Source of the DNA: a virus
IMG/VR virus record: IMGVR_UViG_3300025401_000016
Coordinates: 1 to 64,000 of that record
Length of the DNA: 64,000 nt
Strand: one strand, 5' to 3'
Positions 1 to 64,000 of the stretch are shown piece after piece. The stretch's first letter is position 1. Every line of letters starts with the position of its first letter. A model generated the notes under the pieces. The model searched no databases. It was not told where the DNA came from and saw nothing but the letters and a program-made list of their open reading frames with translations. The translations under genes and the position numbers were made by a program.

Positions 1-2132
1 ACTTGTACATTTGCAGCTTCAAAGTTATGTTTAACATTTGCATTACCAGTAGTGAATAATTCAACACCAGTACTTGGATCAAATGTAAAGTTAGCATTTT
101 GTGTTAATAAACCTCCCATATCTGCAAACACAATACTATTCAAATTCAAATCAGTATCATAAATGTTAGCAGCTTTGAATGCATGAGTAGATGTGATATT
201 ACCTGCAGTTAGTGTATTTGAATCAGTATTAAATGTTAAACTTGCACTTCCTATCAAGTTACCACTTGCATCAGAAAATACAACTTGTGTGTTGCTTAAT
301 GTGTTTACTGCAACATGAGATGCTGTTACTTGTCCGCTTACATTTGCAGCTGTTGTGAATAATGTATTAGAACTAAATGTTAAGTTTGTACTAGTAGATA
401 GATTACCGTTTACGTCAGCGATTGGAATACCTGTATTAGCAAAACTTGTAACTTGCAAATTAGCAGTTTTTAGATTAGCAGTTACATTTGCGTTTGTTAA
501 TGTCAATGTATCAGTACTGAATGATACATTTGAATCAATAATATTACCATTTGTGTTTGTAGTCAATAAATTACCTGCAGTATGTAAAGAATTGCTTAAT
601 GTTACATTACCTTGAATGTTTGCATCAGTTGATATGTCGATATTTGGTGCGCTTAATACGCTGCTCAAATATGTAAGATCACTAGCTCCATTGACTAATC
701 CAGTACTGTCATTAATGAATAAAAGTTCACCGTTATAACCACCGCCACCTGCATCAGTAATATACACTTCAGCAAAACTACCATAACCAGCAGCGTTTAC
801 ATTACCATTTGCATCAACTGTTAAGTTACCATTTGCAATGTTAGCAGTACCTTTAGCAACTAGATTACCATTTGCATCAACTGTTAAGTTACCATTTGCA
901 ATGTTAGCAGTACCTTTAGCAACTAGATTACCATTTGCATCAACTGTTAAGTTACCATTTGCAATGTTAGCAGTACCTTTAGCAACTACATTGCCATTTG
1001 CATTAACTGTAAAATTACCACCTGAGAAATTAGCAGTTCCTGATACAGTTAAATTAGCATTAGCATCAAAATTAGCATTTCCGGTTGATGTAGCAATAAA
1101 AAGTCCACTGGCATTTGCAGTAATATTAGATGTGCCGCCTTTTAATACTAATGTAGTACCTGCATTAGCAGTTACATTAGTACCGTTAATACTAGTATTT
1201 GCATTTGTTAAATTAATATCTCCACCGATATTTGCAACACCAGTGTCACCTACAAAAGTAAATTTACTACCAACAGTTACTGTATTTCTATTACCTACAT
1301 CAAACTTGAATGCATCTGAACCTGCAGTATTTCCAGTATTATCTTTGTACTGTATATCCCATGAATTACCTTTAGCTTCAATTGTAGCATTAATTGTACC
1401 AGTGATTGTACCGGTAACATTCAAGTTACCGTAAATGTTTGCATTTGCTGAATTTGCACCTGCACCACTAGCAATACCAATTGTTAAATCACCGTTTGCA
1501 GTTATACTACCGCTGGTAATTATATTGGCGTTTTGTACGCTTAAATCACCACCGTCAATAGTTAAACCTGACAATGTTCCAAGACTTGTAATATTACTTT
1601 GTGCATTACCAGTTACTATACCAGCATAACTTGCATAATTTGCATTTGCTACAGTACCTGTAACGTTAGCACCTGTAAGATTTCCTAATCCACCACCGTC
1701 AGCAGTAATAACACCAGCTGCATTTGCATGTCCTACGTTAGCTAATGCATATGTTCCAAGATTTAAATTACCATATTTGTTTACAACAACAACATCAGTA
1801 CTAATTGTTGCATCTTTAGCTAATGTAAATGTACTTGATCCTGGTAAATATCCCAAGAATGCATCTACTGCACCGCTATCATAATATGATAATTGTAAAC
1901 CGCGATCTTTACCATCTGAATTAGTTAGTGCTGTACCATTTGGACCTGAACCTTGTTGTACAATTGGACCTTCTACTTGAACTGTTGTACTATTAACAGT
2001 AGTAGTTGTACCCATTACTGTTAGATTACCAGTAACTGTCGCATTACCGGAGAAAGTTGCGTCATTAGTAACGTTTAATAAGTTATCAATATTAATATTA
2101 CCGTATACGTGCGTGTCTTTTAATTTTGCCAT
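1..2132 (-). CDS. Tail-fibre-like repeat protein, 3' end beyond window
   Basis: The frame starts at an ATG (2130-2132) behind a good ribosome site (AAGGA) and stays open to base 1, so at least 710 residues are present and the C-terminus is missing. The protein is rich in Asn, Thr, Ala, Gly and Val, with dozens of short 'GNLTV/GNITS'-type strands, the look of a trimeric beta-helical fibre shaft. Near residues 55-100 it has a 'KDRG' module that occurs twice in the fibre gene at 4730-7936. About residues 370-445 are made of near-identical 21-residue repeats. Role inferred: structural fibre or baseplate appendage. It is the last gene visible in a minus-strand fibre cluster. The exact fibre position in the virion cannot be told. 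Confidence 0.8.
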   Translation of the reverse strand, partial: MAKLKDTHVYGNINIDNLLNVTNDATFSGNATVTGNLTVMGTTTTVNSTTVQVEGPIVQQGSGPNGTALTNSDGKDRGLQLSYYDSGAVDAFLGYLPGSSTFTLAKDATISTDVVVVNKYGNLNLGTYALANVGHANAAGVITADGGGLGNLTGANVTGTVANANYASYAGIVTGNAQSNITSLGTLSGLTIDGGDLSVQNANIITSGSITANGDLTIGIASGAGANSANANIYGNLNVTGTITGTINATIEAKGNSWDIQYKDNTGNTAGSDAFKFDVGNRNTVTVGSKFTFVGDTGVANIGGDINLTNANTSINGTNVTANAGTTLVLKGGTSNITANASGLFIATSTGNANFDANANLTVSGTANFSGGNFTVNANGNVVAKGTANIANGNLTVDANGNLVAKGTANIANGNLTVDANGNLVAKGTANIANGNLTVDANGNVNAAGYGSFAEVYITDAGGGGYNGELLFINDSTGLVNGASDLTYLSSVLSAPNIDISTDANIQGNVTLSNSLHTAGNLLTTNTNGNIIDSNVSFSTDTLTLTNANVTANLKTANLQVTSFANTGIPIADVNGNLSTSTNLTFSSNTLFTTAANVSGQVTASHVAVNTLSNTQVVFSDASGNLIGSASLTFNTDSNTLTAGNITSTHAFKAANIYDTDLNLNSIVFADMGGLLTQNANFTFDPSTGVELFTTGNANVKHNFEAANVQ
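801..1020. repeat. Tandem 63-bp in-frame repeat inside fibre gene
   Basis: A 63-base unit (838-900, 901-963, 964-1026, with a partial copy from 801) is repeated; the first two full copies are identical and the last has diverged. It encodes 21 residues with the core 'GTANIANGNLTVDANG' on the minus strand. The repeats keep the reading frame, so copy number can change without breaking the protein. Confidence 0.9.
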
Positions 2133-2174
2133 TTTTTATTTCCTTAAATGTTTCTTAAATTTTTTATGTATTAC

Positions 2175-3077
2175 TTACGATAATACTGTTGTTTCATCAA
2201 ACTCATTACCTACTTGTATAGTTCCGTTTTTGAGCTGTTTCATTGCACCGTTATACACACTTGATAGTGGTGACGTACTACTATAAGTAGGGTTACCTAT
2301 ACCTGTAACGGTGTGTGCGCTAGCAGAGCTATCTGTTAATAAATGACCAGTAACTGCTGCATTAAGTAGCAAGACTGTATTGTCAATACTGTTAAAAGGT
2401 GCATACGGTGTACTAAAATTACTTAAATACAATGCAGCACCTTTCACAATTCTAAAATTTGTTACATATCCATCTAACCAACCAGCTGATGCAGGATCAT
2501 CATTTACTCCCAATCCACTAACTTCACCACCAATGGTTAATGCTCTTGAACCACGTGAATTATATGGATTGCTATCGGTGATAACAGATGATCCACCCAA
2601 ATATACTGTTACATGCCCCTGATGTTTTACCAAAGCAACATTGAACCAAGCACCTTGGGGTACTGTACTAGCACCACTATTAAGAATAGTACTACTACCA
2701 TTCCAATAATATAAACTACCACTTTGTACCTCTAAGTTATCACCATCAGGGAAACACCAAAGTCTTGTATACTTAGTGTTATCATTTAGATAAAACCAGC
2801 CCTCAATCGTGAAATCATTCGAATCAAATTCAAAATCACCAAGACTTCCGGTAATATTTAACTTTTGACTACTACCATTAAGTTGAATACTGCCACCTGA
2901 TGGAGCATGTGTTGCAATTGTAACTTCATCAAACTCTTTTGCAAATACATTAGTTCTTGTGAAACTAATATTGGTTTGTGTGTATTCATCTAAACCTTCA
3001 TCAATATTAGACGGTTCGTACACATATAGTGTACCATCGTTTACTAATCTTGCTCCAATTCTTGTTGGTGATACCAT
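2175..3077 (-). CDS. LamG/concanavalin-like domain protein, putative fibre adhesin
   Basis: A 300-residue protein starting at an ATG with AAGGGA upstream. Residues about 60-220 read as a LamG-type jelly roll: 'FTIEGWFYL', 'GAWFNVALVKHQGHVTVYLGG' split over strands, 'LTIGGEV' and 'GYVTNFRIVKGAALY' are the usual landmarks of the Laminin_G_3/concanavalin-like family. Such domains bind sugars, so a receptor- or surface-binding role is a reasonable inference. It sits between fibre-type genes on the same strand with short gaps. There is no signal peptide or membrane segment. Which fibre it belongs to is unknown. Confidence 0.7.
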   Translation of the reverse strand: MVSPTRIGARLVNDGTLYVYEPSNIDEGLDEYTQTNISFTRTNVFAKEFDEVTIATHAPSGGSIQLNGSSQKLNITGSLGDFEFDSNDFTIEGWFYLNDNTKYTRLWCFPDGDNLEVQSGSLYYWNGSSTILNSGASTVPQGAWFNVALVKHQGHVTVYLGGSSVITDSNPYNSRGSRALTIGGEVSGLGVNDDPASAGWLDGYVTNFRIVKGAALYLSNFSTPYAPFNSIDNTVLLLNAAVTGHLLTDSSASAHTVTGIGNPTYSSTSPLSSVYNGAMKQLKNGTIQVGNEFDETTVLS

Positions 3078-3088
3078 ATTTTCCCTTT

Positions 3089-3655
3089 TTAACTATTAAA
3101 ATTAATATCTAATCCTGATGCCAATTCATTGTATGCTAGGTAAACTTTTGATGTTGTTCCACCGTTATTATTAGCTAAATGAATTGCACCCCCTACATAC
3201 AAATCTTTTTCTACCCCTGCTCCACCTTTTGTGACCAAACTGCCCGAATCTGTGGATGTGGAGTTGATACTACTATTTATCGTTAATTGATTATTTACTG
3301 ATAGGTTGTTTATATTTGCATTGCCTATATTGGCTCCATTTGCAAATACAGTATTGCTTAATATGACACCATCGTTATTGGATGATATAGTCTGAGCACC
3401 AAGATTTATGTTACCTGACAGATTTATATTGCTTGAATATACTGTTAATAATTCAAATGCAGCGTTACCAATTTGATATGTTACATTAGCGTTTGGTATG
3501 ATATTTGATACCAAATTACCAACTAAAGCAAAATTATTAACAGTTAATTTGTTACCAATATTGGCATTGTTTGCCGTTATATTCCCGGGTGCGGCATCTA
3601 ATGTAATATTTCCGGTAGTTATACCGTATCTAGCATTAAAATATTGATTAGCCAT
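3089..3655 (-). CDS. Short fibre-like repeat protein
   Basis: A 188-residue protein with the same Asn/Ile/Thr-rich short-strand texture as its neighbours ('GNITLDAAPGNITANNANIG'). Near residue 130 it has a 'STSTDSGSLVTKGGAGVEKDLYVGG' type segment, a motif seen in many phage fibre shafts. AGGA lies upstream of the ATG. It looks like a short fibre or an accessory piece of the adjacent fibres. No catalytic motif, signal peptide or membrane segment is visible. Confidence 0.65.
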   Translation of the reverse strand: MANQYFNARYGITTGNITLDAAPGNITANNANIGNKLTVNNFALVGNLVSNIIPNANVTYQIGNAAFELLTVYSSNINLSGNINLGAQTISSNNDGVILSNTVFANGANIGNANINNLSVNNQLTINSSINSTSTDSGSLVTKGGAGVEKDLYVGGAIHLANNNGGTTSKVYLAYNELASGLDINFNS

Positions 3656-3675
3656 GGTGTTAAATAATTTCCTAA

Positions 3676-4728
3676 TTAATCCGTCACATATGTACCAATG
3701 TAGTTGACTACGGTACCTGTATTCTGTCCAGTTGCATATAATCTTACATTTCCACCAACTATATTGCTAGATAGTGTTACAATGTCCATATTATTGATAG
3801 CAGTACTAATAACACCATAAGTTGTAATAAAACTTAACATATTGTTTTGCAACAACAATATTTCCATTGATTGATATCCATCTCCATTATGAGCGTTAAT
3901 TATATATTTAGCAGTTCTGTAGGTGCTAGCCGTGAACTCATCAATCACAGTATTGACTGTTACAGAAATATTTGACTTATTTCCTACTATACTACCCAAA
4001 CTAATAGAGTTTGAAGTAATACTATTAGAGTGTATAGTATCAAGATTTGCATTGCCGTTACTGGTTATATTTCCTACTGATAATAAGCCCAAAGATGTTA
4101 CGTTACCACTACTATTACCTATAATAACATTACCCGCAGAATATCCCAATGACACATTACCTGTAACTGTTCCAAAGATATTTGCAGTTGTTGTATTTGC
4201 TATGATAGTAGCACTATTAATTGTAAGTGTGTTTCCTGTACTTGTAAAATAGTTGGCAAGAACATAGTTTGCACCAGTGACGTTACCACCTGATAGTTTA
4301 AGATTATATGTACTATCAATGGTAATGTTACCATTGACTTCTAAACTTGATAGTGTGCCTACACTAGTAATATTTGATTGATTGCCTGATGAACTGTCAA
4401 TAACCCCGTGAAAATAATTACTAGTTACTAAATTACCTAAGTTTGCATTTCCTGCACTTATATTACTTGTAACATTCAGATTTGTAGAAGATATGTTACC
4501 AGTGATAGTAAGTACATTTCCAACATAATCAAATGTGAATGCAGCACTAGCACCAATGGTAGAACCAGAATTGTATTGAACTTGTGTATTTGATCCGGAT
4601 GCGGCTACACTACCGCCACCGGTTTTACTATCAACATACTCTTTCGTGGCTGCATCGGTTGGATCAACAGGATCAACTACGTTTTTAAGTAACGTCTGTG
4701 AGGGGAAGGTGAGTGTTGCTGCTGCCAT
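3676..4728 (-). CDS. Fibre-like protein with C-terminal knob-type domain
   Basis: A 350-residue protein. The first 45 residues contain 'DPTDAATKEYVDSK', a widespread phage fibre motif that usually leads into a shaft. Residues about 60-255 are short glycine/asparagine strands. The last 90 residues ('FTASTYRTAKYIINA' onward) form a distinct beta-rich domain similar in pattern to the C-terminus of the protein at 7949-8656, so this is probably a shared tip domain. The start codon lies 1 base after the stop of the upstream 1068-residue gene, so translation is probably coupled. Confidence 0.7.
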   Translation of the reverse strand: MAAATLTFPSQTLLKNVVDPVDPTDAATKEYVDSKTGGGSVAASGSNTQVQYNSGSTIGASAAFTFDYVGNVLTITGNISSTNLNVTSNISAGNANLGNLVTSNYFHGVIDSSSGNQSNITSVGTLSSLEVNGNITIDSTYNLKLSGGNVTGANYVLANYFTSTGNTLTINSATIIANTTTANIFGTVTGNVSLGYSAGNVIIGNSSGNVTSLGLLSVGNITSNGNANLDTIHSNSITSNSISLGSIVGNKSNISVTVNTVIDEFTASTYRTAKYIINAHNGDGYQSMEILLLQNNMLSFITTYGVISTAINNMDIVTLSSNIVGGNVRLYATGQNTGTVVNYIGTYVTD

Positions 4729-4729
4729 T

Positions 4730-7700
4730 TTATGAAGTTGTTAGAATAAATGATGCTTGGGTAAACCCAGTAAACCCGTATATAGAATAATTATAACTTT
4801 GACCACCTGATGATATGGTCTGAGTACCTGTATGCCCAGTTGGATCATCAACAATATCAAACCCACCAAACACGTGTTTAAATGTATGACTAGCTAGTCC
4901 TGAACTATTACTTGGATAATTTGGTATAGCTATCCAAAGATAGTTTGTACTTGTTGTACTTGTTGTTGCACCTTGACCAAGTGCATAATTATTGCTATTA
5001 TGACTATCACTTATAGTAAATGTAGGTATTGTGCTATTAGTTGTTATCTTATAGAATAGCGGGTAGTACTTTGTAACTGCATTGATTGTACCAGTTACTG
5101 GTACTGTAGGAGTAGTTCTAGTTCCTGCTCCGTAATTTCCTGCACCTGTATAATCGCTTGTGCTTATTGTATAACTTTGTGTACTATCTAGACTTGTACT
5201 TGTTCCACTTCCTGCACCTGTGCTTGATAGTGATCCAGTTACTAATACATTAGCAACTTGTGTGTATGTTAAATTACCTGATACTGTAGTTCCTGTAACA
5301 CTAACACTCCAATTGAATCCTTGATTGATATTCCAGTATGGTACTGGATTTGCTGGGAAACTACCACTTACTGAGTTTACATTATATGGTTGAGGTGCAG
5401 TACTTGTAAGTGTGGTGCCTGTAACAGTACTCACGCCTGCTCCTGTTGAGCCTCTACTATTTGTTAAATTCGCAGTTACTGTATCAGTCACAGAACTTAA
5501 CCCATTGTATTCATCTGCATTTCTTAAGCTTGTATTAGGAATTGTAAATGTTGCAGTTGAATTACCATTTATACTTGGATAGATTGATAAAATTTGTGTT
5601 CCATTGAGTGATGTACCACCTACATTTATTGAATCACTTGATTGTATTGCAAAAGTAGCATTTGCTAATGTAACTGTTACTGTAACATTTGCAAGATTGG
5701 TTGTACCGGCTACATAGTTTGCATAAGAATTTTTAGTAGTACCAATATTAGAAGCACCTTGACTCCATTGATCAGTCATTGTGATGCTAACTGGACCCAA
5801 TTGTTGTAATGTATACACTCCACCCGGATATGATGGATTTGCGTAATTAGCAACAAAACCTAATGTTGACCCAGGCACGATTGATGGTACATTTGCTTGA
5901 ATTAAAAAGTAATTTGCAATATTTGCAAATGTTACATTACCTAAACTATCAGTAGCCGCTAATACATAATTAGTCGTACCACCTGATATTTTAGTATTGG
6001 TTACACTTGCATTAACTGTTGTTGCAGTACCACCTGTTGCAGTAATGTTTGTTAAATTGCTACCATCACCATAAAAATAACTTGCGTTTGCGATACCGTT
6101 TACATTGATACCATTACCTGTTACAACTAATACATTACTATTTCCAGATACATTAAAGTCAATGTTACCACTACTTAGTATATTGATGTTACTACTACCA
6201 TTGTTTAGTCCACTAGTACTAATTGTTTCAAATGCTAAATTGCCGGTACCATCAGTAGTAAGTATTTGACCAGACATACCGCCTGTAATTTTTACATTAC
6301 CTACATCATTCAAATTACTAGTACCTTGTACAGTTAAACTGCTTAGTGTACCTATACTTGTTAGATTGCTTGCAGTTACTAAGTTAGGTTGACTATTTGA
6401 TAGACTATCTAATGTTCCACTGATATAATTTGCACTTACTAAATTACCACCTGATACATTAGAACTAAAACTAATTGAGTTTACATTTGCAACGTTAGCA
6501 CGAATATTTGCTAATGTATTAACAGTTACGACATCACTAACCGCAGATACATTGCTTGCAAATATAAATTCACTATTTGCTGATTTCCAACCCATAAATG
6601 CATCAACTGGTTGAGTTGTATAATAGTGTAGTAATGAACCTCTATCTTTATTATCGTTACTTGTTAGTGCGGCTCCATTTGCTCCGCCACCTTGATAAAT
6701 GATTGGATCAACAATGCTAGTTGTGGTTGTATTTAAATATGATACAGTACCATCAACCGTTAAGTTACCCTTTACATCCAAATCATTTTGGATCGTTAAA
6801 CTTGTTAGTGTACCAACACTTGTAAGATTACTAGCACTGGTAATGTTTGGTTGATTGCCTGTTGTTAGTGTACCTGTATAGTAATTTGCAGTTACTAAAT
6901 TACCCAAATTAGCATTACCAGATGTTAGGTTACCATTGATGTTCAACCCTGATAATGTACCTAGACTTGTGATATTACCTTGACTTGCATTAACTACATT
7001 GCCTGCATAATTTGCATAGTTAGAACTATTGACTGCAGCGCTGGATAGTGAAAGATTTGTTAAGTTGCTACCATCACCGTATAAGAAATTTGCATTTACT
7101 ACATTAGCACCAGTTATATTACCACCAGCCAGTGTGATATTTCCGTTAACTGATAGATTTGCTAGTATACCAACACTAGTAATATTAGGTTGATTACTTG
7201 TTGTTAATACACCTGTTATATAATTAGCACTTAGTACATTTGCACCACTAACATTACCATTTAAATTACCTATAAAAGTTCTGGCTCTTATGTTTGCAAA
7301 CCCGTTTCCAGTTGCACTTGCATTTGCAACAACTACTTCACCGGTATAACTTGATACATCATATATTGCTTGAAACTCGCTATTTGCTGTCTTCCAACCA
7401 AAAAATTCGTTGATAGGTTTAGAATTAACCGTATCATAATTATGTAATAGTAATCCACGATCTTTACCATCACTTGATGATAAATTGCTATCACTATTAG
7501 AGTTAGGACCACCTATCTTTAATAAAGGATCATCAACTGTGATGCTTGCAGTATTAATATATGTTGCAACACCGGTAACTATTAAGTTTCCACCAATTGT
7601 TACATTATTGGAAATATTTAAATTTGATACATTTGCAGTACCTGTTACAGTCAGAACTGCAGGACTTGCACCAGTATCAACAAATGTTAAATTTGCAGAA

Positions 7701-7936
7701 CCTGCTAAGTGATTACCACTATTGAATTGTAATTGCCCATTTAGTCCGGCAGCTGCAGTGAAATTATACGGAGCACCATTTGCATAAAAAATATGGTCTG
7801 TTAGTAAATTTAATGCAGCTATATTACCTGCAAAATTACCAAAATTTGCAGTTACATTAGCAGTATTTGATATAACTAGCTTAGGTGTTTCTCCAACAGA
7901 GTAACCACCCGCTGAGTTAAACGTTCTTATAGCCAT
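4730..7936 (-). CDS. Long fibre-like structural protein
   Basis: A 1068-residue protein. It opens with 'FNSAGGYSVGETP', shared with the next gene upstream (7949-8656), so the two have a common attachment domain. Two copies of a 'KDRG(L/S)LLH.Y' module with 'FFGWKTANSEF' or 'FMGWKSANSEF' lie near residues 160-190 and 425-455; a third, partial copy is in the gene at 1-2132. Residues about 50-690 are shaft-like short strands. From about 690 the texture changes to Ser/Thr-rich beta domains ending in 'YYPLFYKITT' and 'FGGFDIVDDPTG', probably the distal part. SD AAGGA precedes the ATG. Inferred to be a fibre; receptor unknown. Confidence 0.75.
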   Translation of the reverse strand: MAIRTFNSAGGYSVGETPKLVISNTANVTANFGNFAGNIAALNLLTDHIFYANGAPYNFTAAAGLNGQLQFNSGNHLAGSANLTFVDTGASPAVLTVTGTANVSNLNISNNVTIGGNLIVTGVATYINTASITVDDPLLKIGGPNSNSDSNLSSSDGKDRGLLLHNYDTVNSKPINEFFGWKTANSEFQAIYDVSSYTGEVVVANASATGNGFANIRARTFIGNLNGNVSGANVLSANYITGVLTTSNQPNITSVGILANLSVNGNITLAGGNITGANVVNANFLYGDGSNLTNLSLSSAAVNSSNYANYAGNVVNASQGNITSLGTLSGLNINGNLTSGNANLGNLVTANYYTGTLTTGNQPNITSASNLTSVGTLTSLTIQNDLDVKGNLTVDGTVSYLNTTTTSIVDPIIYQGGGANGAALTSNDNKDRGSLLHYYTTQPVDAFMGWKSANSEFIFASNVSAVSDVVTVNTLANIRANVANVNSISFSSNVSGGNLVSANYISGTLDSLSNSQPNLVTASNLTSIGTLSSLTVQGTSNLNDVGNVKITGGMSGQILTTDGTGNLAFETISTSGLNNGSSNINILSSGNIDFNVSGNSNVLVVTGNGINVNGIANASYFYGDGSNLTNITATGGTATTVNASVTNTKISGGTTNYVLAATDSLGNVTFANIANYFLIQANVPSIVPGSTLGFVANYANPSYPGGVYTLQQLGPVSITMTDQWSQGASNIGTTKNSYANYVAGTTNLANVTVTVTLANATFAIQSSDSINVGGTSLNGTQILSIYPSINGNSTATFTIPNTSLRNADEYNGLSSVTDTVTANLTNSRGSTGAGVSTVTGTTLTSTAPQPYNVNSVSGSFPANPVPYWNINQGFNWSVSVTGTTVSGNLTYTQVANVLVTGSLSSTGAGSGTSTSLDSTQSYTISTSDYTGAGNYGAGTRTTPTVPVTGTINAVTKYYPLFYKITTNSTIPTFTISDSHNSNNYALGQGATTSTTSTNYLWIAIPNYPSNSSGLASHTFKHVFGGFDIVDDPTGHTGTQTISSGGQSYNYSIYGFTGFTQASFILTTS

Positions 7937-7948
7937 GTTCTAAAATCC

Positions 7949-8656
7949 TTAATTTGCATAAATTACCGCATGTATTTTATAGTTAACTAAATTATTAACC
8001 AATGGATCAACTAATAATTCAATATATCCTAAATTATATGCAACTGAAAAATCACCTACACCAGGACTAGTAATAGGTACATCAATTGTACTAAATTCTA
8101 AGTATCCTACTTCTGATCCTAAAACAGTAGCGATCAATTTTGATGTTTGTCTATTATTACCAACTGGATCAGTTGCGATTACTGTATAGTCAATAGAACT
8201 AACAGAGAAAGAACTCAACTGATGTAGCTTTTGTCCTGTAGCATTAGTTGTTGTATTTGCAATGAGACCAATAGTTGTTGCTACTGTATTTGCACCAATT
8301 CCCAATTGAGAGTATGTTGATATTACAGGTCCGTTAACTGTAAAACTATTGCTTAAATTGTTAAAATTTATACCGGCTGCACCAGATATCACACCATTGT
8401 TATTATACATAACATCTGTGTTATTACCAGGGGCAATGATTGAACCGTTTACATTACCATTCAAATTACCAGTATATGAATTAGCAACAACATTTCCTGT
8501 AATAACTGTATCACCGGCGATTACTGCACTTCCGGCTATGGTAATGTTACCAATAACAGCAGACGGTGCTGTTATAGCACCAGTAGAATCTATTACTTGG
8601 ACTGGAGGTATCCCTATTGAATAACCCCCTACAGAATTGAATGCGTCAAGTGCCAT
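7949..8656 (-). CDS. Fibre-like protein sharing N- and C-terminal domains with neighbours
   Basis: A 235-residue protein. The N-terminal 'FNSVGGYSIGIPP' matches the start of the 1068-residue fibre, and the C-terminal 110 residues resemble the knob-type domain of the 350-residue fibre, so it looks like a minimal version of the family with a short shaft between. A late-promoter-like GATAAATA lies 30 bases upstream and a CAGGGA ribosome site precedes the ATG. It is the first gene of the minus-strand fibre operon, separated from the capsid operon by a terminator. Confidence 0.7.
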   Translation of the reverse strand: MALDAFNSVGGYSIGIPPVQVIDSTGAITAPSAVIGNITIAGSAVIAGDTVITGNVVANSYTGNLNGNVNGSIIAPGNNTDVMYNNNGVISGAAGINFNNLSNSFTVNGPVISTYSQLGIGANTVATTIGLIANTTTNATGQKLHQLSSFSVSSIDYTVIATDPVGNNRQTSKLIATVLGSEVGYLEFSTIDVPITSPGVGDFSVAYNLGYIELLVDPLVNNLVNYKIHAVIYAN

Positions 8657-8685
8657 GAATATCCCTGAATTATATTTTTATTACT

Positions 8686-8693
8686 TATTTATC
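8686..8693 (-). promoter_or_regulatory. Late-promoter-like GATAAATA, fibre operon
   Basis: Reads GATAAATA on the minus strand, one base off the T4 late -10 TATAAATA recognised by gp55. It lies 30 bases before the ATG of the first fibre gene and just downstream of the capsid terminator, where an operon promoter is expected. Confidence 0.55.
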
Positions 8694-8716
8694 AATTTTT
8701 AACATTAGCTATCCAA

Positions 8717-8741
8717 CAAAAAAGGCTCCGTAGAGCCTTTT
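8717..8741 (-). terminator. Intrinsic terminator after major capsid gene
   Basis: On the minus strand AAAAGGCTC-TACG-GAGCCTTTTTT forms a 9-base-pair stem with a 4-base loop followed by a T run. It lies 44 bases after the stop of gene 23. The stem is nearly symmetrical, so some function in the other direction is possible. Confidence 0.85.
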
Positions 8742-8784
8742 AAGTAAACTTCCCATCCCGAGGGTAAAAAGTTTTTCTTTCCTA

Positions 8785-9987
8785 TTATTGGAAAGACAAT
8801 GTGTTAGCGATTGCGATCTCACCCAAATAATCAGCTGCATTACCAAATGATGATGCAGTATTTGTCAATTCGATGTAACCATAACGTGTCATGAATGATA
8901 CGACTGGTTCGAATGTTGATGGATCTAAAACAACACCAGAACTCATCAAAGGAATATATGGGCAATAGAATGCTGCTGCATCTGTCTCGCTTGTACCTTT
9001 GTATCCAACCAATACTGGTTGTGTATCTGATGCGTAGCTATTAACGAATACACGCATTGCACCATTCAATGTACCAACTAATTTTGTATTTGTTGGAGCT
9101 TCGAATGTACCTTCTGTTGTACGTGCAAAAGCCGAAGTAGTTGCAGATTGCAATACTGTCAAAGCTGCTGGACTTACAACTGCCCAGTTACCTGCGCCAC
9201 GACGTGTGCGTTGAGCAATCAAGTTAGCAACACGATTAATCAATACTGCTAAAGCTGCATGCTCGTCACCAACGAAAGTAGCTGTACCAGATACTGTAGC
9301 TTGGTTATATGTGTACTCAGTTGTAGCCAATGTTGATAGGCTCAAAAGAATCTCTTGGTCAATCTCAGCAGTAATCTCTTGTGCAAGAGCTGCCATGATT
9401 TCTGCCTCAACGTCAATGCCATGTTGTGATTGTGCGTCTTGAGCAGCTTCAAATGTCCAACGTGCTTGCAACTTACGTGATTTAGCTTCAACAGCTTGAC
9501 GTAGAATTTGTACGCTGATTTGCTTACCGCCATTACCTTCTAATACAGATGTATTAGCACCAGTATATGCAGTTGCAGAAGTGTTATCTCCTGAAGCTCT
9601 TGTTGAATAAGCTTGAGCAATTTTGAATGGGCTTAATGCCTCTTCACCTGCAGTAACTGATGTTCCTGCTGCACTATTGTCGGATAAGTTATTTGCATAA
9701 CGTACACGTAGTGTGTGAATTTGACCAACTGGTCCTGTCATTGGCTGAACACCAACCAACTCGTTAGCGATAACTGTTGGCATGACACGACGGATAACTG
9801 GAAGAATCACACGGTTTAATGTAGCGATGTTACCAGATGTTGTTGTACCAGCTGAAGACTCAGATAGTAGTGATTTGCGAGTATTCTCAAGAATAACTTG
9901 CATTGTTGAACGGCGATTACCTTTAAGACCTTCAAGTAGGGCTTCTTTGGTCTCGTCCCAACGACCTTCTAATAGAACTTGTGACAT
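8785..9987 (-). CDS. gp23: Major capsid protein gp23
   Basis: A 400-residue protein forming the capsid hexamers. The stretch around residues 65-95 ('LPVIRRVMPTVIANELVGVQ', then 'GPVGQIHTLRVRYA') is the hallmark of T4 gp23-type capsid proteins. In T4-like phages gp21 removes an N-terminal segment; the LSE/SS junction at residues 41-44 fits the known (I/L)xE cleavage rule and is a candidate site (inference). It is shorter than T4 gp23 (about 521 residues), with a much shorter N-terminal part. TAGGAG precedes the ATG, and the gene is followed by a strong terminator. It is last in the head operon 20-67-68-21-22-23. Confidence 0.95.
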   Translation of the reverse strand: MSQVLLEGRWDETKEALLEGLKGNRRSTMQVILENTRKSLLSESSAGTTTSGNIATLNRVILPVIRRVMPTVIANELVGVQPMTGPVGQIHTLRVRYANNLSDNSAAGTSVTAGEEALSPFKIAQAYSTRASGDNTSATAYTGANTSVLEGNGGKQISVQILRQAVEAKSRKLQARWTFEAAQDAQSQHGIDVEAEIMAALAQEITAEIDQEILLSLSTLATTEYTYNQATVSGTATFVGDEHAALAVLINRVANLIAQRTRRGAGNWAVVSPAALTVLQSATTSAFARTTEGTFEAPTNTKLVGTLNGAMRVFVNSYASDTQPVLVGYKGTSETDAAAFYCPYIPLMSSGVVLDPSTFEPVVSFMTRYGYIELTNTASSFGNAADYLGEIAIANTLSFQ

Positions 9988-10020
9988 AATTATTTTTCTC
10001 CTAAATTCAATGTCTTAAAA

Positions 10021-11127
10021 TTAAATACCAGCCAAACGTCTTAGATCAATCACATTATCACGTGATGTTTCTTCAACTTCTTGTTTTGTGGTAGCTTTAT
10101 CCCCAGTTACTGCTTGTACACTTTCTGAAAGCATAGATTTTTTAGTTTCTTTTCTTTCATTAATGTTATTAAGCACCGCAGGTAGATACTTGTCGAAAGC
10201 GGCTTGCAATTTTGGTGTTTGCACACTTTCTAGTAAGTCACGCATTACTGTTGCTTTTTCTTCATTCAAAGTACTTAGCAATTCATCCATAGTTTTTTGA
10301 CGACTATTAGATTCTTTAATAATACGAACTTCACGTTCTTTACTTTCAATTAGTTTTTGAGCCTGTACAATTTTCTTCGTTGACTCTTCTAATTGTTGTT
10401 CTTTACTTTCTAATGTTGCCATTAGTTTTCTCGTTTCTGCTTTTGAATTCAAATATGTACTACTGAATTCTGTTGCAAAACTTTCAAAGATACGGCGACC
10501 AAAATCGTTTTCACGAGCAGTCTTAATATCTTCTCTTAACTGATTCATTTCACCTTTGAGATGTTTAGCTACAGCTTCATTAACACGCTTTCCACTTTCA
10601 GACACAAAACGTGCCTTCAATGCTTCCAACTGTTGACGACCTTCAGCAACTAACTTAACCTTTGCTTCAACTACTGCTTGTTTGTCTTGTGAGAATTCTT
10701 TAATTTCTTTTGCAAGAGCTTGAACAACGAATTGCTCTAACTTTTGTTGACTTTCTGTTTGTAGTTTACGCTCACTACGTAATTCTTTGATTTCTTCTGA
10801 TAATTTTGTTACCATAAAATCATTAAATTTGCTTGCGTTTTCACGCAATTTTTGATGAGCTTTAACACGGTCTTCGTTCATTGCTTTCTTTTCAGCTTGA
10901 AATTCTTCAATTTCAGCTTGTAAGCTTTCTGTAACCATACTGTCAAGGGCTTCAACCATAATTAATTTATCATGGTCATAACGTTGTGCAAACTCTTCAC
11001 GTAGTTCAGCACGTACTTGCTCACGAGCCTCATTCAACTTAGATTCCCATGCCTCATTTATCGCTTGGCTTGTTTCTTCGTTGATAATTCCGTTCTCAAG
11101 TAATGGTTTAATAATTTCCAAATTCAT
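10021..11127 (-). CDS. gp22: Prohead core scaffold protein gp22
   Basis: A 368-residue, highly charged, almost wholly alpha-helical protein with long Glu/Lys-rich coiled-coil stretches (residues about 25-290), ending in a short acidic-to-hydrophobic tail. It opens 'MNLEIIKPLLENGIINEE', with the texture of T4 gp22 scaffolds, and lies directly before gene 23 as in T4. In the family it forms the inner prohead core and is destroyed by gp21. It is longer than T4 gp22 (about 269). Its ATG overlaps the stop of the homing endonuclease gene (ATGA), with an AAGGGGA ribosome site inside that gene, so expression passes through the inserted element. Confidence 0.85.
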   Translation of the reverse strand: MNLEIIKPLLENGIINEETSQAINEAWESKLNEAREQVRAELREEFAQRYDHDKLIMVEALDSMVTESLQAEIEEFQAEKKAMNEDRVKAHQKLRENASKFNDFMVTKLSEEIKELRSERKLQTESQQKLEQFVVQALAKEIKEFSQDKQAVVEAKVKLVAEGRQQLEALKARFVSESGKRVNEAVAKHLKGEMNQLREDIKTARENDFGRRIFESFATEFSSTYLNSKAETRKLMATLESKEQQLEESTKKIVQAQKLIESKEREVRIIKESNSRQKTMDELLSTLNEEKATVMRDLLESVQTPKLQAAFDKYLPAVLNNINERKETKKSMLSESVQAVTGDKATTKQEVEETSRDNVIDLRRLAGI

Positions 11128-11753
11128 TGGATTTCCCCTTTTATAGTTGTTCCGTTTAACTCCGGATCACCGAGCATGGATGATACAAAATACCATCCAT
11201 TCTTATTAGCTTTAGCCCATCTAGATATAGTACGGGCTGAAACGTCATAAACTTTTGCACCTTCATAAGAGGTGATGTATTTTGTTCCGTTAGGATCAAT
11301 ATAGTATCCACTCCATGTAGGATTTTTTATTCCTAATTTTTGTTCTCTTAATATTTTTCTAGTTTCAATAGTAACAGGGTTTCTTTTTTGTCCCTTTCTA
11401 CTAATTGAAATTTTTGTTTTCTGCTCTGATGACAACGACAATCCTTTATTATAAGAAGGGATACCAATCGTGCAAAATTTACCATCACCATTGTGCTGAT
11501 TAAAACTTCTAGAATCATTCTTTGCATCAAATAGTTTTAGAATTTCTGCCTCTAAATTTCTCATTTCTATAGGATTACCGGTTGCAATTATTTCTCGTTT
11601 CCATTGAGTTTTATCATTAATTATTAAAGGTTTTACTATTCTACTAGAACAAATATAACCATCTTCAACATGAGACTTTTTGCTAGTACGTGATCCAATA
11701 TACCATTTCATTGTTGGTAAGTGAGTCCATTTATATACGTAAGCGGTTGTCAT
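11124..11753 (-). CDS. GIY-YIG homing endonuclease (Seg-like)
   Basis: A 209-residue protein. The catalytic start shows Tyr5-Val6-Tyr7 and Tyr18-Ile19-Gly20, the two halves of the GIY-YIG signature, followed by a basic segment. Residues about 105-125 ('SSEQKTKISISRKGQKR') resemble a NUMOD3 DNA-binding repeat, and about 150-195 ('YEGAKVYDVSARTISRWAK') a NUMOD1-type helix-turn-helix. This is the usual build of free-standing phage homing endonucleases that cut a related genome to copy themselves in. It sits between genes 21 and 22, which are adjacent in T4, and its stop codon overlaps the gp22 start. The composition matches the rest of the phage. Confidence 0.85.
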   Translation of the reverse strand: MTTAYVYKWTHLPTMKWYIGSRTSKKSHVEDGYICSSRIVKPLIINDKTQWKREIIATGNPIEMRNLEAEILKLFDAKNDSRSFNQHNGDGKFCTIGIPSYNKGLSLSSEQKTKISISRKGQKRNPVTIETRKILREQKLGIKNPTWSGYYIDPNGTKYITSYEGAKVYDVSARTISRWAKANKNGWYFVSSMLGDPELNGTTIKGEIQ

Positions 11754-11762
11754 TTTTAATTC

Positions 11763-12398
11763 TTATTTAATTTTAAGATCTTTAATAAGACGAGTTACCT
11801 CATCCTTTAAGTATCTTTGTACTTTACTGTCGTTCTGTGCATCTTTTGCTATACCTAACAATTTATGACCATGACGCATATTCATCATGCCTTCATATAT
11901 TGCTTTGGGGTATGCATTAGGTGCTGAGGGTTGAGCCACAATATCCACAGTGACTATTTCAAAGTCACTAACCTTTCCTGTTGCATCATCAACGTTACCG
12001 CTGCCTCTGCTGGATACTCCTAATTTGACACCACTGTCCAACATAGTCGATACTAATTGTCCCATTGGTGTTGGTAATATCTTTAGTTTTCCAAATCCAT
12101 TTGCACCATCCATCCACATAGATGTGATCATGTGTGAAACTCGGTCTAAATTTATTTTAAGATCATCTGGGTGATCTACTTCTCCAAGTACTGAATAACC
12201 AGATGTTATTTGTTCGTTTAATGAATTAACTGCAATCTCAATTTCAGACACAGGGTAAACACGCTCATTTGCGTTTTTTACCCCGCCCTGAATAAAGATG
12301 CCCTTCATATAAAGGCTCTTTTTAGATCCTTCACCTTCACTCTCGACCACGATATTGGCGCGGTCGAAAGTTAGATGTTCTTTGAGATACAAAGCCAT
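11763..12398 (-). CDS. gp21: Prohead core protease gp21
   Basis: A 211-residue protein, the same length as T4 gp21 (about 212). It is a serine protease of the herpesvirus-assemblin-like fold that matures the prohead by cutting core and capsid proteins. 'GEVDHPDD' (near residue 97) carries the expected catalytic His and 'GVSSRGSG' (near residue 140) the catalytic Ser. 'IVTVDIVAQPSAPNAYPKAI' near 165-185 is another typical family stretch. The ATG follows GAGG closely. It sits in the standard 68-21-22 order, but an endonuclease gene now separates it from 22. Confidence 0.92.
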   Translation of the reverse strand: MALYLKEHLTFDRANIVVESEGEGSKKSLYMKGIFIQGGVKNANERVYPVSEIEIAVNSLNEQITSGYSVLGEVDHPDDLKINLDRVSHMITSMWMDGANGFGKLKILPTPMGQLVSTMLDSGVKLGVSSRGSGNVDDATGKVSDFEIVTVDIVAQPSAPNAYPKAIYEGMMNMRHGHKLLGIAKDAQNDSKVQRYLKDEVTRLIKDLKIK

Positions 12399-12412
12399 TA
12401 CCTCAGTTTACC

Positions 12413-13204
12413 TTACTTAACAATCTTCTTTGTAGTCTTTTTAGACTCAATCACAGATTTTGTGTTTGCACCATCATCACCATGCTTTGGCTTAGGTGCT
12501 GTTTCTGTTTTGCTACCGTCTTGTCCAGGAGCATTTTTGTACTTACCAGGAATTGTAGCTGGAGCTTTTACTGTACCACCTTTTTCGTCACCACCAAATG
12601 CATTAACTGCTTTAGCACCATTGCCTTGAACTTTAGGTCCACTGCTTACTGTACTTCTTGTTTGTGCACCATTGTCACCGTGTGTTACAGAAACTTTTTT
12701 CATTTCAACGGCTTCCATCATAGACTCTTCGTCATCAGATGCTTCCATCATGTCCTCATCGCCCATGTCTTCGTCACCCATGTCTTCTTCGCCCTCTTCA
12801 TCGTGACCTTCTTTACCCATGATTTGTTCAAATTCGGCCATCAATTCGTCTAACTTGTCTTCTAAGTCAACAACACGGTCTTCAATGTCATGTTCTGTTT
12901 CATTACCATCTTCCATGTCATCGCTATCTAATTCGATGTCATCAGTATCACCCATACCGTCATCAGTTTCGATGTCGGCAAAGTCTTCGTCTTCTTCGGT
13001 CATACCTTCTTCTTCAGCGGAAATCTCATCAAGTAGTCCACCTACTTGTCCGCCCATATTTTCGTCCATACCTTCTTCGTCCATCATTGATTCATAGATT
13101 TCGCGGCTTTTTTCAACTACGATATCATGGAATAATGCACGTGCTTTATCTTCGTCTTCATTGATAATCAAATCAATAAGTTGCTCAAATTTTTTGTTGT
13201 CCAT
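12413..13204 (-). CDS. Acidic prohead core-type protein (gene 68 position)
   Basis: A 263-residue protein. An N-terminal helix-forming part (residues 1-45, 'FEQLIDLIINEDEDKARALF') is followed by a very acidic Glu/Asp/Met stretch (about 45-165) with 'MGDEDMGDEDM' repeats, then a Gly/Lys-rich tail ending in basic 'KKTTKKIVK'. Position between the portal and gp21 corresponds to T4 genes 67/68, whose products are small acidic core proteins; the helical N-terminus fits a core role. The assignment rests on place and composition, not on clear motif identity. AGGAG lies before the ATG. A weak late-like ACTAAATA sits 36 bases upstream (13240-13247, minus). Confidence 0.6.
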   Translation of the reverse strand: MDNKKFEQLIDLIINEDEDKARALFHDIVVEKSREIYESMMDEEGMDENMGGQVGGLLDEISAEEEGMTEEDEDFADIETDDGMGDTDDIELDSDDMEDGNETEHDIEDRVVDLEDKLDELMAEFEQIMGKEGHDEEGEEDMGDEDMGDEDMMEASDDEESMMEAVEMKKVSVTHGDNGAQTRSTVSSGPKVQGNGAKAVNAFGGDEKGGTVKAPATIPGKYKNAPGQDGSKTETAPKPKHGDDGANTKSVIESKKTTKKIVK

Positions 13205-13315
13205 TGTTTGTCTCCTGAATTAAAATGGCTTTGTAGAGTTATTTAGTGTGTAGTCACTAAAACATATCAATAACTGCTATTTTTTTGCGTTTTTATCGCA
13301 AATATGCAGTTTTGA

Positions 13316-13549
13316 TTACAATCCAGGAGCTGCTGCACCTTCTGCTTGAGCAGGTGCATATTGTTTTCTTAATTTTTTAAGATTATTTGATCGCTCATAA
13401 TTGCGAACATCTAACATTCTACGCAACTTTCGTAATTGACGTAGTGTTAATTTTGATTTGCGTAACTCATGCCATTTAGGTGCGCTGTTATCAGAATCTG
13501 TATCCTGATACCCATCTATAGCTTTGTCAAACATTTCAAGTAATTTCAT
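13316..13549 (-). CDS. Small basic protein (gene 67 position)
   Basis: A 77-residue protein with a very basic helical middle ('KLTLRQLRKLRRML' near residues 32-46) and an Ala/Gly/Pro tail. It lies just after the portal gene, where T4 has gene 67 (a prohead core protein), but T4 gp67 is acidic, so equivalence is only positional. A GATAAATA motif overlaps the end of the portal gene immediately upstream. A prohead or DNA-contacting structural role is possible. No known motif is recognised. Confidence 0.55.
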   Translation of the reverse strand: MKLLEMFDKAIDGYQDTDSDNSAPKWHELRKSKLTLRQLRKLRRMLDVRNYERSNNLKKLRKQYAPAQAEGAAAPGL

Positions 13550-13555
13550 ATAAGG

Positions 13556-13563
13556 TATTTATC
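13556..13563 (-). promoter_or_regulatory. Late-promoter-like GATAAATA before small head gene
   Basis: GATAAATA on the minus strand, ending 6 bases before the ATG at 13549. Transcription from it would start at or just inside the 77-residue gene, so it more likely serves genes further down (13204 onward), or is fortuitous. Confidence 0.35.
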
Positions 13564-15364
13564 ACATATTTGGTGAACCAGCAGGAGCTCCTGCTCCACC
13601 TGCTGGCATCGCTTCAGGTCCTGCTACTGCAGCACCCAATTCATTAGGTGGCATTTCTTGTCCTGGTTGTGGAGCAAGATTTTCCATATTGTCTTTATCA
13701 GTTTCCAAGTCACCCGGACTTATACCAATACTACGTAAGTCACTACCTGATGTTTCACTATCTTCTGGCTTCTCACGTTCTTCAAACCACATACTTTGAT
13801 TCTTTTCAATTTCTTCTTGTGTTAAGCCTAAGAAACGTTCCATTGCAAAACGTTTTGCAATATACGGAAATGCTTCCATAGTTTGAAATACTGAAACACG
13901 TGCATTATCTAATTCACTTTGTCGATATGCGGCAAAGTTTTGCGGTGGATTGAATGTAATGTCAAACAAACTTGAATCAATATTAAACCCTCTCCAACGC
14001 ATGAATAACTTAAACTCTTCATTCAATTTCTTACTCATGTAGTTTTGCAAACGTTCACAATATTGATTAAAGCGAAACTCTTGAATCATGGCTGTACCAA
14101 CACGACCATCGCTCAACGGAGTTGGACTATCTTCTGGTCCTTGAGGTAAATATGAACTTGGGACACGTAAACCACGTGCTAATCTATTATTGAAATAACG
14201 TAAGTCATCAATTTCACCCAAATTCTGACCACCGGGTAATGTCGTAACTGTACTTCCGCGCCCATCAGCGGTTTGTGGGAAAAAGTAATCTTCGTTCATA
14301 CTTAATGGATTATATGTAGCATCCATTATACTTGCACCACCTTGTACACTTGGGATGCGTCTTTGATGAATTTCATTTTTAATACGATCTACAAACGCCA
14401 TAGCCATGTGGCTTGGCATATTACCTACGTCAATCGTAAATACCCTACGTTCTGGGGCACGTTGTACACGATAGATTAGAATCGCATCTTCAAGCAATTC
14501 TTTTTGTTTATATACTTTAAAAATATTTTCTAAAACTGATTGTCCAAAAGGCCAATATCTATCTAAACCTTCCGTCAAGCTTAGATGTACGACATGTTTT
14601 GCATCTATTGCGGCTTCATTTAATCCTAGTCTAAAGCGACTTCCAGCAGTCCCATTTGGCATACTAGGAACTGTATAACCTTGAGCAGAACCACCGCCAC
14701 CTGTACCACCAAAGCCAGTTGCAGGGCTCATTGCAAAGTCTGTGCTAACTTTTTCAGCAATACTTAAGTTTTGTAAATTTGGATTAATATCTTTGATAAC
14801 ATACTGTTCTGGGAGCTTTCCTTCGCTCTCATTAACAATAACTTTAGTCACTTTAGTCATATCAACCCAGTATAACTTAAAGTTTTCTGGATCTCTTACG
14901 AATACTTGATCACCGTATTTGATTGTATTACGGAAGATTTTGAATGCTCTAGTATCAAATTCATTGAGTTTACACCACTGTTGTAGTTGTGTTTTAATAA
15001 TATTAACTTCATGTGGTGTTGGATCTTCTGTGAATATTATCTCAAAAGGTGTCTTGTTTTGTTCGTTTTTTTGTGTACTGAACTCAGCAATAATGTCTAA
15101 ACATGCATTAATTTCAGCATCTACATCCATCATTTCATACTGATTATAGCGTTCAATACGATTTGGATGTCCTGTATACACCTCAGGCAAACGGCTTTGA
15201 TAATTTTTATATCCAAAATCATTATTATGATATTCTTCCGAACTACCTGAATTTTTATAATTTTTAGGCATACCATTCCAGGCGCCGTAATTGTTATTGG
15301 ATCCTGATATAGGACTTAGGGCGCCGGTTGTATTTGGGGCGGAAAAACGCTTTTTATATGACAT
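13562..15364 (-). CDS. gp20: Portal protein gp20
   Basis: A 600-residue head portal vertex protein through which DNA is packaged. Typical T4-type portal stretches are visible: 'RIERYNQYEMMDVDAEINACLDI' region near 65-90, 'IKYGDQVFVRDP' near 150, 'VHLSLTEGLDRYWPFGQSVLENIFK' region near 260-285, 'YRVQRAPERRVFTIDVGNMP' near 300-320, and 'YFPQTADGRGS' followed by 'LPGGQNLGEIDDLRYF' near 365-390. The C-terminus is a Gly/Pro/Ala-rich tail. It is slightly longer than T4 gp20 (about 524). It begins the head operon on this strand. Confidence 0.95.
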   Translation of the reverse strand: MSYKKRFSAPNTTGALSPISGSNNNYGAWNGMPKNYKNSGSSEEYHNNDFGYKNYQSRLPEVYTGHPNRIERYNQYEMMDVDAEINACLDIIAEFSTQKNEQNKTPFEIIFTEDPTPHEVNIIKTQLQQWCKLNEFDTRAFKIFRNTIKYGDQVFVRDPENFKLYWVDMTKVTKVIVNESEGKLPEQYVIKDINPNLQNLSIAEKVSTDFAMSPATGFGGTGGGGSAQGYTVPSMPNGTAGSRFRLGLNEAAIDAKHVVHLSLTEGLDRYWPFGQSVLENIFKVYKQKELLEDAILIYRVQRAPERRVFTIDVGNMPSHMAMAFVDRIKNEIHQRRIPSVQGGASIMDATYNPLSMNEDYFFPQTADGRGSTVTTLPGGQNLGEIDDLRYFNNRLARGLRVPSSYLPQGPEDSPTPLSDGRVGTAMIQEFRFNQYCERLQNYMSKKLNEEFKLFMRWRGFNIDSSLFDITFNPPQNFAAYRQSELDNARVSVFQTMEAFPYIAKRFAMERFLGLTQEEIEKNQSMWFEEREKPEDSETSGSDLRSIGISPGDLETDKDNMENLAPQPGQEMPPNELGAAVAGPEAMPAGGAGAPAGSPNM

Positions 15365-15371
15365 GATGTTA

Positions 15372-15379
15372 TATTTATC
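15372..15379 (-). promoter_or_regulatory. Late-promoter-like GATAAATA before portal gene
   Basis: GATAAATA on the minus strand in the gap between the tape-measure-like gene and the portal ATG (15364). Only 7 bases separate motif and ATG, so the transcript would be nearly leaderless for gp20 but could serve the rest of the head operon. Confidence 0.4.
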
Positions 15380-15381
15380 AA

Positions 15382-17937
15382 TTATCCCACATGGGTGGCT
15401 ATTTTATTACTGACATCAATAAGTGTACTTATTTCTGATGCTATAACTTGCAATTCATTTAAAAGATCACCTAAGTTAACACCGTCTCTGATTTGATTTT
15501 GTATTGGTTTTGTAGATTCATCTACTTTATTAGCTTTAGCTGTTGCATCTTCTACTATTTTTTGAACCAAGCTTGCTACTGCTTGATTGTCAACTTTTTG
15601 GTTTACTACGGGAACAGTTGGTGCAGATTTATTATCATTTGTATTATCAGCCGATGTCATAGGTGGGTTAGTTAACTCCCAATGCACAGGATCTTTTTTA
15701 GGAAAGGGTTGTGTAAATCCTTTTTCTTGTAATAATTTACGAATTTCAGGATGTTTATATAGATACTCAGTTGGTACGTCTATTGCTTGACCTGTTTCAT
15801 GTTTGCTTGCACCTGGTTCAGCTACTGGATTAGGATTATTTCCTCTATTTTTATACAATTGTTCTTGTTGCTCATGAGTTCTAAATCCACCATATGTCCC
15901 AATTGGTATATTGTATTTTTTTGCAAATTCATTAATTGTTAAACCATCTACTAATCCTGTTTGATTAGGTTTTTGCTCTGTTGGTTTATTTTCAGGTAAA
16001 TTGTTTGTTTGGTTTGGCGCCGGTGTAGTATCAGTTGATTGTTTATTCTCATCTTCTTTTTTTTCCAAAGCTAAATATTTATTAGCCTTCTCTACCAATT
16101 GTTTACTTTTATAGAGTGCTAATTCATTATCTCTTTGATCTGCTCGTATCTCATTTATTTTTTGATTGAATGTCTTTACATCCTCATCGTATGCCCTGAT
16201 ACCAGGACCGTAACCATTCGCTTTTAGTTTTTCTAGACTATCTATTTTCTCTTTTACTGCTTTATTATATTTTTCTTGTAATTCGTTTTTTTCTTTTTCT
16301 AATTCTTTTTTTGTTTGTGCTTCTTCATCTATTACTGTATTAGCATCTTTTGTTGACTCAATTGTTCTCCATAAATCTGTAAAATCTATTTTACCAAAAG
16401 TTATAAATTTAACAAATTTAGCAAGGCCGTATGAAGCATTATCCAACATATCAGTAAATTTTTTGATAATATCCATTGATGTTTCAAATGTGCTATCTGC
16501 AAGTTTGTCTAGTTTTTGCCTCGCTATCATACTATCATATTCTGCCTGAGCAGCTTTTATTACTTTTGGATCACCTTTTCTTTTAGCTTCTTCTAAATTA
16601 GCTTTTGCCACTAATACACTACTCATATTTCTTAATTTATTTTCTGCTTCCATTGTCTGTAATGTAGTACCTAGTGCAGCTCCGGCTTCATTACTTGCTA
16701 ATGCAGTTTCTCTATTTGCTCTATTATTTGCAGCCAACGCCGGTAGTGTTTGCTTTTTTAGTACATCAGCCATACCTAAGAATGCGTTACCACCGCCACG
16801 TACAACGTTTTGAAATCCAACAATGGTAGGTAACAATAGTCTTTGATAATTTGCTGCTAATTCAGTAGTTGCCCTACCGCCGTTTGCAATCAATGACATA
16901 GCTGCAGCACTCATTGTTGTACCAACTTGTTCTTGCATCAACAACATTGCGTTACTTGCTTGTTGTGCTAATGCAGGACCATTTGGTCCTGACTCTCTGA
17001 GTTTTTGTAGATATATTTGAAAATCTAAACTTGCTTGTTGTTCTTGTATTTTTTGTTGTGCAACATCTTTGCTCTGACCAGTTAACTGACTTAGTTCAGT
17101 TAATTGTTCAATATATTCTTTTGTTTTTGCAGTTACATCTGCTATATTATTAGATTCTAATTTACCAAATTTAGTTTGGTTTGCGATACTTAGTCCGGCA
17201 AATTTTATAATTTCTTGTTCAGTTACGCCCAGTGCTTTGAAATCAAAAAAATTATCTTTATCTGTTAATAAATGTTTTACTACCTGTTCAAAGTTTTTTC
17301 CACCTGCTGTAATGCTACCACCAAATGCACCTAAATCAGGCGCAATTCCCCTAAGTGTATTAGCAAAAAACGCTAAATTTTCTGATGATGAGCCTGTATC
17401 AATCTTAAGTTCTTGCATCAAGTTGGAATAATTACCAAACTCATCAACTATATTAGTAAATCTAACACCAACATCACTTAGTGTGTTATAAGTTTTTAAG
17501 TACTCATCATTGTTCTTCAATCCTAAGGCAACAAGACCACCAAATACTTTAATGAGTTCACCGGCAACAACACCTAAAAGTCCTAATTTTGATGTCATTG
17601 ATGCAATTGTGTCCGTAACACCTTCAACTGCACCGCCATATTTACCAACACCCTGTTCAGAACTGACCATCGCAGATCCAAAACGTTTGGTCAATGCGAC
17701 TAGTTGTTCAGTTGCAAGAGTAAGATTTGACTTTGATTTCTCTTCTTTTTTGGATGCCTCAGTTACACCTTCGGCAGCCCGATCTAGATCATTGAGTTCT
17801 TTACCAAAAGAGCCGGCGTGTTTACCAATAACTTTAAAAGCTTTTTCTAGGTCATTGGCTGCATCCTGATTACCTTCAACTAGTCTTTTAACAAATTCAT
17901 TGAATTCACGGGACACATCTTCATTATTATCTGCCAC
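15382..17937 (-). CDS. Tape-measure-like structural protein with C-terminal M15 peptidase domain
   Basis: I place the start at GTG 17937, not the ATG at 17970: AAGGA lies 7 bases before the GTG, whereas the ATG has no ribosome site and directly follows a late promoter motif whose transcript would start at about 17966. This gives 851 residues. Residues about 20-100 are helical and charged; near 110-135 is a hydrophobic 'LGLLGVVAGELIKVFGGLVALG' type stretch split by a few polar residues; about 530-640 is coiled coil. A Pro/Asn-rich linker leads to about 660-755, a D-Ala-D-Ala carboxypeptidase (VanY/M15)-type domain with zinc ligands in 'SKHETGQAID' and 'PVHWEL'. Inferred: tail protein that also cleaves peptidoglycan on entry. 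Tape-measure identity is a guess from length, helicity and neighbourhood with gp26/gp51. Confidence 0.65.
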   Translation of the reverse strand: MADNNEDVSREFNEFVKRLVEGNQDAANDLEKAFKVIGKHAGSFGKELNDLDRAAEGVTEASKKEEKSKSNLTLATEQLVALTKRFGSAMVSSEQGVGKYGGAVEGVTDTIASMTSKLGLLGVVAGELIKVFGGLVALGLKNNDEYLKTYNTLSDVGVRFTNIVDEFGNYSNLMQELKIDTGSSSENLAFFANTLRGIAPDLGAFGGSITAGGKNFEQVVKHLLTDKDNFFDFKALGVTEQEIIKFAGLSIANQTKFGKLESNNIADVTAKTKEYIEQLTELSQLTGQSKDVAQQKIQEQQASLDFQIYLQKLRESGPNGPALAQQASNAMLLMQEQVGTTMSAAAMSLIANGGRATTELAANYQRLLLPTIVGFQNVVRGGGNAFLGMADVLKKQTLPALAANNRANRETALASNEAGAALGTTLQTMEAENKLRNMSSVLVAKANLEEAKRKGDPKVIKAAQAEYDSMIARQKLDKLADSTFETSMDIIKKFTDMLDNASYGLAKFVKFITFGKIDFTDLWRTIESTKDANTVIDEEAQTKKELEKEKNELQEKYNKAVKEKIDSLEKLKANGYGPGIRAYDEDVKTFNQKINEIRADQRDNELALYKSKQLVEKANKYLALEKKEDENKQSTDTTPAPNQTNNLPENKPTEQKPNQTGLVDGLTINEFAKKYNIPIGTYGGFRTHEQQEQLYKNRGNNPNPVAEPGASKHETGQAIDVPTEYLYKHPEIRKLLQEKGFTQPFPKKDPVHWELTNPPMTSADNTNDNKSAPTVPVVNQKVDNQAVASLVQKIVEDATAKANKVDESTKPIQNQIRDGVNLGDLLNELQVIASEISTLIDVSNKIATHVG

Positions 17938-17948
17938 AATTTTATCCT

Positions 17949-17956
17949 TATAAATA
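17949..17956 (+). promoter_or_regulatory. T4-type late promoter for gp26
   Basis: Exact TATAAATA on the plus strand, 44 bases before the ATG of gp26 and followed by an AGGAG ribosome site at 17990-17994. Confidence 0.75.
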
Positions 17957-17972
17957 CGATTACGGTACATAG

Positions 17973-17980
17973 TATTTATA
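17973..17980 (-). promoter_or_regulatory. T4-type late promoter for tape-measure-like gene
   Basis: Exact TATAAATA on the minus strand, 35 bases before the GTG start at 17937. Together with the plus-strand motif at 17949-17956 it forms a face-to-face divergent pair in which the two -10 elements are 16 bases apart. Confidence 0.75.
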
Positions 17981-18000
17981 GTAAAAAATAGGAGCTAAAA

Positions 18001-18828
18001 ATGGAATCATCAAACCCACTACAACAATATTTTCGTAGACCATCAATTTATTTGAAATTACCCAGTCAGGGTCAGGGATACCCTGAGGGTGCAATCGATC
18101 TTCCTGAAAATTTAGAGATTCCTATATATCCCATGACTGCTATCGATGAGATAACTACTAGAACTCCTGACAGTTTATACAATGGTATGGCTGTAGTAGA
18201 ACTTATTAAAAGCTGTGCACCCAATATCAAAGATCCATGGAGTATACCATTAACTGATTTAGATCCAATATTAGTTGCAATACGTATTGCTACAAACGGT
18301 ACCTTTATGGAGATAGATACTAGTTGCCCAAGTTGCAGCGAAGGTGCAAAATTTGATCTTAATTTAACCGCAGTACTGAATGATTTTCAAGCAGGTGACT
18401 ATAGCACACCGTTGACCATTGGAGATTTAAACTTTAAGTTTAGACCTTTACAATACAGAGAAATCAATGAAACGAATTTAATACAATTTGAAGTTCAAAA
18501 GTTGATTAGTATAGTGCAACAAACAGAAGATCAAGAATTAAAAAATCAAAAAACACAAGAATTGTTACTAAAGATCAATGGGATCGCTTCCAGTGTTATA
18601 ACCAAAACCATTGAATACATACAAACACCAAATAGTACTGTGTTTGAAAAAGAGTATATTAAAGAATTTTTAGATAACTGTGATAAGAATACATTTGAAA
18701 CTGTAAAAGACTTTTCTGTAAAAATCAGAGAACTATCTGAAAATAAACCACTGGACATTACTTGTACTAGTTGCCAACACCAATATAAACAATCATTTGC
18801 TATTAACCCATCAACTTTTTTCGAATAA
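18001..18828 (+). CDS. gp26: Baseplate hub subunit gp26-like
   Basis: A 275-residue protein of the T4 baseplate/gp26 family, needed for hub assembly. 'YLKLPSQGQGYPEG' near residues 18-31 and 'IYPMTAIDEITTRTPDSLYNG' region near 40-60 are the recognisable family stretches. Two CxxC pairs ('CPSCSEG' near 109 and 'CTSCQHQ' near 257) look like a zinc site. It is preceded by an exact late promoter and AGGAG. The gene ends at TAA 18826-18828 only 3 bases after a T TTT TTC slippery heptamer, and the -1 frame stays open to 19052, so a longer gp26-gp51 product is likely. Longer than T4 gp26 (about 208). Confidence 0.85.
   Translation: MESSNPLQQYFRRPSIYLKLPSQGQGYPEGAIDLPENLEIPIYPMTAIDEITTRTPDSLYNGMAVVELIKSCAPNIKDPWSIPLTDLDPILVAIRIATNGTFMEIDTSCPSCSEGAKFDLNLTAVLNDFQAGDYSTPLTIGDLNFKFRPLQYREINETNLIQFEVQKLISIVQQTEDQELKNQKTQELLLKINGIASSVITKTIEYIQTPNSTVFEKEYIKEFLDNCDKNTFETVKDFSVKIRELSENKPLDITCTSCQHQYKQSFAINPSTFFE
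18816..18822 (+). promoter_or_regulatory. Probable -1 ribosomal frameshift site
   Basis: T TTT TTC in the gp26 frame fits the X XXY YYZ slippery rule and ends 3 bases before the stop codon. An inverted repeat ATAAGGC (18825-18831) / GCCTTAT (18862-18868) starts just behind it and could form a stimulating stem, although the 2-base spacer is shorter than usual. Confidence 0.65.
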
Positions 18829-19052
18829 GGCTCCATTCTTTAGACTCCGAGGGAATCAAGGGCCTTATCGCACAATACGAAAAAGAATGTGATGATATCA
18901 AGACTGGAGCAATGAAAATGGCTTGGTATATGAGAGGTAGTGTATCATATACTGACATACTCAACATGAGCATATCTGAGAGAAAAGCCATAAACAAATT
19001 GATTGATGATAACTTAGACACTACTAAGAAGTCCGGACTACCATTCTTCTAA
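18822..19052 (+). CDS. gp51: gp51-like extension in the -1 frame (gp26-gp51 fusion product)
   Basis: After the slippery site the -1 frame encodes about 76 residues to a TAA at 19050-19052. It includes 'GLIAQYEKECDDIK', 'MAWYMRGSVSYTDILNMS' and the ending 'DTTKKSGLPFF', which match my memory of gp51 (baseplate hub assembly) proteins of marine T4-like phages. The first ATG in frame is 18912, with GGAG only 2 bases away, and would drop the first 30 well-formed residues. So the natural product is probably a 350-residue fusion made by frameshifting, like lambda gpG/gpGT. T4 gp51 is a separate protein of about 249 residues. Confidence 0.65.
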   Translation, partial: RIRLHSLDSEGIKGLIAQYEKECDDIKTGAMKMAWYMRGSVSYTDILNMSISERKAINKLIDDNLDTTKKSGLPFF

Positions 19053-19108
19053 AATATTTTTATTTTATCCATAGTTATTCATTTATCATAACTTAGGGTT
19101 ATCTTTAA

Positions 19109-19127
19109 AGATTACCTTCGGTAATCT
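19109..19127. terminator. Possible terminator hairpin after gp51
   Basis: AGATTACC-TTC-GGTAATCT, a perfect 8-bp stem 57 bases after the gp51 stop. No clear T run follows, so this is a weak call. Confidence 0.3.
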
Positions 19128-19241
19128 AATACCTTCACTCATACTTCGCTTCGCTCAGTCTATCGTTCGGTATTGTTTTTATTCACATCTATTCTTTTTT
19201 GTACTTTATTTCTTTTAGGAATACTTGCCGATTTGACTCCA

Positions 19242-19266
19242 TGGTAGTGCTGTTTCAGCACTACCA
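19242..19266. terminator. Strong hairpin, possible bidirectional terminator
   Basis: Perfect 11-bp stem TGGTAGTGCTG / CAGCACTACCA with a 3-base loop, midway between genes that converge. Neither flank has a long T run, so it may instead be part of a structured RNA. Confidence 0.35.
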
Positions 19267-19594
19267 AAAGTTTTGATCTTGCACGACCGTCATCCTTGCC
19301 ATCTGTTCCCCACATGATCAGCTATTATTGCTATCACGTGCCACCGGTTGCTCTGTAAGGTTCTTTATGGGATTGTAGTTGAATATACGTCCGTTCAGTT
19401 AGGATTTCATTCAGCAACGCATGTTTTATATCATCAAGATAGAATAGATATAAACTCATTGAAGGTTCGCTTTGACGATTGCCTTCTCGGTGTTTCATAG
19501 TCACAAGTATGTGACTACGCTGACTCCAGAATCTGACGGCACAGCACGATCTGTACAATCTCAAGGAGAGCTAACAAACTTAGCTAACGAATTG

Positions 19595-20173
19595 TCAAAC
19601 TGTTAGAGTTAAAATGTTATTGGACTTTGTGTCTGTTTGGCTAAGTGGTTTTGACTTTGTGTCTGTGGAGCCTGCGTATGCTCTAACGAGTTCTTTGTTT
19701 AATTTGAAGAAACTATCAAATTCAGTGATTACCCAATCACCATGTTTTTTACTAACATAGAAAAAAAGATTGTCTATAGTCCATGTTAGTTTGGGTTGTA
19801 CTGCAATGTAACGTCCAATACGATTGAACTTCATTATAAGCATGTTCAAATCGCCATCATCTTCTACATCAAGTAATTGTTCTATCCAACTGTCTATTAT
19901 CTTACATTCGCCTGATAATAGCAAGTGAAAAGGGAAGTCTGCATATGACTTGCACTCGCAATTAAATTTAATCCAAGAATCAGGGGCTATTATATCTCCC
20001 TTAAAGGACTTAGCTTGATTTCCGTCTAAAAAGTTTTTTCGGTGAGAATTGGATCCTCCGATATATGCACCTGAATTAGGAACACGAACAAAAGGCTCGC
20101 CGTACGTTTCACTAAGAAATTTTGCAATTTCCCTTTCATACGAGCTACCTTTTGTTTTACTTTTTGAAGACAT
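19595..20173 (-). CDS. PD-(D/E)XK-type nuclease, putative Holliday junction resolvase
   Basis: A 192-residue protein. 'GSSYEREIAKFL' (Glu near 14), 'KGDIIAP' (Asp near 60) and 'NCECKSYADFPF' (ExK near 72-74) are arranged like the E...D...ExK active site of PD-(D/E)XK nucleases, including archaeal Hjc and phage resolvase-like proteins. 'VRVPNSGAYIGGSN' near 30-42 is in the place where resolvases have 'R.P.SG'. A role in resolving branched recombination DNA fits its place after genes 46 and 47. The Ser/Thr/Lys-rich tail has a 'TDTKSK/TDTKSN' duplication. The ribosome site is weak. Confidence 0.65.
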   Translation of the reverse strand: MSSKSKTKGSSYEREIAKFLSETYGEPFVRVPNSGAYIGGSNSHRKNFLDGNQAKSFKGDIIAPDSWIKFNCECKSYADFPFHLLLSGECKIIDSWIEQLLDVEDDGDLNMLIMKFNRIGRYIAVQPKLTWTIDNLFFYVSKKHGDWVITEFDSFFKLNKELVRAYAGSTDTKSKPLSQTDTKSNNILTLTV

Positions 20174-20263
20174 ATAGTACTTAGTCGGTTTAGACAGTCC
20201 TTAAATTTTTACAATTAGAACCGTGCCAGCGAGTAAAATTAGCAGGATCTGCATAGAATTAGA

Positions 20264-22336
20264 TCACTGTATTGAAGTGGAAAAATCAATAGTTGTAAAA
20301 CCATTTTCCTTAGTAACTTTTAATACATTTGGTACTCTGCCTACCAACTCTTCACGGTGACTTATTAACCAAATTGACTTACTGCGACGCCTAGACATAT
20401 CCTTAAGTATAGCAACACTATTTTCCACTCCAGTTACATCCATTCCGGAGTCCACTAACTCGTCAATAAACAATGTATTGATTGGTTGATATAAGTTCTC
20501 CCAAACATCTCTGAAAGCAAAACTCAATCCTAGAATCAATCTATTTGCTTCACCTCTAGATAAGTTACCAAAGTCAAGTTCACGTCCTAACTCTGTGATT
20601 TCAACACTCAAATCATTTTTGAATACAACTTGATGCGGTAAACCAATTTTATCTAGGTAGTGTGTTAATCTACTGTTAAGATAACTTAGATTCTGATCTA
20701 CAATCTTTTTACGAACGAAACTATCTTTACTAGTTAGTATGTCTAATAAGAACTTTTGGTGTTCTAACACTTTGGTTAGTTCATTAATCTTATCAAAGTT
20801 AATCTCTTGTATACCGTTACTTTCCATATCACTAATCTGTTCTAGATATGGACTAGTTTCAGAATACATTTTTGTAATCTGTTCAAGTAAATTAATCAAC
20901 TGACTGCTATGCTTGATTGCTTGTGCCTCTGTATCATATATCGTACTTGGTCTAATACCTGGTTCAGGTACCACTTCAAGTAACTGTTCAGCAAATGGGC
21001 TTTCTTCACTTTGCTTTGATACAATATTTTCAAGTATGGTTGCAATTTTGTTACTATGTGTAATAGCTTCGGCTTCTGTTTTATAGAATGTTGTTGGTTC
21101 TGGTTCAATAACAAATATATCATTGGCTAACAATATATTTTGTTCAATAACTTTAGTATCTAAAATTTGTTGTGTATCTGATAACAAACTTTGTTTATCT
21201 GATAAAACTTTGGTATGCTGTTCATCGTGGAAATCCTGTCCACATGCATAACACTTATGATCTTCTAATGTAGCAATTTCATTTGTGAGTTTGTTGACTA
21301 GTTTTTGTTGGTTAGTAATATCTGTTTTAAGACGAGATAATTCTTTATCTCTATCAGTTTTTGCCTTTAACTGAATCGTTCTAGTAGCTTTATCTTTATG
21401 TGCCTGTAGTTCAACTGTAATATCAATATGGCTCAATTGATCATATGTTTTCTGAAGTTCAGAAACTTCTCTATCACGCTTTTGAGTCCATGCAACATCC
21501 CTAGCAACTACTGCATTATATGCATCATAAGCAGACTTCTTTTGATTATAGAGAGTTAAATCTCTATGTGCAAGTAGTTCAGATTCAATATCAATTTCTG
21601 ATAATTGATCATGTTGTTTAACCAAATACTCTAAGTCACTAGCATGTTTCTTTTGCCAAAGTTCATGCCTACGTTTCATACTATCAACTTGTGTAAGTAC
21701 ACGCTTATTGGCTTCTTCTACTGCTTTGATACGAAACTCTTCAGCTTGCATATCATCTTTAGTAACTTTATTCATTACTTTAATGAGTTCAGCTTTCTCA
21801 CTAAGCAAAGTGATACCCAATAACTGTTCAATGATATTGCGTTGATCATTGGCTTTCATTGCCAAAAAAGGTTCACTATAAGTATTGAGTGCAACAATAT
21901 GATTGAACATATCACTACTCATATTGATTACTTTTTCAATCTCTGCTTGTGTTTCTTTGTTTTCACCTTGTGCATCATCAACCACTTTTTGTTGTTCATC
22001 ATTTACATAGAATCTAAGAATATTTGGCTTACGCCCACGCTCAATCTTATAGTTTATACCATTCACACTAAACTCAAGTGTGACTAACATATTTTTAGTA
22101 TTGGTACGATTAACTAAATTATCTTTACGAATGTTATTGATAGCAACACCAAACAATGCATAGCTTAGACCTTGAATTAGGGTAGTCTTACCAGTACCAT
22201 TTCTAGCACCGTCACCACCCATGTCTAAGTTCTCACCTAGAATAAGTGTCAAGTCAGACTTATCTAAGTCAACCCCCTGTGTTACTGCCCCGATTGATAA
22301 AAAATTCTTTAATGTTATGTTTTTAAGAACGATCAT
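20264..22336 (-). CDS. gp46: Recombination endonuclease subunit gp46 (Rad50/SbcC-like)
   Basis: A 690-residue SMC-like ATPase that works with gp47 to resect DNA ends for recombination and recombination-dependent replication. Walker A 'GDGARNGTGKTT' is near residues 42-53; the zinc-hook CxxC ('CYAC') is near 363-366 at the tip of a long coiled coil; the ABC signature 'NLSRGEANRL' is near 585-595 and Walker B 'LFIDELVDSG' near 618-628. It is longer than T4 gp46 (about 560), partly through internal duplications on both sides of the hook (see findings). Its ATG overlaps the gp47 stop (ATGA), so the two are translationally coupled. Confidence 0.95.
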   Translation of the reverse strand: MIVLKNITLKNFLSIGAVTQGVDLDKSDLTLILGENLDMGGDGARNGTGKTTLIQGLSYALFGVAINNIRKDNLVNRTNTKNMLVTLEFSVNGINYKIERGRKPNILRFYVNDEQQKVVDDAQGENKETQAEIEKVINMSSDMFNHIVALNTYSEPFLAMKANDQRNIIEQLLGITLLSEKAELIKVMNKVTKDDMQAEEFRIKAVEEANKRVLTQVDSMKRRHELWQKKHASDLEYLVKQHDQLSEIDIESELLAHRDLTLYNQKKSAYDAYNAVVARDVAWTQKRDREVSELQKTYDQLSHIDITVELQAHKDKATRTIQLKAKTDRDKELSRLKTDITNQQKLVNKLTNEIATLEDHKCYACGQDFHDEQHTKVLSDKQSLLSDTQQILDTKVIEQNILLANDIFVIEPEPTTFYKTEAEAITHSNKIATILENIVSKQSEESPFAEQLLEVVPEPGIRPSTIYDTEAQAIKHSSQLINLLEQITKMYSETSPYLEQISDMESNGIQEINFDKINELTKVLEHQKFLLDILTSKDSFVRKKIVDQNLSYLNSRLTHYLDKIGLPHQVVFKNDLSVEITELGRELDFGNLSRGEANRLILGLSFAFRDVWENLYQPINTLFIDELVDSGMDVTGVENSVAILKDMSRRRSKSIWLISHREELVGRVPNVLKVTKENGFTTIDFSTSIQ

Positions 22337-23346
22337 AAGTTAGTGTAAATGTCCAATAATATTTTCTTGTCAAATGTATTTGATTCAATTGAGTTGATCT
22401 GATCAATAACGATTTGGTCAACACTCTCAAATTTCAACCCATCAAATCCGTTTTGTTCTTGTTGATCTACCATCATTGGGATCAATGTCATCTCACGCAA
22501 TTTGTATTGAGGGATATATGTTTCTCTTAGAAAGTTTGCTTCTTCATATGAAATTGCAAAGTCTAAGTGTACTCTATTATAGCTACCAGGTAATAGTAAT
22601 CCGGACTCATTAGCCATAATATCACTTAACTTTTGTACTCTGAATCGAGGTTGATCGGGCCAACTATGAAACTCTGGCTCTTCACCCCATTCTAGTATCA
22701 TCATTCCCCTTGCATCATCTCCTGCATCTGCAAAGTTATGTGGAAAGGCATTGCCCATGTACCAAATATTTTTATTTGCTTGTCGCTTATGAAAGTGACC
22801 ACTGAATACCCTATCAAACCCTGTAAAGTGTTCTCGTTGAATAGTACCATGATCCGGCATTGCAATCATAGCATTCATGTAAAAGCTGGGCAGTTCAAAA
22901 TGACCAAACATGTATTTGCCACTCATTGACCTAATTTGTTTGTAATCATCTCCTACTAACCATGGAGCAATAACCACGTCCCCATCAACGAACCAATCAT
23001 TACAAATAACAATATTTTTAAGATGTTTTGCAAATTCAACACTTTGAATGTCACGACGGTCACGATAGTATAAGTCGTGATTACCAGGAATAAAATAAAC
23101 AGTGGTAAAAGCGTCATTGAGTTTCTCCAAAGCCCTCAAGCTATAGTTAAGTGTAACAATGTTAAGATTTGCACGATTGTTATGCCAATCACCTAAAAAG
23201 AAACATGTTTCACATCCTTCTTCTTTGGCTTTGGATATAAACCAATCTACAAAATTTAAACAATCTTCATTATGAATAGTGCTATTTGACTTAAGACCAA
23301 AATGCAGGTCTGTGAAAAACGCGGCTTTTTTAAATAAATTACTCAT
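22333..23346 (-). CDS. gp47: Recombination endonuclease subunit gp47 (Mre11/SbcD-like)
   Basis: A 337-residue metallophosphoesterase nuclease, partner of gp46. Motifs in order: 'FTDLHFGL' (near 9-16), 'FLGDWHNN' (near 48), 'PGNHDLYY' (near 86), 'FGHFELPS' (near 148) and 'SGHFHKRQ' (near 182), the full Mre11 metal-binding set. I start at ATG 23346, which gives the length of T4 gp47 (about 339); an upstream in-frame TTG at 23382 would add 12 hydrophobic residues and is unlikely. There is no ribosome site before the ATG, but TATAAT sits 6 bases upstream, so a leaderless message is possible. Confidence 0.93.
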   Translation of the reverse strand: MSNLFKKAAFFTDLHFGLKSNSTIHNEDCLNFVDWFISKAKEEGCETCFFLGDWHNNRANLNIVTLNYSLRALEKLNDAFTTVYFIPGNHDLYYRDRRDIQSVEFAKHLKNIVICNDWFVDGDVVIAPWLVGDDYKQIRSMSGKYMFGHFELPSFYMNAMIAMPDHGTIQREHFTGFDRVFSGHFHKRQANKNIWYMGNAFPHNFADAGDDARGMMILEWGEEPEFHSWPDQPRFRVQKLSDIMANESGLLLPGSYNRVHLDFAISYEEANFLRETYIPQYKLREMTLIPMMVDQQEQNGFDGLKFESVDQIVIDQINSIESNTFDKKILLDIYTNL

Positions 23347-23352
23347 CTGTGT

Positions 23353-23382
23353 ATTATATAGGAAAAGGAGCCGCAAAAGCAA
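23353..23382 (-). promoter_or_regulatory. Possible sigma70-type promoter for gp47
   Basis: On the minus strand TTGCTT (23377-23382), an 18-base spacer and TATAAT (23353-23358). Transcription would begin about at the gp47 ATG. Confidence 0.4.
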
Positions 23383-23405
23383 CTCCGTTGGTTAAATGAA
23401 ATATG

Positions 23406-24308
23406 TTATTCTTCGTATACGGTACTACTACCGCTACCTTGTCGTGACCAACTTGGATTTAATCCATTGATCTCTAAAATATCATCACGAATGTTTTGAT
23501 TTCGTTTTTCACTATTCAAAACACGACAGAAACTATTGGTAATAGCGGCTGTGTAGTATGCGAATGGGTTAGCACTTTTGGCTTCGTTAAAGCGTAATCC
23601 AACATATGTCAGTTGTAGAATAGCACTATTACGCATTTCATCATTGTATGTATATCCACGCCAATTGTACTTCATTGCATATTTTTCACACATCATAATA
23701 TACATTTTGGCTAGTTTGTTTGTGATGATTCCATGATCCTTACTAAACTCACCGGACTCTAAATCACCCATCCAATGACTCTTTCCAATACACTTAAATG
23801 TATTTGTTTCATCTAATCTGTAGTGTTGGAATGGGGGAAAATTAACCTTGACATGCACCATGTCATCAATTTCTTTTGCAGTAGTTGGATCTTCCAAGTC
23901 AGCAAAGATTTCTTCGGTATCACCCTCAAATTCAAAGAAATCTTTAGCAGTTTTCTTTTTATCTACTTTGCGGGGTTGTTTTGGTGCAACTGGAATATGA
24001 TCCCAAGTCATAACACGAAAAACTAAATCAGTTACGGGGATAGAATCAGGGCTTACTGAATCTTTTACCCCTGCTTCCAAACTCAATCTTGTAGCACGAG
24101 TTTCTTTAGCAATTTGAATGGTTTCGGGTTTAAGCGCATACTCTAAGCTTTTTTCTAATGATTCAGTGGGCATATCTACAATAAAATCATAGCGATGATC
24201 TTCTGGGTTTAAGTATGAACAATATGCATTTTTACTGGTATGGATCTCTTTGAGAATATCTTTGTTATTTAAATAATTTACTGTTTTTTTGGTAGTTGTT
24301 ATAGTCAT
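23406..24308 (-). CDS. gp55: Late transcription sigma factor gp55
   Basis: A 300-residue protein. In T4 it replaces sigma70 and directs RNA polymerase to TATAAATA late promoters together with the sliding clamp. The C-terminal half carries the family core: 'LAKMYIMMCEKYAMKYNWRGY' region near residues 193-213, 'MRNSAILQLTYVGLRFNEAK' region near 220-240, and 'NPFAYYTAAITNSFCRVLNSEKR' region near 243-265, equivalent to sigma region 2. It is about 115 residues longer than T4 gp55 (about 185), with an N-terminal extension that includes an acidic 'FFEFEGDTEEIFADLED' segment near 123-140. The ATG is preceded by CGGAG and a sigma70-type promoter. Confidence 0.9.
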   Translation of the reverse strand: MTITTTKKTVNYLNNKDILKEIHTSKNAYCSYLNPEDHRYDFIVDMPTESLEKSLEYALKPETIQIAKETRATRLSLEAGVKDSVSPDSIPVTDLVFRVMTWDHIPVAPKQPRKVDKKKTAKDFFEFEGDTEEIFADLEDPTTAKEIDDMVHVKVNFPPFQHYRLDETNTFKCIGKSHWMGDLESGEFSKDHGIITNKLAKMYIMMCEKYAMKYNWRGYTYNDEMRNSAILQLTYVGLRFNEAKSANPFAYYTAAITNSFCRVLNSEKRNQNIRDDILEINGLNPSWSRQGSGSSTVYEE

Positions 24309-24332
24309 ATGACTCCGTTATTGTATAACATA

Positions 24333-24361
24333 AGTATAACACTATTGTTGTAGCATTGCAA
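24333..24361 (-). promoter_or_regulatory. sigma70-type promoter for gp55 operon
   Basis: On the minus strand TTGCAA (24356-24361), a 17-base spacer and TATACT (24333-24338), 25 bases before the gp55 ATG. This would let the host polymerase make gp55 before the late switch, and probably serves 55-47-46-nuclease as one unit. Confidence 0.6.
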
Positions 24362-24394
24362 CAAATAGCGGTAAAAAATGGTGATTTTTGTTGA

Positions 24395-24402
24395 GATAAA
24401 TA
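24395..24402 (+). promoter_or_regulatory. Late-promoter-like GATAAATA for baseplate operon
   Basis: GATAAATA on the plus strand, 25 bases before the ATG at 24428, at the head of the plus-strand baseplate genes. Confidence 0.6.
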
Positions 24403-24427
24403 GTATTTAGTAAAGGTATCTATGTAA

Positions 24428-26374
24428 ATGGCAAACCCAATAAGTAACGGCACAGTAAATCTTGGCACAGTAGGTGGCTATCCTAATGGCATGCCAATTA
24501 TAAATCAAACAGTTCTTGGTGCCGCCGGAGTAGGGGATACGTTAGGTGTAGGTAAGTCAGATGCAAGTGCATCACTAGAAGGTCAATCAACTTCAGATCA
24601 ATTATTATTAAATGCAAAAAAATTAATAGATAGCGGAAAATCCAATCTAACTCAACAAGCAAGCGATTTTGGAGTAAGCCCAAATCAATTGCAAAAGGAT
24701 ATTTATGCAGCTCAAGTTAGGACCGGAACAGGTTTAGGTAGTGGAAATTTTGATACTGCACCAACCCCTATAGACATCCCGTCTCCAAACAAGACCCCTA
24801 CACCCGATGCTGTAAAAACTCCAAGTCCCACTACTAATTACAAGCCCGGTGAGGTAGGTAGCGGTACACTTGATACTGCACCTAAACCGTTAGAGTTCAT
24901 ATCTACACCAATCTCAAATTCAAACTCAACACCGACAACTCCTTCACAAGAACAATCTGCTACTAATACAGGTGTGAATAGCAACTCAACCAGTAACGGA
25001 TCTTCTAATTCAGGAATTGTCTCTTCAAGTTCAGTGGGTAATGGTAACGGTAATGCAGATGGTAACGGTGCGGTAGGTAGTAATTCAGGCAATGGATCAG
25101 GCAATGGATCAGGCAATGGACAAGCTAATAGTTTAGCTACAGGTAATGCAACTGATAATGGAACTAGTATAAATGGTACAGGTGCAACAAACGGCACTGG
25201 GGTAAATCAAAGTATAGTAGGTAATGGTGGTGGTAATGCAGATGGTAATGGAGGTAGTAATGGTGGCAATGTACAAGATGCAAATCAAAATGCGGTTGTT
25301 ACACCCCCAACGCAAGCATCAAATCCTGTTGCAAATGTAACAGTAAATTCACCATCTACTGCACCTGCACAACAAGAAACTCCTGCAGCTGATAACTCTC
25401 CCGTTACAGCTACATTACCACCAGTATCAATATCTGCTCAAAGACCCGCCGCAGATCCCAGTGCTTCGACACCTGCTCCAGTACCAACACCTGCTCCGGC
25501 AAATACCGATACTCAAAATCAAAATCAAAATCCTACACCATTAACAACAGTTGGTAATACTCCACAAGTAACACCATCACCAGATTGGAGATTAAAATTA
25601 TCCTTGGCTCCACATGCTACCTATTTATATAAAGATCCTGCAGCTGCTAATGATAGAACAAATATATTGAATCCTTTAGTTGCAACCAATGGCATAGTAT
25701 TTCCCTATACTCCTACTATCAACGTTGGCTATAAAGCAAACTATGATGCCGCAGAGATTGTACACAGCAATTACAAAATGTATTTTTATAAAAATAGTAA
25801 TGTAGATGAAATACAAATAACTGCTGACTTTACAGCACAGGATGTCAATGAAGGTAAGTATGTATTAGCAGTATTACATTTCTTTAGAAGTGTTACCAAA
25901 ATGTTCTATGGACAAGACACCGACCCTATTGCAGGAACACCCCCTCCTTTATGTTATTTGAGTGGTTATGGACAATATCAATTTTCTAACCATCCAGTAT
26001 TAGTTAGTTCATTTACTTACTCATTACCAAATGAGGTAGATTATATAAGAACTGGTATAGGATCTGCTTGGTCCGGTACATCAATAACCTCAGTGATACC
26101 TCAAACACTAACAAAAACAAGTACTGCGAGTGCTATTAGATTAGCGCTGTCAAATTTATTCAGCGGTGGAAAATCAAAAGGTGCAGTATTTACTACACCT
26201 TCAAACAGTACTAGTACACAATCTTTAACGACTGATGAGACATTAAGTTATGTACCAACAAAAATGCAAATAACAATTACATTGTTACCAATCATTACTA
26301 GAGCAAATATTTCTAAAAACTTTAGTGTAAAAGATTATGCGTCTGGAAAATTGCTTAAGGGAGGTTACTGGTAA
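24428..26374 (+). CDS. Baseplate/tail-tube-cap-like structural protein
   Basis: A 648-residue protein. Residues 1-90 are well ordered ('GTVGGYPNGMPIINQTVLG', 'STSDQLLLNAKKLIDSGKSNLTQQASDF' region). About 95-385 is a low-complexity linker of Gly, Asn, Ser, Thr and Pro, with 'GNGSGNGSGNG' and 'NADGNG' repeats. From about 390 a folded domain follows, with 'NVDEIQITADFTAQDVNEGKY' region, 'PPPLCYLSGYGQYQF', 'LVSSFTYSLPNEVDYI' and 'VPTKMQITITLLP', a pattern I associate with tail-tube-cap or baseplate proteins (gp48/gp54 type) of marine T4-like phages. It is the first gene of the operon and its stop overlaps the gp53 start (TAATG). Exact T4 equivalence is uncertain. Confidence 0.5.
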   Translation: MANPISNGTVNLGTVGGYPNGMPIINQTVLGAAGVGDTLGVGKSDASASLEGQSTSDQLLLNAKKLIDSGKSNLTQQASDFGVSPNQLQKDIYAAQVRTGTGLGSGNFDTAPTPIDIPSPNKTPTPDAVKTPSPTTNYKPGEVGSGTLDTAPKPLEFISTPISNSNSTPTTPSQEQSATNTGVNSNSTSNGSSNSGIVSSSSVGNGNGNADGNGAVGSNSGNGSGNGSGNGQANSLATGNATDNGTSINGTGATNGTGVNQSIVGNGGGNADGNGGSNGGNVQDANQNAVVTPPTQASNPVANVTVNSPSTAPAQQETPAADNSPVTATLPPVSISAQRPAADPSASTPAPVPTPAPANTDTQNQNQNPTPLTTVGNTPQVTPSPDWRLKLSLAPHATYLYKDPAAANDRTNILNPLVATNGIVFPYTPTINVGYKANYDAAEIVHSNYKMYFYKNSNVDEIQITADFTAQDVNEGKYVLAVLHFFRSVTKMFYGQDTDPIAGTPPPLCYLSGYGQYQFSNHPVLVSSFTYSLPNEVDYIRTGIGSAWSGTSITSVIPQTLTKTSTASAIRLALSNLFSGGKSKGAVFTTPSNSTSTQSLTTDETLSYVPTKMQITITLLPIITRANISKNFSVKDYASGKLLKGGYW

Positions 26375-26679
26375 TGGCAACAGTTTACTCAGCTACTAGT
26401 CCGTACTACTCAACTTCAGTAGTTAATAATTTATATTTAGATGTAATGCAAAATAGAAGCGTTCCTTATAATGCAACCGATGTATATTGGGAAATAACAC
26501 TAACATATAATATGAGACCTGATCTACTAGCATATGACTTATATGGTGATAGTAGATTATGGTGGGTTTTTGCACAACGTAATCCAAATAGACTTAAAGA
26601 TCCTGTATTTGATTTTGTGCAGGGTATTAGCATTTATATACCTGAAATTACGAACTTAAAAACTGCATTAGGAATCTAA
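26374..26679 (+). CDS. gp53: Baseplate wedge subunit gp53
   Basis: A 101-residue protein. 'RPDLLAYDLYGDSRLWWVFAQRNPNRLKDP' region (about residues 50-80), followed by 'GISIYIP', is the typical gp53 signature with the LysM-like fold of this wedge protein. It is about half the length of T4 gp53 (about 196) and keeps only the core. It starts on the last base of the previous stop and is 1 base from the next gene, so it is translated in a tight operon. Confidence 0.88.
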   Translation: MATVYSATSPYYSTSVVNNLYLDVMQNRSVPYNATDVYWEITLTYNMRPDLLAYDLYGDSRLWWVFAQRNPNRLKDPVFDFVQGISIYIPEITNLKTALGI

Positions 26680-26680
26680 T

Positions 26681-28663
26681 ATGGCACTCAAACCACCAAG
26701 GCCAAATCCTTTATCGGAGTTTTCTAGTTATACATACAATATAAGTTTGTATCTAATTAACCCAGAAACATATAATCAATATGCTTCTGGTGGACCAAAT
26801 ACACCTAAAGATTGGAGATTGATTGCGCAAAGTGGCGGAATCAATAATAATGGTTCTACTAAACGTGCTGAAGGATTTGATTTTGACTATTACATTGATA
26901 ATTTGAAAATAGTTACTAATACCAATTTTAAATTAACTTCATCACCGTCAAACAGTTTCAGTTTCAATTTTCAAATCACCGAACCCAATGGATTTAAATT
27001 TCCTACTGACTTAGTTAAGGCTGTGCGTGAAATGCAACAAACTAGCGGGTTATATAGACCAGATAGAATAAATGAAACGGTTGTTGCACTACAGGCATAT
27101 TTTTTGTTAGTAATTAGATTTTATGGATATGACAAAGATGGCAATATAGTAACTAGTACAAGTACACAAGATCCAACAGTAACTGATAGCTCTGCAACAT
27201 TAGAAAGAAGTTGGCCCATAACAATAACTGGTTTTAATTTTAAAATAAATGATAGAATGATAGTATATAATGTTGAGGCAAAATTGATTGCTGAAACTAT
27301 GGCTATGGGTAGATTACGAGGTGTATTAGGTAGTGAAGTAAATATATCAGGTACTACAGTGGGTGAAATATTACAATCATTAACAGATGCATTGAATGCA
27401 CAACAAAAAGTTTTAGTAGATACAAAAATATACAACGTAGCAGACAAGTATGTTATTAATTTTGCACCAAATTCGGGTATTGACTCAGCGGCTTTATTAG
27501 ATTTGAAAACTGCTTACAATAAAACAACTCCAATGGCTTCAGTCACTGGTCCAGAGCAAAGCAATGTGCGAACAGGGGCAAATTCGTCAACTGTGTTGTT
27601 TGAAAAGAAAACATTAGCGGTAAGCAATCAACCTATTATTAATATCATTGACCAAGTTATTACTCAAAGTGCATATGTATATGATACATTGAAATATTTA
27701 TTCAAAGAGGAAACTCAGCCTGTTACAGGATCAGATTTATCAGACTCAACTTTAACCAATTCTGATTCAGGAAAAAAACCACTTAAGTGGTTCATGGTAA
27801 CACCATCGATTCAATTGAATGAAGTAGATGTACAAAGGGGAAACATACCAAGTTGTACAATCACCTTTACCATACAACCTCATAGTATACCTGATATCAG
27901 AGGCAGTAACATAGGAAAAACAGATACATATCTCGGACCTTATAAAAGATATCAACATACTTATTTGTCTGGTGTTGGTAAAGAAATTCTTAGTTTTGAA
28001 CAAAATTATAACTTGCTATTTTTTAATTTACTAGGTGAAAATATTAGTTCAGTTTCTAGTACAAATAATGACCCGACTGCTCCTGCAGGCGTAGGTTCTG
28101 CTGATGTAAATAATCAAGGAAAACTTCCTACATGGTTTAATAAAGCGATTGGTCCAATAAAATCATACTTGTATGGACCAAGCAGTCAACTAGCAACTAA
28201 GATGACAATACTTGGTGACCCTGATTATCTAATGACTTGCACGGCACAGGGATATGATGCAATTACAAATCCATATTATGGTACAGATGGATGGAGTATT
28301 AATCCAACTACTGGACAAATATTTGTTGAAGTAGATTTTAGAGATGCAAGTGATTATGACAATAATATTGGTTTACTAAATGTAGCAAAAGATGACGATA
28401 TATTCTTTTATAACTATCCACCTGAATTAGGCATAAAAGGATTAGCGTTGACAGTGTGGCAAGTTACAAGTAACTTTAGCAAAGGACAATTTACACAAGA
28501 CATGAAATTTGGTGTACCTGCATTTCCAGACGATGAGGCAAAAACAGGTATAGGTAATATGAATAGTGCATCACTTAATCCAGCAAATGGATCAAGTGCA
28601 ACTACTATACCCAGTGGAGCAACCATAAAAGCACCTGCGTCTGCCGCAGAACCAAACAATTAA
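26681..28663 (+). CDS. Baseplate structural protein, possible hub subunit
   Basis: A 660-residue protein with no catalytic motif, signal or membrane segment. Beta-rich N-terminal half: 'YTYNISLYLINPETYNQY', 'DFDYYIDNLKIVTNTNFKLT' region, 'SFSFNFQITEPNGFKFPTDL' region, 'WPITITGFNFKINDRMIVYNV' region. The second half contains 'KWFMVTPSIQLNEVDVQRG' and 'MTILGDPDYLMT'. Its place directly before the gp5-like gene, and the 'ILGDPDYL' type motif seen in hub proteins, make a gp27-like hub role conceivable, but this is inference. A Ser/Ala/Pro tail closes it. AGGAA lies before the ATG. Confidence 0.5.
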   Translation: MALKPPRPNPLSEFSSYTYNISLYLINPETYNQYASGGPNTPKDWRLIAQSGGINNNGSTKRAEGFDFDYYIDNLKIVTNTNFKLTSSPSNSFSFNFQITEPNGFKFPTDLVKAVREMQQTSGLYRPDRINETVVALQAYFLLVIRFYGYDKDGNIVTSTSTQDPTVTDSSATLERSWPITITGFNFKINDRMIVYNVEAKLIAETMAMGRLRGVLGSEVNISGTTVGEILQSLTDALNAQQKVLVDTKIYNVADKYVINFAPNSGIDSAALLDLKTAYNKTTPMASVTGPEQSNVRTGANSSTVLFEKKTLAVSNQPIINIIDQVITQSAYVYDTLKYLFKEETQPVTGSDLSDSTLTNSDSGKKPLKWFMVTPSIQLNEVDVQRGNIPSCTITFTIQPHSIPDIRGSNIGKTDTYLGPYKRYQHTYLSGVGKEILSFEQNYNLLFFNLLGENISSVSSTNNDPTAPAGVGSADVNNQGKLPTWFNKAIGPIKSYLYGPSSQLATKMTILGDPDYLMTCTAQGYDAITNPYYGTDGWSINPTTGQIFVEVDFRDASDYDNNIGLLNVAKDDDIFFYNYPPELGIKGLALTVWQVTSNFSKGQFTQDMKFGVPAFPDDEAKTGIGNMNSASLNPANGSSATTIPSGATIKAPASAAEPNN

Positions 28664-28677
28664 TTTAATAATTAGAT

Positions 28678-31392
28678 ATGGCATTTAATAGTAACGAAAA
28701 TGTAGTCAAAACATTTGGTGGATTTAGTAGTAATAAAGATACTAGAGGTGGAGCCACAACTATACCTAGTGCAGTTATTGGTATTGTAAAGAACAACGTA
28801 GATCCTGCTCGCAGCGGAAAACTTCAGGTATATTTAGTTAGACAAGACAGTGCACTTGATCCAGATAATCCAGCTGGATGGAAAACAGTCAACTACATGA
28901 GTCCCTTCTTTGGTTATACTGCAACAACAAGTAGTGTGTCAGATGATGGAAAATTTGTAGGTAATCCAAATAGTTATGGCATGTGGATGACACCTCCTGA
29001 TATCAATACTGAAGTTATATGTGTATTTTTGAACGGTGACCCAAGCCAGGGTTACTATATAGGTAGTTTACCTAATCCAGGTATATCTCAAATGGTGCCT
29101 GCTATTGGTAGTAGCAGTAGTATTATTGCAAATGCAGGTGAAGCTAGTGGTTACGGTGGTGCAACAACATTACCAGTCAGCGAAATTAATAATGCTAATC
29201 CTGCACATAGTCAAAACCCAAATTTAATCAATCAACCTAGAACTGTTCATAGCTATCAAGCAGCAATATTGAATAAACAAGGATTAATTCGTGATCCTGA
29301 TCGTGGTACAATTTCTAGTAGTAGTACACGTGAAAGTCCTAGTCAAGTATTTGGTATTAGTACTCCTGGTAGACCAATATATAAAGGTGGTTACACCAAT
29401 GATACAATTAAAGATGCAATTAATAATAGCTCAACACCAGATGATAAATTTAAAATTATAGGTAGATTGGGTGGCCATACATTTGTAATGGATGACGGTG
29501 ATGTGACTGGTAAAGACCAATTGATGAGATTGCGTACTGGTACTGGTCACATGATTATGATGAATGATAAAGCACAAACTTTATTCATTATTCATGCTAA
29601 TGGTAAAAGTTATATTGAATTAGGTAAAGAAGGTACGATTGATATGTACGCTATGAATAGCGTTAACATACGTACTCAAGGAGATTTGAACTTACATGCA
29701 GATAACAATGTTAACATCAAAGCTACAAAAAGTGTAAACATTAGTGGTGAAAATCTTGCAACTGAAAGTTTAAAACAAACTACTAGTTTTGTAGGTACTA
29801 CGTATAATGGATATGTTAAAGGTAACTATACATTAAAGACTGAAGGTAAAATGTCAACTGAAACTACAGGTGAGTTTGGTATTAAAAATAAAAACGCTGC
29901 CATAGTACTTGACGGAAAAAATGTTAAACTTAATAGCGGTAATCCAACACTAGTGCCTGACACGGTAAATCAAATACCAATCGTACAACATCCCGACACA
30001 TTATATAGTTCTAGTGTAGGATGGGCAGCTGCCCCGGGTAAACTATCTAGCATAGTATCTAGGGCACCAGCACATAGCCCTTGGTCTTATGCAAATCAAG
30101 GAGTAGATGTAAATATTAATCCAGATAGTAGTAAAGCTTTTCCAAGTCCCCCAAGTGCTAGTGTTCAAGCGGCAAATGCATCTGTTCCGGCTGCACCAAT
30201 TTCAGTAACATCACCTACTATAGCATCAACCTCACCTCCTATGCTTGGCACGTCCAATATGCTTGATTCAGCTACTACTCGCACTATTGCAAGTCAAGTA
30301 GCAGTTAACGCACAAACAGACCCAGTTACTGGAGCAGCAGCAGTTGCAGGTGCAGGAATCGTTGGAAATACGGCAGTGATTGGACCATATGGATTAAGTC
30401 CGCAACAAATGGATGATGGTGGATTTATTAAACCCGGAGCAAGCAGAGCAGTACAACAATGTTTGGATACTGGAAAATCACTAACTGATAGTTTTCCAGA
30501 TGCTATTTTTACTGGTAAAAACGGAATTACCAATATCAATCAATTTATAAATGATACCGCATCACAAGCTAGTTGTCTGAATACATTGCTTCAAAAAGCA
30601 CAAACTGACTTGACAAATGTTGGAGTATTAGATGGTACTGAAAGTGCATCACAAACAGGTGGATTAATTGCTAGTAGTGCAGTACACGGTGTTACTTCAA
30701 CATTAAATGCAGCGGGATTAAAAGGGGTAGACTCATCTAGTGTAACAGGGGCATTAAATGCTAAACCACCTGCATCAGTAACTGCAATATTAGGTATGAT
30801 TGCAGGTGGAAATTTTGCTGGATCATTGGTTGATAAAGCAATGAATGCATTCAGTGGGCTTGGTGGACTTGACATAACTGCAAAATTTCAAACCACTGCA
30901 GCCTCATTATTTGCTACTGTGACTGCTAAGTTTAAGGGATTCTCCGCTAATGTTCCTCAAGACTTATCTGCACTTAGTAGTGCGGCTGGATCAAATCTCG
31001 CTGACGTAGCATCAAATGCTAGCGGATTGAGTAATCTACCTGGTGGTGCAAATGCAGTAACTGGTATAGTAGGTAACGTAACCGCCGGCGTGTCAAATGC
31101 AATATCAGGTACGTCACAATTAAATAGTATTGCAAACTCAGCGGCAACTGCATCAACACAACTAGCAGCATTGACAAATGGTGGTGCATCAAGTATAACT
31201 AGTTTAGCTACTGCGGGTTTACCTGCATCTGCCGTGAATGCATTAAAAGGTGCAGTTAATTCATTCTCTACTGGATCAGTAAGTGTTAAATTACCAACTG
31301 TTGCAAGTAACACAGTAGATTTTAGTAGTTTAGCTAAACAGTCTAAAAATCTATTAGGTGATGATAGAATACCCCCAGTGGATGTAGGTTAA
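28678..31392 (+). CDS. gp5: Baseplate hub spike protein gp5-like, without lysozyme domain
   Basis: A 904-residue protein. Residues about 25-140 are the gp5/VgrG OB-fold ('AVIGIVKNNVDPARSGKLQVYL', then 'YGMWMTPPDINTEVICVFLNGDPSQGYYIG' region). About 260-420 is the needle part: 'GGHTFVMDDGD', 'MRLRTGTGHMIMMND', 'SYIELGKEGTIDMYAMNSVNIRTQGDLNLHAD' region, repeating strands that form a trimeric beta-helix. The remaining 480 residues are Ala/Ser/Thr-rich. T4 gp5 (about 575) has a lysozyme domain between OB fold and helix; none is visible here, so wall cleavage must come from another protein, perhaps the M15 domain at 15382-17937. Confidence 0.82.
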   Translation: MAFNSNENVVKTFGGFSSNKDTRGGATTIPSAVIGIVKNNVDPARSGKLQVYLVRQDSALDPDNPAGWKTVNYMSPFFGYTATTSSVSDDGKFVGNPNSYGMWMTPPDINTEVICVFLNGDPSQGYYIGSLPNPGISQMVPAIGSSSSIIANAGEASGYGGATTLPVSEINNANPAHSQNPNLINQPRTVHSYQAAILNKQGLIRDPDRGTISSSSTRESPSQVFGISTPGRPIYKGGYTNDTIKDAINNSSTPDDKFKIIGRLGGHTFVMDDGDVTGKDQLMRLRTGTGHMIMMNDKAQTLFIIHANGKSYIELGKEGTIDMYAMNSVNIRTQGDLNLHADNNVNIKATKSVNISGENLATESLKQTTSFVGTTYNGYVKGNYTLKTEGKMSTETTGEFGIKNKNAAIVLDGKNVKLNSGNPTLVPDTVNQIPIVQHPDTLYSSSVGWAAAPGKLSSIVSRAPAHSPWSYANQGVDVNINPDSSKAFPSPPSASVQAANASVPAAPISVTSPTIASTSPPMLGTSNMLDSATTRTIASQVAVNAQTDPVTGAAAVAGAGIVGNTAVIGPYGLSPQQMDDGGFIKPGASRAVQQCLDTGKSLTDSFPDAIFTGKNGITNINQFINDTASQASCLNTLLQKAQTDLTNVGVLDGTESASQTGGLIASSAVHGVTSTLNAAGLKGVDSSSVTGALNAKPPASVTAILGMIAGGNFAGSLVDKAMNAFSGLGGLDITAKFQTTAASLFATVTAKFKGFSANVPQDLSALSSAAGSNLADVASNASGLSNLPGGANAVTGIVGNVTAGVSNAISGTSQLNSIANSAATASTQLAALTNGGASSITSLATAGLPASAVNALKGAVNSFSTGSVSVKLPTVASNTVDFSSLAKQSKNLLGDDRIPPVDVG

Positions 31393-31407
31393 ATATAAGG
31401 AAATATC

Positions 31408-31869
31408 ATGGCTACTTTTATAGGTTTTAGTACACAACATGCAGACAATGTAGTAACAAATGGATATACTCCGGGTTATACAAATACGATTGGAAATCAA
31501 AATCAGGGTACTTCTGTGCGTAGTGGTAACAAATATACAACTACCGATCAAGATTTAGTTATACAAGATTTTATCAATAGTTTGAATATACAACAAGGAA
31601 CATTACCTGGACGCCCTGATTACGGTACCAATATTTATAGTTATATATTTGAACCAAATACAACTGAAACTAAATTAGCAATTGATAACGAGTTAAAAAG
31701 AATGGTATCATTAGATCCAAGAATTGTATTGAATACAATTCAATTAACTTCAACAGATACTGGGATTATAATTCAAATGGAAATAGCAATTAATCCTTTT
31801 TTAGATCCCTTAACATTATCAGTTTATTTTGATCAAGCATCTAGCAAAGCTAATTTAGTTACAGGCTAA
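31408..31869 (+). CDS. gp25: Baseplate wedge subunit gp25
   Basis: A 153-residue protein of the GPW/gp25 family, the conserved wedge core that links hub and sheath. 'DLVIQDFINSLNIQQGTLPGRPDYGTNIYSYIFEP' region near residues 48-82 and 'IDNELKRMVSLDPRIVL' near 92-108 are typical, including the Pro-Asp-(Y/F)-Gly turn. Slightly longer than T4 gp25 (about 132). AAGGA lies before the ATG. It is followed by a hairpin and a late-promoter-like motif, so gp6 and the giant protein may form their own late unit. Confidence 0.93.
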   Translation: MATFIGFSTQHADNVVTNGYTPGYTNTIGNQNQGTSVRSGNKYTTTDQDLVIQDFINSLNIQQGTLPGRPDYGTNIYSYIFEPNTTETKLAIDNELKRMVSLDPRIVLNTIQLTSTDTGIIIQMEIAINPFLDPLTLSVYFDQASSKANLVTG

Positions 31870-31870
31870 T

Positions 31871-31888
31871 CAAAAACGCCGGTTTTTG
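31871..31888 (+). terminator. Hairpin terminator candidate after gp25
   Basis: CAAAAAC-GCCG-GTTTTTG, a 7-bp stem with a 4-base loop followed by TT, starting 2 bases after the gp25 stop and just before a promoter motif. The T run is mostly inside the stem. Confidence 0.45.
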
Positions 31889-31892
31889 TTAC

Positions 31893-31900
31893 GATAAATA
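31893..31900 (+). promoter_or_regulatory. Late-promoter-like GATAAATA before gp6
   Basis: GATAAATA on the plus strand, 17 bases before the gp6 ATG and directly behind a hairpin. It would drive gp6 and the 16.9-kb gene. Confidence 0.55.
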
Positions 31901-31917
31901 TAATACAGAGAAAACAT

Positions 31918-34900
31918 ATGGCAACAAGTTCTAGACAATCAAATTTATTTGGTGTAAATGATTGGAAATCAATATACCAAACTTATAATCAAGCTGATTT
32001 TCAAAGCTATGACTTTGAAAGCCTGCGTAAAAATTTCGTAGATTACTTACGTGCCTACTATCCTGAAACATTCAACGACTATACTGAATCTAGTGAATAT
32101 GTAGCATTACTAGATTTAATGGCTTTCATGGGCCAAGCAATGAGTTTCCGTGATGACTTAAATACACGTGAAAATTTTATTGATACTGCACAGCGTAGAG
32201 ATAGTGTTGTCAAATTAGCAAACTTAGTTGGATACACACCAAAACGCAATCTTGCAGGGCAAGGATTATTAAAAATAACAAGTATACAGACATCTGAAGC
32301 AATTAGTGATATTAATGGTATTAATCTTAGTAATTTGTCTGTTATATACAATGACCCAGCTAATTCAAATTGGCAAGAACAATTTAATACAATTATAAAT
32401 TCAGCATTGGTAAGCTCACAAAGAATAGGGCGCCCGGGTAATAGTCAAACTTTACTAGATATCAAAACAGATGAATACGGAATAAGTATCCCTTCTGGTA
32501 GCACTCCAGTTGGTAAGTTTTCTGCTAAAATCGACAATTTAAGTATGAATTTTGAATATGTTAGTGCGACTAGTGTTAACTCAAATAGTTTATATGAGCC
32601 TGGCCCCGCACCTTCAAATAGTTTTAATATTTTATATAGAAATGATAAATTAGGTTACGGTAGTGCTAATACTGGTTTCTTTATGTATTTTAAACAAGGT
32701 GGACTGCAACAATACTTCTTTACTATAGCAGAACAAACTGTAAACAATGTTGTTAGCATAGGAAATATCGAAGGTATTAATAACACAGACACATGGTTAT
32801 TTCAAATCGATCCTACTACTGGTGCATACACACAATGGACACAAGTAGAAAATATATACAATACACAAAATAGTTCAACAATTGGTAGCAAATTAAAAGT
32901 GTTTAGCGTAACTTCTGGGTTTAATGACACAGTTAGTTATAATTTTGGTGATGGTGTATTCAGTGAAATTCCAGTTGGTAATTTTGTGGCACTGGTCCGT
33001 TCAAGTAATAGACTAACATATACGATCAATCCAAGCGAAATGCGTGGTATCACCGTACAACTTAACTATATAAGCAAGTATAATAGAACAGAAACATTGT
33101 CTATGTCATTAGGATTGCAATTACCAGTTAGTAATGCACAAGCTCCTGAGACCATTGCAGATATAAAAAGTAGAGCACCACAAAGTTTCTATACACAAAA
33201 CCGTATGGTCAATGGACAAGACTATAATAGTTTTCCTTTTACATTATACAATTCAATCATTAAAAGTAAAGCACTTAATCGTGTGAGTGTTGGTGTAAGT
33301 CGTAACTATGATTTATTAGATCCAAGTGCAAAGTATTCTAGTACAAATGATTTTGCAGATGATGGTGGGTTATATGTAGATGAGACCTCAGGGTTTGTCA
33401 ATTTCACATCAACTGGTAGTAGTGATATCATTAGTTTCTTTACTGGTACATTGGCAACAATATTAGGTGGTCATCGTGCACAACAATATTATGTTCAACA
33501 CTATCCATGGGTTAATTTTCAAGTTACAGACTTAGCAAGCGTGTACTATTGGAATCAAACAACTAGAGACAATGAGCAAACAACTGGTTTCTTTTACACA
33601 GAGAATGGCCCAGTGAGTATAGGTGTTAATAGCTCCGGGTATGTACAATACTTAACTGAAGGTGCGTTGTGTAGATTTGTTCCTCCGGCAGGATACTATT
33701 TTGATAAAAACAATTTGTTAGTAGAAGGATTGCCTGGCCCTAGTGATATAGTTTATATTTGGACTAATGTAGTAAGTGTTAACGGTGACGGTGCTAACAA
33801 TGGATATGGTAATTTAAGCAATGGCACAGGACCAGTTGTATTAAGTTCATATGTACCAAATGGTTGTAGAATTACTACAGTAATACCTTCATTTACGAAC
33901 GTAATTGGAACTACAGTAGTACAAGAAGCAATACAACAAATTAATTTAAATAATAATTTTTCATTGGTGTACAACAATACTTTAGGTGCAAATGTAACAC
34001 GCTGGAGCCTGAGTACATATGAAGATAATTCCGCTTTTGTAACATTTCAAAGTTTAGGGAGTGGTAATTATTTAGTAACATACAATAGTACTGCATATTA
34101 TTTTGCAAGTGCAAAAGAAGTTCGTTTTGCATATGATCAAGGCAAAGTAATTTATGATCCACTAAGTGGAAAAGTAATGCAAGATACAATTACTATATTA
34201 AAAAGTAATAGTCAACCAATCAGTAATAGTCCATTGTTCAATGATATAACATTATATGTTGTTGGGCAGCCAAAAGAAAGTGATGGCTATCCAGATGACT
34301 ATAGTGTTGAAGTAAGTACAATGAATGGCAGTTTAACTGATGTTATTCGTGATCCGGACTTCTTTACTAAGGTTACCAACTATACATCAGGTAATAGCAA
34401 CTATCAATACTTTGTTTTCTTACAACAAATTACTGATACTAATTTGTTATCACGTTATGTAATGATTCCTACAAGTGAAATAGTTTATCAATATGGTACA
34501 TTAAGTGACATTGAAGTTGTTAAATATCAATTCCCAGTTAATACTGTATTCTATGCACCATTTGAAGATAAATTTTATACAAGTGCACAAAGTGCAACTT
34601 ATGGAACTGTGTATACTGTGCAAGAATTGACCACATATAGTGCGAGAACAGGTCGTCAAGGTTTGTATTTTCAATATCAACATGTATCTGGGGATACAAC
34701 ACGTATAAATCCTGCTACTACAAATATTATTGATTTGTATTTGGTTACAAGTGGATATTATACTGCATATACAAATTATATAACTGACACTACAGGTACT
34801 GTTACACAACCTCCGGTACCCACATTAGAAGAATTAACAACAACTTATAGTAACTTAAATAACTTTAAAATGCTCACTGACAATATCATTATGAATAGTG

Positions 34901-35277
34901 TTCAGTTTAAACCCTTGTTTGGGGCTAAAGCAGACCCAAGTCTACAAGGCACAATTAAAGTGATTAGAAATGCTAGCAGTACTGCGAGTGACAGTGAAAT
35001 TGCAACAAGTGTATTATTAGAAATTAACAATTATTTCAGTATAGAAAATTGGAACTTTGGTGATACATTTTATTTTAGTGAGTTGAGTGCATACTTGCAC
35101 AGCGTATTAGGTGACTATGTTAGTAGTGTTGTATTAGTACCGAAAGATCCAAACTTAGTATTTGGTGATTTGTATGAAATTCGTAGTGCACCTTATGAGA
35201 TTTTTGTAAATTGTGCGGTTGCAACAGATATTGTTGTTATCTCATCACTTACACCTAGCGTATTACAAACAGGATAA
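31918..35277 (+). CDS. gp6: Baseplate wedge subunit gp6
   Basis: A 1119-residue protein of the gp6/baseplate J family that forms the wedge ring. 'DFESLRKNFVDYLRAYYPETFNDY' region near residues 27-51, 'SSEYVALLDLMAFMGQAMSFRDDLNTRENFI' region near 57-88, and 'AQRRDSVVKLANLVGYTPKRN' region near 91-112 are the classic N-terminal gp6 signature. A mid-protein 'GDGVFSEIPVGNFV' turn is also typical. It is much longer than T4 gp6 (about 660), with extra beta-rich inserts between about 500 and 900. It lies 11 bases before the giant gene. Confidence 0.93.
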   Translation: MATSSRQSNLFGVNDWKSIYQTYNQADFQSYDFESLRKNFVDYLRAYYPETFNDYTESSEYVALLDLMAFMGQAMSFRDDLNTRENFIDTAQRRDSVVKLANLVGYTPKRNLAGQGLLKITSIQTSEAISDINGINLSNLSVIYNDPANSNWQEQFNTIINSALVSSQRIGRPGNSQTLLDIKTDEYGISIPSGSTPVGKFSAKIDNLSMNFEYVSATSVNSNSLYEPGPAPSNSFNILYRNDKLGYGSANTGFFMYFKQGGLQQYFFTIAEQTVNNVVSIGNIEGINNTDTWLFQIDPTTGAYTQWTQVENIYNTQNSSTIGSKLKVFSVTSGFNDTVSYNFGDGVFSEIPVGNFVALVRSSNRLTYTINPSEMRGITVQLNYISKYNRTETLSMSLGLQLPVSNAQAPETIADIKSRAPQSFYTQNRMVNGQDYNSFPFTLYNSIIKSKALNRVSVGVSRNYDLLDPSAKYSSTNDFADDGGLYVDETSGFVNFTSTGSSDIISFFTGTLATILGGHRAQQYYVQHYPWVNFQVTDLASVYYWNQTTRDNEQTTGFFYTENGPVSIGVNSSGYVQYLTEGALCRFVPPAGYYFDKNNLLVEGLPGPSDIVYIWTNVVSVNGDGANNGYGNLSNGTGPVVLSSYVPNGCRITTVIPSFTNVIGTTVVQEAIQQINLNNNFSLVYNNTLGANVTRWSLSTYEDNSAFVTFQSLGSGNYLVTYNSTAYYFASAKEVRFAYDQGKVIYDPLSGKVMQDTITILKSNSQPISNSPLFNDITLYVVGQPKESDGYPDDYSVEVSTMNGSLTDVIRDPDFFTKVTNYTSGNSNYQYFVFLQQITDTNLLSRYVMIPTSEIVYQYGTLSDIEVVKYQFPVNTVFYAPFEDKFYTSAQSATYGTVYTVQELTTYSARTGRQGLYFQYQHVSGDTTRINPATTNIIDLYLVTSGYYTAYTNYITDTTGTVTQPPVPTLEELTTTYSNLNNFKMLTDNIIMNSVQFKPLFGAKADPSLQGTIKVIRNASSTASDSEIATSVLLEINNYFSIENWNFGDTFYFSELSAYLHSVLGDYVSSVVLVPKDPNLVFGDLYEIRSAPYEIFVNCAVATDIVVISSLTPSVLQTG

Positions 35278-35288
35278 GAGTTTAACAC

Positions 35289-38200
35289 ATGGTAACAAGA
35301 ACTAGAACGATTGATTTCTTACCAGAAATTTTTCAAACACGTACCAACCAATTATTTTTAAATGCAACATTGGATCAACTTGTCCAACAGCCTGACTTTA
35401 AAAAAGTGCAAGGTTTTATTGGTAGTAAGTTTGGTTACGGAGTAAAAAGCACAGACACATATCTCGTAGAACCAGATAGTGTTAGAAACAATTATCAATT
35501 AGAACCCAGTGTTGTATTTCAAAAAACTGGTACCAGTCAGGCAATAGATTTAATTACCTATCCTGGCATCATTGATGCACTTAGAACTGAGAGTGGAATT
35601 AATGTCAGTGATAACAAACTTTTTAATAATCAATTTTATAGTTGGGATAGTTTTGTTGATTTAGATAAAATTATTAATTATGGACAATACTATTGGATCC
35701 CAACAGGTCCTGAAAGTGTAAACATAACAACAGAAAAGTTGTTACTAGATAGCACATATACTATTATCAACAATCCTAATACATATGATTTTTCAATCAA
35801 TGGTGCAACACCTATTGTTGGAAATCCAGAAATAACACTAGTCCGCGGTGGTACTTATACTTTTCTAGTTAATCAAGATACACCCTTTTATATTCAAACT
35901 ATGCCTGGCATCAGTGGTGTAGATCCTACAAAAACAAATGTAAGCACAAGAGAAATATACGGAGTCACCAATAACGGCGTGCCAAATTCTGTGATGACAT
36001 TTACAGTACCAATGGCAGATGCAGAAGATGGATATCGCTATCCAGTGGGCATAACTATAGATGTAGTTACTACATTAGATTTTAATCAAGTCAATGGACA
36101 GTATGTATTTGCTATTGATGGTGTAACAGATTTAGAGAATAAACTATTGATGTTCTATGGTCAAGATCCAAACGCTACTAGTTCAGTAGATGGTAGTATT
36201 CTCAATCAAAATCTATATAGAATTAATTATGTACCAACAAGTGATCCTTTACAGTTTTTAATTCAATTGACTGCTTATACATCAATACCAACAGAAATTC
36301 GCATTGATGCTAATTCAGGTAAACAGTTTATTGGTAAAAGTTTTGTTAAAAATGCAGTTGGTGAAATTATACTATTGCCACAAATCACATCAAATCTAAA
36401 CACATTGTATTATGTCGATGGCACCAATGATAAAAAATACGGTATCATTAAATTGGTTGATGATGTTTTTAGTAGTGTATTAAATGTAAATGATATATTA
36501 GGTAGCACAAATTATGTAAGCCCAAATGGTATTACATTTAGTAATGGATTAAGAGTTACTTTTACTGGGTCAGTATATCCAGAAAATTATTTGAATGATA
36601 GTTATTATGTTGAAGGAGTAGGCACTAGCATTAATTTAATACCTAGTAGTCAGCAAATTGTAACAGAACCGTTTGGTCAGTATATTGATCAACCTTTTGA
36701 TGAGGCATATTTTGGTACAACACCATTTGATAATAGTAAAGACTTGCCTAACGTTCAAGACTATATAACAATCAATCGTAACTCACGTGACAAAAATGCA
36801 TGGAGTCGTAGCAATTGTTGGTTTCATGTTGATGTATTAAAAACAATTGCTAACAACAATAATATTAGTCCTATTGCAAGCGCTGCACTAGCCAGTACCA
36901 CAAATCGTGCAAAACGTCCTATCATTGAATTCTATCCTAATCTAAGATTATTTGATCATGGAATCAATGGTAAAGATACAATCGATTATTTTGACAATAT
37001 TACTCCAAATGCATTGTCTACTATAGCAGGTGGATCATTAAATGTATATTATCCTGATGGCCCAACAAGTGCACTATTTGATGGTGCTAGAGTTGTTTTT
37101 GCTGCAGACAACGATATCAATGTTAGAAATAAAATATATACTTGCCATGTAGCAACTATCAACAACAAACAAATCATAACATTGAGTGTTGCATTCGATG
37201 GTAATATCGAATACTTAGACAATGTACATGTATCTAGAGGTGAATCAAATGCAGGCTATAGTTTTTACTTTGATGGTAACCAGTGGTTAAATTGCCAAGA
37301 AAAACAAACAGTAAATCAATCACCTTTGTTTGATTTGTTTGATAAAAATGGTAACAGTTTAAGTGATCAAGAATACTATCCTGGTAGTGATTTCAAAGGT
37401 TGCACATTATTTGAGTATCTATTGGGATCAAATCCATTAGATCCAGTACTGAACTTACCTATTAGCTATAGCGGAGTAGGTAATTTAAATGACATTGTAT
37501 TTCAAACTTCATTGAATGCAAATACATTCAATTATGTTATAAACAATACCAGTTATAATGAACAAGTAAACATTGGTTATGTACACTCATATGATAAAAA
37601 CAATCAATTGGTAAGAAAAATTGGGTGGAATACTGCGGTTGAACGTAGTTTTCAATATCAAATTTTTAACTTTGTGTATAATTCTGTAACAATGCCTAAT
37701 GGTCCTATATTTGTTGCTGATGTAATGATTAAAGATAGTATGTCAACAATGTGGCCCACTATTGTAGTCTATGTTGACAATTCAGTTGTTGATAGTACTA
37801 ATTATACAGTTACAAATACAAATGATACAACTTCAATTACAATAACATCAAGTATCAGTGATGGTACACACGTTGATATTATGTTATATAGTGATCAAAC
37901 TAGTAATATAGGATACTATGATATACCAACTAATTTAGATCACAATCCATTCAATGAAACCATCACTACTCTTACAAGTGGTGATATCAGAGGACATTAC
38001 AAAAGTATTTGTAACAATTTAGCAGGTAATTTAATTGGTACTAGTTTTGGTGCAAACAACTATAGAGATTTAGGTGATGTTACAGGTTATGGAACAAGAA
38101 TCATACAGAATAGTAGTAGTTTACCTATTGCCGCTGCTTTTATTCGTAAACAAAGTGCAAACTTCTTTAATGGTTTAATATACAATAGCAATGAATATGT

Positions 38201-41200
38201 AAAATTTAAATCAACATTGGTTTATACTGTAGATCAACAAAATTATACACCATACGATAGTGCCGCATATATGCTAGATGATACATTGAGTATCATGGTT
38301 GGGGTAAAATCACCAGATAACAGCTTCTTCTGGAGTGATATGATACCTAATCAGAATCCAACCATTAGTAATAGCTATGCGTTTAGAATTGGTTTAAGTA
38401 AAGCATTATTCCCATTATCTAGAGTATATGATTTTACAGTTGCAAATTATTATGGTGTATTAGCATATGTTAATAGAACAGTAGACGGATTGCCTGTACA
38501 ATTACAATTAGCAAAAGATATTGATTATGTTATTGTAGACAATTATCTTGAAATTATAGTACCATTAAATGACGGTGATGTAATTACGGTTAATGAATAT
38601 GACCAAACATATGGTAGTTATATACCTAATACTCCTACTAAGTTAGGATTTTATCCAAAGTACGTACCTACAGTTATATTAGATGATACATATTCAACAC
38701 CTACATATTTTATCATTGGGCATGATGGAAGTTATACTAAGTTGTACGGTGAATACAATAACGGACTGTTACAAGATTTCCGTGACAAAGTATTATATGA
38801 ATTTGAATTGCGTGTTTACAACAACATGAAAGTAAACACTACATTTGCAATTCAGCCAAATGATATTCGTCCTGGATTCTTCAGAGATACAGGTTACTCA
38901 TATGATGAGTACATGTCAATTTATACTACCAACTTTTTAAATTGGGTTGGATTAAATCGTATTAATTATACTAATCAGTTCTATGATAGTACTGATGATT
39001 ACACATATAATTATAATACTGCAATCAGTAGTTTAAGTAATACAACATTCAACAGTGGTAATTGGAGAGGTATATTCTTAAATCTATATGATACTTGCAA
39101 TCCACATGATAGACCATGGGAGATGTTAGGCTTTGTTATAGAACCAAGTTGGTGGCAAACACGTTATGGTGCTGCACCATATACAAGTGATAACTTATTG
39201 TTATGGACAGATTTAAGTAATGGATTCATTTACAACAATGGTAATAGTTATATTGATAAAAACTATGTAAGAGATGGATTACTAAAAATTATTCCAGTTG
39301 ATGAGAATGGAAATCTATTAAGTCCATTCAGAATCAAAGGATTGATTAAGCGTTATAAAATCACTGATTTCAAAAATAATTGGAGTGTAGGTGATGTTGG
39401 CCCTGCTGAATATAGTTATATAAAAAGTAGCTCATACCCATTCGATTTAATGCGTATATACGCATTACTAAAACCAAGCGATTTCTTTTGTTTAGGTTTA
39501 GACTTAGATGGCTACCGATACAATACTGAGTTCAACCAATTTTTAACTGATGATCGCTATAGAACATCATTGACAAATATTAATGTATATGGGAATGGTC
39601 AAGGCTTAGCCAGATCACTGCAGGATCAGTATGCAAAGCATAGTTATTTGAATTGGTTAGTTGATTATCTCAATCAATATGGTGTTGGTAGTAGTGAAAC
39701 TATTGCAAATACATTGGCAAGTCTAGATGTTAGATTAGCATATAGAATGGCTGGATTTAGCGATCAAAATCAACTACAATTTTTAATTGAAAAAGGTAGT
39801 CCAAATAGTACTAGCAATTCATTATTGATCCCGGACGATAGCTATAGTATATTGTTGTACCAAAACGAACCTAATGACATCATTGTTTATAGCTCTGTTA
39901 TTGTGCAGAAAACACTAACAGGATATAAAGTATTTGGTAACAGTCAAAACAAAGCATACTTCTTAAGTTATGCACCTTACTATAACAACCTAGTAAACCC
40001 AATCACAGTAGCTAACACAACAGTTAATATCCCAATAACTTACACAACAACTGTGATTACTACTCCATATGGAACAGAATTCTCTAGTGTACAATTATTA
40101 TGTGAATTCTTAAAAGGATATGGTAATTATTTAGAATCTCAGGGTATGCAATTTAATGACATTGAAAATAATGTTGCTATTACATGGGATCAAATGATTG
40201 CTGAAATATTGTATTGGTATAACAGTGGATGGGAAGTTGGTAGTACTATTAATGTTAACCCAAATGCAAATACACTTACAATTGATACTGGAAGTACAGT
40301 AGTTCAACCTCTTACCGATTATACACATAATTTTGTATTGAATCAAAATTTGGTTCAATTTCCATTAGAAAGTCTAGCAATCACACGTATTGATACACAG
40401 TTTACTGTAAAATCATTAAGTCAAGCCGACGCTATAAGTTATTTTAAGAGTACATTGAGTAGCGTAGAACATGCAGTTGTATTCAATAATGTAACTGTGT
40501 TTAACGATGTTGTGTTTAACTTACTTACTGGATTGAGACAACAACGACTTTATCTAAGAGGCACAAAGAGCAATAATTGGAATGGTACATTGTACGCACC
40601 TGGCTTTATCATCAATCAAAGTAATGTAGAACCTTGGACTCCAAATACGCAATACTACAAAGGTGATACAGTATTGTATAAAAATAGTTACTACATGGCT
40701 AACATTCCTGTGATAATTCCAAGTGACGTATTTACAGCTAGTAATTGGATTAAAACCCAGTACCAAAATATACATAAGGGGTTAATTGCTAATCCAAATA
40801 CCAGAGCCAGTGAAAGTCAATTGTATTATGACACACATTCTAGTAATTTACAAAATGATGCGGACTTGTTAGGATATTCATTGATTGGATATAGACCCAG
40901 ATCGTATCTAAGTGATATTAATCTAACGGATCCAAGTCAAGTTAATTTATATCAATCAATGATTGCACTTAAAGGTACTGAAAATGCACTAAACATATTA
41001 CAAAGTATTGATTTGAATGCGATTCAATTCAATTATAGTATGTACGAGAATTGGTTAGTACAAAAATCAGAATATGGTGGTATATTAAACCAAAACTTCA
41101 TTGAATTCACACTAGATGGTGGAATGTTAACTGGTAATCCAGCAATCGTTAGTGTCATTGTTGATAAACCAGTTAGTGCAAGTCAACAAGAAGTGCCACT

Positions 41201-44200
41201 ATATAGTCTAACCAATTACGGAAGACTATTAGATAATACAAATATATTGCCACTCAAGACAACTCAAAATACAAAAGGTCTACCAAGTGCAGGTTATGCT
41301 AACTTGAATGACACAACATACTATAGTTATAACTTAAATCAATTACCAAATAGTACAATTTATAATTTATACGGAGATGATTATATATACCTAGCCGATT
41401 CCAATGGTGATTGGGGTATGTATTGTGCAATACCTATCAAAGATGTAAGAGTAACACATGTCATTAATAATCTCAATGGAACAGTAACAATAACATTTAC
41501 TAAATCACCTTTACTAAATGTTGGTGATATGATTGGTATATTGAATTTTGATACTAGAGTGGATGGTTACTATACAATAGATGTAGTAGTAAACAATACC
41601 ACATACATCATAACATTAACATTAAGCAATAATGTGACACAGGTAACTAGTGGTACTGCATCGTTTGTATTCAATTTAGAATCTGTTAGACTTTCTAGTC
41701 CTATAGGATTGTTAAACCTAAGTTTACCATATGAGTACTCAAATAATTTAGTATGGGTAGATAGTGATAAAAATAACAATTGGGCAGTACTAGAGAAAAG
41801 TTTAAATTATACTAAACAAAATTTCTTAGGTAGCATCAGTGGTAATGAAACATACGGTGATAGTGTTAACTATGTACCGGGAGTAGGTTATGTTGTTGGT
41901 GATAGTACATTAGGTAATGTGTATACCTATGCAAAAACAGACAACGGATACATACTAAGAAATACAATTTCACATACTCCACCTTTTGGTAAAACCATTG
42001 CTAGAAATGATGAGTTTTTATTAGTTTCTAGTCCAGATAGTTCACTAACATACATCTACATATATAGAATTGTTCAATCACCTGAGATTGAAGCATTGGT
42101 TCCAGAACAAATACTTAGCTTTGCATTGGATACACCTGTTGGTAATACAATGACTGTATCCGGTGACGGGCAGTTGTTGTTTTTAAGTATTGATGGATAT
42201 AGAACAAACAGTTTGTCTGATACCTGGGTGATTCCTCCTACTGTATTAGTATATAAACGCAATCCTTCATATACATATCAACACATTAAATCTACACAAG
42301 AAATTACAATCAATGGTACACCAGTGTACGAATTGATGCGTTTATCTGAAGCAACATTACCTGATAAAAAGTATTTCAAAGTAATGGGTGATCAAACTGT
42401 TAATGGTGATATTCATACAGGTGCTAGAGTAACATTCTATCAATATACACAGTTTGGTACATCATCAATATATTCATTTGGTTATATACCACAAGCATAT
42501 ACTAAACCTGCAGTTGTTGTGACAGGTGGTAGTGGCACTAGTGCGTCATTTGATGTAACTCTAAATCAAACACGATATACTGCTGCTATACATGCAGCTG
42601 GTACAGGTTATACAGTTAATGATATATTGACTATACCTTATACTATTTTAGATGGCTTAAGTACAACAAATAATTTAGTAATCAAAGTAGTAACAGTCAG
42701 TAGTACCGGCCAAATAACAAGTGCAAGTATAGTTTCTGGTGTTGCAAACGGATATAATTTAAATACAGATCCTGCTGATTCTCAATCAGTATTATTTAAA
42801 GCAACCGGATTCCCAAATTCAAGTAATAATTACTTACAACAATATAGAAAATATTATTTGAAATTAACAGGTACTATCCCAGTTGGTACAGTAATTAGTT
42901 TTGACCCTACTGCTGATATTGTGGATTATACATTGACTGCAAATAACACATATTATGGTACTTTGTTGACAGGTATAACTGCTACAAATAAAGTAAGCAC
43001 AAGCGGAACAGGTACAGTAAAATTTGATGTAGATGTAAATGGAGCAACATATTTAAATGCAACACCAAGTCTTGGTTACTTAGGAACTGGTTATGCAGTA
43101 AATGATACATTAACTATATTAGGTTCTAGTTTAGGCGGTGTTGATACAACTAATGACTTAGTTTTACAAGTTACTGCAATTGGTACCTCGGGTAGTATAG
43201 CACAAGTTGAAATAGTATCTGGTACAGCAGTATCCTCTGAATATACAACATTATATCTTGATAACAGCAATTTACAAGCAACATTGTTTGCAGAAACATT
43301 CATTGCATTAGATTACGGACCTAGCCATGTATCATCTTACATATTATCTGACACTAGTAATGCAGTATATGTATATAAAAACATGTTGCCAAATTATGTA
43401 ACAATAATCACATCAAAGTATGATATTATAAGTGATGTGACTACATATTTTACAGTAGAATATATTGGTTATAGTGTCACTGGAGTCAATACATATGTAA
43501 GATCGGTTAACAATCAGTTTTCATTGGTTGGTAATTTAAATAACGCAATATCACAAGACCCTGCAACAGGTTTATATTCATTAGGTCAAGTACCTACTAA
43601 TAGCTTTGGAAGCAGTATTGCTAATAGCTATAATGGGGATAAGTTGTTTATTGGATCCCCCACAAGTAATTTCAATGATGCAATTGCAAATGTTGGATAT
43701 GTTTATATATACACACGTTTGAGCGAAACTTGGGAAGTTCAGTATGATGTTGCAAGTACTGATTTTTATACTTTGATATTACCTTGGGTACCAGACCCAA
43801 GCAGTTCAGTATACATTAATGGAGCTATGTTAGAGACAAATCAATATGTAGTATTGAACTTATTGTCACAAGGTTGTTTCTTATTGATAGGACCTCGTGT
43901 ACATGCAGGCGATATCATTACATTAAGTAGCCCAAACTTTGTATTAGATGCAAGAATAGCCAGTTATGATTCATTGGCACAATTACATCAAGGGCAAAAA
44001 TTTGGTTCAAGTTTAGCATGTAATATTTCAGGTAGTGAACTATTAGTTGGTACTCCATATGATGTAACTGTTAAGGGCCAAGAAGGTGCAGTATACCGTT
44101 ATACAAATGAAGGTAAAAAGTTTGGTACAATAACTGCACTGATTGCTGCAAACAATCAATTAGGTGCAACTTATATATTGTTGAATGGCTATCGTGTTAC

Positions 44201-47200
44201 GATCCCAGCAAGCGCTGATGCATATGATGTTGCAAATGCTATCAATGAGTTTGCTGTTCCTAATATTATAGCTTATGTATATGATGCACCCACTGGAGAG
44301 AATTTATTAAGAATTAGATTGCTTAACCAGGACTTAATAAGCGGTGACAATAAATTAAACATAGCAGTATTCAATGGTAATTTCTTGTATGAATTAGGAA
44401 TTAGTTCATATATAAAAACACAAACTATTCGTGAACCGCATCCACAGAATAGCAGTCGTTTTGGATTAAAACTTGCATTCAATGAAGCAAGTAGTTTTGT
44501 TGTAACTGCCCCAAGAGCAACTAGATACCTAAATACAGTATTTGATCTGATTGATGCAAATAATTCACATAACAATACTGTATTTGATAATAACTTAACA
44601 ATATTTGAAGATAGTTTCTCTAACGCAGGTGCAGCATATGTATACGATTATGTTACACCTTATAAAGAAACGTTATTGAATACTGGACAGTTTATATTTG
44701 GACAAGCAGTTAACGATACTATTATTGATTATGGTCCTACACCAGAATATGGATTAAGTGTTGCGTTTAGTAATAATATTATTATGGTTGGTAGCCCTAA
44801 CTTTAAGTCCAACACACAAATACAAACATTGACATTTATGGGTGATGGCACAACAAAACGTTTTGGTCCATTAGCTGATGGTATTACTATATTCCAGTTG
44901 TTAGTAAAAGTAGATGGACTACCACTAAAAGCAATTACAGATACAATGTATTATAATGGTGACGGAGTAAGAACAATATTCCCTATACCTGGTCAACTAC
45001 AACCTAGTGATTTGTTAGTAACAGTTAATAATGCACAAAAAGTACCTTATACTGATTACATTACATCAGGTAATAATCTAACTTTCACAACTGTACCGGG
45101 TTCAGGAAGTGTAGTAGCTATTACTGGTTTAAGTTCAAATACATTTAGATTAGATAGTAATATGAGTGGTGGATTGCATATATTATTCTATAGTGCACCG
45201 TCTAATAATAGTGTTATAACTGTTGTAGAAAATTTGACATCTAGTGTAAATGGTTATGCAGCTGAAAATGGTAGTGTGATAATATATGAAAATACTAAAG
45301 GTATTACAAATTGGCACACATATCGTAGTCCATGTGAAATTGTAGATGTAGCAAAGATCAACAAAGTTCAATTGTATAATAATATAGACAATACTAATTT
45401 AGATTCACTAGATTATTTTGACCCATTGAATGGTAAACTATTAGGTGCAGTAAAAGAAAATATTGATTATATTTCAAGCAACGATCCTGCAGGATATAAT
45501 TCAGATGTTTCACATGCATCGGGTAAAAATACATGGGGACAAGATCATGTAGGTAAATTATGGTATGATACATCAACCTCAAAATACCTAGACTATCACC
45601 AAGATGATTTATCATATAACAGTAGTTATTGGGGTTATTTATTCCCAGGTAGTATTGTTAGTGTATATACTTGGATAAGTAGTTCAGTTGATCCATCAAT
45701 GTATAAAGGTCCTGGTACAGTATATAATACCAACTTATATGCAGTATCATATAGTACAACAAGTGCATCACAACTAAATGCAACATACTATTTCTGGGTA
45801 AGAAATACAAATACATTATACGGTGATAAAACTCTTACTGATACAGTATTAGAAAACTACATTAGTGATCCACAAAATAGTGGTATCACATACTTTGCAC
45901 CATTAACAAGCAATACATTTGCATTATATAATAGCCGTGATAATATCAATGGATTGAATACAAATATACATATTGGATATAGTTCTGGTAATGGGCAAAG
46001 TGTATCACATGCAGAATATGAACTAATTCGTGCGAATTTTGCTGATGATTTCTTACCGGGCTTTATTGATAATAACTTAGGTATAACCAGCCCAACTGGA
46101 CTATACTCTGTATTATTAGATAGTTTTGCAGGTGCTGATGAGGCTGGAGAAATCGTTCCTAACTTTAGACTACCTGCATATTTGCAAGTAGGTATCAATG
46201 TAAGACCTAGACAAAGTATGTTTATCAATCGCTTTAATGCATTGAAAAACTATTTGACATACGCTAATAATATAATCATACAATATCCTATCAATGATTA
46301 TAGTGCCCCTTCATTCTTATATACAACTGGTGAATACTATAATACAAGTAACTACTGGTATAATGTATACTGGTGGCAAACAGGTTATGATAATAATACA
46401 AAGACAGCAGTAGAAGTCAGTACATATAGTGATTTATTGAAACTAACACCTACATCTGGTTTGATTGTTGGTGTAAGACAAAACAATAAAGGTAAACGTG
46501 AAATTTACATATACAACAATAATATTTGGTCACGTATTGGTTTACAAGATGGCACTATACAATTTAGTAGTGCGTTGTGGGATTACACAAATAATTTAAT
46601 TGGATTTGGTAACAGTTTCTTTGACACTACTCCCTTTGGATATTTCCCTAGTATTGAAACACGCTACATCATACGTGCATTGAATGAACAAATTTATGTT
46701 AATGAGTTGTTAGAACATCGTAACAAGAGTTTGATATTGATATTTGAATATATTCAAAGTGAAAATATTGCAGGACATAATTATTTGCCGTGGCTTAATA
46801 AATCAAGTTTTGTTGATATTGATTATGTAGTACGTTCATTGATACAGACACCTAACTATCGCCCAGATAATGATATATTGATAAGTGGATATGTTGATGA
46901 AATAAAACCTTATCATAGTGTAGTTAGAAATATTGAATACAAATATACTGTTCAAGATAATACAGAAACATATAGCACAGACTTTGATTTACCTCCCTTG
47001 TATAATAAAACAAGTGGTAAATTTACCAGTCCTAACCTAGTCTATAATGTTAAGCAATTAGGTACAGGTAATTATTTGGCATCTGACCCTATATGGCAAA
47101 ACACCAATTATAGTGATTGGATTAATAATTACGGGCTTAGTTTAGTTGACTCACCTAATTATATTGTATGTCTACTAAAAACATATGCATCTGCAGCTGA

Positions 47201-50200
47201 TAGTATACTTTATGTTAATAATGCTAGAGGATTACCAATCGAAGGTATAATGAAAATTGACAATGAAGTTATTGCATACAATACAATAGATATAGAACAT
47301 GGTACAATTTCAGGACTAACACGTGGCTTAAATCAAACAGTGGTAGTAGAACATTTTGCCGGCGCAAGCGTAATAATGGATTTACCTGCAATCGTAGTTC
47401 TTGATAGCGGAAGAGGTTATATTGACCCACCTACAGTTACCGCAGTTATTGACACAACAATATATCCAGCTCCTATTGTACCTGCAGTATTAAAACCAAT
47501 TATGTCCGGTGATAGAGTTGTAGGAGTTACTGTAGTAAATCCTGGAAAGAACTATCCAACTGTTCCTGAAATTGTTATAAGTAGCAGTTATAATGTTTCC
47601 TTTACTAGCGACCAAATTAATTATGCTGCCAGTACAATTGTATTACCCACAACATATTTGGTTACAGGTGATCTAATAAGAAGTACAAGTGACAGTTCAA
47701 CACAAACAACAGTCGCTGATGGATATTATTACATATATGTACTTGCTCAATTAGTAGGTGGAGAGTTAGTAGAAATTACATTACATAAATCATTTTCAGA
47801 TAGTTTAGCAGGTAACGGAAAGGTTCAACTTGTTCCACCTACTAATCTAGTGACATATACATTTGGATTAACTGCTCAAGCAGTACCTCAAGTAAGTAAT
47901 ACTGTTGTGCGTGGTTTAAGTCCTAAGTTACGCTTTGATAGAACAAGTTACGAACCAAAAATAGTGCCTTGGAAACCTAGCTTATTTTACAGTAGTCCTT
48001 ATGCAGGAGTAGGATCAGATATAAGTCAGACACTTGGTTTAAACTATGGCACAGTTATCAATACAATACCAGACTCTGGTACAGTATCACCTAGTGGTGG
48101 CACAGGCGCCACATTTACAATTTATAACATGTTACTTGGTGGAACATACGATGCAGTTATTGTTCATTCTGGTACCGGGTATCATGTAAATGATGTTATA
48201 ACTATTGCCGGTAACTTATTGAATGGTGCAACCACTGCCAATGATTGCAGAATAACTGTAACAGCGGTAAAGAACATTTATAATAATGGTCAGGGTATGA
48301 ATCAAGATAGTACTAGTGGTTCTGGTACTGGTGCATTGTTTATTATAACCAGTAATGGATCTACTTATACTGTTACTAGTGGTTATCATTATGGTACTGG
48401 ATATGTTGCAAATGATACAATTACATTTGTAGGTACACGATTTGGTGGTGCAACACCTGCTAACGACTTAGTAATTACTGTAACATCGGCAAATGCTTCG
48501 GGTGCTATCGCACAAGGTGGATTTACATATGCAGGTACACCTGTTAATACTGGTTCAATCACATCAGTCTCAGTTGCAGGTATTCCTATTACTGCAAATA
48601 TAGGAGCTAGTGCTACAGGTGTATTGTTACCGATTACTAATTCTACAACTGATGGTAATGGTGATATTGTAGTTAGTTTTAATTATGCAGTTAGTGGAAT
48701 GACTCCGGCACAAATTCAAGGTTCACCTATATATTTCTACAATAGCAATGAATACTATACATATGATGACACTCTTAATAGTGGTGCTAAATTAGAAATT
48801 TATAGACCTAGATTTGATCCATACAATCTTAGAGAAGAATATACAGTAAAAGTTATAAGTTCTGGCAATATTTACAATGACAATAGTGTGATTGTAATAG
48901 CAGGTACAAATTTAGGAGGAACAAGTCCTGCTAATGATGCTACAATATTCATAACAACAGGAGAGGCTACAGGTAATCATCCTATTAGCACTGTACGTGT
49001 TACAGGTGTAAGTTATGATGCATTTGACATATATTATGCTAAACCTGTAAACAACACAGATGTACAGGTATATGTTGATAGTACGATGAAGATACCATTG
49101 AAAGCATCACACTATACATATACCAATTATGTTAGTTTAAGTACCGGTACTAATCCAGTATCATATGCATACATACCAGAGCCAATCTATGCAGGTGAAA
49201 GCTATATCTATGATGAAAGCAGTTATGTCATATACAATGACATTGCATATCGTTGTATACAAAGCAACAATGATAGTACATTCATTGCTTCAAAATGGGT
49301 AAAAGTAAATCAAGATGATGTTAATCTTAATGCATTAGATAGAATTGCAACATACTATAGTCCTACTAGTAACATGTTACCTAAAGATATCAAACAATTG
49401 ATAGCAGGTGTTTCTTATCCTGATAATGTTTACTATGGTAATAGTTTTAGTCCAGAAGACAGTTATCCAATTGATGTAGTGGTTGCTGGACAAGAGTTCT
49501 ACCCAACAAATGTAAATATCATTTCACTAATATATGACGGAACACATTATATTGGCTTATCTGAAAACTCACAACATAGTAGTGTGTTGTCTAGTACAGA
49601 TGGAATTCATTATAACAACAACACAGTTAGTACACAACCATTATCGGTTACAAGTATAACATATTATGATCCATATCAACAATACTTGGTAACAACAGGT
49701 GTTGCAGAAAATCCAATCATGTTGAGTTACGATTTGGAGAATTGGGTCACAGTTGGTGCTACTGTTAATAAATTTGGTGTATCACATTTTGATGAAACAC
49801 CATTTGATGTAAATCAAATATCATGTCCACCTGGTGTGTTGAATAGCATAACAGTCGCACAAGGTTATTATTATGCAGCCGGAGAAACAATATTAAGTAG
49901 TCCCGATGGAACAACATGGACAACAGTTTCACCATCTGATAATTCAACTAGAATGTTGTATTGCATCAAGAATATTGTAACATCACATTTTGATGGTTTT
50001 GTAGCAGTTGGCGGAGAAACAATAGTAACATCTGATGCAGGAACAAGTGCACCAGCAACCACAAATGCAAGCACTATCATTTATAGTACAGATGGTGTCA
50101 CATGGACAGTATTGACTCCATATATAACAACCAATACATTATATACAATATGTTCTTCACCAACTACAATAGTAGTTGCAGGTGATAATGGATGTGTATA

Positions 50201-52172
50201 TACTACATTAAATGGAACTACTTGGTCTACTCCTACAATAACACCTACCGTTACTACAAAATTAAATAGTTCAACTTATGCATTAGGTAAATTTGTAATT
50301 GTAGGTGATAATGGTACTATACTAACCTCAAGTGATGGGTTAACATTTGATAAAGTAATAGTTAATGTAAATTATAATTTCAATTCTATTACATTTGATG
50401 GTACATATTTGTATATAGGTGCAGATGGCGGCAATATTTATCGCAGTAACAATCCATCTACAACTTGGTTGGATGTTAGTGTTATTGGACAACCAAGCAA
50501 TCAAATAGATCCATTAGAAAAATTACCTTATGTAACAGTTAAAGGTAATGATTTCTTATTTGGTTATGGACCAGAAGAATTAGTTCCTGGTGTAATGACA
50601 GACATCGTATCGATACGTGTAATCACAACCCCTGGCAGTCATTGGGATGATAATGACTTGATACTTCAAAATGTAGGCGGTTCATATATTGGATATACAA
50701 ATTTCAATAAAGCGCACCAACTAGTTACTGTTACTGCACAAAAATTCAGTTTTTCTAATTTAGTTGTAAATCCTGCACAATTAAGTGTTTTCTTGTTTGA
50801 TTCAACTGATGGTACAGGAACAGGTACACGATTATATCAAACTATAGATTATACGATCAATTGGATTACTAAAGTAGTTACATTAGTTAATTCTGTAGAT
50901 TCAATGAAATCAATTGTAGTTGAAGTATATGAAATTGGTAATGGTAATCAATATGCTCGTGGTACATCTGATAATATTCCATTACAGACAAATAGTTTAA
51001 CTGGTCTTAGTGAAATACATATACAACATGCATATATACCGCAAGATAATAACCCGGTCTGTTACCATAATGGAAATAAACTTGTATATGAAACCGACTA
51101 TTTTGTCACCTATAGTGGCGGTGAGTACAACTATACAATAATAAGTTTTGCAAATACATATGATCAATCAATAGATTTCATTTCTTTTGCATTATTAGAT
51201 ACTAGTAAAAATCATCTTAACTTGTATGAAATTGGTTATTCAATTCCTGAGACACAAGTATTCAGTTATACATCTAGTAGTGTGTTTAATTTGTCAAGTA
51301 ATATTACTGTGAATACACCAAATGCAACAAATGCAATTGTTGAAAAGAATGGATTAAGATTAGCATCTAGTGATTACACAATTGATACGACAGCCAATAC
51401 ATTAACCATATCTGCATCATTGAGTGCAGGTGATCATGTTGCGATTACAACATTCAACGAAACGAAACGCTTATTCTTGAATACCAAAACAAGTACATCA
51501 TTGAGTGGAAGTAGCGTTACATTGACAATGGACCAACCAGTTGATTCCGGTACATATCCTGATGTCACTCCTTATTACTATACCAATGCATTAGTGTATA
51601 TCAATGGAAAAATAATAAGCCCTGACTTATACTCATTCCAAACTGGTACTAATACAATTACTATTACTCCTAAAACTTCTGTTAGTAGCGGGGACGTGGT
51701 AACAGTATTAGCGATGGTTACAGGAGCAACACCAAATAGCAATACATTCACGATTGATATTGATAAAAACTCAAATATGAGTATATATAGGGATAATGAT
51801 GTTGATGGCACTTGGTTAGTTCAAGATTTACTATTAACTGATGATACCATATATGTAAATGATGTTTCACGAATTGTAGATATTACAACGACTGATACTA
51901 ATATTGTACAGATTAACGGTGAGAAAATAAGATTTTTATTATTAGATCCTATCAATAATGCATTGGTTGGGTTAGTCCGCGGGGTATTAGGTTCAGCAGT
52001 CTCAGAAACTCATTCAAAATATGACATTGTTTATGGTAGAAATAATAAAGTAAAACTAGATCCAATGTACTATACAGAGACATGGGAAAGTAAAAACATC
52101 AATAGCAAGGGTGATCCATTACAATTAAGCACTGGTTCAGTACCCAATTTCTTAAATTACGGACATTATTAA
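35289..52172 (+). CDS. Giant 5627-residue virion protein, probable baseplate/fibre hub
   Basis: An uninterrupted 16.9-kb frame. The N-terminal 130 residues ('RTIDFLPEIFQTRTNQLFLNATLDQL' region, 'YLVEPDSVRNNYQLEPSVV', 'YSWDSFVDLDKIINYGQYYW' region) match my memory of very large structural proteins of marine T4-like phages. It stands in the place of T4 gene 7. Seen along it: FG-GAP-like propeller blades (about residues 2168-3180); 'GTGY..ND.(L/I)TI.G..LGG' modules near 2405, 2568, 4261, 4340 and, less regular, 4507; a 'SILYVNNARGL...IDNEVIAY...LTRGL' module near 3965 that recurs near 5517; BNR/Asp-box-like blades ('STDG..W') near 4755-5070. No membrane segment or signal peptide. Inferred: large peripheral baseplate component with sugar- or surface-binding propellers. 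Confidence 0.7.
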   Translation: MVTRTRTIDFLPEIFQTRTNQLFLNATLDQLVQQPDFKKVQGFIGSKFGYGVKSTDTYLVEPDSVRNNYQLEPSVVFQKTGTSQAIDLITYPGIIDALRTESGINVSDNKLFNNQFYSWDSFVDLDKIINYGQYYWIPTGPESVNITTEKLLLDSTYTIINNPNTYDFSINGATPIVGNPEITLVRGGTYTFLVNQDTPFYIQTMPGISGVDPTKTNVSTREIYGVTNNGVPNSVMTFTVPMADAEDGYRYPVGITIDVVTTLDFNQVNGQYVFAIDGVTDLENKLLMFYGQDPNATSSVDGSILNQNLYRINYVPTSDPLQFLIQLTAYTSIPTEIRIDANSGKQFIGKSFVKNAVGEIILLPQITSNLNTLYYVDGTNDKKYGIIKLVDDVFSSVLNVNDILGSTNYVSPNGITFSNGLRVTFTGSVYPENYLNDSYYVEGVGTSINLIPSSQQIVTEPFGQYIDQPFDEAYFGTTPFDNSKDLPNVQDYITINRNSRDKNAWSRSNCWFHVDVLKTIANNNNISPIASAALASTTNRAKRPIIEFYPNLRLFDHGINGKDTIDYFDNITPNALSTIAGGSLNVYYPDGPTSALFDGARVVFAADNDINVRNKIYTCHVATINNKQIITLSVAFDGNIEYLDNVHVSRGESNAGYSFYFDGNQWLNCQEKQTVNQSPLFDLFDKNGNSLSDQEYYPGSDFKGCTLFEYLLGSNPLDPVLNLPISYSGVGNLNDIVFQTSLNANTFNYVINNTSYNEQVNIGYVHSYDKNNQLVRKIGWNTAVERSFQYQIFNFVYNSVTMPNGPIFVADVMIKDSMSTMWPTIVVYVDNSVVDSTNYTVTNTNDTTSITITSSISDGTHVDIMLYSDQTSNIGYYDIPTNLDHNPFNETITTLTSGDIRGHYKSICNNLAGNLIGTSFGANNYRDLGDVTGYGTRIIQNSSSLPIAAAFIRKQSANFFNGLIYNSNEYVKFKSTLVYTVDQQNYTPYDSAAYMLDDTLSIMVGVKSPDNSFFWSDMIPNQNPTISNSYAFRIGLSKALFPLSRVYDFTVANYYGVLAYVNRTVDGLPVQLQLAKDIDYVIVDNYLEIIVPLNDGDVITVNEYDQTYGSYIPNTPTKLGFYPKYVPTVILDDTYSTPTYFIIGHDGSYTKLYGEYNNGLLQDFRDKVLYEFELRVYNNMKVNTTFAIQPNDIRPGFFRDTGYSYDEYMSIYTTNFLNWVGLNRINYTNQFYDSTDDYTYNYNTAISSLSNTTFNSGNWRGIFLNLYDTCNPHDRPWEMLGFVIEPSWWQTRYGAAPYTSDNLLLWTDLSNGFIYNNGNSYIDKNYVRDGLLKIIPVDENGNLLSPFRIKGLIKRYKITDFKNNWSVGDVGPAEYSYIKSSSYPFDLMRIYALLKPSDFFCLGLDLDGYRYNTEFNQFLTDDRYRTSLTNINVYGNGQGLARSLQDQYAKHSYLNWLVDYLNQYGVGSSETIANTLASLDVRLAYRMAGFSDQNQLQFLIEKGSPNSTSNSLLIPDDSYSILLYQNEPNDIIVYSSVIVQKTLTGYKVFGNSQNKAYFLSYAPYYNNLVNPITVANTTVNIPITYTTTVITTPYGTEFSSVQLLCEFLKGYGNYLESQGMQFNDIENNVAITWDQMIAEILYWYNSGWEVGSTINVNPNANTLTIDTGSTVVQPLTDYTHNFVLNQNLVQFPLESLAITRIDTQFTVKSLSQADAISYFKSTLSSVEHAVVFNNVTVFNDVVFNLLTGLRQQRLYLRGTKSNNWNGTLYAPGFIINQSNVEPWTPNTQYYKGDTVLYKNSYYMANIPVIIPSDVFTASNWIKTQYQNIHKGLIANPNTRASESQLYYDTHSSNLQNDADLLGYSLIGYRPRSYLSDINLTDPSQVNLYQSMIALKGTENALNILQSIDLNAIQFNYSMYENWLVQKSEYGGILNQNFIEFTLDGGMLTGNPAIVSVIVDKPVSASQQEVPLYSLTNYGRLLDNTNILPLKTTQNTKGLPSAGYANLNDTTYYSYNLNQLPNSTIYNLYGDDYIYLADSNGDWGMYCAIPIKDVRVTHVINNLNGTVTITFTKSPLLNVGDMIGILNFDTRVDGYYTIDVVVNNTTYIITLTLSNNVTQVTSGTASFVFNLESVRLSSPIGLLNLSLPYEYSNNLVWVDSDKNNNWAVLEKSLNYTKQNFLGSISGNETYGDSVNYVPGVGYVVGDSTLGNVYTYAKTDNGYILRNTISHTPPFGKTIARNDEFLLVSSPDSSLTYIYIYRIVQSPEIEALVPEQILSFALDTPVGNTMTVSGDGQLLFLSIDGYRTNSLSDTWVIPPTVLVYKRNPSYTYQHIKSTQEITINGTPVYELMRLSEATLPDKKYFKVMGDQTVNGDIHTGARVTFYQYTQFGTSSIYSFGYIPQAYTKPAVVVTGGSGTSASFDVTLNQTRYTAAIHAAGTGYTVNDILTIPYTILDGLSTTNNLVIKVVTVSSTGQITSASIVSGVANGYNLNTDPADSQSVLFKATGFPNSSNNYLQQYRKYYLKLTGTIPVGTVISFDPTADIVDYTLTANNTYYGTLLTGITATNKVSTSGTGTVKFDVDVNGATYLNATPSLGYLGTGYAVNDTLTILGSSLGGVDTTNDLVLQVTAIGTSGSIAQVEIVSGTAVSSEYTTLYLDNSNLQATLFAETFIALDYGPSHVSSYILSDTSNAVYVYKNMLPNYVTIITSKYDIISDVTTYFTVEYIGYSVTGVNTYVRSVNNQFSLVGNLNNAISQDPATGLYSLGQVPTNSFGSSIANSYNGDKLFIGSPTSNFNDAIANVGYVYIYTRLSETWEVQYDVASTDFYTLILPWVPDPSSSVYINGAMLETNQYVVLNLLSQGCFLLIGPRVHAGDIITLSSPNFVLDARIASYDSLAQLHQGQKFGSSLACNISGSELLVGTPYDVTVKGQEGAVYRYTNEGKKFGTITALIAANNQLGATYILLNGYRVTIPASADAYDVANAINEFAVPNIIAYVYDAPTGENLLRIRLLNQDLISGDNKLNIAVFNGNFLYELGISSYIKTQTIREPHPQNSSRFGLKLAFNEASSFVVTAPRATRYLNTVFDLIDANNSHNNTVFDNNLTIFEDSFSNAGAAYVYDYVTPYKETLLNTGQFIFGQAVNDTIIDYGPTPEYGLSVAFSNNIIMVGSPNFKSNTQIQTLTFMGDGTTKRFGPLADGITIFQLLVKVDGLPLKAITDTMYYNGDGVRTIFPIPGQLQPSDLLVTVNNAQKVPYTDYITSGNNLTFTTVPGSGSVVAITGLSSNTFRLDSNMSGGLHILFYSAPSNNSVITVVENLTSSVNGYAAENGSVIIYENTKGITNWHTYRSPCEIVDVAKINKVQLYNNIDNTNLDSLDYFDPLNGKLLGAVKENIDYISSNDPAGYNSDVSHASGKNTWGQDHVGKLWYDTSTSKYLDYHQDDLSYNSSYWGYLFPGSIVSVYTWISSSVDPSMYKGPGTVYNTNLYAVSYSTTSASQLNATYYFWVRNTNTLYGDKTLTDTVLENYISDPQNSGITYFAPLTSNTFALYNSRDNINGLNTNIHIGYSSGNGQSVSHAEYELIRANFADDFLPGFIDNNLGITSPTGLYSVLLDSFAGADEAGEIVPNFRLPAYLQVGINVRPRQSMFINRFNALKNYLTYANNIIIQYPINDYSAPSFLYTTGEYYNTSNYWYNVYWWQTGYDNNTKTAVEVSTYSDLLKLTPTSGLIVGVRQNNKGKREIYIYNNNIWSRIGLQDGTIQFSSALWDYTNNLIGFGNSFFDTTPFGYFPSIETRYIIRALNEQIYVNELLEHRNKSLILIFEYIQSENIAGHNYLPWLNKSSFVDIDYVVRSLIQTPNYRPDNDILISGYVDEIKPYHSVVRNIEYKYTVQDNTETYSTDFDLPPLYNKTSGKFTSPNLVYNVKQLGTGNYLASDPIWQNTNYSDWINNYGLSLVDSPNYIVCLLKTYASAADSILYVNNARGLPIEGIMKIDNEVIAYNTIDIEHGTISGLTRGLNQTVVVEHFAGASVIMDLPAIVVLDSGRGYIDPPTVTAVIDTTIYPAPIVPAVLKPIMSGDRVVGVTVVNPGKNYPTVPEIVISSSYNVSFTSDQINYAASTIVLPTTYLVTGDLIRSTSDSSTQTTVADGYYYIYVLAQLVGGELVEITLHKSFSDSLAGNGKVQLVPPTNLVTYTFGLTAQAVPQVSNTVVRGLSPKLRFDRTSYEPKIVPWKPSLFYSSPYAGVGSDISQTLGLNYGTVINTIPDSGTVSPSGGTGATFTIYNMLLGGTYDAVIVHSGTGYHVNDVITIAGNLLNGATTANDCRITVTAVKNIYNNGQGMNQDSTSGSGTGALFIITSNGSTYTVTSGYHYGTGYVANDTITFVGTRFGGATPANDLVITVTSANASGAIAQGGFTYAGTPVNTGSITSVSVAGIPITANIGASATGVLLPITNSTTDGNGDIVVSFNYAVSGMTPAQIQGSPIYFYNSNEYYTYDDTLNSGAKLEIYRPRFDPYNLREEYTVKVISSGNIYNDNSVIVIAGTNLGGTSPANDATIFITTGEATGNHPISTVRVTGVSYDAFDIYYAKPVNNTDVQVYVDSTMKIPLKASHYTYTNYVSLSTGTNPVSYAYIPEPIYAGESYIYDESSYVIYNDIAYRCIQSNNDSTFIASKWVKVNQDDVNLNALDRIATYYSPTSNMLPKDIKQLIAGVSYPDNVYYGNSFSPEDSYPIDVVVAGQEFYPTNVNIISLIYDGTHYIGLSENSQHSSVLSSTDGIHYNNNTVSTQPLSVTSITYYDPYQQYLVTTGVAENPIMLSYDLENWVTVGATVNKFGVSHFDETPFDVNQISCPPGVLNSITVAQGYYYAAGETILSSPDGTTWTTVSPSDNSTRMLYCIKNIVTSHFDGFVAVGGETIVTSDAGTSAPATTNASTIIYSTDGVTWTVLTPYITTNTLYTICSSPTTIVVAGDNGCVYTTLNGTTWSTPTITPTVTTKLNSSTYALGKFVIVGDNGTILTSSDGLTFDKVIVNVNYNFNSITFDGTYLYIGADGGNIYRSNNPSTTWLDVSVIGQPSNQIDPLEKLPYVTVKGNDFLFGYGPEELVPGVMTDIVSIRVITTPGSHWDDNDLILQNVGGSYIGYTNFNKAHQLVTVTAQKFSFSNLVVNPAQLSVFLFDSTDGTGTGTRLYQTIDYTINWITKVVTLVNSVDSMKSIVVEVYEIGNGNQYARGTSDNIPLQTNSLTGLSEIHIQHAYIPQDNNPVCYHNGNKLVYETDYFVTYSGGEYNYTIISFANTYDQSIDFISFALLDTSKNHLNLYEIGYSIPETQVFSYTSSSVFNLSSNITVNTPNATNAIVEKNGLRLASSDYTIDTTANTLTISASLSAGDHVAITTFNETKRLFLNTKTSTSLSGSSVTLTMDQPVDSGTYPDVTPYYYTNALVYINGKIISPDLYSFQTGTNTITITPKTSVSSGDVVTVLAMVTGATPNSNTFTIDIDKNSNMSIYRDNDVDGTWLVQDLLLTDDTIYVNDVSRIVDITTTDTNIVQINGEKIRFLLLDPINNALVGLVRGVLGSAVSETHSKYDIVYGRNNKVKLDPMYYTETWESKNINSKGDPLQLSTGSVPNFLNYGHY

Positions 52173-52174
52173 TA

Positions 52175-52182
52175 GATAAATA
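52175..52182 (+). promoter_or_regulatory. Late-promoter-like GATAAATA after giant gene
   Basis: GATAAATA directly behind the stop of the giant gene, 5 bases before the ATG of the 48-residue gene. A transcript would start about at that ATG, so it more likely serves the gene at 52334. Confidence 0.35.
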
Positions 52183-52187
52183 ACATA

Positions 52188-52334
52188 ATGAGTGAAAAAG
52201 AACCAGAAAAAATTGAAGTTGAAGAACAAAAAAAGCCGGTTGACGAACAATCCGGCATATACTTTAGCTCCAGCGTAAAGATTTACGATCCTAACACCAG
52301 TGAAGTGATAGTTCAAATTAGAGGCGATAATTAA
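52188..52334 (+). CDS. 48-residue charged protein
   Basis: A short frame: ATG at 52188, TAA at 52332-52334 overlapping the next ATG. The N-terminal half is rich in Glu and Lys; the C-terminal half 'SSVKIYDPNTSEVIVQIRG' resembles the start of the following protein ('GFLKIYDPVTQEVFLEK'). Overlap of stop and start (TAATG) suggests translational coupling. Function unknown; perhaps a small virion protein or chaperone sharing a binding motif with its neighbour. Confidence 0.6.
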   Translation: MSEKEPEKIEVEEQKKPVDEQSGIYFSSSVKIYDPNTSEVIVQIRGDN

Positions 52335-52951
52335 TGTTTAATAGCATACCATTTACAATTAGAGGATTTCTAAAAATATATGATCCTGTGACACAGGAAG
52401 TATTTTTAGAAAAAGACAACGCTATTCACTATGAAAATATGAGCATTGCAATTGCTGATAGTCTTAGTAATAGGGGTGTAGGTACCATTTATCAAATGGG
52501 GTTTGGTAACGGTGGTAGTAGCGTGGATACTACTGGTATTATCACATATTTACCAACCAATACAACTGGACAAAATGCTAGTTTGTATAATCAAACATAT
52601 GCAAAAATCATTGATGATACAAACATATTAAACACCAATCCAATTAGAAATAAAATGAGTAGCAACCATTCAACAGGTAAAGTCTACACAGATATTATTG
52701 TTTCTTGTTTATTAGATTATTCAGAGCCATCTGGACAGACAGCTTTTGATAATGGTACATACATGCAAAGTGATTTTGTTTTTGACGAAATCGGATTATT
52801 AGCAAATTACGGAACAGATAGTAATGGTGGAAAAATAACTAAACTACTAACTCATGTTATTTTTCATCCAGTACAAAAAAGTTTAAACCGTCAAATTCAA
52901 GTTGACTATACAGTTCGTGTACAAAGCTTGACTAATATGGTTACAATTTAA
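52334..52951 (+). CDS. Conserved-type virion structural protein
   Basis: A 205-residue protein. After 'FTIRGFLKIYDPVTQEVFLEKDNAIHYENMS' region (residues 7-38) comes 'GTIYQMGFGNGGSSVDTTG' region, then beta strands ending 'LTHVIFHPVQKSLNRQIQVDYTVRV' region. The pattern resembles small structural proteins near the baseplate/fibre genes of T4-like aquatic phages, but I cannot name a T4 equivalent. It has no catalytic motif, signal or membrane segment. It is coupled to the 48-residue gene upstream and followed by a late-type promoter. Confidence 0.55.
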   Translation: MFNSIPFTIRGFLKIYDPVTQEVFLEKDNAIHYENMSIAIADSLSNRGVGTIYQMGFGNGGSSVDTTGIITYLPTNTTGQNASLYNQTYAKIIDDTNILNTNPIRNKMSSNHSTGKVYTDIIVSCLLDYSEPSGQTAFDNGTYMQSDFVFDEIGLLANYGTDSNGGKITKLLTHVIFHPVQKSLNRQIQVDYTVRVQSLTNMVTI

Positions 52952-52959
52952 CATAAATA
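52952..52959 (+). promoter_or_regulatory. Late-promoter-like CATAAATA
   Basis: CATAAATA on the plus strand, 19 bases before the ATG at 52979, which also has a CGGAGAG ribosome site. Confidence 0.55.
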
Positions 52960-52978
52960 TATAACGGAGAGACATTAA

Positions 52979-54232
52979 ATGGCGGCACAATATACAATAT
53001 TACGTAGCAATGGTCAAGTATTGACTACGATTCAAGATGGAACAATTAATACAACAAGCACATCGCTTTCATTGTTTGGCAGAAATTCTAGTCAATATGG
53101 AGCCGCACTTGATACTAACTTTGTTCAGTTGCTAGAAAATTTCAGTTCTCCCACACCACCTGCGAATCCAATCAAGGGTCAATTGTGGTTCAATAGTTCA
53201 CAGAATACATTGAATGTATGCCCTGCTGACAATACAAGTACTGCTACTGCATGGATTACATTAACAAGTACAAATTCAGGTGGAACTGCAACATTAGGTA
53301 ATTTAGTAGTAACTGGTAATGTTACATCTGGAAATGCAAGTTTAGGAAATATTGCAACTGCAAACAACTTTACAACAGGCAATGCTACGATTACTGCAAA
53401 TGTTACGGCAGCAAATGCATCATTTACAAACGCAAATATAAGTACACTTAAAACACAAATTCTTACTGCTGGTGGAACTAGTGTAACAGGAACATTAACA
53501 GGATTATGGTCTGCCGTAGGCACAAGTTCAGGAAATGCATTAACCATTCAAACTGGAAACTTAGCAGTTAACAATACTGGAAATGTATATGGTATCTTAT
53601 GTGACAAATATATGTACGCAAATGGACAACCTTTTAATCCAAGTGGAACATACAATGATGCAAATGTATATACTTTCTTAACTGGAAGTAGCCCAGGTGG
53701 TGCACCAAGTAGCCCATTCAACGGAGCATTGACTCCTTCTTCATTAACAACTAGCAATATATCAGCTGGTCTTACTGCTGCAGCAACAGGCAACATCACA
53801 GGTACATGGACATTGACTGCAGGATCTACAATTCAAGCAACATATGCTGACTTGGCAGAACGTTTTGAATCAGATATGACTTATGATGAAGGAACAGTAG
53901 TTGAATTAGGCGGTGACAAAGAAGTTACTGCAGTGGTAGATGAATTGAGTGACAGAGTATTTGGTGTAGTTAGTATGAAGGCTGCCTATGTTATGAATAG
54001 CCAACATGGATATACTAATGAAACACATCCAGCAATCGCACTAAGTGGTCGTGTACCAGTTAAAGTTATTGGACAAGTTCGCAAAGGTGATAGATTAGTG
54101 AGCGCTGGTAAAGGTAAAGCTAGGTCTGCTACAAAAAATGAAGCAAATGCATTTAATACAATAGGTCGTGCATTAACAGATAAAGATACTTCAGATGAAG
54201 GCATAATTACAGCGTTTGTAACAGTTAAATAA
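52979..54232 (+). CDS. Fibre-type protein with conserved C-terminal domain
   Basis: A 417-residue protein. The N-terminal 70 residues ('TTSTSLSLFGRNSSQYGAALDTNFVQLLENF' region, 'PPANPIKGQLWFNSS') are a virion-attachment type domain that I associate with marine T4-like phages. Residues about 100-190 are short Asn/Ala/Thr strands like those of the minus-strand fibres. From about 288 a different domain begins with 'ATYADLAERFESDMTYDEGTVVELGG', then 'GVVSMKAAYVMNS' and 'ALSGRVPVKVIGQVRKGDRLV', found at the ends of many phage fibres and related to intramolecular-processing domains; I see no clear catalytic residues, so self-cleavage is only a possibility. Confidence 0.7.
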   Translation: MAAQYTILRSNGQVLTTIQDGTINTTSTSLSLFGRNSSQYGAALDTNFVQLLENFSSPTPPANPIKGQLWFNSSQNTLNVCPADNTSTATAWITLTSTNSGGTATLGNLVVTGNVTSGNASLGNIATANNFTTGNATITANVTAANASFTNANISTLKTQILTAGGTSVTGTLTGLWSAVGTSSGNALTIQTGNLAVNNTGNVYGILCDKYMYANGQPFNPSGTYNDANVYTFLTGSSPGGAPSSPFNGALTPSSLTTSNISAGLTAAATGNITGTWTLTAGSTIQATYADLAERFESDMTYDEGTVVELGGDKEVTAVVDELSDRVFGVVSMKAAYVMNSQHGYTNETHPAIALSGRVPVKVIGQVRKGDRLVSAGKGKARSATKNEANAFNTIGRALTDKDTSDEGIITAFVTVK

Positions 54233-54242
54233 GGATTTAGTA

Positions 54243-57200
54243 ATGACATATAAATCAAAGTCATTAGTACAAGCTATTGATTATAATACCATAATTGGTA
54301 CTGGTACTACAACTTCTAGTTCCACTGCTACAATTAATGTTGTAACATATTCTGATATCAATTATGGTACTGATAATTTACAGACAGTAGATATTTTAGT
54401 TCCAAGTACTTGGGATATCACAACTAATATTGGAACTCCACCAAAAGGTGTTGTACTTTGGATTCACGGTGGCGGTTGGATTATTGGTGATAAAAGCCAA
54501 GAACTTGGTGTTACTGTATCAAATGTACAACTTGAATACTTAGTAAAAGCCAATTATATAGTTGTAAATGCAAATTATAGACTAGCCGCAAGTACATCAC
54601 AAGATCCAACTCCTACTGGATTCTTCCCTAATAATGTCACTGACATACAACAAATTGTTAATTTTCTATTATCTGATGGTGCAGGATATACCAATGCACC
54701 TAATATTGGAGCTAGTAGAAATATGTGGAGATATACACGTGCTGCGGCTAAATCATTTGGTTTGATGGTTGCCGGTGGTTCTGCTGGTGGTCACTTGGCA
54801 ATAATGGGTGTAATGCAGAATGCATTGAATAACGGAGGCATTTTCCCTACATCTGTGTTAAGTATTGTAGGACCAATGAATCTAGTAACAGCCGGTGCAT
54901 CAGATGCACAGAATCCAGCTGGTACGGCAGCAGTAGGATTAATAAACACATACATGAATGGCGGAAATCCTGCATCAGCAAGCCCTTATTATCAACTATC
55001 AAATTGGTTAGCTAATAGCACTCTTGTTAATACAAATTGTAAATTTTACTTTTGGTATAATGATGCAGACACATTGGTACCAAATACAAGTATTGTTCCT
55101 TTCGCCACAAATTTACAAGCTGGATTAGCCAACGCAGCTAATGTCACACTTATTGAAGTCAATGTTGATAGTTCAGGTAATACAGGTGGTGCAGTTACAA
55201 GACCTGCAGGTAGTGATGGATATCCTACTATATACGCAGCCTCACATAACATTCCTGGTTTGGGCCCATATTCAATACCTTCTACATTAATTAATATAGC
55301 AACACAAGCGTTTCCTACAACATATACTCCTACTGTATTACCTAACTCAATAAATGCAGTATGGGGAACAGGCGTAGGTCCATCTGGTTATGGTCAAGCA
55401 CAATTAACGCCTATCGCAGATCCAACACTCAGTCATACAATTACTACAATCAGTGCCAAAGATTGGGAAAATGTAATAGCAGTTACTAATTTAATTGCAA
55501 ATCAACAGGGTACTACGATTCCTTCAATTACACCGCCTGTGATTGGTAGTAAAATTACAACAGATGCAAATTTAATAGCAGCCTTGCATTCAATCTATAC
55601 CAATAGAAATAATAGTGTACAACAAGGTACTCCATTAACCAATACAAAAACTAGTGCAGATACATGGAATAATATAATTGTATTTCAAAATGATTTAACA
55701 TTTACAGATCCAGATAGAACAAGATATTTTTTCAATTTAGGTGGACAAATAGAATTACAATTTAGTGCTACCGATGGTGCCTCAACTAGTATAGACCACA
55801 TATTCAATCAATTAGCAAGTAGTTGCGGATCTTTATACATTTCTGGTGTTAGTACAGGAACAGAAAACATTAATGGTGTTGTATATACTGGAGTAACGGT
55901 AGTAGGTGGTATACCTCCGACAACATCCAGTGGTAATATATTATTTACTACCGGTGGTTATTATGGTCTAACAACAGCTTATACTGAAATCTTTAGACGT
56001 ACTGTAGGCGGATCAGGTAGCGGAGCTGGTTCATATATAAGCGTATTAGCAAAAACAAACGGAACACACGGTAATAATGGTGATAATGGTACAGTAATCA
56101 ATATACAAACATGGTTTGTGCAAGTACCTAGTGGTATACACAATGTATCTGCTGGTACCACTGTTACATGTACAGTTATACCACCTTACTTAAACCCTAA
56201 CTCATATCCTGATATAACTAAATTACCGGCACATTATAGTCAAAGCGCAAGTGTTTATAAATTTAGCCAATCATGGGATGTACCAAGCAATTCATCAACT
56301 TATACTATTAATAACAAAACACTTGTAGCGGCAACATTAGGTGCCATCACATTTACTCCAACTACACAGGTTTCAGGAAAGCAATTTAGTATTAGTGTTG
56401 ATGCAAGTAATGGGTATGGATTAACATGGGCTATGACAATTGTTGGTGCTGCAAGTGCAACAAACTTGTCATACTCTGGTGCAATATCAACTGCATCAAC
56501 ATATACAATAAAGAAAGACGTACTTGCACCGTCAAAACCTGATACTTTGGTAGTTACTGTTACTATAGGTACAGGACCAAGTGCAGTCGTACAAACAGCT
56601 AATTATACAGTTACTGCTCCTGTATATACTAATACAGTAACAATGCCAACTAACAATAGTATAAACACAGGTGATACACTAACTATCGTTTTTGCTGGTT
56701 CGCCTAACGATACAATTACTGCTACTGGTTTATATCCGCCAGATCCACAAGACGATCCTACACAAGCTTATATAGTACCATCAATACCTCAAATATTTAA
56801 ACTAGATGCAACAGGTGCATATACATATACACATTCAAATTATGCATCACTCGTACCAGTAAGCCCATTCAAATTTACATTTGTATTTGGAAATGATTCT
56901 AAAACAATTATATCTAAAACATTAACTATAACACAAAGCGGTTCTAAACCAGTTAAAACTTATAATCTATATGCACAAGATCCTCAAGGTAATCCTAGTA
57001 GTGGAGTAAAACCCGGGGATAGCATATATTTTATATTAAAAACTACAAACGTACCTTATCAAACTCAAGTACCATTTACTATTGGTGGTATTAGTGCTCC
57101 GGCGGACGGAAGTATTGCATTAGCCGCAAGTGATTTTTCAAATATTAATCTAAATGGAAAAGATGAATCAATAGTAACAATTAGCGGAACACAAAATTTT

Positions 57201-64000: not shown

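Follow-up and report, generated by a model that had tools for sequence, protein, structure and literature searches.

A gp26-like gene that very probably encodes two forms of a T4-type tail-assembly chaperone through -1 frameshifting

Introduction

The locus at positions 18001-19052 of the viral DNA studied here raises the question of whether a gp26-like gene with a stop codon of its own gives rise to one protein or to two. The stretch analysed, referred to as the window, comprises 64,000 nucleotides (positions 1 to 64,000 of IMG/VR record IMGVR_UViG_3300025401_000016). A first-pass annotation, made from the letters alone, had proposed that gp26 and gp51 sequences are joined at this locus by ribosomal frameshifting and act as a chaperone pair. 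The comparisons described below make it very probable that the gene is a T4-type tail-assembly chaperone that occurs in two forms by virtue of a -1 frameshift.

A 2016 review regards T4 as an exception to the conserved frameshift of tail-chaperone genes (PMC5009743). A short/long pair of tail-assembly chaperones in T4-like phages is the subject of Vladimirov, Gautam and Davidson (2022, Virology 566:9-15), and papers that cite this work mention some T4-like phages that do not frameshift but have a short gene and a longer, fused one (PMC10885494) as well as poly-T slip signals in the TAC-N genes of T4-like phages (PMC12846349). Since the citing papers describe both slip signals and short and fused genes, mechanism and family can be considered known in outline, and the 2022 paper already covers part of the picture of frameshifting and duplication. 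That the genes treated there are gp26 and gp51 is our own reading of the homology and consistent with the citations. The distribution among jumbo phages, the hairpin and the explanation of the short cyanophage gp51 were not found mentioned in the accessible literature, although the full text of the 2022 paper may contain some of this. The window gene appears, with good support from sequence comparison, to be a clear further case of the frameshift published in outline for T4-like phages.

Slip site and reading frames

The features of the locus and of its surroundings are compiled in Table 1.

Table 1. Features of the gp26-like locus and further elements of the window
Feature	Position	Strand	Basis
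Predicted short form, gp26-like tail-assembly chaperone (TAC-N), 275 aa	18001-18828	+	PF12322, phrog_150, AlphaFold2 model
Slippery heptamer T TTT TTC	18816-18822	+	sequence; conservation across gp26 clusters
-1 frame extension (76 codons + stop), C-terminal part of predicted 350-aa long form (TAC-NC)	18822-19052	+	open, conserved, purifying selection
46-codon ORF from first -1-frame ATG, lone gene-finder call	18912-19052	+	sequence; purifying selection upstream of this ATG
Two-stage RNA hairpin, likely frameshift stimulator in the window's clade	18826-18867	+	folding energy, two-sided pair changes
862-aa virion-type protein	15382-17970	-	VanY peptidase domain
209-aa ORF	11124-11753	-	by eye
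5,627-aa ORF	35289-52172	+	
2,238-aa virion-type protein	54243-60959	+	BD-FAE domain
tmRNA gene	62585-62937	+	Rfam

In frame 0 the sequence at the 3' end of the gp26-like gene reads TCA ACT TTT TTC GAA TAA, so that the last base of ACT and the two following codons form a correctly phased X XXY YYZ heptamer. The heptamer lies one codon ahead of the short-form stop codon (18826-18828), as the first-pass annotation had noted, and its six-T run is the site of the predicted one-base backward slip. The -1 frame is open from upstream of the heptamer, where its nearest stop lies 13 nt away (seen in the identical locus L001), to a TAA at 19050-19052, and its first ATG, GTG or TTG occurs only after 30 codons, at 18912. 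Thus, the 76-codon open frame and the gap in start codons, both claimed beforehand, were recovered as described.

The heptamer occurs 15 times in the window versus 16.4 expected and is not rare on its own. In a scan of every frame open for at least 100 codons, on both strands, a canonical heptamer at most 12 codons from the stop and followed by a -1 extension of at least 50 codons was encountered in a single case, at this locus. Since a lone heptamer is as common as expected, the argument is carried by position and conservation.

According to the proposed mechanism, most ribosomes would terminate at 18826 and release the gp26-like short form, while a fraction, at a rate that would leave the short form in the majority, would slip back by one base on T TTT TTC with the aid of the downstream hairpin. 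The slipped ribosomes would produce the long form, ending in a segment equivalent to the C-terminal tail of T4 gp51. If the pair works like lambda G/GT (PMC5009743), the abundant short form may attach to the tape measure or to a component of the hub, and the less abundant long form may recruit the tail-tube or a hub protein. The tryptic peptides predicted to be diagnostic at the junction are QSFAINPSTFFE for the terminated and QSFAINPSTFFR for the shifted product.

Conservation of the heptamer and selection on the -1 frame

Relatives were taken from viral contigs and phage records, and their gp26 proteins were clustered at 70% identity, giving 33 clusters that are related and hence not fully independent events, with proteins less than 70% identical between clusters. 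The heptamer is present at the gp26 end in 29 of the 33 clusters, which range from cyanophages over KVP40-like vibriophages (such as phi-ST2) to jumbo phages. Where the protein ends in a Phe-Phe pair, the heptamer is used in 28 of 32 cases versus 4.4 expected from the codon usage of the same genes, and it is found at none of 7,770 codon positions elsewhere in gp26 genes. Moreover, the codon ahead of Phe-Phe is drawn from ten different codons that all end in T, whatever the residue. Sequence comparison thereby indicates that the heptamer at the gp26 end is selected and not a product of chance.

In the window's clade, each of the nine distinct members, with 49-82% gp26 identity to the window, possesses T TTT TTC together with the 76-codon -1 extension. 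The same holds for the heptamer and the -1 frame in all ten distant jumbo phages examined, namely Phosso, Atu_ph07, PA5oct, SCTP-2, XbC2, PBECO4, CBB, BF, Vibrio phage 2.275.O and RaK2, at about 24-31% gp26 identity. Relatives with a separate gp51 start codon and no slip site had been named as the observation that would speak against frameshifting; clade and jumbo phages alike were found to keep the heptamer. A variant was seen in Stenotrophomonas phage RAS14 (L030 2760-3020), where T TTT TTT stands in phase instead of T TTT TTC and a long -1 extension displays the same motif (ITLNEIWETTPYERNYMRAFL).

Among the nine clade members, pN/pS in the -1 frame amounts to 0.45 for codons 3-31 past the slip, the stretch preceding the first start codon of the window, and to 0.28 beyond codon 31, as opposed to 1.08 and 1.57 for codons 3-31 in the other two frames. 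Because this stretch is constrained ahead of any start codon, it behaves as if translated in the -1 frame, and the ATG at 18912 is for the same reason unlikely to be a true start, given the purifying selection on the codons upstream of it.

A downstream hairpin in the window's clade

The 7-bp inverted repeat reported in the first-pass annotation is present, albeit as part of a larger, two-stage hairpin in which 18826-18833 pairs with 18860-18867 and 18835-18841 pairs with 18850-18856. The window hairpin has a folding energy of -15.6 kcal/mol versus -10.2 +/- 2.5 for shuffled sequences (z -2.2), and it recurs in most clade members with z values down to -4.4; in L008 it is no better than shuffles and in L009 it is weak. 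In the clade alignment, RNAalifold reveals four pairs with changes on both sides. Considered alone, the hairpin is paired in 87% of cells, a value reached by no shuffle, with slid versions at 36-64%; the register is offset by one base in the window and L002. A further RNAalifold structure, in which the T run pairs with columns 73-79, was disregarded, as these bases are already constrained by the heptamer. An Rfam search of the junction returned no match.

Taken from nine sequences only, the data lend moderate support to the hairpin in the window's clade. In the cyanophages tested, the corresponding region is mostly no better than chance, with the exception of L074 (z -3.4), and the hairpin is therefore treated as a feature of the window's clade.

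Relation of the two forms to T4 gp26 and gp51

The short form matches PF12322 (T4_baseplate) with an E value of 4.3e-17 and 63 bits, above the curated Pfam cut-off of 24.5, and phrog_150 (baseplate hub) with an E value of 2.8e-17. The best matches of its AlphaFold2 model (pLDDT 84.6) are predicted T4-like baseplate hub assembly proteins, an Aeromonas phage gp26 ranking further down. Neither a sequence search nor a fold search of the PDB with the window gp26 yielded a relative.

PF12322 is matched by T4 gp26 (208 aa; 8.8e-64) as well as by T4 gp51 (249 aa; 3.9e-52), and phrog_150 is covered to position 235 by the former and to position 280 by the latter. On these profile matches the two T4 proteins are paralogs, gp51 consisting of a gp26-like protein plus a C-terminal tail. 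The short/long chaperone logic holds because both belong to PF12322, and with heptamer and -1 frame kept as well, the earlier proposal of a gp26/gp51 chaperone pair is supported. Residues 147-246 of T4 gp51 match phrog_634 (1.2e-23), as do the -1-encoded 'gp51' genes of S-RIM50 (1.7e-19) and phi-ST2 (1.8e-20). If cyanophage gp26 is fused to its own -1 extension, the resulting profile aligns with T4-type gp51 over nearly its full length (99.1%).

The extension of the window's clade aligns with those of the jumbo phages (99.4%), and with gp51 C-termini at an hhalign value of 84% (E 7.5e-6) over 33 columns only, the tail of T4 gp51 in this comparison being residues about 200-249 and the common motif SYTDILNMSISERKAINKLI on one side of the alignment. 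It also matches phrog_18291 (E 8.6e-5); there was no match to phrog_634, and the direct comparison with the cyanophage extension was not significant (1.6%). When fused products were compared with full-length gp51, only the C-terminal motif was aligned (window 24%, jumbo phages 4%), so that the N-terminal link rests on the Pfam and PHROG profiles. The gp51-type character ascribed to the -1 sequence in the first-pass annotation finds support at the level of this motif only. Since T4 gp51 is in its turn a paralog of gp26 that bears a tail, the window extension would correspond to the C-terminal tail of gp51 only, and the likeness to gp51 appears weaker for the window's clade than for cyanophages.

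Genome setting

The gene is surrounded by a T4-like set of neighbours, including a major head protein, a protease, a portal, baseplate wedge proteins and a late sigma factor. The source virus record (100,827 bases) contains one PF12322 gene only; as the record is incomplete, a second copy of the gp26 family may lie outside it. The tape-measure-like neighbour invoked earlier exists insofar as a large virion-type gene adjoins the gp26-like gene in divergent orientation; profile searches, however, assigned only a VanY peptidase domain to its 862-aa product, and no tape-measure profile matched in the window. Using tblastn, only matches to the peptidase domain, in Campylobacter phages, were obtained, and the protein did not match the one that follows gp51 in cyanophages. 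RaK2 has the same gene order, and its counterpart of the 862-aa protein is annotated as similar to tape measure.

Several further elements of the window were recorded. The phage-borne tmRNA gene, with the tag ANDSVFQLAA, scores 124.7 bits for beta_tmRNA and 121.1 bits for the overlapping tmRNA_permuted model of Rfam, which may hint at a betaproteobacterial host. At the start of the 2,238-aa virion-type protein lies an alpha/beta-hydrolase domain (BD-FAE, E 7.2e-15), a type of enzyme that is unusual in structural regions, and the baseplate wedge gene is followed by a single 5,627-aa ORF. The 209-aa ORF, flanked by the head protease gene and a coiled-coil scaffold-like gene, resembles by eye a GIY-YIG homing endonuclease and has no Pfam match at 0.01.

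One gene or two across T4-like phages

T TTT TTC is missing from the gp26 end in all six tested phages that carry a pair of PF12322 genes (T4, Aeromonas 31, Proteus phiP4-3, an Acinetobacter Lazarusvirus, a Krischvirus and RB43), whereas each tested phage of the frameshift type has a single such gene, that of SCTP-2 being below the profile threshold. Judged from these genomes, slip site and second gp26-family gene are mutually exclusive among the phages examined, and since two-gene phages lack the site that one-gene phages possess, one frameshifted gene most likely makes both forms. The same pattern lets the T4 exception appear as a gene duplication; on the simplest reading, T-even phages would have replaced the frameshift by duplicating the gene.

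Other arrangements were observed at the gp26 end. In the Ackermannviridae 3M (L027 2640-2870), ECML-4 (L125 1900-2120) and T765 (L126 2190-2400), gp26 ends in NTT TTC ATY TRA, a slip site weaker than the canonical heptamer (G GTT TTC in 3M), and the same motif (GYSIFEIS..MPWHLD) follows in the -1 frame, with no start codon at the junction; T765 has a single PF12322 gene. In Microcystis phage Mel-JY01 (L031 2734-2970) and the uncultured LR756508 (L033 2745-3000), a tail-like motif is located in the +1 frame, and these phages may rely on a +1 shift or on a start of its own for the tail. The short gp51 genes annotated in the cyanophages S-RIM50 (L025 2682-2872) and S-RIM8 (L026 2679-2869) and in phi-ST2 (L028 2406-2575) start at internal ATGs, with the -1 frame open back to T TTT TTC.

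Alternative explanations

Two separate proteins could be made if the downstream ORF were translated by termination-reinitiation or from an internal start, the heptamer being incidental. A separate downstream gene at a TAATG overlap is indeed annotated in PBECO4, XbC2, BF and phi-ST2, and the junction reads ATGA in L002, L004, Phosso and Atu_ph07. However, a junction ATG is confined to a minority of relatives: in the window's clade the junction codon is ATA, TTA, CTA, GTA or ATG, the latter in L002 and L004 only, so that most members have no start codon there and re-initiation cannot be the general route. Moreover, the first ATG of the window lies 30 codons in, behind codons under purifying selection, the three conserved synonymous choices at the heptamer would be left unexplained, and the two-gene phages already carry the tail fused to a gp26-like domain. 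Separate translation is for these reasons very unlikely. Transcriptional slippage, in which RNA polymerase would add a U within the T6 run and thereby generate mRNAs that read into the -1 frame, draws on the presence and conservation of that run. Six Ts are a short run for such slippage, though, the Ackermannviridae share the extension although their run is only four Ts long, and both the in-frame phase and the hairpin agree better with ribosomal slippage, which renders this explanation the least credible of those considered, with hardly any weight.

A different objection accepts the frameshift and takes its products for structural parts of the baseplate hub rather than for assembly chaperones. 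Databases name the family baseplate hub, and genetic work cited in a T4 review assigns gp26 to the hub (PMC3004832). In that review, however, gp26 and gp51 also appear among the hub assembly chaperones, and gp51 is stated to be required yet absent from the final particle (PMC3004832), so that T4 genetics supports an assembly role, and a short/long pair made by frameshifting is typical of tail-assembly chaperones (PMC5009743). A structural role is accordingly considered improbable, if less so than the two preceding explanations, and the products of the -1 frameshift are preferably viewed as assembly chaperones.

Comparison with known systems and implications

The predicted pair resembles the T4-like chaperones, as far as they are known from citations of the 2022 paper, in its PF12322 membership and in a long form that adds a C-terminal domain to the short one; T4 differs by having two paralogous genes, the window virus one gene with a slip site. 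In common with lambda G/GT, the window virus possesses an open, selected -1 frame devoid of its own start codon, whereas lambda G/GT lies directly upstream of the tape measure and the window gene diverges from a large virion-protein gene. Cyanophages (Kyanoviridae) likewise have T TTT TTC at the gp26 end and a gp51 tail in the -1 frame, but their gp26 is only about 20% identical to that of the window, the hairpin is mostly absent and gp51 is directly followed by a different large protein. In members of the Vandenendeviridae, phage Adele among them, the 3' end of TAC-N has a family-wide poly-T slip motif together with an open -1 frame (PMC12846349); in that family the motif is GTTTTT (PMC12846349), and the likeness to the window is one of locus layout.

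A broader reading, to which we attach about even chances, is that recoding at the gp26 end is general and old among single-gene T4-like phages while its signals turn over, with T TTT TTC in most cases, NTT TTC in Ackermannviridae, an added hairpin in the window's clade and perhaps a +1 shift in Mel-JY01 and LR756508; duplication in T-even phages and a cyanophage gp51 reduced to the tail would be parts of the same history. The short gp51 of cyanophages was noted to have about 20% of the normal length (PMC3037559), and if it represents the frameshift tail only, the missing first 200 residues of T4 gp51 are explained. The finding also points to an annotation gap that is widespread: the short cyanophage gp51 and the small hypothetical genes that follow gp26 in jumbo phages are probably frameshift tails, and the predicted proteomes of these phages would therefore miss a real protein of roughly 300-350 aa.
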